From Pannonibacter carbonis (lineage in GTDB: Bacteria; Pseudomonadota; Alphaproteobacteria; Rhizobiales; Stappiaceae): a stretch of DNA of 64,000 nucleotides. Both the position numbers and the translations under genes were made by a program. The stretch lies in the NCBI RefSeq assembly GCF_003012935.1, contig NZ_PUDR01000003.1:62001-126000 (forward strand), read 5' to 3'. Under the pieces are notes generated by a model. That model searched no databases. It was not told where the DNA came from and saw only the letters and a list, made by a program, of their open reading frames with translations. Positions 1 through 64,000 of the stretch are shown in pieces. Every line of letters begins with the position of its first letter. Position 1 is the stretch's first letter.

Positions 1-249
1 GTTGGCAGCCCCAGTCCAGTTTTCTGCCCCGATTGTGCCGCAAAAGGCGAGGCCTGATGGTTTTGCATCTTCGCTTGACCGCTGCCCTGAAACCGGTCAA
101 AGGTTTTGCCCATGAACACGGCCAACCGGACCCTCATTCCGATCACCATTATCTGCAGCTAGCGCAATCGCTGGCTGTGGCCGTTCCCTTCTTGCGTCAT
201 TTTTCCAAGAGACGGACGTCCCGGCCAGCAGGCCAGGAGATGTTTTGTC

Positions 250-1740
250 ATGACCCATGCGAAGCCGGACGCACCCATCCTGCGTCTGACCAACACGCTG
301 ACCCGGTCGAAGGAGGAGTTCTCCCCCATCGATGCCGCGAACGTGCGCATGTATGTCTGCGGCCCGACCGTCTATGACTTCGCCCATATCGGCAACGCGC
401 GCCCCGTCATCGTCTTCGACGTGCTCTACCGGCTGCTGCGCCATGTCTATGGCGCGGATCACGTCACCTATGTCCGCAACATCACGGACGTGGACGACAA
501 GATCAACGCAAGAGCCCTGCGCGATCATCCGGGCCTGCCGCTCAACGACGCCATCGCGCTGGTGACGAAGACCACCGCCGACCAGTTCCACAAGGATGTC
601 GCCACCCTCGGCAACCTGCCGCCCACCCATGAGCCCCGCGCGACCCAGCACATCGCCGGCATGGTCTCGATGATCGAGACCCTGATCGCCCGTGGTCACG
701 CCTATGTGGCGGCAACGGAGGAGGGCGGCGAGGTGCTGTTCGACACCGGCTCCATGCCGACCTACGGCCAGCTCTCCAAGCGCAATCTCGACGACCAGCT
801 CGCCGGCGCCCGCATCGCGGTCGATGCGCACAAGAAGAACCCGGGCGACTTCGTGCTCTGGAAACTGTCGTCGCCGGAAGAGCCCGGCTGGGACAGCCCC
901 TGGGGCCGTGGCCGCCCTGGCTGGCATATCGAATGCTCGGCGATGAGCAAGGCGCATCTTGGCGAGGTCTTCGACATCCACGGCGGCGGGCTCGATCTCA
1001 TCTTCCCGCACCACGAAAACGAAATCGCCCAATCCTGCTGCGCCCATGGCACGCCGGTGATGTCGAACTACTGGATGCACAACGGCTTCGTGCAGGTCGA
1101 AGGCCGCAAGATGTCGAAGTCCGACGGCAACTTCTTCACCATCCACGACCTGCTGCATACGGACGTCTTCGGCGGCCGCAAGTGGCCCGGCGAAGTGCTG
1201 CGCCTTGCCATGCTGATGACAAACTACCGCGAGCCGATCGACTTCTCCGTCCGCAAGCTGGAGGAGGCGGAGAACATCCTGACCCGCTGGTACCGCATGC
1301 TTGATCAGGCTGGCGACGTGGCGCCGTCCACCGTCAGCGATGATCTGATTGTGGCCCTGGCGGATGATCTCGACACCGGGGCTGCGATCAAGGTTTTGCA
1401 GGGTCTGTTCTCGTCCTCCCGCCTCGGCGACCTGGTGCTTGGTGAAAGTACATTGGGCTGGGACTTCTACCAGCCGGAATCCGCCGCCGTTGCCCTGGCC
1501 TCGGCCCGGTTCCTCGGCCTCATGCAGCAGAAGCCGGAAGCCTGGCTGCGTGGCGGCGATCAGTCGGAGCAGCAGGCCATCGAGGTTCTCGTCGCAGAGC
1601 GTCTCGCCTTCCTTGAGGCGAAAGACTTCGACGAGGCCGACCGCCTGCGCGGTGAGCTCATCGCCATGGGCGTCCTGCTCAAGGACGGCAAGGACCCCGC
1701 CACCGGCCAGCGCACCACCACCTGGGAGGTCAAGCGCTGA
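250..1740 (+). CDS. cysS: Cysteinyl-tRNA synthetase
   Basis: Charges tRNA-Cys with cysteine in the cytoplasm (class I aminoacyl-tRNA synthetase). The HIGH-type motif HIGN is at residues 46-49 and the KMSKS loop at 287-291. Candidate zinc ligands are Cys37 in YVCGPT and the later ECSAMS and PHHENE segments. At 496 residues it is somewhat longer than the roughly 460-residue enterobacterial enzyme, but the domain order is complete. The ATG follows an AGGAG-like stretch (CAGGAG at 235-240). It stands alone, followed by a palindromic repeat. Identity is secure. Confidence 0.97.
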
Positions 1741-1751
1741 TGTTCGGGGTT

Positions 1752-1893
1752 CCCCCCAACCCCTCCCCGCGAGGGGGAGGGGAGCTGAAGCGCCTGCGCT
1801 TGGGACTTCAGCCAGGCGGCCCGAGGACTTCAGCCAGGGGGTAAGGCCTCTCCGCCCCCCTCCCCCTCGTGGGGAGGGGTGAGGGGTGGGGGG
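1752..1893. repeat. Palindromic G/C-rich element, family A, copy 1
   Basis: Two inverted arms of about 45 bp face each other across a spacer of about 55 bp. The left arm is a C-run followed by CCCTCCCC, GAGGGGGAGGGG and then AGCTGAAGCGCC. The right arm is CTCTCCGCCCCCC, then CTCCCCCTCGTGGGGAGGGG, then a G-run. Each arm also holds its own small hairpin. Similar pairs occur at 6300-6472, 8905-9069, 24945-25145 and 25230-25400. No transposase is present, so this is a non-autonomous palindromic element or bidirectional terminator-like repeat. Confidence 0.75.
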
Positions 1894-1975
1894 CTGGCGC
1901 TAGCACTTGCAATTGAACCATGCGGAGATGTCTGCGGGCACGCGGTGTTGAAACAGATCGAGGGGAGGAGACAGC

Positions 1976-2467
1976 ATGACGGAAGAACGATCCGGCGGAT
2001 GCCAGTGCGGGGCGGTGCGGTTCAGGGTGAGGGGCAAGCTCGGGCATGCCTCGATCTGCCATTGCCGCATGTGCCAGAAGGCCTTTGGCGGCTTCTATGC
2101 ACCGCTCGTCTCCGTGCGCGAGGCGGACAGCGTGGACTGGACGCGGGGCGAGCCGGCCCGGTTCCAGAGCTCCAACGTGGTTGCGCGCGGCTTCTGTTCG
2201 GCCTGCGGCACCCCGCTGACCTACGAGGCCCCGGACGGCATGGCGCTCTCGATTGCTGCCTTCGACAAGCCGGACGATATCGTGCCCGTCATAGCCTATG
2301 GCGTGGAGGGCAAGCTGCCTTACACCGATCGCATGGCGGAAATCGCCGAGCGCAGGACCGAAGAGGACGCCGCCGCCGTGGCCTTCCTTGCCTCGGTGGT
2401 CTCCTACCAGCATCCCGACCACGACACGACCGACTGGCCGCCGCACGCCCCCTCCACAAAGGACTGA
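1976..2467 (+). CDS. GFA/CENP-V domain zinc protein
   Basis: A 163-residue protein of the glutathione-dependent formaldehyde-activating (GFA/CENP-V) fold. Cys pairs that bind structural zinc are visible: CQC at residues 9-11, CHCRMC at 28-33 and CSACGTP in the middle. Family members range from S-hydroxymethylglutathione synthase to uncharacterised proteins, and no glutathione or formaldehyde genes lie nearby, so the substrate is unknown. An AGGGGAGGAGA stretch lies just before the ATG. It ends 3 bp before the next gene, so the two are probably co-transcribed. Confidence 0.85.
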   Translation: MTEERSGGCQCGAVRFRVRGKLGHASICHCRMCQKAFGGFYAPLVSVREADSVDWTRGEPARFQSSNVVARGFCSACGTPLTYEAPDGMALSIAAFDKPDDIVPVIAYGVEGKLPYTDRMAEIAERRTEEDAAAVAFLASVVSYQHPDHDTTDWPPHAPSTKD

Positions 2468-3433
<966 letters not shown>

Positions 3434-3463
3434 CCTTCAATAACAAGCATCCGGTATCCAGCC

Positions 3464-5062
3464 ATGACCCGCGAGAAACTCTATCTGTTCGACACCACCC
3501 TGCGCGACGGGGCCCAGACCAGCGGCATTGACTTCTCGGTGGTGGAAAAGATTGCGATTGCCGAGCTTCTCGAGCGGTTGGGCGTCGACTATGTCGAGGG
3601 CGGCTATCCGGGTGCCAACCCCACCGACACCGAGTTCTTTTCGCAAAAGCGCACGACGAAGGCCCGCTTCACCGCCTTCGGCATGACCAAGCGGGCAGGG
3701 CGGTCGGTGTCAAACGATCCCGGCCTGCAGCTGCTGCTGGAGGCGAAGGCCGATGCCAACTGCTTTGTCGCCAAGTCCTGGGATTACCATGTCGAGGTGG
3801 CTCTGGGATGCACCAATGAGGAAAACCTCGACAGCATCCGCGACACGGTTCAGGCGGCTGTCGCGGCCGGCCGCGAGGCGCTGATCGACTGCGAGCATTT
3901 CTTCGACGGCTTCAAGGCCAACCCGGACTATGCACTGGCCTGCGCCCGCACCGCCTATGAGGCCGGCGCGCGCTGGGTCGTCCTGTGCGACACCAACGGC
4001 GGCACGCTGCCGGGCGAGGTCAGGGAAATCGTCGCCCGCGTGCGCGAGGTCGTGCCGGGCACGCATCTGGGCATCCACGCCCATGACGACACCGGCCAGG
4101 CGGTGGCCAACTCGCTCGCCGCCGTCGAGGCCGGCGTGCGCCAGATCCAGGGCACGCTGAACGGCATCGGCGAGCGCTGCGGCAACGCCAATCTGGTGTC
4201 GCTGATCCCGACGCTGATGCTGAAGGCGCCCTATACGGATCTGGTCGAGCTGTCCCTGACGCCGGCGCATCTGCGCGATCTCACGGCCATCTCCCGCGCC
4301 TTCGACGAGATGCTGAACCGCGCGCCGAACCGCCATGCGCCTTACGTCGGCGAAAGCGCGTTCGCCACCAAGGCCGGCATCCACGCCTCCGCCTTGCTGA
4401 AGGACCCCAAGACCTACGAGCATGTCGAACCGGAACTTGTCGGCAACAAGCGAAAGGTCCTTGTCTCCGACCAGGCCGGCAAGAGCAACCTGCTCGGCGA
4501 GCTCGCCCGTCTCGGCGTTGACGTCGACAAGGCCGATCCCAAGCTCGACGCGCTGCTGGTCGAGGTGAAGGAGCGCGAGGCCAAGGGCTATGCCTATGAA
4601 GCCGCCGATGCCTCCTTCGAGCTGCTGGCCCGCCGCATGCTGGGCAAGGTGCCGCGCTTCTTTGACGTAAAGTCCTTCCGCGTCATGGTCGAGCGCCGCT
4701 TCAACGCCATCGGCGAGCTGGTCACCATGTCGGAGGCCGTGGTGAAGGTGGATGTGGACGGAGAGACCCGCATGTCCGTCTGCGAGGGCAACGGCCCCGT
4801 CAACGCCCTCGACGGCGCGTTGCGCAAGGATCTCGGCAAATACCAGTCCGCCATCGAGGGGCTGGAGCTGGTGGACTACAAGGTGCGTATCCTCGACGGC
4901 GGCACGGGCGCGGTCACCCGCGTGCTGATCGAAAGCCACGATCTTGCAACCCACCGCCGTTGGTTTACCATTGGCGTCTCGTCCAACATCGTCGACGCCT
5001 CCTTCCAGGCGCTCGTCGATTCCATCACTTACGCCCTGCTGAAGGCCGAGGAAGCCCGCTGA
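3464..5062 (+). CDS. cimA: (R)-citramalate synthase
   Basis: Condenses pyruvate with acetyl-CoA to citramalate, which gives a threonine-independent route to isoleucine. The N-terminal HMGL-like TIM barrel starts with LFDTTLRDGAQT (residues 6-17) and carries the metal-binding HAHDDTGQAVANS segment. The C-terminal part matches the LeuA/CimA regulatory dimerisation domain. At 532 residues it fits CimA rather than homocitrate synthase (about 380). The ATG is 30 bp after pip. Confidence 0.93.
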   Translation: MTREKLYLFDTTLRDGAQTSGIDFSVVEKIAIAELLERLGVDYVEGGYPGANPTDTEFFSQKRTTKARFTAFGMTKRAGRSVSNDPGLQLLLEAKADANCFVAKSWDYHVEVALGCTNEENLDSIRDTVQAAVAAGREALIDCEHFFDGFKANPDYALACARTAYEAGARWVVLCDTNGGTLPGEVREIVARVREVVPGTHLGIHAHDDTGQAVANSLAAVEAGVRQIQGTLNGIGERCGNANLVSLIPTLMLKAPYTDLVELSLTPAHLRDLTAISRAFDEMLNRAPNRHAPYVGESAFATKAGIHASALLKDPKTYEHVEPELVGNKRKVLVSDQAGKSNLLGELARLGVDVDKADPKLDALLVEVKEREAKGYAYEAADASFELLARRMLGKVPRFFDVKSFRVMVERRFNAIGELVTMSEAVVKVDVDGETRMSVCEGNGPVNALDGALRKDLGKYQSAIEGLELVDYKVRILDGGTGAVTRVLIESHDLATHRRWFTIGVSSNIVDASFQALVDSITYALLKAEEAR

Positions 5063-5107
5063 CGCGGACGTTCTGGCCCTTGGCTTGCCAAGGTCCTGTC
5101 CCTCGGG

Positions 5108-6073
5108 ATGGGGCCGACGGCGGGCATGGCAACAGGTCATCGGTTCATGGCATCCGCAAACGGCGCTTCAGGCACTCCCGGCGCTTCTGACGAGACGCGT
5201 CTCGGCGTCATCCTCGCCCTTGCCGCCTATGGCATGTGGGGCGTGCTACCGGCCTATTTCAAGCTGCTCGACGGCGTCGCGCCGGATGTCGTCGTGGCCC
5301 ACCGAATCCTGTGGTCGACGGTCTTCGTCGGCGGCTATCTTGCCCTGCAGGGCCGCATCCCGGAGATCATCGGCATCCTGAAGACGCCGCGGCTTGTCGG
5401 CCTGCTGTTTGCCTCGGCGGTGCTGATTGCCGCCAACTGGCTGATCTTCGTCTGGGCCATCGGCCAGGCCAAGGTGCTGGATGTGAGCCTTGGCTACTTC
5501 ATCAATCCACTGGTGTCGATCCTGCTCGGTCTCGTCATCCTGCGTGAGAAACTCACGCCGGTTCAGGCGCTCGCCGTTGGCATCGCCACCCTTGCTGTGA
5601 TCCTGAAAACGGTGTTCTCCGGCGGTCTGCCCTGGGTGGCGATCTCGCTGGCGGTCAGCTTTGCCTTCTATGGCTATATCCGCAAGATCACGCCCGTCGG
5701 CGCTGCGGCCGGTCTCTTCATCGAGATCATCCTCCTGATGCCCTTTGCGCTCGGCTATGTGGTGTTCTTTGCACCCGAAAGCCTGTCGCCAGCCTATTTC
5801 ACCGGCACGGGCCAGATGCTGGCGCTGGCCGGCACCGGCATCATCACCGCCGTGCCGCTGATCCTGTTCTCTGGCGCCGCCCGGCGCCTGTCGATGGTGC
5901 TCATCGGCCTTATCCAGTACATCGCCCCGTCCCTGCATTTCCTGCAGGCCGTGTACATCTGGGGCGAGCCCTTGCAGATGGCGCAGCTCGGCACCTTCTC
6001 GATGATCTGGCTCGCCCTCGCCCTCGTCAGCCTCGATTCCCTGCGCCGCTGGCGGCAATCCCGCGCCGGGTAG
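5108..6073 (+). CDS. rarD: RarD-type EamA/DMT superfamily permease
   Basis: An inner-membrane protein with about ten hydrophobic segments and two EamA-like halves. The opening GVILALAAYGMWGVLPAYFK and later LGYFINPLVSILLGLVILRE are typical of the RarD/chloramphenicol-sensitive subfamily. The transported substrate is unknown. In-frame ATGs occur at 5108, 5126 and 5147. The last removes a polar leader and may be the true start, since none has a strong ribosome-binding site. It lies 45 bp downstream of cimA. Confidence 0.87.
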   Translation: MGPTAGMATGHRFMASANGASGTPGASDETRLGVILALAAYGMWGVLPAYFKLLDGVAPDVVVAHRILWSTVFVGGYLALQGRIPEIIGILKTPRLVGLLFASAVLIAANWLIFVWAIGQAKVLDVSLGYFINPLVSILLGLVILREKLTPVQALAVGIATLAVILKTVFSGGLPWVAISLAVSFAFYGYIRKITPVGAAAGLFIEIILLMPFALGYVVFFAPESLSPAYFTGTGQMLALAGTGIITAVPLILFSGAARRLSMVLIGLIQYIAPSLHFLQAVYIWGEPLQMAQLGTFSMIWLALALVSLDSLRRWRQSRAG

Positions 6074-6103
6074 GGGAGGGCTTAAGCGACGGCAGGCCGC
6101 AGC

Positions 6104-6257
6104 ACCCCTCTCCCCCCTTGAGGGGGAGATGCCCCCGCAGGGGGCAGAGGGGGGTATTCTGCCTCTCCAGACAGATTAGAGCCGGATTGTGTTGCAACGC
6201 CGCTACCCCCCTCTGTCTGCTGGCGCAGACATCTCCCCCTCAAGGGTGGAGAGGGGC
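6104..6257. repeat. Palindromic G/C-rich element, family B
   Basis: Left arm: CACCCCTCTCCCCC, TTGAGGGGGAGATGCCCCC, then a purine run ending GGGGGGTA. The right arm is its imperfect reverse complement: TACCCCCCTCTGTCTGC, CATCTCCCCCTCAAGGG, GGAGAGGGG. Arms of about 53 bp flank a spacer of about 50 bp. The sequence differs from family A (no CCACGAGG/CCACCAGG core), so I treat it as a second family. Confidence 0.65.
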
Positions 6258-6299
6258 AACAACTGCTGCGCTTCAACCCATGGTGGGGAGAGCAGTAGC

Positions 6300-6472
6300 C
6301 GCTCCGCCCCCCTCCCCCTCGTGGGGAGGGGTGAGGGGTGGGGGGGCACGGCAGCCAGTCATCTCCCAATGCGTCTGAAGCACGCGTGGCCAGAAACGCG
6401 AGATCTGGATTTTAGTCCGCTCCCCCCACCCCCAAACCCCTCCCCACGAGGGGGAGGGGAGCGGAGAGGCCC
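6300..6472. repeat. Palindromic G/C-rich element, family A, copy 2 (arms everted)
   Basis: Two family A arms, but in the opposite arrangement to the other copies. The CTCCGCCCCCCTCCCCC end is outermost on the left and GGGGAGGGGAGCGGAGAG outermost on the right, with the poly-G and poly-C ends facing inwards across about 73 bp. This may be two solo arms or the boundary between two elements. Confidence 0.6.
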
Positions 6473-6519
6473 CATGTTCCGTCTTGAAACAATTGCCTCC
6501 TTGGCAAACCCTCGCAATG

Positions 6520-6535
6520 ATCGTATTTATACGAT
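6520..6535. promoter_or_regulatory. Probable ArsR operator
   Basis: ATCGTAT-TT-ATACGAT is a perfect 7-bp inverted repeat with a 2-bp centre, ending 21 bp before the arsR ATG. ArsR/SmtB repressors bind A/T-rich inverted repeats over their own promoters. The position and perfect symmetry make this the likely autoregulatory site for the arsR-atm1 pair. Function is inferred. Confidence 0.65.
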
Positions 6536-6556
6536 GAATTCAACACGGCCCTCGAC

Positions 6557-6922
6557 ATGTCCGACCCTGAAAACACCGCCGGCTGCTGCCGCGCGAAGGA
6601 TCCTGAGGTCCAGCGCCTCGCGGACCTGTTCCGGGCGCTGAGCCATCCGGCGCGTCTCGGCATCCTGGAGGAGCTGGCGCGGCGGCCCGACGCCTGCTGC
6701 GGCGACATCGTCGACTGCCTGCCGCTGGCCCAGTCCACCGTCTCGCAGCATCTCCAGATGCTGAAGGAGACCGGGTTGATCACCTGCGAGGTGCGCGGCC
6801 GCACCTGCCGCTACAGCCTCGACCTTGCGGCCGTGGCCGGCGATCTTGCGGCCGCTGCCGCCCTTCTTGCCCGCCTTGCGTCTCTCGCTGGCGCATCCGC
6901 ACCTGCCTCCGAAAAAGACTGA
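6557..6922 (+). CDS. ArsR/SmtB-family metal-responsive repressor
   Basis: A 121-residue winged-helix regulator. The recognition helix region is around residues 56-72 (LAQSTVSQHLQMLKETG). Cysteines are plentiful: Cys10-Cys11, Cys47-Cys48, Cys54, Cys77 and Cys84. The 47/48/54 set sits where ArsR-type sensors bind As(III), Sb(III) or soft metals, so a thiophilic metal or metalloid is the likely inducer. It is 33 bp upstream of an Atm1-type exporter, with a perfect palindrome just upstream. Which metal it senses cannot be read from the sequence. Confidence 0.88.
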   Translation: MSDPENTAGCCRAKDPEVQRLADLFRALSHPARLGILEELARRPDACCGDIVDCLPLAQSTVSQHLQMLKETGLITCEVRGRTCRYSLDLAAVAGDLAAAAALLARLASLAGASAPASEKD

Positions 6923-6955
6923 ACCGACCGGCCAAGCCGGCACCAGAGACCAATC

Positions 6956-8857
<1,902 letters not shown>

Positions 8858-8904
8858 GGGCAGGCGCTGTACAATCTCGCCGTTTTCAACTCGTCCGGCG
8901 TAAT

Positions 8905-9069
8905 ACCCCCCACCCCTTACCCCTCCCCACCAGGGGGAGGGGAGCTGCAGCGCCGTTCCCTTTTCGTAAGCGCCTTGATCACTGAAGCGTCTGTTCCAGA
9001 ACCCCAGAACCCCACAGCTCAACCTCTCCGCCCCCCTCCCCCTGGTGGGGAGGTGTTGGGGGTGGGGGG
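8905..9069. repeat. Palindromic G/C-rich element, family A, copy 3
   Basis: Left arm 8905-8954 (C-run, CCCTTACCCCTCC, GGGGGAGGGG, AGCTGCAGCGCC) and right arm 9022-9069 (CTCTCCGCCCCCC, CTCCCCCTGGTGGGGAGG, G-run) face each other across a unique spacer of about 65 bp. It lies just past the atm1 stop and may act as its transcription terminator. Confidence 0.72.
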
Positions 9070-9080
9070 ACGCCACGAAC

Positions 9081-9410
9081 TCAGGCGTTACTTGCAGGGC
9101 ATCCCACCGCACCACCCTCCATCTGATCCATCCGTGCTGTCAGCCGGGTGAGGTCGGTGATCAGGTGTTCCAGGCCGTCCGCCGTCCAGCCGGCCAGCAG
9201 CCGGTCGAACGCCGGGGCGAAGCTGCGCTGGACGTCGCCGACACGGGCGAAGCCGGCGGCGGTGAGGCGGGCCGGGCGGTTGCGGCCGTCGCGGGCATCG
9301 CGCAGGATCTCGACAAGCCCGAGGCTTGCAAACTTCTGCAGAATCTTGGTCACGGCCGGCTGGGTCAGTTCCACCGCCGCTGCCACCAAGTTCGCTCTGC
9401 TCACGGCCGC
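9081..9410 (-). pseudogene. MarR-family regulator remnant (N-terminus missing)
   Basis: About 107 residues read as the C-terminal two thirds of a MarR-type regulator. The recognition helix VELTQPAVTKILQKFASLG, a wing with RDARDGRNRPARLT and a C-terminal dimerisation helix are present, ending with a TGA at 9081. The expected first 35-45 residues are absent, and upstream codons turn into unrelated low-complexity sequence. A GTG at 9404 could start a shortened product but has no clear ribosome-binding site. A family A repeat abuts the 3' end. I call it a decayed gene. Confidence 0.6.
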
Positions 9411-9549
9411 GATGGCTGCCTTCGTCCTGTCGCTGCTGGCCGGCTGTGCGGGTCGGCTCCAGGTCTGGCTCGGCCGGTCGCGGGCATGAGCAGGCGAAGC
9501 CCTCCCGCTTGGGGAGAGGCGCCCGGCATCTGTTGGGGCTGGAGCGGTT

Positions 9550-10653
9550 TCACCCCGCCTTGCGATGCCCGGCTTCGCTCTGCGCATAGGCGCTGCCGAA
9601 GCGGTTGGCGAGGAAGCGGTCCAGCGGGATTTCCTCCTGCCGGATGAAGCCGGATGACGGCAGCGAGCCATCGGCCAGCATGTCGAGCACGGCGCAGATG
9701 CCGCTGGCGGTGGTGATCTGGATGGCGCTGAGCAGCTTGCCGGCGACCACGCCGCTGTAGATCTTGTTGGCGTAGGTTTCCTGCACCAGCCGGCCATTCT
9801 GGCGGCCGCTGACGGTGACAAACACGATTACCACGTCTTGCGTCGTCGTCGGCAGGGCATTCTCCAGGATGTCCTTCAGCACCTCGCGGCGATGCCGGAG
9901 GCCAAGGTCATTCAGCAGCGCCTTCATGATCGCCGCATGGCCGGGATAGCGGATGGTCTTGTAGTTGAGCGTCCGCACCTTGCCCTTCAGCGTCTCGCAC
10001 AGGGTGCCGAGACCACCGGAGGTGTTGAAGGCCTCATAGGCGACGCCGTCGAGGGCGAATTCCTCGCGTTCTTCCAACGCCGGCACCTCGATCAGGTTGC
10101 CTTCGACGATGGCCTCGCAGGGTTCGATGTATTCGTTGATGACCCCGTCCGTGCTCCAGGTCAGGTTGTAGTTGAGCGCGTTGGAGGGATACTGGGGCAG
10201 GGCACCCACCCGCATCCGCACCGCTTCGAGACTGTCGAAATGGCGGGCCAGATCATGCGCCACGATGGAGATGAAGCCGGGTGCGAGCCCGCACTGCGGA
10301 ATGAAAGCGGTCGAGGCCGTCGCCGCGATCTCCTTCACCTGCCGCGTGGACTCCACATCCTCGGTCAGGTCCATGTAATGCACGCCCGCCGCCGCCGCCG
10401 CCTTGGCGATGCTGACGGTCAGGTGGAACGGCGCTGCCGACAGCACCGCGAACTTGCCCCGCAGGACCTCGGTCAGACCCGCTCCATCGGCGATGTCGAG
10501 CGCGACGGTGGCCACCGCCTTGTGCGGCTCAATCCCGGCCAGATCCGCCGGCGTCCGGTCAATCACCGTGACATGATAGTCGCCCGTCGCAGCCAGGATG
10601 CGGGTGATGGTGGAGCCGATCTTGCCGGCCCCGATGACGGCTACATGCTTCAT
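9550..10653 (-). CDS. Saccharopine dehydrogenase-fold enzyme, probable L-lysine 6-dehydrogenase
   Basis: A 367-residue NAD(P)-dependent dehydrogenase. The Rossmann motif GAGKIGSTI is at residues 7-15 and the C-terminal Sacchrp_dh-like domain contains FNTSGGLGTL and YKTIRYPGHA. The order and spacing of these motifs resemble L-lysine 6-dehydrogenase (lysine to 2-aminoadipate 6-semialdehyde) more than saccharopine reductases. ATG at 10653; AGGGGA lies just upstream. Divergent from an Lrp-type regulator, which fits amino-acid-induced catabolism. The substrate is inferred from family resemblance. Confidence 0.78.
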   Translation of the reverse strand: MKHVAVIGAGKIGSTITRILAATGDYHVTVIDRTPADLAGIEPHKAVATVALDIADGAGLTEVLRGKFAVLSAAPFHLTVSIAKAAAAAGVHYMDLTEDVESTRQVKEIAATASTAFIPQCGLAPGFISIVAHDLARHFDSLEAVRMRVGALPQYPSNALNYNLTWSTDGVINEYIEPCEAIVEGNLIEVPALEEREEFALDGVAYEAFNTSGGLGTLCETLKGKVRTLNYKTIRYPGHAAIMKALLNDLGLRHRREVLKDILENALPTTTQDVVIVFVTVSGRQNGRLVQETYANKIYSGVVAGKLLSAIQITTASGICAVLDMLADGSLPSSGFIRQEEIPLDRFLANRFGSAYAQSEAGHRKAG

Positions 10654-10794
10654 GCTGTCCCCTCCAGGATCATTTCCTGTCAGGATGTGCGAAACGCTAG
10701 TCGATTCACAGCGTTGAAACGGGCATAATGACGCTCGGTTTCGGGCAATATGACGAAGCGGATGGGCATTGTGACGACAAGGGGCAAAGTCGAC

Positions 10795-11235
10795 ATGACC
10801 ACGGTGACGATCACCGACGCGGACCGCGCGCTTCTCGACCTCCTTGGCCAGAATGCCCGCATGCCCACGGCGACGCTGGCGCGGCGGCTCGGTCTGTCGC
10901 GCACCACGGTGCAGGCGCGGCTGGAGCGGCTGGAGCGGGAAGGGGTCATCACCGGCTATGGCGTGCGCCTGTCGGACGAGTACCGCGGTGGCTTCGTCAA
11001 GGCGCATGTGCTGATCACGCTGGCGCCAAAGTCCCTGCCGCGCGTGACGGCGGAGCTGAACGGCATTCCCGAGGTGCGCACGCTGCATTCGGTCAGCGGC
11101 ACCTATGACCTCATTGCCATCGTCTCCGCCGCCTCCATCGCCGAGCTCGACCACCTGATCGACCGCATCGGCGAGCTGGAGGGGGTGGAGCGGACGCTGT
11201 CGTCCATCATCCTCTCGACACGCATCCAGCGCTGA
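10795..11235 (+). CDS. Lrp/AsnC-family transcriptional regulator
   Basis: A 146-residue regulator. The N-terminal winged helix contains LARRLGLSRTTVQARLERLEREGVI and the C-terminal RAM ligand-binding domain contains VRTLHSVSGTYDLIAIV. I chose the ATG at 10795, which gives a standard Lrp N-terminus and follows AAGGGGC; in-frame starts at 10750 and 10771 (GTG) are possible. Transcribed away from the lysine dehydrogenase-like gene, so it probably activates that gene in response to lysine or a related amino acid. Confidence 0.88.
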   Translation: MTTVTITDADRALLDLLGQNARMPTATLARRLGLSRTTVQARLERLEREGVITGYGVRLSDEYRGGFVKAHVLITLAPKSLPRVTAELNGIPEVRTLHSVSGTYDLIAIVSAASIAELDHLIDRIGELEGVERTLSSIILSTRIQR

Positions 11236-11380
11236 GCGGCAGGGCGCTGGACACTGAGAATATCTGCAGCTGGGGCCTGTGAAAGCGCAGCAGGTTCCGC
11301 AAACCCTGCCAGGCAGCGCGAATGGCCAGGGCGCGTTCCTCGCGGGCGCGGCGTTCATAGTGGTCGCCTGTGTGCATCAT
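11207..11380 (-). CDS. Possible small protein, 57 residues
   Basis: An ATG-ATG pair at 11380 and 11377 follows a good ribosome-binding site (CGGAG, 8-9 bp upstream). It opens a basic, amphipathic N-terminus (HYERRAREERALAIRAAWQGLRNLLRF) reminiscent of short DUF1127-like or related alphaproteobacterial proteins. The last 15 residues are unremarkable and the end overlaps lrp by 29 bp on the opposite strand. Divergent from the LysR gene. No homologue can be named; real translation is uncertain. Confidence 0.35.
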   Translation of the reverse strand: MMHTGDHYERRAREERALAIRAAWQGLRNLLRFHRPQLQIFSVSSALPLSAGCVSRG

Positions 11381-11486
11381 GTCGGTTGCTCCGCATCAGT
11401 TCTGTTTCGATGCGACGACATTCGCATATCCGGGAAAATCTGATAATCTGGCTCGCATCGTAAGAACTCTTCGAAAGTTTCGGACA

Positions 11487-12410
11487 ATGCGGCTTGAGGA
11501 CTTGCGCTTTTTCGTGAGGGCGGCGGCCCTTGGCAGCCTGTCGGCGGCCGGCCGCGAGATCGGTCTGTCCCCGTCCGCGGCAAGCTCCCGTCTGGCGGCG
11601 TTGGAGCGGGATGTCGGCACCCAGCTTGTTCTCAGGACCACCCGCCGGATCCAGGCGACGGACGCGGGCGAATTGCTGCTGCGCAACGCCGGCGATGCGC
11701 TGGATCTTCTCGACGGGGCCTTGCGCGAAATGGAGGAGGGGGCCGAGACACCGCGTGGCACCTTGCGCATGTCCCTCAACATGTTCTTCGGACGCAAGCA
11801 CGTGCTGCCCTATCTGGCCGAGTTTCGCGACCTCTATCCGGACCTCAGGCTGCATCTCGATTTTTCGGACCGGATCGTCGATCTCGTTGCCGAGGGATAT
11901 GATCTGGCCTTGCGCGGCGCGCCGCTGGCAGATTCCAGCCTCATCGCCCGCCGCCTTGCCGGTAATCCCCGGGTGCTCTGTGCGTCGCCCGCCTATATCG
12001 CAAGACGCGGCGCGCCCCGGTCGCCAATGGAGCTGAAGGACCATGACTGTCTGAGTTTTCGCTCGATGCCGGTCTGGTATTTCGAGGGGCCACACGGCGA
12101 GATCGCGCATCCGGTCGAGGCCTCGATCAGCGGCGACAATGGCGACTTTGCCTATGATGCCGCCCGCCTCGGCCTTGGTCTGGCCATCAAGTCGCTGGCC
12201 CATGTCTGGGACGACCTGCGCGACGGGCATCTGGTCGCGGTCATGCCGGATTATCCGGTGACCCGCGTTGGCGCCATCTGGGCTGTCGCGCCTCCGGGCC
12301 GCTCCATGGCGCTGAAGGCCCGTGTTCTCGTTGACTTCCTGCGCGCCAAGTATGGCAGCCCCGCGTATTGGGAGGCCGATCACCGGATCCTTGGAGCAAC
12401 GGCCGCCTGA
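11487..12410 (+). CDS. LysR-family transcriptional regulator
   Basis: A 307-residue LTTR. The HTH covers residues 1-60 (FFVRAAALGSLSAAGREIGLSPSAASSRLAALE) and the periplasmic-binding-like effector domain follows, with LDFSDRIVDLVAEGYDLALR typical of the DsdC/YafC-CrgA group. The ATG at 11487 gives the canonical N-terminus; a longer upstream frame is not needed. No enzyme gene is clearly paired with it apart from the possible small gene in divergent orientation, so its target is unknown. Confidence 0.87.
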   Translation: MRLEDLRFFVRAAALGSLSAAGREIGLSPSAASSRLAALERDVGTQLVLRTTRRIQATDAGELLLRNAGDALDLLDGALREMEEGAETPRGTLRMSLNMFFGRKHVLPYLAEFRDLYPDLRLHLDFSDRIVDLVAEGYDLALRGAPLADSSLIARRLAGNPRVLCASPAYIARRGAPRSPMELKDHDCLSFRSMPVWYFEGPHGEIAHPVEASISGDNGDFAYDAARLGLGLAIKSLAHVWDDLRDGHLVAVMPDYPVTRVGAIWAVAPPGRSMALKARVLVDFLRAKYGSPAYWEADHRILGATAA

Positions 12411-12502
12411 GGCAAATAGAGGGTTCAGTTGCGGGCGCAAAGGCACTAAGAGTGAACCGGACTGTGGCCCCACGGGCCGCCCTCTGATCAACGGGAACAC
12501 CC

Positions 12503-13207
12503 ATGTCGCTTGTCGATTCCGTCACCAAGGCCTTTGTGCCGATCCACCGCGAAGGCTGGCCCTTCATTGCCATCGCGCTTGCCGCGACGCTGATCCTCGG
12601 CTGGTTCATCGAGCCGCTGTTCTGGATCGGCCTCTTCCTCACCGGCTGGGTCTGTTACTTCTTCCGCGATCCGCAGCGCGTCACCCCGGTGCAGGACGGT
12701 CTCGTCATTTCCCCGGCGGACGGCATCGTCAGCCAGGTCGGCCCCTGCCGCCCGCCGCTGGAGCTGGACCTTGGCGCCGAACCGATGATGCGCATTTCCG
12801 TGTTCATGAACGTGTTCAACTGCCATGTGAACCGCGCCCCGGTCAGCGGCCGCATCACCCGCGTTGCCTACAAGCCGGGCAAGTTCATCAATGCCGAACT
12901 GGACAAGGCCTCCGAGGACAACGAGCGCAACGGCCTCGTCATCGAGCATGGCGACACCCGCATCGGCGTCGTCCAGATCGCCGGCCTCGTCGCCCGCCGC
13001 ATCGTCTGTTTCGTCCGGGAGGGCGAGAGCATTGCCGCCGGCGAGCGTTTCGGCCTCATCCGCTTCGGCTCCCGCCTCGACATCTACATGCCGATGGGCA
13101 CCGTGCCCAAGGTCGCCCTTGGCCAGACCATGATCGCCGGTGAGACGGTTCTGGCCGATCTGACCGCAACGGCCGGAACTGCCCAGCCGCTGACCCGGGT
13201 CAACTGA
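12503..13207 (+). CDS. psd: Phosphatidylserine decarboxylase proenzyme
   Basis: Forms phosphatidylethanolamine from phosphatidylserine at the inner membrane. A 234-residue short (PSD-A type) proenzyme; the autocleavage site is Gly189-Ser190 in RFGSRLD, which makes the pyruvoyl group. An N-terminal hydrophobic hairpin (residues 17-50) anchors it. Followed 29 bp later by pssA, the preceding step in the pathway, so the two form an operon. Confidence 0.95.
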
Positions 13208-13236
13208 GGCCCGCGACGAGAAGGAACACGGAAGGG

Positions 13237-14148
13237 ATGAGCGTGACCCCGCCCTTTGCCAGCTTTGATCCCGGCGATGACAATGGCGGCGGCCGCCGCC
13301 CTGGCCGGTTTTCCAGGGTTCCGCTGCGCCTGATCCTGCCCAATCTGGTGACCCTGCTGGCGCTGTGCTCGGGCCTGACCGGCATCCGCATGGCGTTGGA
13401 AGGGCGGTGGGAGTTTGCCGTCGGCGCGGTGCTTCTGGCTGCCGTGCTCGATGCCCTTGACGGTCGCGTGGCCCGTTTGCTCAAGGGGACATCGAAATTC
13501 GGGGCGGAACTGGATTCCCTCGCCGATTTCGTCAACTTCGGCGTCACCCCGGCCCTGATGCTCTATGTCTGGCTTCTGGGCGAGGTCAAGTCGCTCGGCT
13601 GGATTGCCGCGCTCGCCTATGCCATCTGCGCTGCCCTGCGCCTTGCCCGCTTCAATGCCGCGCTGGATGATCCGGACAAGCCGGCCTGGTCGGTGAATTT
13701 CTTCACCGGCGTACCTGCTCCGGCTGGCGCGCTGACAGTCTTGATGCCGATCTATCTTGAGTTTCTCGGCATCCTGCCGCATTGGACCGAGCTTGCCCCT
13801 TTCGTTGCGCTCTACACGGTCTGCATCGGCCTGCTGATGATCAGCCGCCTGCCGACCTATTCGGGCAAGAAGGTCGGCACGCGCGTTCGCCGCGATCTGG
13901 TGCTGCCGCTGTTCGTGCTGGCGGTGCTGCTGGTCGCCCTGACGGTCAGCTATCCCTATCAGATGCTTGCCCTTGCGACACTTGCCTATCTGGCCTCGAT
14001 TCCGCTTGCCCTGCGCAGCTACCAGGCCCATGTGCGCGCCGAGGCGGGCGGCCATCCCTTGCCCGAACATTCGCCGGACAAGGATGAGGACGACACGCTG
14101 GGCGATGAGGGCTCACCTGAGCCGGCGCCGGAACGCAAGCTGGACTGA
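13237..14148 (+). CDS. pssA: CDP-diacylglycerol-serine O-phosphatidyltransferase
   Basis: Makes phosphatidylserine from CDP-diacylglycerol and serine. The CDP-alcohol phosphatidyltransferase motif DG-x2-AR-x8-G-x3-D-x3-D is seen at about residues 75-98 (DGRVAR to DSLAD). Several membrane helices follow, as expected for the class II (Bacillus/Rhizobium-type) enzyme. It is 303 residues long with an acidic, probably disordered C-terminal tail. Downstream partner of psd. Confidence 0.94.
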   Translation: MSVTPPFASFDPGDDNGGGRRPGRFSRVPLRLILPNLVTLLALCSGLTGIRMALEGRWEFAVGAVLLAAVLDALDGRVARLLKGTSKFGAELDSLADFVNFGVTPALMLYVWLLGEVKSLGWIAALAYAICAALRLARFNAALDDPDKPAWSVNFFTGVPAPAGALTVLMPIYLEFLGILPHWTELAPFVALYTVCIGLLMISRLPTYSGKKVGTRVRRDLVLPLFVLAVLLVALTVSYPYQMLALATLAYLASIPLALRSYQAHVRAEAGGHPLPEHSPDKDEDDTLGDEGSPEPAPERKLD

Positions 14149-14170
14149 CGCTCCGCTCTCAGATCTGTCT

Positions 14171-14208
14171 TCAACAACACCGCCGGATCGCTCCGGCGGT
14201 GTTGTTGA
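14171..14208. terminator. Strong hairpin after pssA
   Basis: A 17-bp perfect stem around a TCGC loop (TCAACAACACCGCCGGA / TCCGGCGGTGTTGTTGA), 23 bp after the pssA stop. No clear U-run follows, but the stability suggests a terminator or RNA 3'-end stabiliser. Its core recurs at 14383-14404. Confidence 0.65.
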
Positions 14209-14223
14209 TGCCAAACCCTCTAT

Positions 14224-14352
14224 CGTCATCCCGGACGCAGCGAAGTGGAGATCCGGGACCGGAGAGTCCAGGTCTCTCGGGGTTAACTCATTGAAATACA
14301 GAGGCTTCGACTCTCCGGTCCCGGCTCGGCGCTGCGCTTGGCCGGGATGACT
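14224..14352. repeat. Palindromic repeat, CGTCATCCCGG family
   Basis: Starts CGTCATCCCGGACGCAGCG and ends as its imperfect reverse complement (GGCGCTGCGCTTGGCCGGGATGAC). Inner arms GGACCGGAGAGTC and GACTCTCCGGTCC flank a 45-bp centre. This type of palindromic intergenic repeat is common in Rhizobiales-like genomes. A related copy sits at 39909-40094. Confidence 0.65.
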
Positions 14353-14382
14353 TCGGTGGGGTCGAGGTTTATCAGCAGTCTG

Positions 14383-14404
14383 ACCGCCGGATCGCTCCGG
14401 CGGT
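14383..14404. terminator. Hairpin after the RND gene, same core as 14171-14208
   Basis: ACCGCCGGA-TCGC-TCCGGCGGT, a 9-bp stem identical to the core of the hairpin after pssA. It lies 19 bp beyond the stop of the minus-strand RND gene, so each convergent operon ends in a copy, with a palindromic repeat between them. Confidence 0.6.
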
Positions 14405-14422
14405 GTTTGTGTCTTGGCAGGA

Positions 14423-17400
14423 TCACTCTGCGGCCAGTGGCAGGTCCATCGGCCGGGTCGCGGGCTCCTTGCGCTCCGGCAGGTTGACCACTGCTGCGGT
14501 CTGCGCAGCCGGGGCTGCAGCTTCATCGGTCACGGCTGCCGGTTTGCTCCGGAGTGTCAGGCGTCGGACGATCCGCTGGAATGTCCGCATCCAGGTGCTG
14601 GGCGCGGCGATCAGCACCGGCACCATCACGAGTGTCAGGATGGTCGAGAAAGCGAGACCCGAGATCACCGCCGTCGACAGTTGCACCCACCAGATCGCGG
14701 TGATCCCGCCGATGGCCGTCACCTGGTCAAAGAAGCTGAAGTTGATCTGCGTCGCCATCGGCACCAGGCCGATGATGGTGGTGATCGTCGTCAGCATGAT
14801 CGGGCGCAGGCGTTGCAGCGACGTCTTCAGGATCGCGTCCAGCGTCGCCATGCCGTCCTCGCGGAAGCGATTGAACGTGTCGAGCAGGATGATGGCGTTG
14901 TTCACCACGATACCTGCCAGCGCCACGATTCCCGTTCCCGTCATGATGATCGAGAACTTCTGCCCCGTGATCCACATGCCCGCCAGCACCCCGAACACCG
15001 ACAGCACCACGGTGAGCAGCGTGATGAATGTCTGGTAGAACGAATTGTACTGGGTGAGCAGGATCAGGAACATCAGGAACAGCGAGGCGACCATTGCCTT
15101 CATGAGGAACTCGCCGCTTTCCTTCTGGTCCTCATCCGCGCCGCGGAACTTCAGCAGCACGCTCTCCGGCCAGGTCTGGGTCTTCAGCCAGGCGTCCAAC
15201 TCCTTCACCTTGTCATCCGGCAGCATGCCGGAGGCCTTGTCGACGGTGGCCTTAAGCATCATCGAATACTGGCCATCACGCCGGGTGATCGACGACACTT
15301 TCTGCGCCGCGGTCCGTTCGACGAAATTCGCCAGCGGCACGAGGCCGAGCGGCGTCTGTAGCCGAAGTTCGTCGAAGCGGTCGAGCGTGCGTTCGCTCTC
15401 CGGCAGGCGGACGCGGATATCCACTTCGTCCTCGCTGTCGCTCGGCCGGTACTTCCCGATCAGCACGCCGTTGGTCACGAGCTGCACCATGCTGCCGACC
15501 GAGGCGATCCCCGCCTGATAACGGCCGGCCTGTTCGCGGTCGATAGCAAGCTGCCATTCGATGCCGGGCAGGGGACGGTCATCCTCCTGGTCGATCAGAG
15601 CGTCCATCTGGTTCATATGCGCCCGGATCCGCGCCACCGTCTCGACGACGGTGGCATAGTCGGTCGAGCGCACCTCCAACTGCACGTCCTTGCCGGTCGG
15701 AGGTCCGCCCTCGATCTTGCGCAGTTCCACCTTGATGCCGGGCAGGGGCGCGGTCCGGTCGCGGATCTCCTGCGAGATCTCGACATAGCTACGCCGGCAG
15801 CAATAGTCCGACAGGTCGAGCTGGATCTCGCCGATCACGTCGGCCGGCTTGCCCTGGATCCCCAGCGCGTTGCCGCCGCCGCCGCCGCCGCCGGGTGCAA
15901 AGGCCGAAGTCACGGCATTCTCGATGCCCGCTGTCGCCAGAACTTCCCGTTCCACATCGGCGACCAGGTCCCGTGCCTCGGCGGCTGACAGGTTACCGCG
16001 TCCCGAGATCAGCACCACGGCCTGTTTCGGCTCCTCGTCAACGAAGAACTCGACACCGGCACTGTTGCTTGAAAAGCCGGTGAAGATCCAGACGCACAGG
16101 ACGACCATGCCGCCAAGCGCCACAAGGGTGCCGAACGGATTGCCGGCCAGGAACTTCAGGCTCCGCACGTAGATCCCGCCAATGCCGCGCACTTCGCGCA
16201 CATCAAAGGCGTGGGATCCTGACAGGATTTCCGCCTGCGCCTTGTCCTCGGCAGCCCGGATGGCGGCGCGGGCCTGCGACCAGCGCACGACGGGACGCAA
16301 CACCAGGAATGACAACCCGCCAGCCAGCAGGAAGGCCGCGCCCGCCAGCGGCAGGGTCAGGTTGCCATCCAGCACAAAGCCGAGAAGGGGCGCCTCGACA
16401 ACCGTCATTGCCGCAAGGCTGGCGAACACCAGCGCAAGCAGAACGGCGGCATGGCGGGAAATGAAATGCGAGATGCTTGCAAAGATGCCGCCGGTCACCG
16501 GAATGAACACCGTCGCGGTCACCAGCGCTGCCGTCAGGACGATGATGACCATGATCGGCAGGTAGCTCATGAACTCACCGGCAACGCCTGGCCACATCAG
16601 CATCGGCAGGAAAGCTGCCAGCGTTGTCGCGGTCGAGGAGATGATCGGCCAGAACATCAGCTTGGCGGCACGGATATAGGCTTCCTTGTCTTCCATGCCC
16701 TCCGCGATCTTGCGGTCGGCGTATTCCACCATCACGATAGCGCCGTCCACCAGCATGCCGACGGTCAGCACAAGGCCGAACATCACCATGATGTTTACGG
16801 TGTATCCAAGCCCGGCCAGCATCAGGAAGCCGACCATGAAGGAAGTCGGGATCGCAAGGCCCACCAGCAGCGCCGAGCGCACACCAAGCGTTGCGATGAT
16901 CAGCACCATCACGAGGAAGATCGCCGTCAGGATCGAGGATTCCAGCGAGCCGAGCACCTCGAAGATGTTGGCCGACTGGTCGAGCATGAAATCGACCCGG
17001 ATCGTCTCGGGCCAGTCCTTCGACGTCTCCTCGACGATCTTGCGCACGGCCGCGTTGTTTTCGATGACGTTGGTGCCGATTCGCTTGGTGATGTTGAGCG
17101 CAATCGCCGGCTGTCCATTGACGCGAGTGTAGGATGTCGCATCCTTGAACGTGCGCCGGATCTCGGCCACATCGCCAAGCGTCACGACGCCCTCACCGAA
17201 CTGCTTCAGCGGCAGCGAATAGACGTCCTCGGCGGTCTCGACGAGGCCCGGGACCTTAACGTTAAACCGGCCAGCGCCACTGTCGATGAAGCCTGCGGGG
17301 ACCAGCTGGTTGTTCTGCGTCAGCGACGTCAGAAGCTCCTGCTGGGTGATGGCATAGGATTCCAGCTTGCGCGTGTCGATCAGGACTTCCAGCAACTCTT

Positions 17401-17938
17401 CCCGGTGCCCGGCAAGATCGGCCGAGCGGACGGTATCGATGGACTCGATCTGGTCCTTCAGCTTGCGCGCATGGGTATAGAGCGTGCGCTCCGGCACATT
17501 GCCCGACAGCGTAACGGTGATCGTCGGGGCGAGGGCGAAGTTGGTTTCGCTGATCGTCGGCTCGTCGGCCTCTGACGGCAGTTTTGCCTTGGCCTGATCC
17601 ACCTTGTCGCGCACATCCGACATGGCCTCGTCCTTGTTGAACGAGATGTCGAACTCGAGCACGATGCCGGCATGGCCTTCGGAGGCGATAGCGGTCAGTT
17701 CCTTCAGCCCATCGAGGCTGCGCAGTTCGGTTTCCATCGGCCGCACGAGCAAGCGCTCTGCATCTTCCGGGGAAATGCCCTGCTGGCTGATCGAGACATA
17801 GAACACCGGCACGTCGATGTCCGGGCTGTCCTCCTTCGGGATGCCGATATAGGTGAAGGTGCCCGCCACGACGAGCGCCATCATCAGCATGAACACCGTC
17901 TTCGGACGGCGCAGGATGGCTTCCAGCATATCGATCAT
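14423..17938 (-). CDS. RND-superfamily efflux pump (AcrB/HAE-like)
   Basis: A 1171-residue proton-driven inner-membrane exporter with the two-fold repeat of six helices plus large periplasmic loops. TM4 reads LTVGMLVDGAIVMVEY: one Asp of the usual Asp-Asp relay pair is kept and the other is Gly. It is longer than AcrB (about 1050), with extra sequence between the halves. A run of seven Gly (codons GGC/GGT) lies in the second periplasmic loop. Its start overlaps the adaptor stop by 4 bp (ATGA). No outer-membrane TolC partner is encoded nearby. Substrate unknown. Confidence 0.92.
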   Translation of the reverse strand: MIDMLEAILRRPKTVFMLMMALVVAGTFTYIGIPKEDSPDIDVPVFYVSISQQGISPEDAERLLVRPMETELRSLDGLKELTAIASEGHAGIVLEFDISFNKDEAMSDVRDKVDQAKAKLPSEADEPTISETNFALAPTITVTLSGNVPERTLYTHARKLKDQIESIDTVRSADLAGHREELLEVLIDTRKLESYAITQQELLTSLTQNNQLVPAGFIDSGAGRFNVKVPGLVETAEDVYSLPLKQFGEGVVTLGDVAEIRRTFKDATSYTRVNGQPAIALNITKRIGTNVIENNAAVRKIVEETSKDWPETIRVDFMLDQSANIFEVLGSLESSILTAIFLVMVLIIATLGVRSALLVGLAIPTSFMVGFLMLAGLGYTVNIMVMFGLVLTVGMLVDGAIVMVEYADRKIAEGMEDKEAYIRAAKLMFWPIISSTATTLAAFLPMLMWPGVAGEFMSYLPIMVIIVLTAALVTATVFIPVTGGIFASISHFISRHAAVLLALVFASLAAMTVVEAPLLGFVLDGNLTLPLAGAAFLLAGGLSFLVLRPVVRWSQARAAIRAAEDKAQAEILSGSHAFDVREVRGIGGIYVRSLKFLAGNPFGTLVALGGMVVLCVWIFTGFSSNSAGVEFFVDEEPKQAVVLISGRGNLSAAEARDLVADVEREVLATAGIENAVTSAFAPGGGGGGGNALGIQGKPADVIGEIQLDLSDYCCRRSYVEISQEIRDRTAPLPGIKVELRKIEGGPPTGKDVQLEVRSTDYATVVETVARIRAHMNQMDALIDQEDDRPLPGIEWQLAIDREQAGRYQAGIASVGSMVQLVTNGVLIGKYRPSDSEDEVDIRVRLPESERTLDRFDELRLQTPLGLVPLANFVERTAAQKVSSITRRDGQYSMMLKATVDKASGMLPDDKVKELDAWLKTQTWPESVLLKFRGADEDQKESGEFLMKAMVASLFLMFLILLTQYNSFYQTFITLLTVVLSVFGVLAGMWITGQKFSIIMTGTGIVALAGIVVNNAIILLDTFNRFREDGMATLDAILKTSLQRLRPIMLTTITTIIGLVPMATQINFSFFDQVTAIGGITAIWWVQLSTAVISGLAFSTILTLVMVPVLIAAPSTWMRTFQRIVRRLTLRSKPAAVTDEAAAPAAQTAAVVNLPERKEPATRPMDLPLAAE

Positions 17939-19038
17939 TGGGCTGCCTCCGCCACTTCGGTCACCGGCTCGACGGTCTGTCCGTCGCCGACGAAGTCCTG
18001 TCCGACGACGATAACCCGAACCACCTCAGGCAACCCGCTGACCCAGACCCCGTCGGACTCGCCGCCAAGGATGGTAACCGGTACGAACTTCGCTGTGTTG
18101 TCTTCCGCAAGGACCCGCAAGCCGACGCGGCCTGCGTCGTTCAGGGTGAGGATGGCCGGCGAGATCTTGTGCGCCTTTTCCGCTCTCAGCGGCAGCCGGG
18201 TCAGCGCTGTGGTGCCGTCGCGGGCAAGACCGTCGGCATTGGGAAACTCGATCTCGACGCGGAATGTGCGTGTGTTCGGGTCAGCCGCCGGCGCGACGTA
18301 GCGCACCTTGCCTTGCGGCGTATGTCCCGTGATCAGGTTCACTTCGGCCGGCATGCCCACCTGGATGAGGCTGATGCTCGCCTCGGAGACCTGGCCAATG
18401 GCAATCATCGGGTCGGTGTCGACAATTGTCCCGCAGGCCGAGCCGATGGAGAGATGGTCGCCGACCTTCGCCATCGGGCTTTCGACCACACCGGAGATTG
18501 GCGCGCGGATGATTGTCCGCTCCAGTTCCAGTTCGGCTTCCCGCAGACGGGCAGTCGCGGCATCAAAGCCTGCCCTTAGGGCAGTCACCCGGTTTTCCGC
18601 CGTAAACCCCTTTGAGCTCAGTTGTGCCGCAGCTTCGAGGTCGATCCGGGCCTGGGTCAACTGGGCCTGGGCTTCCAGCACCCGTGCTTCGCGGGTGCCG
18701 CGATCAAGCACGCAGAGCGGGTCGTCCATGGCGACGACCGTGCCTTCCCTTGCTGGACGTTCGATGATCCGCCCGGTCGTTTCTGCCCGGACTGTGACTT
18801 TTGCATGGGCTTCCGTGATGCCGCGAATGTCCAGTACGTTGATGCGGTCAGTCGCCGTCATCTCCCGCACTTTCACCTTGAAGGGGGCATCCTTGCGGCT
18901 TTCGGGCCGTTCAGCCAGCGGCCGGGCGGCGTTTTCGCCGTCACTGCGGCCACCGACCACGACATCGCCGCTCCACATCCAGAAGCCCACGCCTCCGGCA
19001 AGGAGTGCCGCGAGCACATAAGACATCTTCAGTTTCAT
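17935..19038 (-). CDS. RND efflux periplasmic adaptor (membrane fusion protein)
   Basis: A 367-residue HlyD/AcrA-type adaptor. An N-terminal hydrophobic signal or anchor (residues 5-22, YVLAALLAGGVGFWMW) is followed by split biotinyl-lipoyl and beta-barrel segments with an alpha-hairpin (LEAQAQLTQARIDLEAAAQL). I chose the ATG at 19038; a start at 19071 adds an unlikely leader. It lies 37 bp downstream of padR and is translationally coupled to the RND pump. Confidence 0.9.
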   Translation of the reverse strand: MKLKMSYVLAALLAGGVGFWMWSGDVVVGGRSDGENAARPLAERPESRKDAPFKVKVREMTATDRINVLDIRGITEAHAKVTVRAETTGRIIERPAREGTVVAMDDPLCVLDRGTREARVLEAQAQLTQARIDLEAAAQLSSKGFTAENRVTALRAGFDAATARLREAELELERTIIRAPISGVVESPMAKVGDHLSIGSACGTIVDTDPMIAIGQVSEASISLIQVGMPAEVNLITGHTPQGKVRYVAPAADPNTRTFRVEIEFPNADGLARDGTTALTRLPLRAEKAHKISPAILTLNDAGRVGLRVLAEDNTAKFVPVTILGGESDGVWVSGLPEVVRVIVVGQDFVGDGQTVEPVTEVAEAAQ

Positions 19039-19075
19039 GACCTGTACTCCGTCAAACGGAAGAAAAAACACCGTG

Positions 19076-19633
19076 TCACTCGGCAGCCGCCGTCACCTGA
19101 CACGGTTCTGGTTTGGTCTCGGCGATCTGCTCGAGCTCCGACCGGTTCATTTCGAGAAACTTGAGATTTTGTTCCATGCAGGTGAGGCCGCAATTGATCG
19201 TCCAGCGCGTTGCCGGATGATCGCATTTCTGCGTCATCTCCCGGAGCTGGCTGATTTCGGCGCGGATCTGGTCCATCTGCCGGTCGACGGCCCTGCGCAC
19301 CACAGCCGCCCCGACCAGGTCGGCGCACATGGCCACGAGTAGGAAAGGCGAGCGGAATGTGTCTTCGGCCAGCGGCTCCGACAGGAGTGCCTTCAGTTCG
19401 GCGCGCCCGGTGTCGGTGATTGAGTAGACCTTGCGGGCAGGCTTGCCTTCCTGCGGCTCGTGCCGAACCGTCACAAGCCCCTCGGCGTCAAGCTTGGCAA
19501 GGGTGGGATAGATGGAGCCGAAACCGGCTTCCTCGAAGTAGCTGAATTCCCCCTCTGTCGAAGCCTTGCGGATTTCATATCCGGTGGCATCGCCAAAGTT
19601 GAGGATAGCAAGGCACAATCTACGCACGCTCAT
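19076..19633 (-). CDS. PadR-family transcriptional regulator
   Basis: A 185-residue PadR/Vir-type regulator. The N-terminal winged helix is LAILNFGDATGYEIRK with the family hallmark FGSIYPTLAKLDAEGLV at about residues 37-53; a C-terminal helical dimerisation domain follows. First gene of the efflux operon, so it probably represses its own operon and is released by a pump substrate. Confidence 0.9.
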   Translation of the reverse strand: MSVRRLCLAILNFGDATGYEIRKASTEGEFSYFEEAGFGSIYPTLAKLDAEGLVTVRHEPQEGKPARKVYSITDTGRAELKALLSEPLAEDTFRSPFLLVAMCADLVGAAVVRRAVDRQMDQIRAEISQLREMTQKCDHPATRWTINCGLTCMEQNLKFLEMNRSELEQIAETKPEPCQVTAAAE

Positions 19634-20220
19634 GGTTCCAGTTATGCCCCGTGTTCGGACGTGGCAGGTGTCCCGCCCGCCATCGCCCGTGTCTCGCCTT
19701 TGGTTGCCCTTACGGGCGCGGTTGTCGACCGGACCTGCCGGAATGGACAGGTGCCCTGTCCGACCGGCCCGCTTCGCCTTGGATTAACTCCTGACCTGAG
19801 CCCGTTGCCGCGGTGCTCCGGTCAGGAAGCAACTTGATTTCTGTGTCGATGCATCCCACGTTCTCGGTGGTCAGAAGGATCTTTCCGCCGCTGCAGGTAC
19901 CGGCAATCCGGATCGCGTCTCCTACGCGATAGACCTGATATCGGATCGATATATATCAAAACAATATAGCTCGGTAAAATAAACAGGCCGCGCCCGGCGA
20001 AATTGCTGCGGCTGGCAAGCCCTGCGTCCGTACGGATCCATTTTGCTGTTCTTGCGATGGTTCGCCGCGCCGGTTTCGCCATTTGGCCCATTGCCGAGCT
20101 GTCAAAGCTGGCGCATGCTCGACAGGTGACTTCCGGTTTCCCGCTGGGGTCACGCAAAAACAAGACATCGGCGAACCGGTGTTTCCCTGTGCGACCAGAC
20201 CCGGATCTGGAGGTCCCCTG
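19634..20220. other. 587-bp intergenic region with two palindromes, no supported gene
   Basis: Separates divergent padR and the small membrane protein gene. Two palindromes stand out. One is GGACAGG-TGC-CCTGTCC (19745-19761), about 112 bp before the padR start. The other is GATATATATC (19949-19958), inside a rare A/T-rich patch that could be a promoter. A start-less open frame runs on the minus strand from 19956 to 19710. I do not call a gene there. Confidence 0.55.
19745..19761. promoter_or_regulatory. Palindrome upstream of padR, candidate operator
   Basis: GGACAGG-TGC-CCTGTCC is a perfect 7-bp inverted repeat with a 3-bp centre in the region that must contain the padR operon promoter. It could be a repressor site or simply an RNA hairpin. 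PadR-type sites are usually A/T-rich (ATGT...ACAT), so the link to PadR is weak. Confidence 0.3.
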
Positions 20221-20589
20221 ATGAAGACTGACCTGCCGTTGCTTCAGCGCCATATCGAGCGCGTCCTGCCGGAAAATCCGCTGTTCCGTCTGCTTGCCAT
20301 CAATGGCGCGGTCGGCGTTCTCGTCTCCCTGCTTGTTCTGGTCGGGCTGCTCGTCAGCAATGCGGCCGGCCTGCGCGATCTCATCGTCAATGCCGATGAT
20401 CCGGTTGTCCCGATAGTGCTGCTTGGCTTTGGCCTCATCATCACCTTGGGCTCCGCTGTCATGGGTACCGCGATCATGTCGCTGCCCTCCGACGAGGACA
20501 CGGGCTCCGGTCGCCGGGACCGCATCGAGGGCGAGCTGATCCCGATCCGCGTGCACGCCACCGTGCGCCGCCCGCTGCCTCGCGACTGA
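20221..20589 (+). CDS. Small membrane protein of unknown function
   Basis: A 122-residue protein with two hydrophobic helices (about residues 25-48 and 63-88) and a polar, basic C-terminal tail. The ATG at 20221 follows GGAGGT at good spacing. I recognise no family. It precedes puuE by 76 bp and may share a transcript with it, but a functional link is not evident. Confidence 0.72.
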   Translation: MKTDLPLLQRHIERVLPENPLFRLLAINGAVGVLVSLLVLVGLLVSNAAGLRDLIVNADDPVVPIVLLGFGLIITLGSAVMGTAIMSLPSDEDTGSGRRDRIEGELIPIRVHATVRRPLPRD

Positions 20590-20665
20590 CCCCGCGCATC
20601 TGCGTCTTGCCAAAGCCGCGCGGGTCAGGTTCCATAGCCTGAATTTGCAGAAGGAATTCAGGCGT

Positions 20666-21577
20666 ATGGACGCATCCTACCCCCGTGACATGGTCGGCTA
20701 CGGCCGTGCCATTCCCCATCCGCACTGGCCGGGCGAAGCCAATGTGGCGGTGCAGTTCGTCGTCAACTACGAGGAAGGCGGCGAGAACAACATCCTGCAT
20801 GGCGATGCGGCCTCCGAGGCCTTCCTGTCCGAGATCGTCGGGGCACAGCCCTGGCCGGGCAAGCGCCACTGGAACATGGAATCCATCTACGAATACGGCT
20901 CGCGCGCCGGCTTCTGGCGGCTGTGGCGCATGTTCACCAGCCGCAACATCCCCGTCACCGTCTATGGCGTCGCGACCGCGCTCGCCCGCAATCCGGACGT
21001 GGTCGCGGCCATGAAGGAGGCCGACTGGGAAATCGCCTCGCACGGCCTCAAGTGGGTCGAGCACGCCGACATGCCGGAGGAGGTGGAGCGCGCCCAGATC
21101 CTCGAGGCCATCCGCCTGCATGAGGAGGTGACCGGTTCGCGCCCGATGGGCTGGTACACCGGCCGCTGCTCCATGAACACCCGCCGCCTCGTCATGGAAA
21201 CCGGCGGTTTCCTCTATGACAGCGACAGCTACGCCGACGATCTGCCCTATTGGGTCGAGGGCCCGAACGGGCCGCATCTGGTCATTCCCTACACGCTCGA
21301 CGCCAACGACATGCGCTTCGCCACGCCCCAGGGCTTCAACACCGGCGACCACTTCTTCGACTATCTCAAGGACAGCTTCGACACGCTCTACCGCGAGGGC
21401 GAGGAGGGCAGCCCGAAGATGATGTCGATCGGCCTGCATTGCCGCCTCGTCGGACGTCCGGGCCGGGCGGCCGCGCTCGCCCGCTTCCTCGACTATGTCG
21501 CCGGCCACGACAAGGTCTGGCTCACCCGCCGCATCGACATCGCCTGGCACTGGCACGCCCACCACTCCGCCGGGTGA
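20666..21577 (+). CDS. puuE: Allantoinase PuuE (polysaccharide-deacetylase fold)
   Basis: A 303-residue member of the cofactor-light allantoinase family, which hydrolyses allantoin to allantoate in purine breakdown. Family hallmarks: VQFVVNYEEGGENN near the N-terminus, the ASHGLKW segment, and MGWYTGRCSMNTRRL mid-protein. I chose the ATG at 20666, preceded by AAGGA; a TTG at 20645 is possible. No other ureide genes are visible in the window. Confidence 0.9.
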   Translation: MDASYPRDMVGYGRAIPHPHWPGEANVAVQFVVNYEEGGENNILHGDAASEAFLSEIVGAQPWPGKRHWNMESIYEYGSRAGFWRLWRMFTSRNIPVTVYGVATALARNPDVVAAMKEADWEIASHGLKWVEHADMPEEVERAQILEAIRLHEEVTGSRPMGWYTGRCSMNTRRLVMETGGFLYDSDSYADDLPYWVEGPNGPHLVIPYTLDANDMRFATPQGFNTGDHFFDYLKDSFDTLYREGEEGSPKMMSIGLHCRLVGRPGRAAALARFLDYVAGHDKVWLTRRIDIAWHWHAHHSAG

Positions 21578-21649
21578 GGGCATTTGATGTGGCTTTGGGC
21601 GGTTCATGCCGGATCGCCCGGCCCATATCCTCCAAACCCTGAGCCCGCC

Positions 21650-22531
21650 ATGCCGTCGCCCGCGTCCCTTCCCAGTTACCACCTCTACGGCGAGACCGAG
21701 GGCGCGGCGGAGTTTGACTTCTTCCACATCGAGACCATCCGCGCCCGCTCCCGGGCGCTCGGCTGGCAGCTCGAGCCCCATGCCCACGCCCATCTGGCCC
21801 AGGTGCTGCACATCACGCGGGGCGGCGGGCGGCTGGTGGAGGAGGGCGGCGAGCGCGAGATCCGCCCCGGCGGCCTCTGCTTCACCCCGCCGCACACGCT
21901 GCATGGCTGGAGCTTCCAGCCCGACACCGAGGGCTATGTGGTCTCCTTCACGCCCGACTATCTCGTCTCCGGCGGCACCACCCGCTCGGAGGCCGAGCAG
22001 CGCGCGCTGACCTCCAGTGGCAACACGCTGATCCATCCCGAGTCCGATGGTGCCCGCCTCGGCTTCTACTGCGCCGAGATGGCGGCCGAGTTCGACACCG
22101 GTCGCCGCCGCCGCGCCCTGTTCCGCCCGCTCGTTGCCCTGACGCTCCTGGTGCTGTTTCCCGGCGAAGGCCCCGCCGTTGCCCCCGATGCCGCGCCCGG
22201 TTTTTCCCTGTTCCGCTTTCGCCAGCTGGTCGAGGAGCGCTACCGCCAGGACTGGAACGCCGAGCCCTATGCCGAGGCCATGGGCCTCACCGTGCAGCGG
22301 CTCAACCGCTACAGCCGCCTGTTCATCGGCCGCACCGCGCCCCAGGCGGTGCGCGAGCGTCTCATCATCGAGGCGCGCCGCCTGCTCGCCTTTTCCGGTC
22401 TGAGCGTGTCCCAGGTCGCCTATGAGCTGGGCTTCGAGGATCCGGCCTATTTCTCCCGTGTCTTCCGCAAGGAGACCGGCGAGGCCCCGGCCGATTTCCG
22501 CGCCCGCCACCGCGACGACGGCCCAGCCTGA
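21650..22531 (+). CDS. pobR: AraC-family regulator, probable PobR
   Basis: A 293-residue regulator. The N-terminal cupin-like ligand domain contains HAHAHLAQVLHITRGGG. The C-terminal pair of HTH motifs (YAEAMGLTVQRLNRYSR and VSQVAYELGFEDPAYFSRVF) is typical of AraC/XylS. Layout and proximity to pobA (convergent, about 480 bp away) suggest PobR, the 4-hydroxybenzoate-responsive activator. Three motif copies at 21-bp spacing upstream of pobA are plausible binding sites. The ATG at 21650 has only a weak ribosome-binding site. Confidence 0.8.
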   Translation: MPSPASLPSYHLYGETEGAAEFDFFHIETIRARSRALGWQLEPHAHAHLAQVLHITRGGGRLVEEGGEREIRPGGLCFTPPHTLHGWSFQPDTEGYVVSFTPDYLVSGGTTRSEAEQRALTSSGNTLIHPESDGARLGFYCAEMAAEFDTGRRRRALFRPLVALTLLVLFPGEGPAVAPDAAPGFSLFRFRQLVEERYRQDWNAEPYAEAMGLTVQRLNRYSRLFIGRTAPQAVRERLIIEARRLLAFSGLSVSQVAYELGFEDPAYFSRVFRKETGEAPADFRARHRDDGPA

Positions 22532-22564
22532 CGGGGCTGACCAGAGGCGAGCGAGCGGCCAACA

Positions 22565-22580
22565 TTAACGATGTTTTAAC
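22565..22580. promoter_or_regulatory. CtrA-type box 1
   Basis: TTAA-CGATGTT-TTAAC is a perfect match to the alphaproteobacterial CtrA consensus TTAA-N7-TTAAC. It lies about 95 bp before the start of the unknown gene at 22674 in an otherwise GC-rich region. Confidence 0.6.
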
Positions 22581-22588
22581 AATTTGAG

Positions 22589-22603
22589 TTAATTTCGCGT
22601 TAA
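22589..22603. promoter_or_regulatory. CtrA-type box 2
   Basis: TTAA-TTTCGCG-TTAA, again with exactly 7 bp between half-sites, starting 24 bp after the first box starts. Two consecutive full sites are unlikely by chance in DNA of this composition. Confidence 0.6.
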
Positions 22604-22673
22604 AGGCGTGGGTTTGGCGGCGTGCCTGCGTTAATCAATTGGGCAGGAGACGAACTGACCGGACCGCCTGCGC

Positions 22674-24546
<1,873 letters not shown>

Positions 24547-24918
24547 ATGAGCCGGATCACGGATGGAACCCGGACGCGGGCCAAGGACCTGCGCCGCGAC
24601 CAGACCTTTCAGGAACGCGCCCTCTGGCCGCATCTTCGCGCCCTGAAAGCGCAAGGCCTTCATGTCCGCCGGCAAGCTCCCATCGGCCCCTACATCGCCG
24701 ACTTCGCCCTCTTGTCCCATCGCCTCGTCATCGAGATTGATGGCGACAGCCACGGCGCCCCCGGCCAGTCCCGCCACGATGCCACCCGCGACCAGTGGCT
24801 CGCATCCCAGGGCTTCACCGTCTGGCGCTTTTCCGCCCGCGACGTCGAACACAATCTGGAAGGCGTCGTCGAAACCATCCTCCTGCGCCTTGGATTGTTT
24901 GGCCCGGAGAATGATTGA
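24547..24918 (+). CDS. DUF559 endonuclease-like protein (Vsr-related fold)
   Basis: A 123-residue protein of the DUF559 family, related to very-short-patch-repair endonucleases. FQERALWPHLRAL, the catalytic-type stretch IADFALLSHRLVIEIDGDSH and GFTVWRFSARDVEHN are hallmarks; the Asp in IADF and the Glu-x-Asp in EIDGD are the likely metal ligands. Its ATG follows a strong AAGGGAAGGGG. It is bordered downstream by two palindromic repeat elements, a setting often seen for these orphan genes. No partner methylase is present, and the biological role is unknown. Confidence 0.82.
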   Translation: MSRITDGTRTRAKDLRRDQTFQERALWPHLRALKAQGLHVRRQAPIGPYIADFALLSHRLVIEIDGDSHGAPGQSRHDATRDQWLASQGFTVWRFSARDVEHNLEGVVETILLRLGLFGPEND

Positions 24919-24944
24919 CGTTTGAACCCTTTGTTTTCCGCAGA

Positions 24945-25145
24945 GCCCCCCACCCCCGACCCTACCGGGGTCGAGCCTCGGGTCTCGCCCCGCCTTCGGC
25001 CCCCACGAGGGGGAGGGGAGCAGAAGCGCCGAGCCCGGGTTTCCTGCCACGTCGAATTCAGAATATTGGTGTCGGCGATTATGGCGTCACGGCAAAGCCT
25101 CTCCGCCCCCCTCCCCCTGGTGGGGAGGGGTTAGGGGTGGGGGGG
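24945..25145. repeat. Palindromic G/C-rich element, family A, copy 4 (left arm interrupted)
   Basis: The left arm begins with CCCCCCACCCCCGACCC, is interrupted by about 40 bp (ACCGGGGTCGAGCC...CGGCCCCC), and resumes at ACGAGGGGGAGGGGAGCAGAAGCGCC. The right arm at 25100-25145 is standard. The inner spacer shares a GAATTC-GAA / TTGGT-TCGGC pattern with copy 5, so the two are probably recent duplicates. Confidence 0.65.
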
Positions 25146-25229
25146 AGTCCCACGCTCCAGCCTCTATGCAAGGACGCAGCACGCCAACCCAGAGGCACTC
25201 TCTATCGCTGAACCGTTCCGCCCCGCCGA

Positions 25230-25400
25230 GCCCCCCACCCCCACCCCCAACCCCTCCCCACGAGGGGGAGGGGAGCAGAAGCGCCGTGCCTTGATCTCCC
25301 ACGAATTCGAAACCAGAGTGTTGGTCTCGGCCTGCCTTCGCCCCCATGGCACAGCCTCTCCGCCCCCCTCCCCCTGGTGGGGAGGGGTTAGGGGGGGTAC
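25230..25400. repeat. Palindromic G/C-rich element, family A, copy 5
   Basis: The left arm ends GAGGGGAGCAGAAGCGCC and the right arm begins CCTCTCCGCCCCCCTCC, about 70 bp apart. It lies downstream of pcaB on the convergent side and may help end the long pca transcript. Confidence 0.7.
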
Positions 25401-25496
25401 CCCGCCCAGTGCCATGAGTTTGGTTGAACAGAATTTCGGCTCGTTAGAACACGAACCTCGAAAACCTACTAGACCCCGCCGATCTCCAGCCCCAAT

Positions 25497-26819
25497 TCAC
25501 CCCCGCCTCAATGCCTCCAGCGCCCGGCCAATCAGCGCATCGGCCGCGCCCAAATGCCGGGCGGGGTCCTTGAGGCTGTCCCAGTCGATCGGGGCGGACG
25601 CCTTCGTGCGCAGGACGTCGATGAGGTTCTGGCCGGAGGTAAGCGCCTCGGCGCAGGCGGTCTTGACGAGGGCTTGCGCCGCGCTGCGCGGCATGTGGTC
25701 GGCGAGGGCGAAGCTGGCGGCCTCGGCCAGCATCAGGCCTTGTGCTGCCTCGAAGGTCGCGCGCATGGCCGCTTCGTTGACGCTGAGGCCGGCAACAAGG
25801 TCGGCCGCCGTGGCAAGGGCAGCGCCCGTCTGCAGCAGCATGTCGGGCAGGTGCAGCTGTTCGATCAGCCAGGCCGCACCGCTGCGCTCCTGTTCGGCAA
25901 GGGCTGCCTGATTGAGCACGCCGGCAAGACCACCGGTGCTGCGGGCGAGCGCGATCAGCACTTCGGCCGCCACCGGATTGGCCTTGTTCGGCATGGTCGA
26001 GGAGCCGCCCGCCCCGGCAAGGCTGACCTCGCCGATCTCGTTCTGGGCGAGCAGCACCACATCTTGGCCCATCTTGCCGAGACTGCCGGTGATGAGCGCC
26101 AGCAGGCTGCCCAGTTCCAGCATCGTGTCGCGCGCGGTGTGCCAGGGCAGGGCCAGGGTCGTCAGCTTCAGCCGGGCGGCGAGCCGCGCCTCGACGGCGA
26201 GCGCCTCAGGCCCGAGTGCCGCCAGATTGCCCGAGGCCCCGCCGAGCGAGACGGCGAGCAGCCGGGGGCGCAGCTCGGCGAGCCGGTCGAGATGGCGCGT
26301 CAGCGGCAGCACCCAGCCTGCGACCTTGAGACCGAAGCTCGTCGGCGTTGCCTGTTGCATCCGCGTGCGCGCGGCAATCGGCGTTGCCCGGTGCGCTTCG
26401 GCCAGCGCGCCAAGCGCAAGGGCGAGCGCTTTCAGCCGCGTCTCGAACAGATCGAGGATCCGGGCAAGACGCAGCACCAGCGCGGTGTCGACGATGTCCT
26501 GGCTGGTCGCGCCCCAATGGACATAGCCGGCATCCTCCGCCGGCACCGCCTGGCGCAGGGCGGCAACGAGGGCGGGAACGGGGACGCCGTCGCGCCCCAT
26601 CCCTGCCTTGAGCGCCTCAAGGTCCGGCGTCAGGAGCCGGGCGGCGTCGGCAATCCGCGCCGCCGCCTCCGCCGGGATCAGGCCGCAGTCGGCCTCCGCC
26701 AGCGCCAGTGCCGCTTCCACCTCCAGTAGGGCCGCGACCTCGGCCGTCGCCCCGAGCAGGGCTTCGGTCTCTGGATCGCGGATCAGTCCGGCGAGGAGGC
26801 AATCGCGGCTTGGGGACAT
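25497..26819 (-). CDS. pcaB: 3-carboxy-cis,cis-muconate cycloisomerase
   Basis: Converts 3-carboxy-cis,cis-muconate to 4-carboxymuconolactone in the protocatechuate beta-ketoadipate pathway. A 440-residue fumarase/aspartase-superfamily enzyme with the signature loop GGSSTMPNKANPV. It is the last gene of the pca operon, 3 bp after pcaF; in many related genomes pcaB instead follows pcaG. C-terminal helical region complete. Confidence 0.95.
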   Translation of the reverse strand: MSPSRDCLLAGLIRDPETEALLGATAEVAALLEVEAALALAEADCGLIPAEAAARIADAARLLTPDLEALKAGMGRDGVPVPALVAALRQAVPAEDAGYVHWGATSQDIVDTALVLRLARILDLFETRLKALALALGALAEAHRATPIAARTRMQQATPTSFGLKVAGWVLPLTRHLDRLAELRPRLLAVSLGGASGNLAALGPEALAVEARLAARLKLTTLALPWHTARDTMLELGSLLALITGSLGKMGQDVVLLAQNEIGEVSLAGAGGSSTMPNKANPVAAEVLIALARSTGGLAGVLNQAALAEQERSGAAWLIEQLHLPDMLLQTGAALATAADLVAGLSVNEAAMRATFEAAQGLMLAEAASFALADHMPRSAAQALVKTACAEALTSGQNLIDVLRTKASAPIDWDSLKDPARHLGAADALIGRALEALRRG

Positions 26820-26822
26820 GGC

Positions 26823-28028
26823 TCAGACCGCCTCGATGGCGATGGCGATGCCCTGGCCGACGCCGATGCACATGGTGGCCAGCGCCAGCTTGCCGCCGCG
26901 CTGCTTCAGCTCCAGTGCTGCCGTGCCGGTGATGCGGGCGCCCGATGCGCCAAGCGGATGGCCGAGGGCGATGGCGCCGCCGTTCGGGTTCACCTGCGGC
27001 GCATCGTCGGCAAGACCGAGATCGCGCAGCACGGCAAGGCCCTGCGAGGCGAAGGCCTCGTTCAGCTCGATCACGTCGAAGCTGGCGGGCGACAGGCCGA
27101 GCCGGGCGCAGAGCTTGCGCGTCGCCGGGGCCGGGCCGATGCCCATGATGCGCGGCGGCACGCCGGCGGTTGCCCCGCCAAGCACGCGGGCAATCGGCGT
27201 CAGGCCGTATTTCTCCACCGCCGCGCGCGAGGCAAGGATCAGCGCCGCCGAGCCGTCGTTGACGCCGGACGCATTGCCGGCCGTCACGGAGCCACCGTCG
27301 CGGAACGGCGCCTTCAGCTTGGCAAGGCCGTCCAGCGTGGTGTCGGCGCGCGGGTGCTCGTCCTTGTCGATCAGGATCGGATCGCCCTTGCGCTGGCTGA
27401 TCGAGACGGGGACGATTTCCCTGGCGAGCCGGCCATTCTCCTGGGCGGCGACGGCCTTCTGCTGGCTCCGGAGCGCAAAGGCGTCCTGGTCGGCGCGGGA
27501 GATGTTGAATTCGGTGGCGACGTTCTCGGCCGTCTCGGGCATCGAGTCGATGCCATACTGCTTCTTCATCAAGGGGTTGACGAAGCGCCAGCCGATCGTG
27601 GTGTCGTGGATCTCGGCATGGCGCGAAAAGGCGGTGTCGGCCTTCGGCATGACGAAGGGCGCGCGCGACATGCTTTCCACGCCGCCGGCGATCATGATCT
27701 CGGCCTCGCCGCACTTGATGGCGCGGGCTGCCGTGATCACCGCATCCATGCCGGAGCCGCAGAGCCGGTTCATGGTGGTGCCCGGGACGGTGTCGGGCAG
27801 GCCGGCCAGCAGGGCGGCCATGCGGGCGACGTTGCGGTTGTCCTCGCCCGCCTGGTTGGCGCAGCCGTAGATCACCTCGTCCAGCACGGCCCAGTCCACA
27901 TCCGGATTGCGCGCCATCAGCGCGGCGATCGGCACGGCCGCCAGATCGTCGGCGCGCACGCCGGACAGGCTGCCGCCAAACCGGCCGATCGGGCTGCGCA
28001 CATAGTCGCAGATGAAGACATCACGCAT
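26823..28028 (-). CDS. pcaF: 3-oxoadipyl-CoA/3-oxo-5,6-dehydrosuberyl-CoA-type thiolase
   Basis: Splits beta-ketoadipyl-CoA into succinyl-CoA and acetyl-CoA. 401 residues. Nucleophile Cys in TMNRLCGSGMDA, catalytic His in GGAIALGHPLGASG and second Cys in CIGVGQG are all present. The ATG at 28028 overlaps the pcaJ stop by 8 bp; longer upstream starts lie inside pcaJ and are rejected. Confidence 0.95.
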   Translation of the reverse strand: MRDVFICDYVRSPIGRFGGSLSGVRADDLAAVPIAALMARNPDVDWAVLDEVIYGCANQAGEDNRNVARMAALLAGLPDTVPGTTMNRLCGSGMDAVITAARAIKCGEAEIMIAGGVESMSRAPFVMPKADTAFSRHAEIHDTTIGWRFVNPLMKKQYGIDSMPETAENVATEFNISRADQDAFALRSQQKAVAAQENGRLAREIVPVSISQRKGDPILIDKDEHPRADTTLDGLAKLKAPFRDGGSVTAGNASGVNDGSAALILASRAAVEKYGLTPIARVLGGATAGVPPRIMGIGPAPATRKLCARLGLSPASFDVIELNEAFASQGLAVLRDLGLADDAPQVNPNGGAIALGHPLGASGARITGTAALELKQRGGKLALATMCIGVGQGIAIAIEAV

Positions 28029-28800
28029 CAGAACCTCCTCCATGGGCAGCCTTGGTGCGCGCATGCAGGTCGCGCAGCACCTCAAGCTCCTCTTGCGTCG
28101 GGGCAGGGGTCTCGCCCACCTCCGCCGCGAATCTGGCTTTCCAGCCGACCGTATCCGCGACCATCTCGCGGGTCACGCCCGGATGAAGCGAGGTGACCGT
28201 GAATTCTTTCGTTTCGGCGTCCGGTTGCCAGATGGCCAAATCGGTGATCAGCCGGGTCGGACCCTTGGTGGTCACGCCATGATCGGCCCGGTCCGTGCCG
28301 CCCTTGCCGTGGCCCAGCGAGGTGACGAAGTCGAGCTTCTCGACGAAGCCGCGGTTCGACTGTTTCATGGTGATGAAGATCTCGCGGCAGGAGATCGCGA
28401 TCTCCGGCGCCCCGCCGCCACCGGGCAGGCGCACCTTCGGCTTCTCGTAGCTGCCGACGACGGTGGTGTTGAGGTTGCCGAAGCGGTCGATCTGCGCCCC
28501 GCCGAGAAAGCCGATGGTGATCCGCCCGCCCTGCAGCCAGTAGCGGAACATCTCCGGCACCGACACGGTGCAGAGCGCCGTCTCGCAAAGTTCGCCATCA
28601 CCGATGGACAGGGGCAGCACGTTCGGCGCGGTGCCGATGGTGCCGCTCTCGTAGATGAGGGTGATGTCCGGCGCATGGGTCAGCCGGGCGAGGTTGCAGG
28701 CCGCCGAGGGGGCACCGATGCCGACGAAGCAGACATCGTCGTTGGTCAGCGCGCGGGCAGCGGCGATGGTCATCATCTCGGTCGGGGTAAAGCTGGTCAT
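28021..28800 (-). CDS. pcaJ: 3-oxoadipate CoA-transferase, subunit B
   Basis: Transfers CoA from succinyl-CoA to 3-oxoadipate together with PcaI. 259 residues; the catalytic Glu of class I CoA-transferases is Glu51 in IYESG. The Gly-rich GFLGGAQIDRFGN is also typical. ATG at 28800, immediately after the pcaI stop, overlapping pcaF at its 3' end. Confidence 0.93.
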   Translation of the reverse strand: MTSFTPTEMMTIAAARALTNDDVCFVGIGAPSAACNLARLTHAPDITLIYESGTIGTAPNVLPLSIGDGELCETALCTVSVPEMFRYWLQGGRITIGFLGGAQIDRFGNLNTTVVGSYEKPKVRLPGGGGAPEIAISCREIFITMKQSNRGFVEKLDFVTSLGHGKGGTDRADHGVTTKGPTRLITDLAIWQPDAETKEFTVTSLHPGVTREMVADTVGWKARFAAEVGETPAPTQEELEVLRDLHARTKAAHGGGSDA

Positions 28801-28801
28801 C

Positions 28802-29665
28802 TTACGCGTCTCCCGTCTTGAGGAGCGGGGCAACCCGGCCGGCGAACACGTCGGGGCCGGCATTGGTCACGTTTTGGGTCATCCAGGTCAGGAAATTGTC
28901 GCGGTCTGACGCGATCTTGTCCCATTCGATATAGGCGGCGTTGTCGCGCGGATAGACGCCCTGCACATAGGAGGGATGCGCCCCGCCGGGCACCTTCACC
29001 ACCGAGGTGACGGTCCAGGACGGCAGGATGCAGGCATTGGGGCTGGGGCTTGCGAGGTCGTCGACGATCTCCTCGACGGTCACGATGGCGCGCCTGGCCG
29101 CCAGCACGGCTTCCTTCTGCACCCCGACAATTCCCTCCAGCAGCACGTTGCCCTTCCGGTCGGCCCGCTGGGCATGGATCACGGTCACGTCCGGCCGGAG
29201 TGCCGGAACGGCCGCCAGTTCCTCGCCGGTGAAGGGGCACTTGACGAAGCGGATGTTGGGGTTGACCCGCGTCAGCTCCGCGCCGCGATAGCCGCGGAAG
29301 ATGGCGCAGGGCAGGCCCGACGCGCCCGCCTCATAGGCATTGGCCATGGCCGCGTGGCTGTGCTCCTCGATCTCGATCGGGTGCGGCCAGCCGTTCTCCA
29401 CCGCATCGCGCAAGCGGCGCAGGAGGCCGACGCCCGGGTTGCCGGCGAAGGAGAAGATCAGCTTCTTCACGCAGCCCATGCCGATCAGCTGGTCGTAGAT
29501 CATGTCCGGCGTCATCCGGATCACGGTCAGATCCTTGCGCCCCTGACGGATCACCTCATGCGCGGCCGCATGCGGGATGAGATGGGTAAAGCCTTCAAAT
29601 GCAACGGAATCTCCGTCGTGGATGTTCTCCGCAACGGCGTCGTGCAGGGACTGGATTTTCGCCAT
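28802..29665 (-). CDS. pcaI: 3-oxoadipate CoA-transferase, subunit A
   Basis: Partner of PcaJ. 287 residues, longer than the roughly 230-residue Pseudomonas/Acinetobacter type. The N-terminal VAFEGFTHLIPHAAAHE and later FSFAGNPGVGLLRR (CoA-binding Gly region) mark it as a class I CoA-transferase alpha subunit. A 79-bp gap from pcaG and a 1-bp gap to pcaJ. Confidence 0.92.
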   Translation of the reverse strand: MAKIQSLHDAVAENIHDGDSVAFEGFTHLIPHAAAHEVIRQGRKDLTVIRMTPDMIYDQLIGMGCVKKLIFSFAGNPGVGLLRRLRDAVENGWPHPIEIEEHSHAAMANAYEAGASGLPCAIFRGYRGAELTRVNPNIRFVKCPFTGEELAAVPALRPDVTVIHAQRADRKGNVLLEGIVGVQKEAVLAARRAIVTVEEIVDDLASPSPNACILPSWTVTSVVKVPGGAHPSYVQGVYPRDNAAYIEWDKIASDRDNFLTWMTQNVTNAGPDVFAGRVAPLLKTGDA

Positions 29666-29744
29666 GGCTGGTCGCTTCAGCTCTTCGGATCAAGTGAAAA
29701 TGGGGAAGGGGCCAGGTGGTGGGAAACCGGTCCCGGCAGGGCGG

Positions 29745-30371
29745 TCAGATGTCGAAGAAGACGGTTTCCCGATCGCCCTGGAGATGGATGTCGAAGCGGT
29801 AGACAAGGCCGTCCGGCGTTTCCTGCCGCTCCGCGATCAGCGTCTTGCGGCGGACCTCCTGCTCGATCAGGCGCAGCACCGGGTCATTCGCGTTGGCGCT
29901 CTCTTCATCAGAGAAGTAAAGCCTTGTATTCAAACCGATATTGATGCCGCGCGCGACGATCCAGAGGCTGATGTGCGGGGCCTGGGGCCGGCCGTCGCGC
30001 CAGGGCACCGAACCCGGCTTAATGGTGTCGAGGAGGAAGACGCCGGTGTCGAAATCCGAACAGGAGCGGCCCCAGCCGCGAAAGTCCGGGTCGAGCGCCT
30101 TGGTCTGGGTGTCGTCCGGATGGTTGAACCGGCCCTCGCTGTTGGCCTGCCAGCTCTCGACCAGCACGTCGCGCACCGGCGTGCCCGTGCCATCCAGCAC
30201 CCGGCCCTCGATGCGGATGCGGGTGCCGCGTGTCTGAGGTCCTGCAACCACATGCGAGAAATTCTTCTCGAAAATGTCGAAGCCGGCGGCGGCCGGTGCG
30301 AGACCGATATGGACATAAGGGCCGGCCGTCTGGCTGGTCGTCTCGGAGAGATAGTTGAGCGGCTGCACCAT
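29745..30371 (-). CDS. pcaG: Protocatechuate 3,4-dioxygenase, alpha subunit
   Basis: Structural subunit of the non-haem Fe(III) intradiol ring-cleaving dioxygenase. 208 residues, with the intradiol fold motif GTRIRIEGRVLDGTG and PHISLWIVARGINIG. It lacks the full Tyr/Tyr/His/His iron set, as alpha subunits do. It starts 2 bp after pcaH, so the two are co-translated. Confidence 0.95.
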   Translation of the reverse strand: MVQPLNYLSETTSQTAGPYVHIGLAPAAAGFDIFEKNFSHVVAGPQTRGTRIRIEGRVLDGTGTPVRDVLVESWQANSEGRFNHPDDTQTKALDPDFRGWGRSCSDFDTGVFLLDTIKPGSVPWRDGRPQAPHISLWIVARGINIGLNTRLYFSDEESANANDPVLRLIEQEVRRKTLIAERQETPDGLVYRFDIHLQGDRETVFFDI

Positions 30372-30373
30372 GG

Positions 30374-31594
<1,221 letters not shown>

Positions 31595-31602
<8 letters not shown>

Positions 31603-32389
31603 CGGCGGTCTCCTCAAGAAAGGCATCCAGGGCGGCGCAGAAGGCATCCGGGGTCTCGATGCAGGGCAGGTGGCCTGCGCCGGCGATCAGGATGAAGCGG
31701 GCGTCCCGTATTAGCCGGGCCGTGGCCTCGACGAGGGCCGGCGGCGTGGCACCGTCCTCGCTGCCCGCAATCACCAGCGTTGGCATCGGCAGCTGCGATG
31801 TGCTGTGGGTCAGGTCAGCGGCGGCAAGGGCGGCACAGGTGGCGAGATATCCTTGGCGCGGCGTGCGCGTCAGCATCGCGCGCCAGCCGGCAAGCGCGAC
31901 GGGCTCTGCCTTGCGGAAGGCGGCCGAAAACCAGCGCTCCAGGATCGGATCTGCAATTGCCTCGATCCCGCCTGCCTCGATCAGGCGGATGCGGTCCTGC
32001 CATGTCTCGGCCGTGCCGATGCGGGCGGCGGTGTTGCTGAGAACAAGCGCCGGCACCTTGTCCGGATGACGGGCCGCAAAGCCCTGCGCCACAAGGCCGC
32101 CTACCGACAGGCCGACGGGAATGCTGCGGTCAACGCCAAGCTGCGCGAGTGCCGCCGCAAGGTCATCGACCAGATCGTTGATGGAGTAGGGGCCTTCGGG
32201 ACATTCGGAGAGGCCATGGCCGCGTGCATCGTGCCGGATGACGCGCATGCGGCCCTTCAGGTGATCTGCGACCGCATCCCAGCTGCGCAGGTCGGTTCCA
32301 AGCGAATTGCACAGCACGACTGCCGGCAAGTCCGTCTCGCCGCTGTCGTCCACATGCAAGGCCAGACCGTTCGCCGCGATCATGCGCAT
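31595..32389 (-). CDS. pcaD: 3-oxoadipate enol-lactonase
   Basis: Alpha/beta-hydrolase that opens the enol-lactone to 3-oxoadipate. 264 residues; nucleophile Ser95 in GLSVGG, a C-terminal Asp in IAGSEDGATPP and His in AGAGHLPC complete the triad. First gene of the operon, divergent from pcaQ, with AAGGA before the ATG. Confidence 0.95.
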
Positions 32390-32467
32390 TGTTTGTTCCT
32401 TGGGGCTCCCGGCTGATGCGGTGTCCGATCAGCCTGTTCTTGTGCTTGCCCCATATTTCATCCATGC

Positions 32468-32511
32468 TTCGGTTATGTAAAATGAGAAATCAGGTCATTT
32501 GTATAACCGAA
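32468..32511. promoter_or_regulatory. pcaD-pcaQ divergent control region, PcaQ-type inverted motifs
   Basis: TTCGGTTATGTAAAATGA (32468-32485) and TCATTTGTATAACCGAA (32495-32511) form a long imperfect inverted repeat, so each copy faces one gene. They contain GGTTAT and ATAACC, the half-sites of the PcaQ motif reported from Sinorhizobium and Agrobacterium. A third copy lies before the TRAP genes at 33498-33515. Confidence 0.6.
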
Positions 32512-32515
32512 GGGA

Positions 32516-33448
32516 ATGAAAGTGATCGATCCGCGGGTGAAATACCGGCACATCCAGTGCTTCCTCGAGGTCGCGCGCCTGCGCAGCCTGGTGAAGGCGG
32601 CAGAGGAATTGTCGATCACCCAGCCCGCCGTATCCAAGACCCTGCGCGAGCTGGAGGAGATTCTCGAGGTTCGACTGTTTGACCGTTCCCGCAAGGGCGT
32701 GGTGCTGACGCAGTTCGGCGAGGTGCTGCTTCACTACGCCGGCGCCAGTCTGGCGGCGTTGAAGCAGGGGCTGGACAGCGTGGCTCAGGCGCGCATGTCG
32801 GGAGAGTCCTATCTCAACATCGGCGTGCTGCCGAGCGTGGCGGCGCGAATCGTGCCGACAGCGGTGCAGCGGTTCCTCGCCGAAAGCGTTGAGACCACCC
32901 TGACGCTGATCACCGGGCCGAACACGTTCCTGCTCAGCCGGCTTCGGTTGGGGGAACTGGATCTGGTGGTCGGTCGCCTGGCTGACCCGGAACAGATGGC
33001 AGGCCTGTCCTTCACCCATCTCTATTCGGAGAGTGTGTCGTTCGTGGTGCGCAAGGGGCATCCGTTGCTTGATCGCAAGCCGCTCGATGTTCGACGTCTG
33101 GCCGATCATGTTGTGCTCTATCCGACGCAGGAGGCGATCATCCGGCCTTATGTGGAGCGCCTGCTCATCGCAGCCGGCGTCACCAATCTGCCGCGCCGCG
33201 TCGAGACGATCTCCAACACCTTCGGCCGCAGCTTTACCCTCGACACCGATGCGGTGTGGATCATTTCATCCGGTGTGGTTTCGCGCGATGTCGCAGCGGG
33301 CGATTTGGTCGAATTGCCGATCGAGACCACGGGCACGACCGGGCCGGTGGGGTTGACGACACGGGCTGACACAGCACCGACACCAGCCCTTGTCATGTTG
33401 CAGGGCTGCCTGCGGTTCGCTGCGGACAAGGCGGCGGTTCGTTTGTGA
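32516..33448 (+). CDS. pcaQ: LysR-type activator of the pca genes
   Basis: A 310-residue LTTR. The N-terminal YRHIQCFLEVARLRSLVKAA and SITQPAVSKTLRELE form the HTH typical of PcaQ/CbhQ. It probably responds to beta-carboxymuconate or a related pathway intermediate. Divergent from pcaD and upstream of the TRAP genes, with shared motifs in both promoters. Confidence 0.93.
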   Translation: MKVIDPRVKYRHIQCFLEVARLRSLVKAAEELSITQPAVSKTLRELEEILEVRLFDRSRKGVVLTQFGEVLLHYAGASLAALKQGLDSVAQARMSGESYLNIGVLPSVAARIVPTAVQRFLAESVETTLTLITGPNTFLLSRLRLGELDLVVGRLADPEQMAGLSFTHLYSESVSFVVRKGHPLLDRKPLDVRRLADHVVLYPTQEAIIRPYVERLLIAAGVTNLPRRVETISNTFGRSFTLDTDAVWIISSGVVSRDVAAGDLVELPIETTGTTGPVGLTTRADTAPTPALVMLQGCLRFAADKAAVRL

Positions 33449-33465
33449 TCTGGGAGCAAAGCTGC

Positions 33466-33480
33466 ATAACCACAAGTTAT
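33466..33480. promoter_or_regulatory. PcaQ-type box upstream of TRAP genes
   Basis: ATAAC-CACAA-GTTAT is a perfect inverted repeat of 5-bp arms and contains ATAACC-N4-GTTA, close to the described PcaQ target ATAACC-N4-GGTTAA. It is 160 bp before the dctP start. Confidence 0.6.
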
Positions 33481-33497
33481 TCAGCTTCGATAATTGT

Positions 33498-33515
33498 TCA
33501 TTTTACATAACGAAA
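33498..33515 (+). promoter_or_regulatory. Promoter motif shared with the pca divergent region
   Basis: TCATTTTACATAACGAAA matches, in transcription direction, the reverse strand of 32468-32485 before pcaD (TCATTTTACATAACCGAA) at 16 of 17 leading positions if one base gap is allowed. It may be the core promoter of a PcaQ-controlled unit. Confidence 0.5.
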
Positions 33516-33639
33516 GTGGGTGGGTAGCGTGAGGATCAGACCCTTGTCCGACAGGAGGAGCGGCACGCATGTGCCGACTGACGGCAGGGGCAACGCAGGG
33601 GCGCGGTCCGCTGGCCCCTCAACACAGGGAGGACCACAG

Positions 33640-34668
33640 ATGAAGCGTATTCTCGCAATGGCGACCGGGCTGGTCACTGCTTCGATGATGATCGCCAGCG
33701 CCTCGGCGCAGGAAGTCAAATTGACACTGCACCATTTTCTCGGGCCAAAGGCCCCGGCTCAGACCCAGATGCTGGAGCCCTGGGCCAAGAGCGTTGAGGA
33801 AGCCTCTGGCGGCCGGATCAAGGTCGAGATCTTCCCGTCCATGTCGCTCGGCGGCAAGCCGCCGGAACTGTACCGTCAGGTCCGTGACGGCGTTGTCGAT
33901 ATCGTCTGGACCGTGCTCGGCTACACGCCCGGGACGTTCCCGCGCAGCGAAGTGTTTGAACTGCCAACCGTGCATAAGGGCTCAGCAATGCAGACGACGA
34001 TTGCGCTGACCGGCGCGTTCGACATGGTAGCCGAGGACTTCAAGGACGTGAAGCCGATCCTGCTGCATACCCATGGTGGGCAGGCGTTCCACATGGTGAG
34101 CAAGCCGATCCGCAAGCCTGAAGATCTGACCGGCCTGAAAGTCAGGACGCCTTCGCGCACTGGCGGCTGGACCATCGAGGCCTATGGCGCTGAACCGGTT
34201 GGCATGCCGGTGCCGGAAGTGCCGGAGGCCTTGTCCAAGGGCGTGCTCGATGGCACGCTTGTTCCGTTCGAGATTTTCCCGGCCCTCAAGCTGCAGGAAC
34301 TGACGCAGTATTCCACGGAAGGCGCAGGGGGGACGCGTTTTGGCACGTCCACCTTCATGATCGCCATGAACAAGGACCGCTATGACAGCCTGCCGGACGA
34401 TCTGAAGAAGGTGATCGATGATCATTCCATGGGCAATATCGCCGCCAAATACGGTGCTGTCTGGGATGGCATCGAGAATGGCGGCAAGGACCTGCGCAAG
34501 TCCAAGGGCGAGCTGATCGAGCTGACAGCGGAAGAAACCAAGGCCTTTGACGACAAGGGGCAGGTTGTGGTTGATCGCTGGATCAAGGAAGCGTCCGGCG
34601 CAGGTCTCGATGCGGCGGCGATGGTCGAAAAGGCCCGCGCGCTCGTGATCGAAGCCCCGGCCAAGTAA
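33640..34668 (+). CDS. TRAP transporter solute-binding protein
   Basis: A 342-residue DctP-type periplasmic receptor. The signal peptide ends at about residue 23 (SASA before QEV). The ligand-binding Arg of TRAP receptors falls in GLKVRTPSRTGG. AGGGAGGA precedes the ATG at 33640. The upstream PcaQ-type box and location next to pcaQ suggest a substrate in the aromatic-acid pathway, such as protocatechuate or 4-hydroxybenzoate. The ligand is inferred. Confidence 0.9.
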   Translation: MKRILAMATGLVTASMMIASASAQEVKLTLHHFLGPKAPAQTQMLEPWAKSVEEASGGRIKVEIFPSMSLGGKPPELYRQVRDGVVDIVWTVLGYTPGTFPRSEVFELPTVHKGSAMQTTIALTGAFDMVAEDFKDVKPILLHTHGGQAFHMVSKPIRKPEDLTGLKVRTPSRTGGWTIEAYGAEPVGMPVPEVPEALSKGVLDGTLVPFEIFPALKLQELTQYSTEGAGGTRFGTSTFMIAMNKDRYDSLPDDLKKVIDDHSMGNIAAKYGAVWDGIENGGKDLRKSKGELIELTAEETKAFDDKGQVVVDRWIKEASGAGLDAAAMVEKARALVIEAPAK

Positions 34669-34683
34669 GTTGCATCAACTGAC

Positions 34684-34716
34684 AGCGGCCGGGAACGCGA
34701 TCCGTTTCCGGCCGCT
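34684..34716 (+). terminator. Hairpin between dctP-type and dctQ-type genes
   Basis: AGCGGCCGGGAAC and GTTTCCGGCCGCT pair over 13 bp (one G-U) around a 7-nt loop just after the receptor stop, without a U-run. Such intra-operon stem-loops often stabilise the receptor mRNA or attenuate the permease genes. Confidence 0.55.
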
Positions 34717-34789
34717 TGCCTTCTGCGCTCTCAGGGGACTGCAGAGTGCCCGTGGGGAGGGCACCTGAGACACTATCCATGGAGGTGGC

Positions 34790-35287
34790 ATGATTTCCCT
34801 GCTGCGCAAAGCCACAGCGGCCTGGGCCCTTCTTGGCGGCCTGTTCATCCTCGCCATTGTCCTCGTCACGACGATCAATGTCTCCGCCTTCACAGCCAAC
34901 CGGATTGCCGGGCTCTTTGGCTCTTCCGTTGCCGGCATTTCCGGTTATGAGGACTTCGTTCGGCTGGCGATCAGCGTCGCGGCGCTGTCCTTCATCCCCT
35001 ACTGCCAGCTGAAGCGCGGGCATGTGGTGGTCGACCTCTTCGTGCAGTCGCTGCCGAAAGTCGTTCGCGCCGGGCTGGACAAGCTCTGGCTGCTGACCAT
35101 GGGGTGCATCGCCGTGTTCCTGGCCTACTGGATGTGGATCGGCCTGAACGAGACGATGGGCGACCAGACGCGCACGGCCATTCTCGGCTGGCAGGAATGG
35201 CCCTGGTACGGGCCTGGTGTTGTTTCGATGATCCTGTGGGCGCTGGTCTGCGTGATGCAGCTTTTCGAGGGGGAAGCCCGTGGGTGA
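34790..35287 (+). CDS. TRAP transporter small permease
   Basis: A 165-residue DctQ-type membrane protein with four hydrophobic helices (starting near residues 13, 60, 98 and 140) and the family stretch RGHVVVDLFVQSLP. The GGAGG site precedes the ATG. The last codons overlap the large-permease start by 8 bp. Confidence 0.9.
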   Translation: MISLLRKATAAWALLGGLFILAIVLVTTINVSAFTANRIAGLFGSSVAGISGYEDFVRLAISVAALSFIPYCQLKRGHVVVDLFVQSLPKVVRAGLDKLWLLTMGCIAVFLAYWMWIGLNETMGDQTRTAILGWQEWPWYGPGVVSMILWALVCVMQLFEGEARG

Positions 35288-36668
35288 GGCAGAACTGATC
35301 GGCCTGGTCGGCCTTGGCCTGTTGTTCGGGCTCCTGATTTTGCGCGTGCCGGTTGGTCTGGCCATGATCCTCGTCGGCATCGGCGGCATGTTCGCCCTGT
35401 CGCTGGCCCTGCCGCATGTTCGGTTCGAGCCTTACATCAAGCAGTTCAAGTCGCTGCTGTGGACCAACATGGCAAGCTATGACCTCTCGGTCGTACCCTT
35501 GTTCGTGTTCATGGGCTATCTCGCCAGTCACGCCAATCTCAGCCGCGACCTGTTCCAGGGCATGAATGCGCTGATGGGCCGGGTGAGGGGCGGTGTGGCG
35601 ATCTCGGCCATTGGGGCTTGTGCCGGCTTTGGTGCGGTCTGCGGCTCGTCACTGGCCACAGCCTCCACCATGGGCCGGGTGGCGCTGCCGGAGCTCCGGC
35701 GGCTCAACTATTCGCCGCGACTGGCCACCGGCACGCTGGCGGCGGGCGGCACCCTCGGCATTCTCATTCCGCCCTCGGTCGCACTGGTCATCTATGCGGT
35801 GATCGTGGAGGCCTCGATCATCGAGATGTTCCGGGCGGCGGTCATTCCCGGCTTTATCGCCGTTGTCGCCTTCATAGCGGTCATTGCGATCCAGGTCAGG
35901 CTCAATCCGTCGCTCGCGCCCGTGGCAGCCGCCATGCCGCGTGAGGAGCGCAACCGCGCGCTGTTGCGCCTCATTCCGGTGATCCTGATCTTCGGCTCGA
36001 TCATCCTCGGCCTCGGCATCGGCCTGTTCACGCCGACGCCGGCAGCGGCCATCGGCGTGTTCGTCATTCTCGTCTACGGCTTCGCCCAGCGGCTGTGGGG
36101 CGCGGAAGGGCTGACGGTCGGCAAGACCAAGAATGCCATGCTGGAAACGGCCGTCACCAGCGGCATGATCTATTTCATCCTGTTCGGGGCCGAGGTGGTG
36201 AAGGGCTTCTTCACCCGCGCCGGACTTCCTTCGGGTCTGGCGGAATGGGCTGGCAGCAGCGGCCTCGACCCCTGGGTCGTACTGATCGCCATCCTGATCA
36301 TCCTCGTCATCCTTGGCTGCTTCATGGAAAGCCTCGCGATGATCCTCGTCATGGTGCCGTTCTTCTGGCCGGTGCTGATCGATCTCAACGGCGGTGACTA
36401 CGTCACGGCTGCGACGGCGGCCTATGGCCTGTCAGCGGACGAGCTGAAGATCTGGTTCGGCATCCTGACATTGATCGTGGTGGAGCTGGGGCTGATCACG
36501 CCGCCGGTCGGGCTCAATGTCTTCATCATCAACGCGCTCGCCAAGGACGTGCCGATGACCGAGACCTTCAAGGGGGTGATGCCCTTCTTCGGCATGGAGA
36601 TCGTGCGTGTTGGGCTTTTGCTGCTGTTCCCGGCGATCGTGCTGTTCATTCCAAGGTTCTTCGGCTAG
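35280..36668 (+). CDS. TRAP transporter large permease
   Basis: A 462-residue DctM-type permease with about 12 helices and the conserved LATGTLAAGGTLGILIPPSV. GTG start overlapping the dctQ-type stop in GTGGGTGA, like the TTG overlap at pcaC. Sodium-coupled uptake with the periplasmic receptor is the family mechanism. Confidence 0.92.
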   Translation: MGEAELIGLVGLGLLFGLLILRVPVGLAMILVGIGGMFALSLALPHVRFEPYIKQFKSLLWTNMASYDLSVVPLFVFMGYLASHANLSRDLFQGMNALMGRVRGGVAISAIGACAGFGAVCGSSLATASTMGRVALPELRRLNYSPRLATGTLAAGGTLGILIPPSVALVIYAVIVEASIIEMFRAAVIPGFIAVVAFIAVIAIQVRLNPSLAPVAAAMPREERNRALLRLIPVILIFGSIILGLGIGLFTPTPAAAIGVFVILVYGFAQRLWGAEGLTVGKTKNAMLETAVTSGMIYFILFGAEVVKGFFTRAGLPSGLAEWAGSSGLDPWVVLIAILIILVILGCFMESLAMILVMVPFFWPVLIDLNGGDYVTAATAAYGLSADELKIWFGILTLIVVELGLITPPVGLNVFIINALAKDVPMTETFKGVMPFFGMEIVRVGLLLLFPAIVLFIPRFFG

Positions 36669-36991
36669 CCCATTCCTCGACCGACAGCACAAGCTGCATC
36701 CATCAACGCCCCGGGGTCTCAGGCCATCCGGGGCGTTGACGCATTGATGCAAAGCATTTGCGGGAGGAGGGCTGGATTCCCGGCAGGGATCTGCGGCCAT
36801 CCGGGGCGATTGATCCCCTGCCGAAGGGATTTCTCCGCTTGGCGAGAAAAACGAACCGGAAAAGCCGTTCCTCCCAAAAGCCCGCAAAACCGTTTCTTAT
36901 GTGAACCGGCCCGCTTTTGTAGGGTTGCGCCATGATCGCCCCAGCCGCCGAACCGCGGTGAGACCCCGGGGCGCGAGGGAAGAAGTGGCGC
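36669..36991. other. Intergenic region before cysD
   Basis: A strong hairpin (36703-36739) ends the TRAP operon. A GGCCATCCGGGGCG motif occurs twice (36722 and about 36797). The final 120 bp before cysD, with A-rich stretches and TTTCTTATGTGAACCGG, presumably hold its promoter. No gene or recognised riboswitch is seen. Confidence 0.5.
36703..36739. terminator. Terminator-like hairpin after the TRAP operon
   Basis: TCAACGCCCCGG and CCGGGGCGTTGA form a perfect 12-bp stem with a 13-nt loop, 35 bp after the large-permease stop. No U-run is present. Confidence 0.6.
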
Positions 36992-37897
36992 ATGTCTGAT
37001 CGGCTCAGCAATCTCCGGCGGCTTGAAGCGGAGAGCATTCACATCATCCGCGAGGTGGCGGCCGAATTCCGCAACCCGGTGATGCTCTATTCCATCGGCA
37101 AGGATTCGTCGGTCATGCTGCATCTGGCGATGAAGGCCTTCTATCCTTCGAAGCCGCCTTTCCCGCTGATGCATGTCGATACAGGTTGGAAGTTCCGCGA
37201 GATGATCTCCTTCCGCGACGAGACCGTGAAGCGGCTCGGGCTGGACCTGATCATCCACTCCAATCCGGAAGGCCTTGCCCAGGGCATCAACCCGTTTGAT
37301 CACGGCTCGTCGGTCCACACCCATGTGATGAAAACCGAGGCGCTGAAGCAGGCGCTGACCAAGTACGGCTTCGACGCGGCCTTCGGCGGCGCGCGCCGGG
37401 ATGAGGAAAAGAGCCGCGCCAAGGAGCGTGTCTTCTCCTTCCGCACCGCCTCGCACACCTGGGACCCGAAGAACCAGCGTCCGGAACTGTGGAACCTCTA
37501 CAACGCCCGGGTGGCCAAAGGGGAATCCATCCGCGCCTTCCCGCTGTCCAACTGGACCGAGCTGGACATCTGGCAGTACATCCTGGCCGAGAACATCCCG
37601 ATGGTGCCGCTCTACTACGCTGCCCCGCGTCCGGTGGTCGAGCGCGATGGCATGCTGATCATGGTCGACGATGACCGGATGAAGATCCGCCCCGGCGAGA
37701 CCGTCGAGGAGAAGATGGTCCGCTTCCGCACCCTTGGCTGCTACCCGCTCACCGGTGCCATCGAGTCCGATGCCGCGACCCTGCCGGCCATCCTGCGCGA
37801 GATGCTGATTGCCCGCACCTCCGAGCGCTCCGGTCGCCTGATTGACCACGACGACGCCGCCTCGATGGAAAAGAAGAAGCGCGAAGGATACTTCTGA
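36992..37897 (+). CDS. cysD: Sulfate adenylyltransferase subunit 2
   Basis: ATP-PPi-lyase subunit that activates sulfate to adenylylsulfate. 301 residues; the PP-loop is SIGKDS at 34-39 and the C-terminal [21 protein letters not shown] tail segment is typical. Two bases before cysNC, forming the usual cysD-cysNC operon. Confidence 0.96.
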
Positions 37898-37899
37898 TC

Positions 37900-39837
37900 A
37901 TGGATTTCACGGATCACCTCGCCTCCGAAGAGGTTGTGCTCGATTACATCCGCGCGCAGCAGAACAAGGACCAGCTCCGCTTTCTGACTTGCGGCAGCGT
38001 CGATGACGGCAAGTCGACCCTGATCGGCCGGCTGCTCTATGACACCAAGCTGATCTTCGAGGACCAGCTTGCCGCACTTGAGCGCGACAGCCGCCGGCAT
38101 GGCACGGTTGGCGAGGACATTGACCTGGCGCTGCTGGTCGATGGCCTTGAGGCCGAGCGCGAGCAGGGCATCACCATCGACGTCGCCTATCGTTTCTTCG
38201 CCACGGACAAGCGCAAGTTCATCGTTGCCGACACGCCTGGCCACGAGCAGTACACCCGCAACATGGCGACCGGTGCCTCCACCGCCGATCTCGCCGTGCT
38301 GCTGGTCGATGCCCGCCACGGGCTGATGACCCAGACGCGCCGTCATGCCTTCATCGCCTCGCTGCTTGGCATCCGGCACATCGTTCTTGCGGTGAACAAG
38401 ATCGACCTCGTTGATTTCTCGCAGGAGCGCTTCGACGAGATCGAGCGCGATTTTGCCGCGCTCGGCGGCAACTTCCGCTTCGAGACGGTGGTCGCGGTGC
38501 CGATGTCTGCCCGCTATGGAGACAATGTCACCAGCCGCTCGGGCCGCATGCCCTGGTATCAGGGGCCGACGCTGCTTGAGCACCTGGAGACCGTTGACGT
38601 CGGCGAGAAGGAAACGGCCGCCGAGTTCCGTTTCCCGGTCCAGTGGGTCAACCGTCCGAACCTCGACTTCCGCGGCTATTCCGGCACGCTCGCCAGCGGC
38701 CTCGTCACCGTCGGCAGCAACGTGACGGTGGCCGCCTCGGGCAAGAGCTCGACGGTTACCCGCATCGTCAACGGCTTCTCTGACGTGGACAGCGCGAAGG
38801 CAGGGGAGGCGGTCACGCTGGTCTTGCGCGACGAGATCGACATTTCCCGCGGCGACGTGCTGTCGCGCTCCGACGAGCGCCCGGCGGTGGCTGACAGCCT
38901 GTCGGCGCATGTGATCTGGATGGCCGATGCGGCCCTGCTGCCGGGCCGCTCTTATCTGCTTAAGATCGGCACAAGGACCGTGACGGCCACGCTGACGGCG
39001 CTGGCGCACAAGATCAACGTCAACACCTTCGAGGAAGCCCCGGCTGAAACGCTGGCGCTCAACGAGATTGCGCTCGCCGAATTCAGCCTGTCCGCACCGA
39101 TTGCGCTTGATCCCTATCGCGCGAACCGCACCACCGGCTCGTTCATCCTGATCGACCGGATGAGCAATGCCACGGTCGGCGCCGGCATGGTGGTGAAGGC
39201 GGAGCGGCGGGCCAGCAACATCCACTGGCAGGCGCTGGACGTTGACAAGGAAGCCCGGGCCGAAAGCCTGCGGCAGAAGCCGGCGGTGCTATGGTTCACC
39301 GGCCTGTCCGGCTCCGGCAAGTCGACCATCGCCTCCATCGTGGAAAAGAAGCTGCACCTGGAAGGCCGCCACACCTATGTGCTCGACGGCGACAACATCC
39401 GCCATGGCCTCAACAAGGACCTCGGCTTCTCTGACGCCGACCGGGTGGAGAACATCCGCCGTGTCGCGGAGGTCTCCCGGCTCTTCGTGGATGCCGGCCT
39501 GATCGTGCTCGTGTCCTTCATCTCGCCGTTCCGCACTGAGCGACAGATGGCGCGCGAGCTGCTGGGGGAGGGCGAGTTCGTCGAGATCTTTGTCGACACG
39601 CCCATCGACGAATGCCGCAAGCGCGACCCGAAGGGTCTCTACGCCAAAGCGGATGCCGGGCAAATCGCCAATTTCACCGGCATCGACAGCCCTTATGAAG
39701 CGCCCGAGACGCCGGAACTGCAGGTGGCGACCGTCGGCCGCGATCCGGAAGCGGCAGCCGAGGACGTGCTCAACCACCTTCGCCGCGCCGGCATCATCGC
39801 CGCCAACGGTTATGTCTTCGGCGGCGAGGGCATCTGA
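37900..39837 (+). CDS. cysNC: Bifunctional sulfate adenylyltransferase subunit 1 / adenylylsulfate kinase
   Basis: A 645-residue fusion. Residues 1-430 are the CysN GTPase: GSVDDGKST at 32-40, DTPGH starting at Asp111, NKID starting at Asn166. Residues 450-645 are APS kinase with Walker [10 protein letters not shown] at 468-476 and [10 protein letters not shown] following. The GTPase drives sulfate activation and the kinase domain makes PAPS. The CysN-CysC fusion is common in Rhizobiales. Confidence 0.97.
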
Positions 39838-40173
39838 CCGCTTATCGAATGTGAAGTGAACCGCCCGGCTGTGAGGCTGGGCGATGCGTTGACGTCGGGA
39901 AGTCCAACGATGTCACCCCGGGCGCAGCGTAGCGCAGACCCGGGGCCCACTCGTTTGCAGAGCAGCGGAGTTTGGCACGGTGGCACCACAGGCTGCGGCG
40001 AAGTTTGGATGCCTATCGCAGCGCTGCGGCGCTCGCCGCACCGCTCCGGAAGCGAGTGGGCCCCGGCTCTCGCGTTGCTCGGCCGGGGTGACACGGAGCG
40101 GGGGATGGCGCGCGGGTGTCATGCCACCCGCCACCGCCTGGCCTGACGCCGGGCGGCGGTGGTTCAGGAGCGC
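39838..40173. other. Gap between cysNC and znuA, mostly one palindromic repeat
   Basis: Holds the repeat at 39909-40094 and short flanks. No gene is supported. Confidence 0.65.
39909..40094. repeat. Palindromic repeat, GTCACCCCGGGCGCAGCG family
   Basis: Begins GATGTCACCCCGGGCGCAGCG with CGGGGCCCACTCG, and ends with CGAGTGGGCCCCGGCTC and GGCCGGGGTGACAC, an imperfect inverted repeat over about 45 bp per arm. The inner part (39957-40051) has weak symmetry. It is related in style and end sequence to 14224-14352. Confidence 0.65.
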
Positions 40174-41220
40174 CTACTTCGCCAGACACCCCTTCAACGA
40201 CCCGGCCATGTCGCGCAGGAGCTGCTCATAGAGGCCAGGGCCATTCGGCAATGAGGCGCCGAGGGGATCGAGGACGCCGGTGCCGACGGACGTGCCTTCG
40301 ATCAGCATGCCGACCAGCTTCGGTTCGAACTGCGGTTCGGAGAAGACGCAGCCCGCCTTCAGCGATGTGATCTTGCTGCGCAGTTCGCTGACCCGCTCTG
40401 CACCGGGCATGACTTCAGGGCTCAGCGTGATCGAACCGGCGGCCTGGATGCCGAAGCGCTTCTCGAAATACTGGTAGGCATCGTGGAAAACGATGAAGGG
40501 CTTGCCCTTGACCGGCTCCAGCTCCTTTGTCAGCTCTGCCTCGAGCGCGGTCAGCCGTGCGGTGAGCGCTTCGGCATTGGCCTTGTACGTCGCTGCGTTG
40601 GCCGGATCGGCCTCGGTCAGGTGTTCTTCGATCTCGTGCACCATCGCGCGGGCATTGGCCGGATCGAGCCACAGGTGGGCGTCGAACGCGCCGTGCGCGT
40701 GTCCATGGTCATGGCTATGGCTATGGCTATGGTTGTGCCCGTGATCATGCCCGGCTTTTGCATCTTTGCTGCCGTGGGCATGGCCGCCCTCGCCATGGTC
40801 ATGTTCGTCAAAGTCGCCGCCTTCGCGCACCGGAAGGAGGGTCAGGTCATGTGCCTGCGACAGCTCCACCACTTCGGCCTTTTCGCCGAGGGTCTTGATC
40901 GGCTTTTCGAGGAACGCTTCCAGTTCCGGACCTACCCAGAACACCAGATCCGCGCCAGCCAGCACCCGGGCCGTGGACGGCTTCAGGGCGAAGGTGTGCG
41001 GCGAGGCGGCGCCATCGACGATGATGTCCGGTTCGCCAACGCCCTGCATCACGGCGGCAACGAGGGAGTGAACCGGCTTGATCGACGCGACCACCTTGGG
41101 GGCCGCTGCCGCCTGCAGGCCAGAGAAAGGCAACAAGACGGCAGTCGTCGTCAGCAACGCTGCGAGGGAACGGAACGGCCGGTTGCGGCGCACGGTTGCG
41201 GGGGAGGGCGCACGGGTCAT
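40174..41220 (-). CDS. znuA: Zinc ABC transporter substrate-binding protein
   Basis: A 348-residue cluster A-I receptor. Signal sequence at residues 1-40, zinc-binding His in KPVHSLVAAVMQG and the SPHTFAL stretch. A His/Asp-rich loop at about residues 138-172 (HDHGHNHSHSHSHDHGHAHG) is typical of high-affinity zinc ZnuA. Divergent from znuC with a Zur-like palindrome between. Confidence 0.95.
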   Translation of the reverse strand: MTRAPSPATVRRNRPFRSLAALLTTTAVLLPFSGLQAAAAPKVVASIKPVHSLVAAVMQGVGEPDIIVDGAASPHTFALKPSTARVLAGADLVFWVGPELEAFLEKPIKTLGEKAEVVELSQAHDLTLLPVREGGDFDEHDHGEGGHAHGSKDAKAGHDHGHNHSHSHSHDHGHAHGAFDAHLWLDPANARAMVHEIEEHLTEADPANAATYKANAEALTARLTALEAELTKELEPVKGKPFIVFHDAYQYFEKRFGIQAAGSITLSPEVMPGAERVSELRSKITSLKAGCVFSEPQFEPKLVGMLIEGTSVGTGVLDPLGASLPNGPGLYEQLLRDMAGSLKGCLAK

Positions 41221-41243
41221 CTGACACTCCTTCAGAGTTGTAA

Positions 41244-41274
41244 TGTTATAACAAGAATTGCGTTACCCTATAAC
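41244..41274. promoter_or_regulatory. Zur-like operator between znuA and znuC
   Basis: TGTTATAACA (41244-41253) is a perfect palindrome within GTAATGTTATAACAAG, followed by GTTACCCTATAAC (41262-41274). Both resemble alphaproteobacterial Zur sites built on GTTATA..TATAAC. The placement between the two zinc uptake units, with zur downstream, supports the call. Confidence 0.7.
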
Positions 41275-41326
41275 GTGTGACATAAGCAAAGGCAATCCGC
41301 TGTTTTGCGGGATCAGGAATCGCGCG

Positions 41327-42226
41327 TTGCCAACATCCCCGAAATCTCTTGTTCGCCTGACCGGCGCAGGCGTCTTCAAGGACGAGCGCTGGCTTGTGCG
41401 CGGCGTTGATCTCTCGGTCTCTCCGGGCGAAATCGTCACGCTGATCGGACCTAATGGCTCAGGCAAATCCACCACGGCCAAGATGGCGCTGGGCATCCTG
41501 AAGCTGACCGAGGGATCTGCCGATCGCCTGGACGGCCTGCGGGTCGGCTACGTTCCGCAAAAGCTTGCGATCGACTGGACCCTGCCCCTGACCGTCGCTC
41601 GTTTCATGCGGCTGACCGGCCCGCTCGCTGAAGCGGACAGCCGGGCGGCGCTGCGCATGACGGGCGTCGAGCACCTGGGCAAGTCAGAGATGCGCAACCT
41701 TTCCGGCGGCGAGATGCAGCGTGTGCTGATTGCCCGCGCCATCGCTCGCAAACCGGATCTCCTTGTGCTGGACGAACCGGTCCAGGGTGTCGACTTCAAT
41801 GGCGAGATTGTCCTCTACGACCTGATCAAGGCGGTGCGTGACGAGATCGGCTGCGGCATCCTGATGATCTCGCATGACCTGCACGTGGTGATGGCGGCCA
41901 CCGACCAGGTGGTTTGCCTCAACGGGCATGTCTGCTGCCGTGGCACGCCGGTCAGCGTCGCGCGGTCAGCGGCCTACCGCGACCTGTTCGGCCCGCGCGC
42001 GGCCGGTGCGCTGGCGGTCTATGAGCACAGCCACGACCACGAGCATCTGCCCGATGGGCGCGTCCGGCATCAGGATGGTTCGGTGACGGACCATTGCCAT
42101 CCGGGCGACGGGCACCATCACGATCATGCGCATGATCATGGCCATCACCATGACCACGATCATCATGACCACCACCACGGTCATGACCACCCGGCACGGC
42201 GCGGGGAGACCACGGATGCTCGATGA
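41327..42226 (+). CDS. znuC: Zinc ABC transporter ATP-binding protein with His-rich tail
   Basis: A 299-residue ATPase with GPNGSGKST (Walker A), LSGGEMQRVLIARA (signature) and LLVLDEPVQG (Walker B). A TTG at 41327 preceded by AGGAA is the best start; a TTG at 41258 would lie in the operator. The last 50 residues hold some 20 His in HDH repeats, absent from standard ZnuC. The gene overlaps znuB by 11 bp. Confidence 0.9.
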   Translation: MPTSPKSLVRLTGAGVFKDERWLVRGVDLSVSPGEIVTLIGPNGSGKSTTAKMALGILKLTEGSADRLDGLRVGYVPQKLAIDWTLPLTVARFMRLTGPLAEADSRAALRMTGVEHLGKSEMRNLSGGEMQRVLIARAIARKPDLLVLDEPVQGVDFNGEIVLYDLIKAVRDEIGCGILMISHDLHVVMAATDQVVCLNGHVCCRGTPVSVARSAAYRDLFGPRAAGALAVYEHSHDHEHLPDGRVRHQDGSVTDHCHPGDGHHHDHAHDHGHHHDHDHHDHHHGHDHPARRGETTDAR

Positions 42227-43040
42227 TTTCTTCCTGCGTGCGATCCTGGCTGGAGTGGGGGTGGCCCTCGTTGCCGGGCCGCTGGGCTGCTTCATTGTCT
42301 GGCGTCGCATGGCCTATTTCGGCGACACGCTCTCCCATGCAGCCCTGCTCGGCGTGGCACTGGCGTTCCTGCTGGAAATCAACATCACGCTGGCGGTCTT
42401 TGCCGTCTGCACGATCATCTCGCTGCTGCTGCTGGCCTTGCAGAAGCGGGGCGGGCTGTCGTCCGACGCGCTGCTCGGGCTGCTCGCCCATTCCTCGCTG
42501 GCACTCGGCCTTGTCTGTCTCGCCTTCATGACCTGGGTGCGGATGGACCTGATGGGCTTCCTGTTCGGTGACATCCTGTCTGTGTCGCGGCTGGACATTG
42601 GTCTCATCTATGGCGGTGGGGCGGCGGTCCTTGGCGTGCTGGCGATGATCTGGCAGCCGTTGTTTGCCGCGACCGTCAGTGCGGATCTGGCCGAAGCCGA
42701 GGGGTTGAAACCGGCCCGTGCCAACCTGATCTTCATGGTGCTGATGGCCACCGTCATCGCCATCGCGATGAAGATCGTCGGCGTGTTGCTCATCACCGCG
42801 CTGCTGATCATCCCGGCAGCCACTGCCCGGCGGTTGGCGACGGGTCCGGAGCAGATGGCCGTGCTGGCGGCCATTGCGGGAGCGGTGGCCGTGCTGGCCG
42901 GCCTGTTCGGCTCGCTGGAATTCGATACACCCTCAGGGCCCTCCATCGTGGTGGCGGCAATGCTGCTTTTCGGTGTAAGCCTGACGCCGGTCGCGACAGG
43001 GATCGGAAGTCTCCTGCGGCGCATTGGCAAGGACGCCTGA
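42216..43040 (+). CDS. znuB: Zinc ABC transporter permease
   Basis: A 274-residue integral membrane protein of the ABC-3 family with about eight helices. WRRMAYFGDTLSHAALLGVAL is the conserved cytoplasmic coupling region. ATG at 42216 inside the znuC end; zur follows 16 bp later. Confidence 0.94.
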   Translation: MLDDFFLRAILAGVGVALVAGPLGCFIVWRRMAYFGDTLSHAALLGVALAFLLEINITLAVFAVCTIISLLLLALQKRGGLSSDALLGLLAHSSLALGLVCLAFMTWVRMDLMGFLFGDILSVSRLDIGLIYGGGAAVLGVLAMIWQPLFAATVSADLAEAEGLKPARANLIFMVLMATVIAIAMKIVGVLLITALLIIPAATARRLATGPEQMAVLAAIAGAVAVLAGLFGSLEFDTPSGPSIVVAAMLLFGVSLTPVATGIGSLLRRIGKDA

Positions 43041-43056
43041 ACAGAGGAACGAGGAC

Positions 43057-43545
43057 ATGGCTGAGCACTCGCATGATCACGCGGCCTCCGGTCATGACGA
43101 TGCCCCTGACCATGACCATGGTCACGATCACACGCATGACCATGGCAGCGCACCGGCCAAACTGACGCGCAACCAGACGCTGGTCTACGGCGCCCTGTCG
43201 CGGGCCGGTGGGCCGCTCACGGCCTACACGATCCTCGACCAACTGCGCGACGACGGCTTCCGCGCCCCGCTGCAGGTCTATCGGGCGCTGGAAAAGCTGG
43301 TCGAGTTCGGCATGGTGCACCGGCTGGAGAGCCTCAACGCCTTCGTCGCCTGCAGCCATCCGCAATGCGTCGACCACGAGACCATGGCCTTTGCCATCTG
43401 CGAGGCCTGCGGTTCTGTCAGCGAATTTGCCGATGCGGCGATCACGCGCCAGCTCAAGGGCTGGGCCGGCAACAATGGTTTTGCCCTGGCCAAGACCACC
43501 ATCGAGCTGCGCGGCACCTGCCGCAGCTGCCAGGCGGCCGTCTGA
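43057..43545 (+). CDS. zur: Zinc uptake repressor with His-rich N-terminus
   Basis: A 162-residue Fur-family protein. The winged helix (TRNQTLVYGALSRAGGPLTAYTILDQL) and metal-binding domain with Cys pairs CEAC and CRSC are standard. The first 30 residues are an unusual HDH/GHD-rich extension (nine or so His). GAGGA precedes the ATG at 43057. It probably represses znuA and znuCB-zur when zinc is plentiful. Confidence 0.92.
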   Translation: MAEHSHDHAASGHDDAPDHDHGHDHTHDHGSAPAKLTRNQTLVYGALSRAGGPLTAYTILDQLRDDGFRAPLQVYRALEKLVEFGMVHRLESLNAFVACSHPQCVDHETMAFAICEACGSVSEFADAAITRQLKGWAGNNGFALAKTTIELRGTCRSCQAAV

Positions 43546-43671
43546 ACCGGCACGCAGCCTGCCGTAACGCGATCCGCATCCTTGCGACTTGACGTCCCTT
43601 TCCGTGCCTTGCCGCTGGTCACGGGCCGACAAGCGGCTATGCTCGCCTTCCAACGAAATGAGGAGGGAGCA

Positions 43672-45294
43672 ATGGCGGTTCGACTGACCTTCTGTGGCGC
43701 AGCCCGCATGGTGACGGGCTCTTCCTACCTGCTGGACATCGCCGGGCAGCGCCTTCTCATCGATTGTGGCCTGTTCCAGGGCTCCAAGGCCGTGAAGGAG
43801 CTGAACTACCGGCCCTTTCCCTTTGCCGCCGACAGCCTCGACGCGGTGATCCTCACCCATGCCCACATCGATCATGCGGGGCTGATCCCGAAGCTCTGGA
43901 AGGCCGGCTATCGCGGGCCGGTGCACATGACCGAAGGCACCCGCGATCTCCTCACCTTCATGCTGCCGGACAGCGGCCACATCCAGGAAACGGAGGTCGA
44001 GAACCTCAACCGGCGCAACCTCAGGCGCGGCAAGGACACTGTGACCCCGATCTACAGCCAGACCGACGCCATCGCATGCCAGGCGATGTTTGCCGCCCAT
44101 GACTATGACATCTGGCTTGACGTGTTGCCGGGTGTGCGGGCGCGGTTCTGGAATGCCGGGCATATCCTCGGCTCGGCCTCCGTCGAACTGGAGATCGCGG
44201 TCGCCCATGTGGACGACAGCCTTGATCCGTCCGCATCGCCGATGCGGCTCCTGTTCTCCGGCGACATCGGCCCGGACAACAAGGCGTTCCATCCGGATCC
44301 GGATGCGGTGAGCGGGGTGGATCATCTCATCTGCGAATCCACCTATGGCGGGCGCGAGCGGCCGCAGATCACTGAAGAGCAGCGCCTTTTGGTTCTCGCC
44401 GGCGAGGTGCGCCATGCGCTGGACCGGGGCGGCGTGCTGCTGATCCCGGCTTTTGCCGTCGAGCGCACGCAGGAGCTGATCGTCGACCTGATGCGCCTGA
44501 TGGAAAGCGGCAGCATTGGCCATGTGCCGATCTTCCTGGACTCTCCGCTGGCCATCGCCGCGACCGAGGTCTTCAACCGGCACGCGGCGGATCTCGAGCA
44601 GTTGAGCACGCATCCGCATTTGCTCGACAACCGCTGGATCAGCCTGTGCGAGAGCGTGGAGGACAGCAAGGCGCTGAACCGGATTGCCAGCGGCGCGATC
44701 ATCATCGCAGCCAGCGGCATGTGCGATGCCGGCCGCATCCGGCATCACCTGAAGAACCGTCTCTGGAAGCCGGCAACAACGGTACTTCTGGTCGGCTATC
44801 AGGCGCCGGGCACGCTGGGCGCGCAGCTGCTGGAAGGCCAGCGCAACGTGCGCCTGATGGGTGAGGAGATTACCGTGCGCGCCGACATCCGCTCGGTCGA
44901 CATCTACTCCGGCCATGCCGCCCGCAGCGACCTGATCGAATGGATCCTCGAGCGGCGGCCGGTGCATGGCAGCCTGTTCCTGACCCACGGCGAGGAAAGC
45001 CAGGCGCTGGCGCTCTGCGAGAGCCTGGTGGCAAAGGGCTTTGCCGATGGCCATGTGGTCGTGCCGGCGCTGGATGCTATCTACGACCTGATGCCGGGCA
45101 GGGCGGTGCTCCGGCGCGACGGTCCGCCGCCGCGCGCGGAGGCCGGCATTGCCGAGCGGCGCGACTGGAGCGCCGACTATCCGCAGCTGCTCCTCGACAT
45201 CCAGTCGGCCCTTGAAGGCGCGGCGGACGAGAAGAGCCGCTCGGTCCTCCTGCGCCGCCTCAGGCGGGCGTTGGATGAGGAAAAGGCTGGTTAG
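43672..45294 (+). CDS. MBL-fold beta-CASP RNA-processing-like exonuclease
   Basis: A 540-residue protein of the CPSF/Ysh1-like family (COG1236). Zinc motif HAHIDH at residues 63-68, GHILGSASVEL, FSGDIG, ESTYGGRER and the C-terminal beta-CASP/RMMBL elements (SGMCDAGRI, YSGHAARSDL, HGEESQA) are all present. Family members cut or trim RNA. ATG at 43672 follows AGGAGGG; starts at 43582 and 43639 are possible. Its convergent neighbour is the glycan cluster. Confidence 0.9.
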   Translation: MAVRLTFCGAARMVTGSSYLLDIAGQRLLIDCGLFQGSKAVKELNYRPFPFAADSLDAVILTHAHIDHAGLIPKLWKAGYRGPVHMTEGTRDLLTFMLPDSGHIQETEVENLNRRNLRRGKDTVTPIYSQTDAIACQAMFAAHDYDIWLDVLPGVRARFWNAGHILGSASVELEIAVAHVDDSLDPSASPMRLLFSGDIGPDNKAFHPDPDAVSGVDHLICESTYGGRERPQITEEQRLLVLAGEVRHALDRGGVLLIPAFAVERTQELIVDLMRLMESGSIGHVPIFLDSPLAIAATEVFNRHAADLEQLSTHPHLLDNRWISLCESVEDSKALNRIASGAIIIAASGMCDAGRIRHHLKNRLWKPATTVLLVGYQAPGTLGAQLLEGQRNVRLMGEEITVRADIRSVDIYSGHAARSDLIEWILERRPVHGSLFLTHGEESQALALCESLVAKGFADGHVVVPALDAIYDLMPGRAVLRRDGPPPRAEAGIAERRDWSADYPQLLLDIQSALEGAADEKSRSVLLRRLRRALDEEKAG

Positions 45295-46064
45295 GCGGCG
45301 GCAGCCACCTCGGCAAAGAGATCGGCGATGCGTGGCCAGGCCGCGCCCGGGTGGTGGGCGGCGATGGCAAGGAATTCCTCGACGAAGGCCTCGCAGCCCG
45401 CATCGTGGTCGAGGTGATGGGTCAGGATGCCGAGCGGCTCGCCGCCGGTGTTGCGGCGGCGCAGGAACTGCAGCTCCAGCCGCTCGCTCACTGATGCCCA
45501 GCCAATGAAGCGGCGGTCCTTCTTCCACTTGATGATGTCGAGATGCGTCTGCACCTGCGCCGGGATCAGGGTCTCCCAGGTGAAGGTCGACAGGCCCTTC
45601 AGCCCTGCCTCCGCCAGCTGGCGAGCGACCGGCGGGGCGATCCGGTTCCAGGGCGGCACGAAGGCGGGCACGAAGGCCGCCGGGAACAGGGCCTCGAGCC
45701 TTTCGCGCCCGGCCACCAGCTCGGCAAAGGCGTCGCCCGGCGCGCGGCGGTCGCCGAACTCGGCTGCCTTTTCCCCCAGGTCCTTGCGCTGGTGGTTGAG
45801 ATGCTGCCAGCCATGCTGCAGCACGACGGCATGGGGCTCGTTGCGCAGCCGGTCGGCGAGGGCCTCAGTCGCGGTCTTCGGGATCACGGCCAGCCCGACA
45901 TCGACGTCGTGGGCGTTGGCCGCAGCAAGCAGCCGCTCCAGCGCCGGCGTCGGCGCGATGGCGTCATCGTCGCGCCACCAGAAGCGAACCTGGGTGCCGC
46001 GCTCGGCGAACCAGTCGAGATGGGCGATGAGATGCGCGCGAAAGGCGGCAAGTTCGGACGTCAC
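45291..46064 (-). CDS. Polysaccharide deacetylase-family protein
   Basis: A 257-residue NodB-like hydrolase. The catalytic-type Asp-Asp (FWWRDDDA, near residues 28-35) and His pair (HGWQHLNH) are present; no signal peptide is visible, so it probably acts on a cytoplasmic precursor or is a divergent family member. Last gene of the five-gene glycan cluster, overlapping the upstream gene by 4 bp. Confidence 0.82.
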   Translation of the reverse strand: MTSELAAFRAHLIAHLDWFAERGTQVRFWWRDDDAIAPTPALERLLAAANAHDVDVGLAVIPKTATEALADRLRNEPHAVVLQHGWQHLNHQRKDLGEKAAEFGDRRAPGDAFAELVAGRERLEALFPAAFVPAFVPPWNRIAPPVARQLAEAGLKGLSTFTWETLIPAQVQTHLDIIKWKKDRRFIGWASVSERLELQFLRRRNTGGEPLGILTHHLDHDAGCEAFVEEFLAIAAHHPGAAWPRIADLFAEVAAAA

Positions 46065-47215
46065 CGGCGGATCTCCTCAAGATCGGTCAGGAGCTGGCGG
46101 GCGCTTTCGGCAGCGCCGTTCATGGCAACATCGGCTTGTGCGACGGGCCGCGACAGGGCGGCATCGACGGCGGCGGCCAGGCCCTGTGCAGTCAGTCCGG
46201 CTTCCGGCACCATGACCGCCCGGCCATGGCGGGCCAGCGCCTCGGCGCGCTGCGTCTGCTCGGTCTCGTCGCCCTGGGCAAAGGGCACCAGCACCGCCCG
46301 AACCCCGGCAGCCAGCACGTCGAGCACGGTGTTGTAGCCGGCCTGGCTCACCGACAGGCGCGCGCGGGGCAAGAGGCCCGGGAAATCGCGCCGCGCCCGC
46401 TCCACCAGAACTCCTGCGGAGGCGGCAGCAGCAAGCGCTGAAAACTCTGGATCCGGGAGGTCGTGGCCGACCAGCAGCCGCCAGCGGCAGTCGCCGGCCT
46501 GCTGCGAAAGTTCCCGCGCGCCAAGGGCGGCCTCAAGCAGGGCCCGCGCCACCGCGCCGCCACCGCAGGAGACAATCACCTCGTCCGCGCCGTCACCGGC
46601 CGGCGGTTCCGGCCGTGCCCCGCCACCGACATAGCCGGTGTAGCGCACCAGATGCGCGACCCGGTCGGCAAAGGGGAAACTGTCCTCAAGCCGCGTGAAG
46701 GCGGGATCGGAATGCACCAGCACCCGGTCATAGTGGGCGAGCGCCCGCTCTGCCATCCAGGCTTCCTTGGCGGGATCCTTCTTGCGCACGAGGATGTCGC
46801 GGATCGAGGCGGCGATCAGCGGCCGCCTTGGCAGCGCGCGGGCCGTCTCCAGCAGCGGCTCCAGCTCATGGGCAAATTGCCGCCGTCCGAAAGGGTAGGT
46901 CTCGGTGAGGAGCAGGTCGACGGGTTCAGTCAGGAAGGCCGCCAGCAACGCCTGCCGCCGTGTTTCCTCGAAGCCGGCGGGCAGGGGGCTGCCGTCCGGC
47001 GACACGAGCGTGCGGAAGCTGGCGTCTAGGGCGCGCACCGGCGGCAGCGCGATCACCTCAAGACCCGAGGTGTCCAGCGTCGGCGGCAGCAGGTTGCCGG
47101 TCGCAAGCCGCACCGCGACGCCCTCGCGGGCGAGCGCCTTGCCGATGGCCACCGCCCGCACTGCATGACCGGTGCCCAGCAGATGCTGCACATGGATGAA
47201 GGCACGACGGGTCAT
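46061..47215 (-). CDS. MurG-like glycosyltransferase (paralogue 2)
   Basis: A 384-residue GT-B enzyme. N-terminal HLLGTGHAVRAVAIGKALA is the nucleotide-sugar glycosyltransferase opening, and the C-terminal SQAGYNTVLDVLAAGVRAVLVPF is the GT28-like donor site. It resembles the gene at 49576-50790, so the cluster holds two related members. Cytoplasmic or membrane-peripheral; acceptor unknown. ATGA overlaps at both ends. Confidence 0.85.
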   Translation of the reverse strand: MTRRAFIHVQHLLGTGHAVRAVAIGKALAREGVAVRLATGNLLPPTLDTSGLEVIALPPVRALDASFRTLVSPDGSPLPAGFEETRRQALLAAFLTEPVDLLLTETYPFGRRQFAHELEPLLETARALPRRPLIAASIRDILVRKKDPAKEAWMAERALAHYDRVLVHSDPAFTRLEDSFPFADRVAHLVRYTGYVGGGARPEPPAGDGADEVIVSCGGGAVARALLEAALGARELSQQAGDCRWRLLVGHDLPDPEFSALAAAASAGVLVERARRDFPGLLPRARLSVSQAGYNTVLDVLAAGVRAVLVPFAQGDETEQTQRAEALARHGRAVMVPEAGLTAQGLAAAVDAALSRPVAQADVAMNGAAESARQLLTDLEEIRR

Positions 47216-48342
47216 GAGGCGCGCGCTCCGGCCTTGCTGCGGGTGGCGATGGCCGCGTCCAGAAAGGCCGTCACCCTTGCGGCTCCAGCCTCCAGCGTGT
47301 GCCGTTCGCGGATGTGGCGGCTGGCGGCGACGCCCATCTGCAGGCGCAGGTCGGCATCCGAAAGAAGGCGCTGCAGGGCGGCTGCGAAGCCTTCGACGTC
47401 GCCTTCCGGCGCGAGCAGACCGGTCACCCCGTCCGCAACCACGTCCGGAACGCCGAACGTCGCCCCGCCGACAACCGGCAAGCCGCTGGCCTGCGCCTCA
47501 AGAAACACGAAGCCGAAGGCCTCGCGGATTGCCGGCCAGACGAAGAGGTCATGATCCGCATAGACCGCCGGCAGTTCCTCGGGGTGCAGCGCCCCCAGGA
47601 AGCTGCAGCGGTGCGGCGGAAACAGCGCCTCGATCTCCGCCCGCGCGGGGCCGTCGCCGACGATGGTGAGATGCCAGTCAAAAGCCGACACGTGGCGCAA
47701 CGCCTCGGCCAGCACCCGATAGGAGCGCTCCTTGTCGCCATGCCGCATCATGCCGACGGCCAGCAGGCGCACAGCTGCTGTGCTGCTCGCATCCGGTTGA
47801 ATCCGGTGCTGCGCCTGGAACGGCGCTGCATCCAGGAAAGGGAGCAAAAGATAAAGCCGATCCGAGGGCAGCGCGGCCGCAAGGCAGCCCATGTCGGCCC
47901 GGTGAATGGCCCCAACGGCATCGGCTCTGCCCAGAGCGGCGTCTGCAGCGGCAAATCCGAAGGCCCATTCGCCCGTTGCCCGCTTGGGCGCGCGGCTCGC
48001 TTCGATCACGGCATAAGGCATGTCGAAGGCGTTCGACAGGGCCGGCCCGATCCAGTCTGGCGCCTTGTGATAGAGGTGATAGCTCAGGAAGACGTCCGGC
48101 AGGTAGCCCTCCGCCCGCCACTCTGCCTCGACCCGTGCCGCCTCGGCCAGCGCTGCCGCCTTGGCCTCGGGCAGTTCGCTCCCCGCCTGGCGCCACGAGG
48201 CAAAGCGCGAGGCAATGCGGACACTGTGGCCGGCGGATTCAAGCGCGCGCACGATCAGCCGCGCAAAGGTCCTGTCACCGGACGGACGCGGATCGTCCAG
48301 CGGCTTCATCGGGGCGGTGAAGGCGATCCTGAGGCCACTCAC
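47212..48342 (-). CDS. Glycosyltransferase, GT4-like (GTG start)
   Basis: A 376-residue GT-B enzyme. The donor-site E-x7-E pattern is EAFGFVFLEAQASGLPVV near the C-terminus. I place the start at a GTG (48342), which gives SGLRIAFTAPMKPLDD, a normal Rossmann opening, and overlaps the upstream stop in GTGA. ATG starts further upstream lie inside the neighbouring gene. Confidence 0.85.
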   Translation of the reverse strand: MSGLRIAFTAPMKPLDDPRPSGDRTFARLIVRALESAGHSVRIASRFASWRQAGSELPEAKAAALAEAARVEAEWRAEGYLPDVFLSYHLYHKAPDWIGPALSNAFDMPYAVIEASRAPKRATGEWAFGFAAADAALGRADAVGAIHRADMGCLAAALPSDRLYLLLPFLDAAPFQAQHRIQPDASSTAAVRLLAVGMMRHGDKERSYRVLAEALRHVSAFDWHLTIVGDGPARAEIEALFPPHRCSFLGALHPEELPAVYADHDLFVWPAIREAFGFVFLEAQASGLPVVGGATFGVPDVVADGVTGLLAPEGDVEGFAAALQRLLSDADLRLQMGVAASRHIRERHTLEAGAARVTAFLDAAIATRSKAGARAS

Positions 48343-49559
48343 AGCACGGGCCGGAACTTGGCGGCAAGCCGGTCGATGCCGGGCTCTGTCGAGAAGTCGC
48401 GCCGCACTTTGGCCGCCGCCGCCAGCCCAAGCGCGATGCGGCGGTCGGGATTGCCGATTAGCTCTGCCATGGCATCGGACAGTGCCTGCGGATTGCCGGG
48501 CTCGACGAGGACGCCTGTCTGCTGGTCGTCGATCAGCTCCGGGATGGCCGACACGCGCGTCGAAAGGCAGCACAGGCCCATGGACTGCGCCTCCATCAGC
48601 ACGTTCGGCAGCCCGTCGCGGTCACCGCTTTTCGCCAGCTTTGATGGCAGGATGAAGAGATCGGCGCGGCGGCAGGTCTCGATCACCGCCTCGCGCGGCT
48701 GCGCCCCGCGCCAGACGATGCGGTCGCTGATGCCGAGCTTGCCGGCCATGTCCTTGAGACGGTTCGACAGCTCGCCGCCGCCGATATGGATGAACTGCCA
48801 GTTTAGACCCGCAGGCAGGCGCGCGAGCGCTTTCAGAAGGTCGTCATAGCCCTTCTTCTCGACCGCCCTGCCGACCGACACGAGCCGCACCGGCGAGCCC
48901 GTTCCGTCGCGCTTCTCCTCCGGAGCTGCCGGTGCGGGGAACGGCGAGAAATCGAGGCCATGGTAGACGAGTTCGACCTTGTCCGGCTCGGCGCTGAGGC
49001 TGCGCAGGTAGTCGACATTGGTCCGCGTGCAGGTGACACCCCAGGCCGCATCATCCAGCTTCGTGCGCAGATCCCACTCAGGGCTGGTCCAGATGTCCTT
49101 GGCATGGGCCGAGAAGGACCAGCGGCGGCCCGACAGATGTGCCGCATAGCGGGCGACCGAGCAGGGCGTGTGCAGATAGTGGGTGTGGATCCAGGTCACA
49201 TCCTCGGGCAGCTCATGCGCGAAGACACAGGCCTGACCCCAGCGGCGATGCCGGCCGATGTTGTTCTCATGGGCCAGATCGGCTTCGAACAGTGCCCGGG
49301 CGGCAGCATAGTTCGGCTGCTTTTCGGCCCAGCGGCGCGCTCGCGCCACCCGCTTCGGGTCGTCCTTCAGGTATTCGGGCAGGTAGAGCACATCGGCCGT
49401 GATCTGCCGGTGCAGGTCGTGGATATAGGGGTCGTAGGGCTGGCGCAGGGCAACGATCAGCTGGCCGATGCAGCGCTTCTGCAGCCCGAGAATTTCCTGG
49501 GCAATGAAGGTCTCCGACAGGCGCGGATAGCCTTTGACGACAACGGCAATGCGGGACAT
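48339..49559 (-). CDS. Glycosyltransferase family 4 protein (exopolysaccharide type)
   Basis: A 406-residue GT4 enzyme resembling colanic-acid/WcaL-type transferases: N-terminal VVVKGYPRLSETFI, middle HAKDIWTSP, and donor motif DGLPNVLMEAQSMGLCCLST. The ATG at 49559 lies 16 bp after the previous gene; longer starts have no support. The sugar donor and acceptor are not readable. Confidence 0.87.
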   Translation of the reverse strand: MSRIAVVVKGYPRLSETFIAQEILGLQKRCIGQLIVALRQPYDPYIHDLHRQITADVLYLPEYLKDDPKRVARARRWAEKQPNYAAARALFEADLAHENNIGRHRRWGQACVFAHELPEDVTWIHTHYLHTPCSVARYAAHLSGRRWSFSAHAKDIWTSPEWDLRTKLDDAAWGVTCTRTNVDYLRSLSAEPDKVELVYHGLDFSPFPAPAAPEEKRDGTGSPVRLVSVGRAVEKKGYDDLLKALARLPAGLNWQFIHIGGGELSNRLKDMAGKLGISDRIVWRGAQPREAVIETCRRADLFILPSKLAKSGDRDGLPNVLMEAQSMGLCCLSTRVSAIPELIDDQQTGVLVEPGNPQALSDAMAELIGNPDRRIALGLAAAAKVRRDFSTEPGIDRLAAKFRPVL

Positions 49560-49575
49560 GGCGCGCGCAGTTCCT

Positions 49576-50790
49576 TCAAAGCCCGGCGCGTCGAAGGACA
49601 CGCGACCGGTCCGGCGCCGACAGGATCTGCCCGACCCGCTTTTCGATGACATCAAGGCCACCGAGCAGGTTGTCGATACCAGCAGCCGAGGGCGGGGCCG
49701 CATGCGGCAGCGCCGACAAGGCATCAAGCATCTGGTCGGGATCCGGATACTGCTCGATCGGCAGCACGGTCAGAAGGCCGGTCTCGGCCGCCCGGTCCGC
49801 GCGGATGGCCTGCTCGCGGCGCGGAATGACGCGTGGCACTAGCAGGGTCGGCTTGTCGAAGGACAGGATCTCGCAGAAGGTGTTGTAGCCACCCATGCCG
49901 ACAATGGCGGTGGCTGCCTGCAGATAGGGCTCCATCTGCGGCGTGAAGCGCATGATGTGGACATCCCGCAGATGCTCGGCGCGGGTCATGAATTCGCTCA
50001 CCGATGCGGCCGGCATGAACGGCCCCAAAACGATCAGTGCCGGAAACAGCGGCTTGGCATGGGATTCGTATGCCCGCATGACCCAGTCGACCATTTCCAC
50101 CCCGTCGCCGCCGCCACCGGGCGTCACCAGAATGAAAGGCTCCTCGCCGAAGGGCAGCGGTTCGCTGAGCCTAGCGCCCTTGGGCATTTCACGGCGCAGG
50201 AAACCTGTGTACAGCAGCTTGTCATGCACGCTCTGCGGCAGATCGATGCCTGCCAGCGGATTGCACATGCCTTCCGGCCCATAGACCCAGATCTCGTCGT
50301 AGAGTTCCTCAAGCGCCGGGCGGACGTTCTTGCGGTCCCACTCCTGCTGCAGCACTTGCGGATCATCGAGAACGTCGCGCAGGCCGAGGATCAGCCGTGT
50401 TCCGGCCTTCTTGAGCTGCTCCAGCGTCGGCAGGACTTCACCGCGCAAGCCAAGCGGCTCCTTGTCGACGATGAAGATGTCCGGCTCGAACACCTGTGCC
50501 GTGTGCTCGATGATCGAGGAGCGGATTTCCAGCGTATGGTCGATGTTGAGATGCAGCGACAGCGAGGTATATTCCCCGTCGCGCAGCTTGATGACGCCGG
50601 GAATACGCACAAAATCCACGCGCGAGCGGAACTCGAAACTACCGATGATCGGAGAACCTGACAGAATCAGGACCGAAAGGGTGTCGAAGGAACCGACGAG
50701 CGCCTGAGCGATCGCGCGGCAGCGCCGAAGATGACCGAGCCCGAAGGAGTCGTGGCTGTAAATCAGGATGCGCGGCGATTCGGATCGCAT
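49576..50790 (-). CDS. MurG-like glycosyltransferase (COG4671-type)
   Basis: A 404-residue GT-B enzyme opening with ILIYSHDSFGLGHLRRCRA and carrying MGGYNTFCEILSFDKPTLLVPR in the C-terminal donor site, typical of the COG4671 group of predicted transferases. ATG at 50790. First gene of the cluster, divergent from the ABC-like gene across 185 bp, so both units can be controlled together. Confidence 0.85.
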   Translation of the reverse strand: MRSESPRILIYSHDSFGLGHLRRCRAIAQALVGSFDTLSVLILSGSPIIGSFEFRSRVDFVRIPGVIKLRDGEYTSLSLHLNIDHTLEIRSSIIEHTAQVFEPDIFIVDKEPLGLRGEVLPTLEQLKKAGTRLILGLRDVLDDPQVLQQEWDRKNVRPALEELYDEIWVYGPEGMCNPLAGIDLPQSVHDKLLYTGFLRREMPKGARLSEPLPFGEEPFILVTPGGGGDGVEMVDWVMRAYESHAKPLFPALIVLGPFMPAASVSEFMTRAEHLRDVHIMRFTPQMEPYLQAATAIVGMGGYNTFCEILSFDKPTLLVPRVIPRREQAIRADRAAETGLLTVLPIEQYPDPDQMLDALSALPHAAPPSAAGIDNLLGGLDVIEKRVGQILSAPDRSRVLRRAGL

Positions 50791-50975
50791 GTTGCCCCGT
50801 TGCTGCCCCTGGGTCGTGTCACGAGGAACCTGCCTCGGGGCAACACCCAAACCTTGATAAATTTGCGGCCTTCCCGACCGTCTATCCCCTCTCTATGGCA
50901 CATCCGGCGTTGCGAGTTAATACGCAACGTCTTACCACTACTGCGATGGCAAAAAGTGCCTGACTGGACCGGGAT

Positions 50976-53594
50976 ATGGAAAAAAGCCTCTTTCGCTTCA
51001 TCTGGAGGTTCAGCGCCCGCCAGCAACTCCTGATCCTGTTCGTAACTGTCCTGTCTTATCCGGTCAGTTACATCCTGCTTGAGCTGCCGAAGCTGATCGT
51101 CAATGACGCGGTCCAGGGAGACGGGTTTCCCCGGGTCATCTTCGGTTTCGAGTTTGACCAGATCTCTTATCTGTTTCTGCTCTGCGTCGCGTTTCTGACA
51201 CTGGTGATCGTCAGCAACGGCATCAAGCTTGGCATCAATGTCTACAAGGGCCGGCTTGGCGAGCGCATGTTGCGGCGTTTGCGCTTCGAGCTGTTCCAGC
51301 GCGTGCTGCGGTTCCGGCTGCCGCATTTTCGTAAAGTAAGTTCCGGCGAGATCATCCCGATGATCACGGCCGAGGTCGAGGATGTCGGTGGTTTTATCGG
51401 TGAAGCCTTCGCCCTGCCGGCCTATCAGGGCGGGTTGCTGGTCGTGCAGCTCGGCTTCATCTTCATGCAGGATCCGCTGCTGGGTCTTGCCGCAATCAGT
51501 TCCTATCCTGTCCAAGCCTATATCATTCCGAAACTGCAGCGGAAGGTTGTGCTGTTATCGCGCGAGCGGGTGAAGAACATCCGCATCGTTTCCGACAAGG
51601 TCGGCGAGGCGATCAGCGCAGTTCCGGAAATTCACGCCAACGACGCCTCGGCCTGGCACTCGGCCGACGTGGCAGATCGCCTCTATTCCAACTTCAAGAT
51701 TCGTTATGAGATATACAACCGGAAGTATTTCATCAAATTCCTGAATAATTTCCTCAATCAGCTGACGCCGTTCTTTTTCTACATGATCGGTGGCTATCTT
51801 GTGATCGAGGGAAGTCTCAGCATTGGTGCCTTGCTGGCAGTCATTGCTGCCTACAAGGATCTTGCCGGGCCCTGGAAGGAACTGCTGGACTACTATCAGC
51901 TCGTCGCCGATGTGAATGTGAAATACCAGACTGTGGTCGAGAACTTCGATCCGGCGGACATCTATCCGGTTGAACGCCTCACCGGTGACGAGCGCGTCTC
52001 GCTGGATGGTGACGTGGTTCTGAACGGAGTGAGCTTCACCGGCGGTGTTGCCGGTCAGGAGGTGTTCAGTGCGTCACTCCATGTCCGCAAGGCAACGGCG
52101 GTGGCGGTTGTCGGGCCAGACGGGTCCGGGCGCGCCGAGATCCTGCAATTGGCTGCCGGTCTGCTCAGCCCTACCGCTGGCCGGGTGGAGATTGCCGGGC
52201 ACGATCTGGAGCGCTTGACAGAATCCACCCTGGGCCGCGAGATCGCCTATGTCGGGTCCTCGGTGCATGTCTGGACCGGGACCATTCGCGATAACCTGTA
52301 CTACGGTCTGCGCCATCGGCCGATGAGTGACGTTGAACGCACCGGATCGGCGGCAGATGAACGCAAGCGTGCCTTGCGCGAGGCCCGCGAAACCCGCAAT
52401 CCGACCTTTGACATTCAAGCGATCTGGGAAGATCTGGGGGCTGCCGGGGCAGCATCCAGGGAGGAACTGGACGAACTGGCGCTGCAACTCCTGACCGTCG
52501 TCGGGCTTGATGCAGACATCTACCGTCTTGGCTTGCAGTCCCGCTTTGATCCCTCGATGGACGACCGGTTTGCCGACAGGATCCTGGCAGTGCGCCGCAA
52601 GCTCGCGGACCGGATTGCTTCGGATCCAAAGCTCGCCGGCCTTGTCGAAATGTGGGACGCGAATGCCTTCAATCAAAGCGCTACCCTGGCCGAAAACCTC
52701 TTCTTCGCGGTGCCGACCGACCCGGCCGTGACCATGGACCTGATGCCGGGACAGCCGGCGGTCCTCGCTTTCCTGAGCCGCACGGGCCTCAACGCAGATC
52801 TCCAGGCCATCGGTCTCAAGATCGCCGAGACGATGGTGGAACTCTTCGCCAATATTTCCAGCGATTCCGGGCTGCTGGGGACCTATTCCTTCATCACGCA
52901 GGACGACCTGCCGGAGTTTGACCGGATCGTCAGGCAGGCCAAGTCAGCCAATCAGAAGGTGGGCCTGTCCGAGGCCGACAGGGAACGGCTGATCGCGCTC
53001 GCCTTCAAGCTGATCCCGGCGCGTCACCGCCTCGGTGTGCTGGACGACGCCATGCGCGCCCGTATCATTGCGGCGCGGGCGGACTTCCGCAAGCAGGTGG
53101 TCGACGGCAACCCTGCCTACACGCCGGTTGATCCGGATGCCTACCTGCCGCCGCTGCATATCGAGGACAATCTCCTGTTCGGTCGCGCCCGCGTCGACCG
53201 GCGGGATGCCCGTCAGCGCATCGATGCCGTCATCCGGACCGTTGTCGAGGAAGAGGAACTGCGTGAGCCGATCATCTTCACCGGCTTCGGATACCATGTC
53301 GGTGTCAGCGGTTCGAAGCTGTCCGCGCACCAGCGGCGCAAGCTGGCTCTTGTGCGCGCGCTGCTGAAGAATGCTGCTGTCACAATTCTGGACGATGTTG
53401 CCGCTGGCAGCGGGGATGATGACATGGCGCTGCGTCGCCGTCTCATGATCCTTCTCGAAGGGCGTACCGTGCTGTTCGGAACACCGCATTTGAACGTTGC
53501 CGGAGAGTTCGAGCATAGTGTTGAATTGGATCAGGGTCGTGTCGTCCGGGTGGACGGGGTTGACCCGGCGGCCGGGCAAAAAGACCAGCAGTAA
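50976..53594 (+). CDS. ABC transporter-like protein with degenerate, interrupted NBD
   Basis: An 872-residue protein. Residues 1-330 form an exporter-type membrane domain. The NBD begins at about 345. Walker A is degraded (GPDGSGRAE, 380-388; Lys replaced by Arg386). The signature is altered (KLSAHQ near 781-786) and Walker B is ILDD (803-807), with Asp where the catalytic Glu normally stands. Roughly 395 residues separate Walker A and signature, against about 100 in normal exporters. ATP hydrolysis is therefore doubtful. Three DNL/ENL motifs (435-444, 569-578, 727-736) punctuate the insert. It leads the operon with the cyclic-nucleotide genes. Confidence 0.85.
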   Translation: MEKSLFRFIWRFSARQQLLILFVTVLSYPVSYILLELPKLIVNDAVQGDGFPRVIFGFEFDQISYLFLLCVAFLTLVIVSNGIKLGINVYKGRLGERMLRRLRFELFQRVLRFRLPHFRKVSSGEIIPMITAEVEDVGGFIGEAFALPAYQGGLLVVQLGFIFMQDPLLGLAAISSYPVQAYIIPKLQRKVVLLSRERVKNIRIVSDKVGEAISAVPEIHANDASAWHSADVADRLYSNFKIRYEIYNRKYFIKFLNNFLNQLTPFFFYMIGGYLVIEGSLSIGALLAVIAAYKDLAGPWKELLDYYQLVADVNVKYQTVVENFDPADIYPVERLTGDERVSLDGDVVLNGVSFTGGVAGQEVFSASLHVRKATAVAVVGPDGSGRAEILQLAAGLLSPTAGRVEIAGHDLERLTESTLGREIAYVGSSVHVWTGTIRDNLYYGLRHRPMSDVERTGSAADERKRALREARETRNPTFDIQAIWEDLGAAGAASREELDELALQLLTVVGLDADIYRLGLQSRFDPSMDDRFADRILAVRRKLADRIASDPKLAGLVEMWDANAFNQSATLAENLFFAVPTDPAVTMDLMPGQPAVLAFLSRTGLNADLQAIGLKIAETMVELFANISSDSGLLGTYSFITQDDLPEFDRIVRQAKSANQKVGLSEADRERLIALAFKLIPARHRLGVLDDAMRARIIAARADFRKQVVDGNPAYTPVDPDAYLPPLHIEDNLLFGRARVDRRDARQRIDAVIRTVVEEEELREPIIFTGFGYHVGVSGSKLSAHQRRKLALVRALLKNAAVTILDDVAAGSGDDDMALRRRLMILLEGRTVLFGTPHLNVAGEFEHSVELDQGRVVRVDGVDPAAGQKDQQ

Positions 53595-53626
53595 GCCGGT
53601 CCGGCTGCGGACATCAGGAGGATATC

Positions 53627-54085
53627 GTGTCTCTGGAAGTTGAAGTCGACGCCTTGCGGAAAGTGCCGCTGTTTCGCGGGATCGATGAAACCAAGCTGCG
53701 GCTGCTGGCGTTCATCAGTGACCGCATGCAGTACCAGACCGGCGAACATCTGTGCGAACAGGGGGAGGAGGGCGACACCGCCTTCATCATCCTGAAGGGC
53801 GAAGCCGATGTCCGCGTCCACACCCGCGATGGCGACCGTTCGGTTGCGACCGTGCGCGAGCATTCGATCGTCGGCGAGATTGCGATCCTGTGCGATGTGC
53901 CGCGCACCGCGACGCTGGTTGCCAGAACCGATATGGATGTGCTCACAGTGACCAAGGATGATTTCCTGAAACTTCTGAAAGAATTTCCGGATATGTCTTT
54001 GGAAGTGATGCGCACTCTGGCGCAGCGTCTCGAGCGCACCACGCGTGATCTGGCTACTGCCCGGTCCGGCGGGGCGGACGCATGA
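53627..54085 (+). CDS. Stand-alone cyclic nucleotide-binding domain protein
   Basis: A 152-residue CNBD without any HTH. The beta-barrel and phosphate-binding cassette are clear: VGEIAILCDVPRTATLVA (about residues 84-101) has the Gly-Glu and Arg-Thr-Ala needed to hold cAMP or cGMP. A C-terminal helix ends the protein. GTG start after AGGAGG. It is 32 bp after the ABC-like gene and so likely a regulatory subunit for it. Confidence 0.9.
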   Translation: MSLEVEVDALRKVPLFRGIDETKLRLLAFISDRMQYQTGEHLCEQGEEGDTAFIILKGEADVRVHTRDGDRSVATVREHSIVGEIAILCDVPRTATLVARTDMDVLTVTKDDFLKLLKEFPDMSLEVMRTLAQRLERTTRDLATARSGGADA

Positions 54086-54097
54086 GGGAGAGGCCTT

Positions 54098-54922
54098 TTG
54101 GCGGATGATTTCTGGCTCCGGTGCTGGGGCGTGCGCGGATCGACACCGACACCAGGCGTGGACACTCTGCGCTATGGCGGCGAGACGACCTGCTTTGAGA
54201 TCCGGGCCGGTGACGCCCTGGTTCTGGTCGATTGCGGTTCGGGTGCGCGCAACCTCGGGGGCTTGCTGGTGTCAGAGGGGCCGCGGCACTTCGATCTGCT
54301 GTTCACCCACACCCATCTCGACCATATCTGCGGCCTGCCGTTCTTCAAGCCAGCCTATGACCCGCGCTTCACGATCAACGCCTGGGCCGGACATTTTCTC
54401 GATGAGACCGATCTGGTCGACATCATTTGCCGCATCATGTCGCCGCCGATCTTCCCGGTTGCTGCAACCACGCTGAAGGCCGTGACCTTCCGCACATTCA
54501 AGGCCGGCAGCGCGATTGACCGCAGTGATGGACTGTCGATCCGGACGATTCGCCTGAATCATCCCGGTGGTGCCTGTGGCTATCGCTTCACATATGGTGG
54601 TCGCTCGATATGCATCATCACCGACCATGAACACGGCGATCCGGAAATCGACGCGGCGCTGATCGACTTCGTCGCAGGCGCCGAGGTGATGATCTATGAC
54701 GCGATGTTCACCGATGCCGAATACGAGACTTATCGTGGCTGGGGGCATTCGACCTGGCAGAAGGCGGTCGAACTGGCCACACGGGCCGGGGTTCGCACGC
54801 CCGTGCTGTTCCACCATGATCCCCGCCGCAGCGACGATGAACTCGACGAGATCGGCATGGCAGCAGAGGCCGCCCACCCGGGGACGTTGGTGGCCAGCGA
54901 GGGCATGATCCTGCGGCCCTAG
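54098..54922 (+). CDS. MBL-fold metallohydrolase (TTG start)
   Basis: A 274-residue metallo-beta-lactamase-fold protein. It opens with WGVRGSTPTPG and has the zinc motif THTHLDH near residues 69-75 with further His/Asp in LNHPGG, TDHEHG and HHDPRRSDDE. This subgroup is often linked to signalling genes, and class II cyclic-nucleotide phosphodiesterases share the HxHxDH motif, but the substrate is not known. A TTG at 54098 after GAGGGAGAGG is the only good start. Confidence 0.85.
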   Translation: MADDFWLRCWGVRGSTPTPGVDTLRYGGETTCFEIRAGDALVLVDCGSGARNLGGLLVSEGPRHFDLLFTHTHLDHICGLPFFKPAYDPRFTINAWAGHFLDETDLVDIICRIMSPPIFPVAATTLKAVTFRTFKAGSAIDRSDGLSIRTIRLNHPGGACGYRFTYGGRSICIITDHEHGDPEIDAALIDFVAGAEVMIYDAMFTDAEYETYRGWGHSTWQKAVELATRAGVRTPVLFHHDPRRSDDELDEIGMAAEAAHPGTLVASEGMILRP

Positions 54923-55096
54923 GTGTGCCGCTGATTTCGATAACGCTGGTTCACCTTTCAAGACCCCGGCAAGACATCCGTTGCGGTGACCCATCTGCTT
55001 GCGGCAACGTTACGTCATGATCGTGTCCGCATATGCCCCGGACGCCGCGCCCGGCTTGCTGCCAAACCGCGTTCGATCTTCGTTGGAGACTGGACA

Positions 55097-56467
55097 ATGG
55101 CAGGACAACCGGACAGACGCGGTCACGCAGGCAAGCTGCCGTTTGGCCTGTTCGGCCATCAGTCGCTGGCAGCGCTTCCCGCCCGGGTGCGCGAGGAAGT
55201 GCGGCGCCGCGAAATCGAGGCAGAGCGGCTGATCAGCTGGGTCCAGCTCTCGATCGTGCTGCTGTTTTCCCTGCTCTATGCCATCGCTCCGAGGGCCGAG
55301 GGCGCTGATGGCACCAATTTCGTTCCCGGGATCCTTGCCGCCTATTTCGTGTTCACGCTGGTCCGGCTGCTCCTGTCCTACCGGATCGAACTGCCCCAGT
55401 GGTATCTCTTCGTGTCGATTGCAGTCGACATCGGCTTGCTGGTCGGCCTGATCTTCTCGTTCCACATCCAGTACGCGCAGCCGGCGACCTTTTATCTCAA
55501 GGTCCCGACCCTGATGTATGTCTTCATCTTCATCGGGCTGCGGGCGCTGCGCTTCGATCCCCGCTTTGTCATCGTCTCTGGCCTGGCTGCAGCTGCCGGA
55601 TGGGTGGGAATGGTCGCCTATGCCATCACTGGCGACGATGGCCGGATGCGCATCACCCGAAACTACGTCGAGTATCTGACGGGCAACTCTGTGCTGCTCG
55701 GGGCAGAATTCGACAAGATCCTGGTCATCCTGACCGTGACGGGCCTGCTGGCCGCCGCGCTTTACCGGGGGCGGGGGCTGCTGGTGACCGGCATGCGCGA
55801 GCAGGGCGCGGCCAATGACCTGCGGCGCTTTTTCGCGCCGGAGGTTGCCACATCGATCACTTCGTCCGATGCCAGTCTTGTTGCCGGGCAAGGCGTCCTG
55901 CGCGATGCGGCGATCCTGTACGTCGACGTGCGCGGCTTCACCCGTCAGGCCGCCAGCCTGCCGCCGCAAACCGTGATGCAGGTTCTGGCCTGCTACCAGA
56001 AGACCGCCGTCGATGTGATTGAGGCCCATGGCGGCAGCGTCGACAAGTTCCTCGGCGATGGCATCCTCGCAACGTTCGGGGCCTTGTCCCCGTCTTCAAC
56101 CTACGCAGCCGATGCAACGATGGCGGCCATTGAGGTGGTTGCGCGGCTCCACGCCGATGCGGTCCGCATTTCCAGCCTCGGCTGGCCGGGGAGTTTTCAG
56201 GTTGGCACAGCCTTCTGTTGCGGTCAGGTGGCCGTCGGGTTGGTGGGGGGGCAAGACCGGCTCGAGTTCACCGTGATCGGCGATGCCGTGAACCGTGCCG
56301 CCAAGCTGGAGAATGCCAACAAGGCCGAAGGCTGCAGTGTTCTCACGGACCTTGCCAGTTACGAGCTCGCCTGCGCCCAGGGCTATGCCGGCGCGCAGGG
56401 GGCACTGCGTCCGGCGACCTCCGTTGCCGGTCTCGACAGGCCCGTCGATCTGGTGGTTCTTGGCTGA
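55097..56467 (+). CDS. Membrane class III adenylate/guanylate cyclase
   Basis: A 456-residue protein. About six hydrophobic helices (residues 45-235) precede a CHD catalytic domain. Metal-binding Asp277 (in VDVRGFT) and Asp321 (in FLGDG) are present. The transition-state motif is Asn399...Lys403 (VNRAAKLE), with Lys where Arg is classical, a form common in alphaproteobacterial cyclases. It should make cAMP or cGMP. The ATG at 55097 follows GGAGACTGGACA; an upstream start at 54986 adds a non-typical leader. Confidence 0.9.
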   Translation: MAGQPDRRGHAGKLPFGLFGHQSLAALPARVREEVRRREIEAERLISWVQLSIVLLFSLLYAIAPRAEGADGTNFVPGILAAYFVFTLVRLLLSYRIELPQWYLFVSIAVDIGLLVGLIFSFHIQYAQPATFYLKVPTLMYVFIFIGLRALRFDPRFVIVSGLAAAAGWVGMVAYAITGDDGRMRITRNYVEYLTGNSVLLGAEFDKILVILTVTGLLAAALYRGRGLLVTGMREQGAANDLRRFFAPEVATSITSSDASLVAGQGVLRDAAILYVDVRGFTRQAASLPPQTVMQVLACYQKTAVDVIEAHGGSVDKFLGDGILATFGALSPSSTYAADATMAAIEVVARLHADAVRISSLGWPGSFQVGTAFCCGQVAVGLVGGQDRLEFTVIGDAVNRAAKLENANKAEGCSVLTDLASYELACAQGYAGAQGALRPATSVAGLDRPVDLVVLG

Positions 56468-56581
56468 ACTGTCCTGGTTGCGCCGCCGCGCCTCTCACCC
56501 CTTTGGCTGGGACTGGTCGGGGCACGTCAAGCTGTCCCGTGCTTGACCCGGCAGCACTTTGGACGCAAAGTTCGCTCCAGA

Positions 56582-56595
56582 TGACGTTTTCGTCA
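56582..56595. promoter_or_regulatory. Inverted repeat upstream of the SDR gene
   Basis: TGACG-TTTT-CGTCA, 66 bp before the SDR start in the A/T-richer promoter patch. A TetR/GntR-type operator is possible; no such regulator is adjacent. Confidence 0.3.
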
Positions 56596-56660
56596 ATCAG
56601 TCTGATGAAAAGTAAATTAAATCATCGACTTGAAGAAGAGTTTGATCAAGGGAGAGCGCA

Positions 56661-57428
56661 ATGCAACTGTCCGCGCAGATTTCGGCCGTCGTTACCGGTG
56701 GTGCCTCGGGGCTCGGGGCGGCGACCGCCCGCATGCTGGCAGCCAGCGGCGTCAAGGTGGCCTTGTTCGACCGCAATGCTGAGCAGGGCGTGGCTGTCGC
56801 TTCGGAAATCGGCGGACTGTTCGTCGATGTGGACGTGACCAGCGAGGACAGTGTTGTCGCGGGCTTTGCCAAGGCACGCGCCGCCCATGGCCCGGAACGC
56901 ATCCTGGTCAACTGCGCCGGCATTGCCCCTGCCGCCAAGACCACCTCGCGCGGTGAGCCGCATTCGCTCGCCCTGTTCGAGAAGGTGATCGCGGTCAATC
57001 TCGTCGGCTCGTTCCGCTGCATTGCCCATGCGGCCACATCCATGTCGGCGCTGGACCCGGTGACAGCGGACGGCGAGCGCGGCGTCATCGTCTCGACCGC
57101 CTCGGTTGCCGCCTTTGATGGCCAGATTGGCCAGGTCGCCTATGCCGCCTCCAAGGCGGGCATTGCCGGCATGACGTTGCCGATTGCGCGCGACCTGTCG
57201 AAATCCGGCATCCGCGTCATGACCATCGCCCCCGGCATTTTCGAGACACCGATGCTGCTCGGCTTGCCTGAGGACGTGCAGAAGTCATTGGGCGATCAGG
57301 TGCCTTTCCCCTCGCGTCTCGGCAAGGCGACAGAATACGCACAACTGGTCCTTGCCATCGTCGAGAACGGCATGCTCAACGGCGAAACCATCCGCCTCGA
57401 CGGCGCCATCCGCATGGCGCCGCGGTAA
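56661..57428 (+). CDS. SDR-family 3-hydroxyacyl-CoA dehydrogenase-like enzyme
   Basis: A 255-residue classical short-chain dehydrogenase. The cofactor motif TGGASGLG is near residues 11-18, NCAGIAPA follows, and the catalytic Tyr-x3-Lys is YAASK. The sequence resembles HSD17B10/2-methyl-3-hydroxybutyryl-CoA dehydrogenase proteins, with an unusually long stretch before the active site. A GGGAGAG site precedes the ATG. Role: probably fatty-acid or branched-chain breakdown; neighbours do not confirm it. Confidence 0.85.
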   Translation: MQLSAQISAVVTGGASGLGAATARMLAASGVKVALFDRNAEQGVAVASEIGGLFVDVDVTSEDSVVAGFAKARAAHGPERILVNCAGIAPAAKTTSRGEPHSLALFEKVIAVNLVGSFRCIAHAATSMSALDPVTADGERGVIVSTASVAAFDGQIGQVAYAASKAGIAGMTLPIARDLSKSGIRVMTIAPGIFETPMLLGLPEDVQKSLGDQVPFPSRLGKATEYAQLVLAIVENGMLNGETIRLDGAIRMAPR

Positions 57429-57454
57429 CTTTCTGGCTGTCATAAAAACAACAT

Positions 57455-57485
57455 GGCCCGCTGCCGAGAGGAACGGCAACGGGCC
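57455..57485. terminator. Bidirectional terminator-like hairpin between SDR and cytochrome c genes
   Basis: GGCCCGCTGCCG and CGGCAACGGGCC pair over 12 positions (one mismatch) around a 7-nt loop. On the minus strand it is followed by ATGTTGTTTTTA, so it can end the cytochrome c transcript as an intrinsic terminator. It may also serve the SDR gene. Confidence 0.65.
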
Positions 57486-57532
57486 TTGAATTGGGGAATG
57501 CGCGGTCTGCGGCAGAGCGCGACCCTCGGGGA

Positions 57533-57928
57533 TTATTTCATCGAGCCGTCAGCGTTATACTGCGCGAGATAAGCGATGACGTCCTTTAGTTCGTCTTCCT
57601 TCTTCAGGCCGACGAAAGCCATCTTGTTCTTCGGAACAAAGTTCTTGGGATCGGCGAGATAGCCGGACAGGGTGGCCTCGTCCCAGACCTTGCCGGCGCC
57701 GAACTCGGTCATGGCGGGGGAATATTTGAAGCCTTCGACAGAAGCGACCGCCCGGCCGACAATGCCGTTCATCTCCGGTCCAACCTTGTTTTTGGCGCCC
57801 GCGCCAACGTCATGGCAGGCGGCGCATTTCTTGAAGACTTTTTCGCCCTTGGCGACATCGCCTTCAGCCAAGGCAACCGTGGTGAGGGCCAGCAGGGCTG
57901 CGCCTGCTGCAATGCTCAGTTTCATCAT
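57533..57928 (-). CDS. Class I c-type cytochrome
   Basis: A 131-residue periplasmic cytochrome. The signal peptide spans residues 1-21 (ending ALA before EGD). The haem motif is CAACH at 35-39 and the axial Met is likely in NKMAFVGL. Resembles cytochrome c2/c550 electron carriers. It stands alone on the minus strand. Confidence 0.93.
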   Translation of the reverse strand: MMKLSIAAGAALLALTTVALAEGDVAKGEKVFKKCAACHDVGAGAKNKVGPEMNGIVGRAVASVEGFKYSPAMTEFGAGKVWDEATLSGYLADPKNFVPKNKMAFVGLKKEDELKDVIAYLAQYNADGSMK

Positions 57929-58074
57929 GTTCTCTCTCCCTCCTGCTGATGCGTCCGGAGGACGCCCGCTTGAGTGGGGGGGAAGATGACGCGAACGGCG
58001 GTCTGCGGCAAGATGCGCGTGGCACCATGCCGCAGGATTGCAGCAACTCGGGCACTATGCCGCACGCTTAACGG

Positions 58075-59025
58075 TTAACGGGATGCCGCCATCGCGGTGC
58101 CGGCTTCGCCAAGCCAGGCTTCAAGCCCCGTGTCCCAATAGGGCGAAGGGCCGTAGAGATGCGCCAGGAAATCGATGAAGACGCGGACCTTGGCAGGCAG
58201 GAAGCGGCGGCTGGGGTACACCGCATGCAGGCCGACATCCTTGGAGGCGCGATAGGCAGGCAGGACGATGCGCAGGCGGCCGTCTCGCAGTTCCGGGCCT
58301 ATGTCCCAGGTGGAACGCAAGGCGATGCCGACGCCGGCAATCAGCGCCTCGCGCACGACTTCGGACGAGTTGGTGCGCAAGGGCGCGCTGGCCCTGACGA
58401 TCTCGGCACCGCGCGGCCCGACAAGTCGCCACGGGTCCTGCACGGCTGCGGCGATGCGGATGTGGTTATCCGTGAGGTCCTCGATGGATTGAGGTTCGCC
58501 GTAGCGATCCAGATAGGCGGGAGCTGCGCAAAGGACACGGTGGATCGGGGCCAGCCGCCGGGCGACGAGGCTCGAGTCCGACAGTTCGGCGATCCGGATG
58601 GCGAGATCATAGCCATCTCCGACGATGTCCACGAAATCGTCCGAGAGATCCAGGTTGAGCGACAGGTCCGGATTTGTTTCGAGGAAAGTTGCCAGATGCG
58701 GGGCGATGTGCAGACGGCCGAAGGATGTTGGCGCGCTGACCTTGAGCGTGCCCCGGGCTTGTGCCGAGCCGCGCGTGACGAAGGTTTCGGCCTCCTCGAC
58801 GCTGGCCAGAATGGCGATGACACGGTCGTAGAAGCCTTGTCCGGATTCGGTCAGGGCGATCTGGCGGGTCGTGCGTTGGAGCAGGCGCGTTCCCAGACGA
58901 TCCTCAAGGCGGCGGATCCGCTTGGAAACGACGGCCGGAGACAGGGCCATTTCGCGCCCGGCCGCCGACATGCTGCCGGCCGACACAACGCGGGCGAAGA
59001 TTTCCATGTCCGTGAGATTGCTCAT
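58075..59025 (-). CDS. LysR-family regulator next to glcDEF
   Basis: A 316-residue LTTR. The HTH contains FARVVSAGSMSAAGREMALSPAVVSKRIRRLE, and LDLSDDFVDIVGDGYDLAIR marks the CrgA-like group. ATG at 59025 gives the canonical N-terminus. Divergent from glcD across 201 bp, with a palindrome in between, so glycolate oxidase control is plausible. Not related to the GntR-type GlcC of enterics. Confidence 0.88.
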   Translation of the reverse strand: MSNLTDMEIFARVVSAGSMSAAGREMALSPAVVSKRIRRLEDRLGTRLLQRTTRQIALTESGQGFYDRVIAILASVEEAETFVTRGSAQARGTLKVSAPTSFGRLHIAPHLATFLETNPDLSLNLDLSDDFVDIVGDGYDLAIRIAELSDSSLVARRLAPIHRVLCAAPAYLDRYGEPQSIEDLTDNHIRIAAAVQDPWRLVGPRGAEIVRASAPLRTNSSEVVREALIAGVGIALRSTWDIGPELRDGRLRIVLPAYRASKDVGLHAVYPSRRFLPAKVRVFIDFLAHLYGPSPYWDTGLEAWLGEAGTAMAASR

Positions 59026-59085
59026 TTGTGACCAACTGGAAAGAGTTCTAGGACCAGACCCGGTGTTTCCCCGTGCCCTGAAGTT

Positions 59086-59098
59086 TGACAGACTGTCA
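59086..59098. promoter_or_regulatory. Palindrome in the LysR-glcD intergenic region
   Basis: TGACAG-A-CTGTCA is a perfect 6-bp inverted repeat about a single base, 60 bp upstream of the LysR ATG and 129 bp before glcD. LTTR sites are typically short interrupted palindromes with T-N11-A spacing, so this is a good candidate. Confidence 0.45.
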
Positions 59099-59226
59099 GG
59101 GTCCGGGAGGTCAATGACGCTGCGTCGCAGGCGTACGCTCCGCAATGAAACTGACCTTGTGTGTATTTACGCTTTAACGGACAAACTCGGATCACGTTAT
59201 GTGCGTGAGGGAAAAGGGAGAGGGAG

Positions 59227-60723
59227 ATGGTCGGGATCGCCATGCCGGCGCCGGACCGGCACGTGCTGGAGCGCCGGGACAGCATCGTGGCCGCGCTGAA
59301 GGCCATCGTGCCGGGGGAGGGGGTCATCGACGCCCTGACCGAAATGCGCCCCTACGAGACCGATGCGCTGACCGCCTACCGGCAGATGCCGCTGGTCGTG
59401 GTGCTGCCGGAGACGGTGGACCAGGTCTCCCGGATCCTGCGTTATTGCTATGAGAACGACGTCAAGGTGGTGCCACGCGGTGCGGGCACCTCGCTGTCCG
59501 GCGGCGCGCTGCCGCTGGCCGATGGCGTGCTGATGTCGATGATGAAGTTCAACCGCATCCTCGACATCGACTTCCCCAACCGCGCCGTGATCGCCCAGCC
59601 CGGCGTCACCAATCTCGGCATCACCCGCGCGGTGGAGCATGAGGGCTTCTATTACGCGCCGGACCCGTCGTCGCAGATCGCCTGTTCGATCGGCGGCAAC
59701 ATCGCGGAGAACTCCGGCGGCGTGCATTGCCTGAAATACGGCCTGACCACCAACAACGTGCTGGGTCTGGAAATGGTGCTGATCACCGGCGAGGTGATCC
59801 GCCTCGGCGGCAAGCACATGGAGGCGGAGGGCTATGATCTCCTGGCGCTGATGACCGGCTCTGAAGGCCTGCTCGGCGTCGTGACGGAAGTGACCGTGCG
59901 CATCCTGCAGAAGCCGGAGACCGCGCGGGCTGCGCTGGTCGGCTTCCCGACTTCGGAGGATGGCGGGCGCTGTGTTGCCGACATCATCGCCGCCGGCATC
60001 ATTCCCGGCGGCATGGAGATGATGGACGGCCCGGCAATCCAGGCCGCCGAGGATTACGTCAACGCCGGCTATCCGCGTGATGCCGAGGCGCTGCTGATCG
60101 TTGAGCTGGACGGGCCGGAAGCGGAGGTGGACTTTCTGCTGGCCCGCGTCGAGGAGATCGCCCGCGCCAACCGCGCCGGCTATCTGCGCGTCTCGACCAG
60201 CGAGGAAGAGCGGCTGGTGTTCTGGGCCGGGCGCAAGTCGGCCTTCCCGGCGGTGGGGCGCATCTCGCCGGACTATCTCTGCATGGACGGGACCATTCCG
60301 CGCCGCGAGCTGCCGCGCGTGTTGGCCGGTATGCGCGAGCTCTCCGTCAAGCACGGCCTGCGCTGCGCCAACGTGTTCCACGCCGGCGATGGCAACCTGC
60401 ATCCGCTGATCCTCTATGACGCCAACAAGCCCGGCGAACTGGAGGCGGCGGAAGCCTTCGGCGCCGACATCCTGCGGCTCTGCGTGGCCGTCGGCGGGGT
60501 GCTGACCGGCGAGCATGGCGTGGGCATCGAGAAGCGCGACCTGATGCCGGAAATGTTCTCCGAGGACGACCTGAAGCAGCAGCAGCGGGTGAAATGTGCC
60601 TTTGACGACAAGCATCTGCTCAATCCGGGCAAGGTCTTCCCGGTGCTGCACCGCTGCGCCGACCTCGGGATGATGCATGTCCATAAGGGCCAACTCGCCT
60701 TCCCCGACATCCCGCGCTTCTGA
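59227..60723 (+). CDS. glcD: Glycolate oxidase FAD subunit
   Basis: A 498-residue FAD-linked oxidase. The PCMH-type FAD motif VVPRGAGTSLSGGALPL and IGGNIAENSGGVHCLKYG are clear; the C-terminal VFHAGDGNLHPLILYD and TGEHGVGIEKRDLM belong to the substrate-side cap. Oxidises glycolate to glyoxylate with GlcE and GlcF. First gene of glcDEF. Confidence 0.95.
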   Translation: MVGIAMPAPDRHVLERRDSIVAALKAIVPGEGVIDALTEMRPYETDALTAYRQMPLVVVLPETVDQVSRILRYCYENDVKVVPRGAGTSLSGGALPLADGVLMSMMKFNRILDIDFPNRAVIAQPGVTNLGITRAVEHEGFYYAPDPSSQIACSIGGNIAENSGGVHCLKYGLTTNNVLGLEMVLITGEVIRLGGKHMEAEGYDLLALMTGSEGLLGVVTEVTVRILQKPETARAALVGFPTSEDGGRCVADIIAAGIIPGGMEMMDGPAIQAAEDYVNAGYPRDAEALLIVELDGPEAEVDFLLARVEEIARANRAGYLRVSTSEEERLVFWAGRKSAFPAVGRISPDYLCMDGTIPRRELPRVLAGMRELSVKHGLRCANVFHAGDGNLHPLILYDANKPGELEAAEAFGADILRLCVAVGGVLTGEHGVGIEKRDLMPEMFSEDDLKQQQRVKCAFDDKHLLNPGKVFPVLHRCADLGMMHVHKGQLAFPDIPRF

Positions 60724-60737
60724 TCGGACCCGACGCG

Positions 60738-61958
60738 ATGACCCATTCCGCCCTCACGCCCACCACCGCCGAAGAAACGCGCGACTTCCTGGCCTATGCC
60801 GCCGCCGAGGAGTTGCCTGTCGAGATCCTCGGCCAGGGCTCCAAACGCGCGCTGGGCCGGCCGGTGCAGACCGCCCATGTGCTGGACCTGTCGCGCCTGT
60901 CCGGTGTCGAGGTCTACGAGCCGGCCGAACTGGTGCTGACGGCCAAGGCCGGCACGCCGATGGCCGAGATCGAGGCGCTGGTGGCCGGGGCCGGGCAGGA
61001 GCTTTCCTTCGAGCCGATGGATTTCGGGCCGCTCCTCGGCGAAGCAGCCGGCAAGGGCACGCTGGGCGGGCTGATCGGTGCCAATCTCGCCGGGCCGCGC
61101 CGCATCAAGGCGGGCGCCGCGCGTGACCATATCCTCGGGCTCGATGCAGTTTCGGGCCGCGGCGAGATCTTCCGCTCCGGCGGCCGTGTGGTGAAGAACG
61201 TCACCGGCTATGACCTGCCGCGCGCGCTGACCGGGGCCTATGGCACGCTGGCCGTCTCGACGCTGATCACGCTGAAGGTGAACCCGCGCGCCGAGACCTC
61301 GGCGAGCCTGGCGCTGAACGGGCTCTCCGATGCGGCCGCCGTTGCCGCCATGTGCGCTGCCATGGGCTCTTCTGCGGAAGTCTCGGCGGCCGCGCATCTG
61401 CCGGAAGGCATCTGCCAGCGGCTCGGTGTTGCGGGCGAGGACCGCCCCGGGCCGGTGACGCTGCTGCGCCTTGAAGGCTTCGGCCCGTCGGTCGAGTACC
61501 GCTTTGCCAATCTGGCGCGGCGGCTGGCCGAGTTCGGCCCGGCCGAGCGGATCGGCGATGCCGCCTCGAAGGCGCTCTGGCAGGCCGTGCGCGACGTCAT
61601 CCCCTTTGCCGGCAGCCGCAATCCGGTGTGGCGCGTTTCCTTGCCGCCGGCCTCCGGCGCCGAGCTGATGCAGCGCTTGCGCAGCATCATGCCGGTGGAA
61701 GGCTTCTACGACTGGAGCGGTGGTCTCCTGTGGCTGCAGATGCTGGACGGCGAGGTGCATGACGTGCCGTTGCGCGCGGCCATCGCCGATCACGGCGGCG
61801 GGCACGCGACCCTGATCCGGGCGAGCGCGGCGACCCGGGCCGCCGTGCCGGTGTTCCAGCCGCAGCCTGCCCCGCTGGCCGCGCTGAGCCGCCGGCTGAA
61901 GGCGCAGTTCGACCCGAAAGGCATTCTCAATCCGGGCCGCATGGTCGCCGACGCCTGA
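60738..61958 (+). CDS. glcE: Glycolate oxidase FAD-binding subunit
   Basis: A 406-residue second FAD-domain subunit. The PCMH fold is read from VEILGQGSKRALGRP and later LGGLIGANLAGPRR. It lacks the long C-terminal cap of GlcD, as expected. It starts 14 bp after glcD. Confidence 0.94.
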   Translation: MTHSALTPTTAEETRDFLAYAAAEELPVEILGQGSKRALGRPVQTAHVLDLSRLSGVEVYEPAELVLTAKAGTPMAEIEALVAGAGQELSFEPMDFGPLLGEAAGKGTLGGLIGANLAGPRRIKAGAARDHILGLDAVSGRGEIFRSGGRVVKNVTGYDLPRALTGAYGTLAVSTLITLKVNPRAETSASLALNGLSDAAAVAAMCAAMGSSAEVSAAAHLPEGICQRLGVAGEDRPGPVTLLRLEGFGPSVEYRFANLARRLAEFGPAERIGDAASKALWQAVRDVIPFAGSRNPVWRVSLPPASGAELMQRLRSIMPVEGFYDWSGGLLWLQMLDGEVHDVPLRAAIADHGGGHATLIRASAATRAAVPVFQPQPAPLAALSRRLKAQFDPKGILNPGRMVADA

Positions 61959-62006
61959 GCGCGCCGCCTTCCGCCCGACCCCGAGCCCTCACCGCAAGGT
62001 TGACCG

Positions 62007-63335
62007 ATGCAGACGAATTTCACGCCCGAACAGCTTGCCGATCCGCATGTGGCCGATGCGGAGAAGATCCTGCGCAAATGCGTCCATTGCGGCTTCTGCA
62101 CGGCGACCTGCCCGACCTTCGCGCTGCTGGGCGACGAGCTCGACAGCCCGCGTGGGCGCATCTACCTCATCAAGGACATGCTGGAGAACAACCGGCCGGC
62201 GGACGAGAAGGTGGTGAAGCACATCGACCGCTGCCTGTCGTGCCTGTCCTGCATGACCACGTGCCCGTCCGGCGTCCACTACATGCATCTCGTCGACCAT
62301 GCCCGCGCGCATATCGAGAAGACCTACCGCCGGCCGCTGACCGACCGGCTGATCCGGTCGCTGCTGGCGGCCGTGCTGCCCCATCCGGGGCGCTTCCGGC
62401 TGGCGCTGGTCGGCGCCTTTGCGGCACGGCCCTTTGCCGGGCTGATGAAAAGCTTCGGCGGGCCCTTCGCCAAGCTGGGCGCGATGCTGGATCTGGCGCC
62501 GGCACGCGCACCCGGCCGGGCGCAGTTCGAGGGACCGGCGGCCTTTGCGCCGTCAGCCCCGAAACGCGGCCGGGTGGCGCTGCTCACCGGTTGCGCCCAG
62601 CCTGTGCTGGCCCCGTCGATCAACGACGCGACGATCCGCCTTTTGACGCGGGCAGGCTATGAAGTTGTGCTGCCCAAGGGCGAGACTTGCTGCGGCGCGC
62701 TGGTGCATCACATGGGCCGCGAGGAGGCCGCCCTTGCGAACGCCAGGCAGAATGTCGAAGCCTGGACGCGCGAGCTGGAGGCCGGCGGGCTGGAGGCGAT
62801 CCTGATCACCGCCTCGGGCTGCGGCACCACGATCAAGGATTACGGTTACATGCTGAAGCATGACGCCGCATGGGCCGACAAGGCGGCCCGGGTGTCGGGC
62901 CTTGCCAGGGACATCACCGAGTTCCTGGCAACGCTGGATCTCGGCGCGCCCGTGCGGCCCGGCAACATGACCGTTGCCTATCATTCGGCCTGCTCGATGC
63001 AGCACGGCCAGAAGATCACGCGCCAGCCGAAGGAGCTGCTCAAGGCCGCCGGCTTCACGGTGAAGGATGTGCCGGAAGGCCATCTGTGCTGCGGATCGGC
63101 CGGCACCTACAACATCCTGCAGCCCGAGATCGCGTCGCGCCTGAGGGACCGCAAGGTCGCCAACATCGAGAAGACGAAACCGGACCTGATCGCCGCCGGC
63201 AACATCGGCTGCATGACGCAGATCGGCAAGGGCACCGGCATTCCCGTCATCCACACGGCCGAACTGCTCGACTGGGCTTACGGCGGCCCGGAACCGGAAG
63301 GCTTCGAGCGGCTGCAGCGCCAGCCGGTGCACTGA
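62007..63335 (+). CDS. glcF: Glycolate oxidase iron-sulfur subunit
   Basis: A 442-residue electron-transfer subunit with two 4Fe-4S motifs: CVHCGFCTATCP and CLSCLSCMTTCP near the N-terminus, followed by two CCG domains (ETCCGALVHH and LCCGSAGTY). Passes electrons from the FAD subunits to the quinone pool at the membrane. The last gene of the operon. Confidence 0.95.
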   Translation: MQTNFTPEQLADPHVADAEKILRKCVHCGFCTATCPTFALLGDELDSPRGRIYLIKDMLENNRPADEKVVKHIDRCLSCLSCMTTCPSGVHYMHLVDHARAHIEKTYRRPLTDRLIRSLLAAVLPHPGRFRLALVGAFAARPFAGLMKSFGGPFAKLGAMLDLAPARAPGRAQFEGPAAFAPSAPKRGRVALLTGCAQPVLAPSINDATIRLLTRAGYEVVLPKGETCCGALVHHMGREEAALANARQNVEAWTRELEAGGLEAILITASGCGTTIKDYGYMLKHDAAWADKAARVSGLARDITEFLATLDLGAPVRPGNMTVAYHSACSMQHGQKITRQPKELLKAAGFTVKDVPEGHLCCGSAGTYNILQPEIASRLRDRKVANIEKTKPDLIAAGNIGCMTQIGKGTGIPVIHTAELLDWAYGGPEPEGFERLQRQPVH

Positions 63336-63359
63336 CGAGCTGGCAGCGGATCTCGCCGG

Positions 63360-64000
63360 TCAATCCGTCGTCCCCAGCTGCACAGGGGTGCGGTCAGGTT
63401 GGGGCGGGACGGGCTTGCCGGCGAGGCGCAGGGTGCGTTCCAGGAGGGTTTCGTAGATCGGCCGGCCGCCGAGCGCGGCGGCGGTAAGGCTGGCGCAGGC
63501 GGCGGTGACGAGAACCGGCAGTACGAGGCCATAGGCGCCGGTCAGTTCAAGGACAAGCACCACGCCGACCAGCGGCGCGCGGACCGAGGCGGCAAACAGT
63601 CCGGCCATGGCGGCAATCGCGGTCGCGCGGGCTAGGCCCTCGACGTCCGGGAGCAGGACCTCGGCTGCCGTGCCGAAGGCAAGACCGGCCGCCACCGCGA
63701 TGGACAGCATCGGCGCGAAGATGCCGCCCGGAACACCGGTGCCGTAACACAGGATCGCGGCGGTGAAGCGCAGCGCCATCAACGCCAGCAGGAAACCGAG
63801 CGGCGCGGCCTCATGGGCGAGCAGCTGGACGACCGCCTCGCCGCCGCCGCTGCCCTCGGGAAACAGCTGCAGCATCGCCCCCATCGCCGCACCAACGACG
63901 AGCGCCGGCAGCCACCAGACGCGCTGCGGCAGGCGCAACGGCGCATCAAGCGCCAGCACCACGGCCCGGTTGAAGCTGAGCCCCAGCAGCCCCACCGCGC
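63360..64000 (-). CDS. CLC-family chloride channel/antiporter, C-terminal part
   Basis: Cut by the window edge: only about the last 210 residues are visible. The filter motif GVPGGIFAPMLSIAVAAG and LVGVVLVLELTG are diagnostic of CLC proteins, and the tail ends soon after the last helix with no CBS domains. Whether it is a channel or an H+/Cl- antiporter depends on residues outside the window. Confidence 0.88.
   Translation of the reverse strand, partial: AVGLLGLSFNRAVVLALDAPLRLPQRVWWLPALVVGAAMGAMLQLFPEGSGGGEAVVQLLAHEAAPLGFLLALMALRFTAAILCYGTGVPGGIFAPMLSIAVAAGLAFGTAAEVLLPDVEGLARATAIAAMAGLFAASVRAPLVGVVLVLELTGAYGLVLPVLVTAACASLTAAALGGRPIYETLLERTLRLAGKPVPPQPDRTPVQLGTTD

Follow-up and report, generated by a model that had tools for sequence, protein, structure and literature searches.

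The locus described here raises the question of whether nine neighbouring genes, some for glycan synthesis and others for cyclic mononucleotide (cNMP) signalling, form one system, and on what the nucleotide would act. All coordinates are positions of a 64,000-nt stretch of Pannonibacter carbonis DNA, which we call the window, and the gene set spans positions 45291-56467 of it. An initial annotation had described four glycosyltransferases and a deacetylase on the minus strand, diverging from an interrupted ABC-like protein, a protein with only a cyclic-nucleotide-binding domain (CNBD), an MBL hydrolase and a membrane cyclase.

The nine genes of the locus

All nine reading frames were open where they had been annotated, and Pfam, together with the predicted fold in the case of the deacetylase, confirmed this set of functions. 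The first gene of the minus-strand unit, GT28b (49576-50790), encodes a GT28/MJ1255-like glycosyltransferase (PF04101; TIGR00661 below cut-off). Its reading frame ran from 49576 to 50850 and we moved its start to 50790 as the likely one. It is followed by two GT4 glycosyltransferases, GT4b (48339-49559; PF00534, E 2.1e-33; start moved from 49727) and GT4a (47212-48342; PF13692/PF00534; start moved from 48573), of which GT4b was EpsE-like below cut-off and reached 134.9 bits against the NCBIfam model NF041876, whose cut-off is 400. Then comes GT28a (46061-47215), a GT28-type glycosyltransferase with a MurG-like C-terminal domain (PF04101, E 1.5e-12; syntenic relatives), so that Pfam recognised two GT28 C-terminal domains and two GT4 proteins in the unit. 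With the revised starts, the 4-bp overlaps first reported for this strand held at three of the four junctions, the fourth being a 16-bp gap, and the revised GT28b start leaves exactly the 185-bp divergent spacer that had been described (50791-50975). A conserved operator in this spacer was rejected, since the inverted repeat TTGCG-N8-CGCAA that it contains was not found at the corresponding position in any of the 33 relatives examined.

The last gene of the unit, DEA (45291-46064, minus strand), matched none of the Pfam and NCBIfam families at E<=0.001, and a sequence search of the PDB up to E 1 gave nothing. Its AlphaFold model (pLDDT 96.8), however, was matched by Foldseek to the CE4/NodB-fold deacetylases 3rxz, PgdA and ArnD, and the residues D32-D34, H84 and H88, which we take to be the metal ligands, were invariant in 90 of 90 sequences. 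DEA is therefore a predicted CE4 deacetylase by its fold and its metal Asp-His-His set; no signal peptide was obvious on inspection by eye. None of the nine proteins had a Pfam match to a flippase, a polymerase or a Wzt-type ATPase of the Wzx/Wzy or Wzm/Wzt kind of export.

Linkage and co-occurrence of the two units

We compared 140 loci, namely the best 80 of at least 567 confirmed candidates and 60 regions chosen by hand for diversity. Many of them are closely related (Stappiaceae account for 26 of the best 80), so the locus counts are not independent. The best 80 also include three MAGs assigned to Gammaproteobacteria and one assigned to Anaerolineae, which may be misbinned. The names GT28a and GT28b in these comparisons are best-match labels and are sometimes swapped.

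At least three of the five minus-strand genes lay within 9 kb in 91 of the 101 loci which have a separate CNBD gene and both flanks of at least 7.5 kb. Regarding co-occurrence, 121 of 385 genomes of the class had both ABC and GT28b, 252 had neither, and each gene was alone in six (raw counts, with kinship ignored); the six genomes with ABC but no GT28b include G266 and G169, at 99-100% completeness. A second gene order, MBL-CYC / opp-type importer / DEA-GT28a-HP-GT4a-GT4b-GT28b / ABC-CNBD, was found in five of seven regions examined, L217-L223 having been picked since CYC and ABC lie close there. Linkage was also retained in the rearranged loci L115, L117, L128 and L146. Thus, our synteny search in Alphaproteobacteria found the units linked in relatives, a chance neighbourhood was rejected on both linkage and co-occurrence, and the same two lines of evidence uphold the earlier proposal that both divergent units belong to a single system, which is conserved.

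Loci where ABC and CNBD are fused in one reading frame bring in the alternative of two independent units, an operon for a glycan and a group of genes for cNMP signalling, lying side by side. Actually, 14 of 15 fused loci with full flanks have no local glycosyltransferase genes, which favours independence and also suggests that the ABC-CNBD pair may have a wider role. Nevertheless, the units co-occur in the same genome even when unlinked (GT28b was elsewhere in the genome in nine of nine sampled genomes of the class having the fused gene), the two gene orders have the same members and linkage survives rearrangement, and therefore we regard independence as very improbable.

The ABC-fold protein

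ABC (50976-53594, plus strand, 872 aa; ABC_membrane and ABC_tran in Pfam) has the transmembrane fold of an exporter, with PF00664 above cut-off. Its model matched the exporters TmrAB (TMt 0.59) and TM287/288 (TMt 0.58) in Foldseek, as well as P-glycoprotein, and the best NCBIfam models shown were MsbA-type exporters, far under cut-off. An ATP-driven exporter is expected to have a working Walker A (GxxxxGK[ST]) and the Walker B Glu, whereas the window's ABC has Arg-Ala at the K-[ST] position and Asp in place of the Glu. This erosion is family-wide: among 141 aligned family members the Walker A Lys was kept in 46 (0 of 45 in the window's own group), K-[ST] in just 4, the Walker B Glu in 58, K-[ST] together with that Glu in 4, and the Q-loop Gln in 17.

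The protein had initially been called interrupted, which is right in the sense of a domain insertion. The NBD insert (52299-53168, plus strand, residues about 442-731) lies between the Q-loop helix and the signature motif and was present in 141 of 141 aligned members, with a length of 266-361 residues. A broken gene, the other sense of the word, was rejected because the insert is family-wide and the reading frame is open. The insert consists of repeats sharing the Q-loop element of the NBD, with an hhalign probability of 98.4 for unit 2 against unit 3, and of 70.8 and 72.8 for unit 1 against units 2 and 3 respectively, over 23-24 columns. Regarding the rest of the protein, the conservation of the majority residue in 58 sequences was 0.73 in the TMD versus 0.53-0.56 in the NBD parts and the insert.

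These data bear on the reading of ABC as a true ATP-driven glycan exporter or flippase, either working by itself through weak sites or forming the inactive half of a heterodimer with another ABC subunit, in which CNBD would be an accessory brake. The exporter fold and the MsbA-type best models agree with it, there are heterodimeric exporters in which one of the sites is degenerate, and the relatives that keep the Walker A Lys or the Walker B Glu make nucleotide binding or a partner subunit possible. However, the counts for K-[ST], the Walker A Lys and the Q-loop Gln argue against a motor, and no second ABC exporter was seen among the 25 neighbour clusters listed. As the neighbour clusters are full of antisense reading frames in this high-GC DNA, only readable or Pfam-checked ones were used; those checked were a histidine phosphatase, a methyltransferase and an importer whose genes are opp-type (SBP_bac_5, BPD_transp_1). 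We therefore find this reading rather doubtful. Export through a transporter is not supported as first proposed, the ATPase motifs being eroded throughout the family, nor does the family comparison support ATP-driven export by ABC.

The CNBD protein and its tie to ABC

The CNBD gene (53627-54085, plus strand) follows ABC and encodes 152 aa in which the cNMP_binding family (PF00027, E 7.6e-21) was the sole Pfam match, in agreement with its description as a CNBD-only protein. A Crp/Fnr transcription factor was rejected, as there is no HTH behind the domain. Its profile matched the PKA/PKG regulatory domains and the SthK channel. The phosphate-binding Arg (R93) was present in 139 of 140 loci, while E84 was Glu in 132, Asp in 7 and Ala in 1; having both the Glu and the Arg of the phosphate-binding cassette, the protein is predicted from these residues to bind a cNMP.

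The gene lay no more than 0.7 kb downstream of ABC in 120 of the 140 loci and was fused into the same reading frame in 19, a fraction that is not a frequency because the 60 hand-chosen regions deliberately include long open frames. The one locus lacking it (L124) has an unrelated 194-aa reading frame after ABC and no CNBD in the remaining 1.15 kb. One of the rearranged loci, L128, is an ABC-CNBD fusion locus. In a FastTree phylogeny of 117 of the 141 sequences, fusion and fission amounted to three changes by parsimony, one of them forced by well-supported branches; either event may have come first.

The initial annotation had CNBD relay the nucleotide signal to the transporter-like protein, and the comparison strengthens that idea through the near-invariant adjacency, the 19 natural fusions and the conserved residues of the cNMP pocket. 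With the ATPase motifs of ABC eroded and the pairing and the Arg of CNBD conserved, the family comparison makes cyclic-nucleotide coupling of ABC well supported, whereas ATP-driven export is not.

The cyclase and the MBL hydrolase

CYC (55097-56467, plus strand; PF00211, Guanylate_cyc) is a predicted membrane-anchored class III nucleotide cyclase, for which the sequence makes the ATG at 55097 a more likely start than the GTG at 54986. Its PDB matches were bacterial adenylate cyclases. D314, D358 and N436 were conserved in 43 of 43 sequences, K354 in 39 and T429 in 41, and the usual active-site Arg was Lys in 37 of the 43, a few of which are perhaps not orthologues. We take these positions to have the usual roles (two metal Asp, Asn and Arg), and the change from Arg to Lys could lower the activity.

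MBL (54098-54922, plus strand; Lactamase_B_2 in Pfam) is a putative hydrolase of the RNase Z / class II phosphodiesterase type, and its HxHxDH motif, with the presumed metal ligands, was kept in 47 of 47 sequences. RNase Z was its best PDB and profile match, Apyc1 (7u2r) matched weakly (E 0.0087), and the cyclic-nucleotide phosphodiesterase model NF041851 gave 44.7 bits against a cut-off of 400.

CYC was found in 71 of the 385 genomes of the class. Of these, 61 also have ABC, and in 30 of the 61, among which is the genome of the window, CYC lies within 30 kb of it, so the initial grouping of CYC and MBL with ABC stands. CYC is usually near an MBL gene. Within 9 kb, however, a CYC match was present in 44 of the 101 separate-CNBD loci (some of these matches may be generic) and an MBL match in 41. 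Since both are distant in many linked loci, other cyclases may serve. The initial annotation had CYC set a local cNMP level, which is a hypothetical role: 11 matches to class III cyclases were found in the genome of the window, and in a genome of the same genus (L200), ABC, CNBD and MBL are kept and no cyclase was found in the stretch examined.

A cyclase, a cNMP effector and an MBL phosphodiesterase would also be the parts of a Pycsar-like defence, and the PADLOC models PycTIR and PycC do match CNBD and CYC. But a Pycsar system is expected to have a pyrimidine cyclase with a TIR or Pycsar TM effector, whereas these matches do not extend beyond the CNBD and cyclase domains, and Pfam found a TIR domain in none of the nine proteins. 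Furthermore, the module occurs in about a third of the sampled alphaproteobacterial genomes, mostly in one copy each, and is tied to glycosyltransferases. Defence is thus an extremely improbable function.

A proposed cNMP-switched module

ABC is probably a receptor or gate switched by a cNMP, because it has lost the ATPase motifs and kept an exporter fold with a highly conserved TMD. The reading we propose is that ABC is a receptor for a cNMP, built on the scaffold of an ABC exporter, which gates glycan assembly or flipping, within an alphaproteobacterial glycan module under cNMP control; judged from the sequences, its chances of being right or wrong seem to us about equal. In the cytoplasm, the glycosyltransferases and DEA would make a glycan that is short, deacetylated and probably linked to a lipid, and its assembly or its passage through the membrane would be under the control of a 3',5'-cyclic mononucleotide, which is probably cAMP. 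This nucleotide would be made by CYC and probably removed by MBL, acting as a class II type phosphodiesterase. The CNBD protein would bind it and act directly on the ABC-fold partner, sometimes within one polypeptide, so that the cNMP on CNBD may take the place of ATP as the conformational trigger. The repeated NBD insert is a candidate docking surface. A more specific version, to which we give a rather low probability, is that CNBD, in trans or in the same chain, opens and closes a glycolipid flippase or gate which has the ABC-exporter fold and works without ATP.

The control may instead fall on the enzymes. The ABC-CNBD pair would then move no glycan and would be a cNMP receptor that switches glycosyltransferases at the membrane, by analogy with the PilZ domains of c-di-GMP-controlled synthases. 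The tight co-occurrence with GT28b, the absence of an ATPase motor and the TMD being the best conserved part of ABC are in favour of such a switch, but an exporter TMD would be an odd scaffold for enzyme control and there are fused pairs with no glycosyltransferase genes nearby. We consider it unlikely.

A description of this gene set was not found in the open-access literature subset that we searched with strict term combinations. Beyond transcription factors, few bacterial outputs of cAMP or cGMP are known to us, and a CNBD with a near-constant, transporter-like membrane partner lacking ATPase motifs is a concrete candidate target for a cNMP. If ABC is such a receptor, it would be a further instance of an ABC protein turned into a receptor or gate, to be compared with SUR. 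The module also points to an uncharacterised glycan common to rhizobia, azospirilla and marine alphaproteobacteria, and the flippase version, if true, would add a new class to the membrane proteins gated by a cNMP, one tied to its own unrecognised glycan.

Comparison with known systems

The type IV ABC exporters (MsbA and PglK, and the fold of TmrAB and TM287/288) have the transmembrane region and the overall fold in common with ABC. However, the NBD of ABC contains a large insert of repeats and its Walker A, Walker B and Q-loop motifs are eroded, and the protein has a near-constant CNBD partner.

The NHLM-type bacteriocin exporters also have a CNBD protein linked to an ABC exporter, associated there with peptide export (TIGR03896). 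CNBD, in contrast, gave 45.4 bits against TIGR03896, far from the cut-off of 161.05; the nine proteins have no peptidase or precursor domain, and the ATPase motifs of ABC are eroded. In the c-di-GMP/PilZ machines such as BcsA and Alg44, a nucleotide second messenger controls the production or export of a glycan, whereas our module would use a cNMP with a CNBD, and has a pseudo-ABC protein instead of a synthase.

The Sinorhizobium meliloti msbA2 operon (SMb21188-SMb21191) is similar in having glycosyltransferase genes with an MsbA-like protein. That protein is proposed to export an unknown polysaccharide, and the loss of msbA2 is described as harmful only while the upstream glycosyltransferase genes are intact (PMC3687685, PMC12239276). 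MsbA2 was rejected as an orthologue of ABC, because the region of pSymB to which the operon is assigned (930-965 kb, strain 1021; PMC3687685) gave no more than two matches over 60 bits, of 70.5 and 62.0, and both were partial and confined to the NBD. The ABC-CNBD pair of S. meliloti lies apart from it, at 841723-844996 of pSymB.

Regarding the nucleotide enzymes, the class II (MBL) cNMP phosphodiesterases, a class described in PMC9117128, share the HxHxDH motif with the window's MBL protein (YhfI, Apyc1 and the RNase Z group), but the latter, a predicted member, is under the curated cut-offs shown. Finally, the SthK channel and the PKA/PKG regulatory domains have the CNBD family in common with the module, whose output domain has an ABC-exporter fold and is not a channel or a kinase.

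Gene layout

The nine ORFs of the cluster, checked as ORFs and with Pfam and NCBIfam, are real and stand in the order proposed in the initial annotation; gene starts were refined, partly by reading the sequence. On the minus strand there are a CE4/NodB-fold deacetylase (DEA, 45291-46064) and the glycosyltransferases (GT) GT28a (46061-47215), GT4a (47212-48342), GT4b (48339-49559) and GT28b (49576-50790), with 4-bp overlaps at three of the four junctions. A spacer of 185 bp separates them from the plus-strand unit, that is, an ABC-exporter-fold protein (ABC, 50976-53594), a stand-alone cyclic-nucleotide-binding domain protein (CNBD, 53627-54085), an MBL-fold hydrolase (MBL, 54098-54922) and a membrane class III cyclase (CYC, 55097-56467).

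Regarding the neighbours, judged from translations, genes for zinc uptake and a Zur-like regulator (40174-43545) lie just upstream and are followed by an MBL-fold protein (43582-45294); both were counted outside the cluster. A short-chain dehydrogenase gene follows CYC (56661-57428), and it has a match within 9 kb in 38 of the 101 full-flank loci.

Conservation and linkage of the two units

We compared 140 loci: 80 with flanks of up to 10 kb, which are the best 80 of at least 567 confirmed in a scan of named genomes (73 of these 80 best-scoring loci come from named Alphaproteobacteria), and 60 further regions picked for diversity from class-genome and order-genome matches. ABC matches at E<=1e-100 were found in 127 of 385 genomes of the class and in 68 of 199 of the order. 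In a phylum-wide sample, 28 of 398 genomes matched at E<=1e-60, 27 of them (the window's own included) belonging to the window's class, and the sole match of this sample from outside the class is partial and close to a contig end.

A separate CNBD gene lies 3' of ABC in the same orientation, no more than 619 bp away, in 120 of the 140 loci, and in another 19 both are in the same ORF. The only locus of the 140 that lacks CNBD comes from a gammaproteobacterial MAG (L124:10001-13235), where an unrelated 194-aa ORF of no known family follows a few bp after the ABC gene and 1.15 kb of the locus remains.

In 91 of the 101 separate-CNBD loci that extend 7.5 kb or more on both sides, three or more of the five minus-strand genes occur within 9 kb, and in 5 none does. 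Fused loci with such flanks number 15: one has three or more of these genes and 14 lack all of them; L205, whose flanks are shorter, is a second GT-linked fusion. Nevertheless, fused pairs that are unlinked to GT genes do not mean that these are absent from the genome: GT28b was found elsewhere in all nine class genomes in which we found a fused pair (G022, G040, G105, G154, G218, G267, G301, G331 and G379). ABC and GT28b occur together in 121 of the 385 class genomes, with 6 having only ABC, 6 only GT28b and 252 neither, as raw counts that ignore kinship. Several exceptions are incomplete genomes; two that are 99-100% complete (G266 and G169) appear to be real cases of ABC with no GT28b.

Cyclase, hydrolase and a second gene order

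The membrane domain of CYC, used as query, matched in 71 of the 385 class genomes, 61 of which also have the ABC gene. In 30 of the 61 (the window's own included) the two genes share a contig and are no more than 30 kb apart, mostly 12-19 kb; in 26 they are on different contigs and in 5 far apart.

Seven regions with CYC close to ABC were fetched (L217-L223). Five of them (L217-L219, L221 and L222) have a second arrangement, in which MBL-CYC faces opp-type importer genes, followed by DEA-GT28a-histidine phosphatase-GT4a-GT4b-GT28b and the divergent ABC-CNBD pair; a methyltransferase comes next in all three regions that are long enough (L217-L219). L220 has no MBL or GT28b in the region, and L223 ends before the ABC gene. 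In 6 of the 7 regions MBL is at most 1 kb from CYC, in some cases separated from it by a single gene; the window's order places this pair after CNBD. The importer genes lie between DEA and CYC (L217:3488-9586) and were identified by the Pfam families of three of their products in L217 and L221: ABC_tran with oligo_HPY, SBP_bac_5 and BPD_transp_1. The solute-binding protein is of family 5. This importer may recycle the glycan or be a mere neighbour. Beside DEA in this arrangement we also observed a small, conserved protein (about 180 aa; L218:8733-9278) whose N-terminal part is hydrophobic and for which Pfam gave no match.

That two gene orders hold the same members is the strongest argument for one system including all of them. 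Among the 140 loci, 41 have a CYC match of at least 120 bits, with MBL within 4 kb in 34. However, CYC is matched within 9 kb in only 44 of the 101 full-flank loci and MBL in 41, a locus from the window's own genus (L200) has no CYC in the stretch retrieved, and 11 class III cyclase matches occur across the window's genome. The linkage of the two divergent units, on which the initial annotation built its combined system, is well supported by the comparison.

The ABC-fold protein

The ABC protein is intact and has an exporter fold (AlphaFold mean pLDDT 84.8, with most NBD blocks at 90 or higher and lower values in parts of the TMD). Its best Foldseek matches are P-glycoprotein-type exporters, and TmrAB and TM287/288 also appear. 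An insert at about residues 442-731, between the Q-loop helix and the signature helix, occurs in 141 of 141 aligned sequences and is 266-361 residues long. In profile comparison its unit 2 matches unit 3 with probability 98.4, and the authentic Q-loop segment matches units 2 and 3 with 70.8 and 72.8 over 23-24 columns; we read the insert as a partial triplication of the Q-loop/helical region.

Of the 141 sequences, 46 retain the Walker A Lys (0 of 45 in the window's group), 4 have K-[ST] and 58 the Walker B Glu. Mean majority-residue conservation in 58 sequences is 0.73 for the transmembrane region and 0.53-0.56 for the NBD parts and the insert. With its motifs eroded in this way, the protein is unlikely to hydrolyse ATP, and export by an ATP-driven transporter is not supported.

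Signalling proteins

Pfam found no second domain in the CNBD protein, whose profile matches include PKA/PKG and the SthK channel. Arg93 is present in 139 of 140 sequences and Glu84 in 132 (7 Asp, 1 Ala). Taken with the CNBD lying beside or fused to ABC, this makes the predicted cNMP coupling, also part of the original proposal, well supported by comparison.

Among 43 CYC sequences, a few of them possibly non-orthologous, both metal Asp and the Asn are present in all, Lys354 in 39 and Thr429 in 41, and the usual Arg is replaced by Lys in 37. Lys354 and Thr429 suggest ATP as substrate.

The presumed metal ligands of MBL are kept in 47 of 47 sequences. Its best match is RNase Z, Apyc1 matches weakly, and the NCBIfam cyclic-nucleotide phosphodiesterase model scores below cut-off. 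Since passages of PMC9117128 count RNase Z and Apyc1, with YhfI and yeast PDE1, among class II phosphodiesterases, cNMP hydrolysis by MBL is plausible.

Proposed mechanism

The GTs and DEA would make a short amino-sugar-containing glycan in the cytosol, possibly lipid-linked. Neither Pfam nor NCBIfam assigns DEA to a family at E<=0.001; its AlphaFold model (29 sequences, pLDDT 96.8) matches CE4 deacetylases, and all 90 sequences compared share the presumed metal residues. By Pfam, no polymerase or known flippase is among the nine proteins. cNMP, acting through CNBD, would set which state the ABC-fold protein adopts, and, because ATP hydrolysis is unlikely, we favour a model in which this protein acts by cNMP-driven gating or as a receptor. 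The natural fusions show that CNBD and ABC can form one molecule. One such ORF (L128:10001-13504) also carries a C-terminal GGDEF-like domain, a weak Pfam match (E 0.00015) slightly short of the cut-off, which suggests a link to c-di-GMP-type domains.

Comparison with known systems

Strict term combinations in open-access full text returned no paper on the nine-gene set. In S. meliloti and Rhizobium the ABC-CNBD pair and the GT genes are on large plasmids or chromids. One S. meliloti plasmid region (L214:5420-14106) holds GT28b ("hypothetical"), GT4b, GT28a, a methyltransferase, ABC, CNBD (annotated as a Crp/Fnr regulator) and an FkbM methyltransferase; GT28a matches there are split over two frames and the gene is absent from the record's gene table.

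We considered whether the S. meliloti pair is the msbA2 operon, and rejected it: in strain 1021 the pair is at pSymB 841723-844996, and according to passages of PMC3687685 the operon lies near 938 kb, where we found only partial NBD matches. In the portions of PMC3687685 and PMC12239276 that describe it, the msbA2 operon combines GT genes with an exporter whose loss is harmful only with the GT genes intact. In these respects it is nonetheless a close functional analogue of the present cluster.
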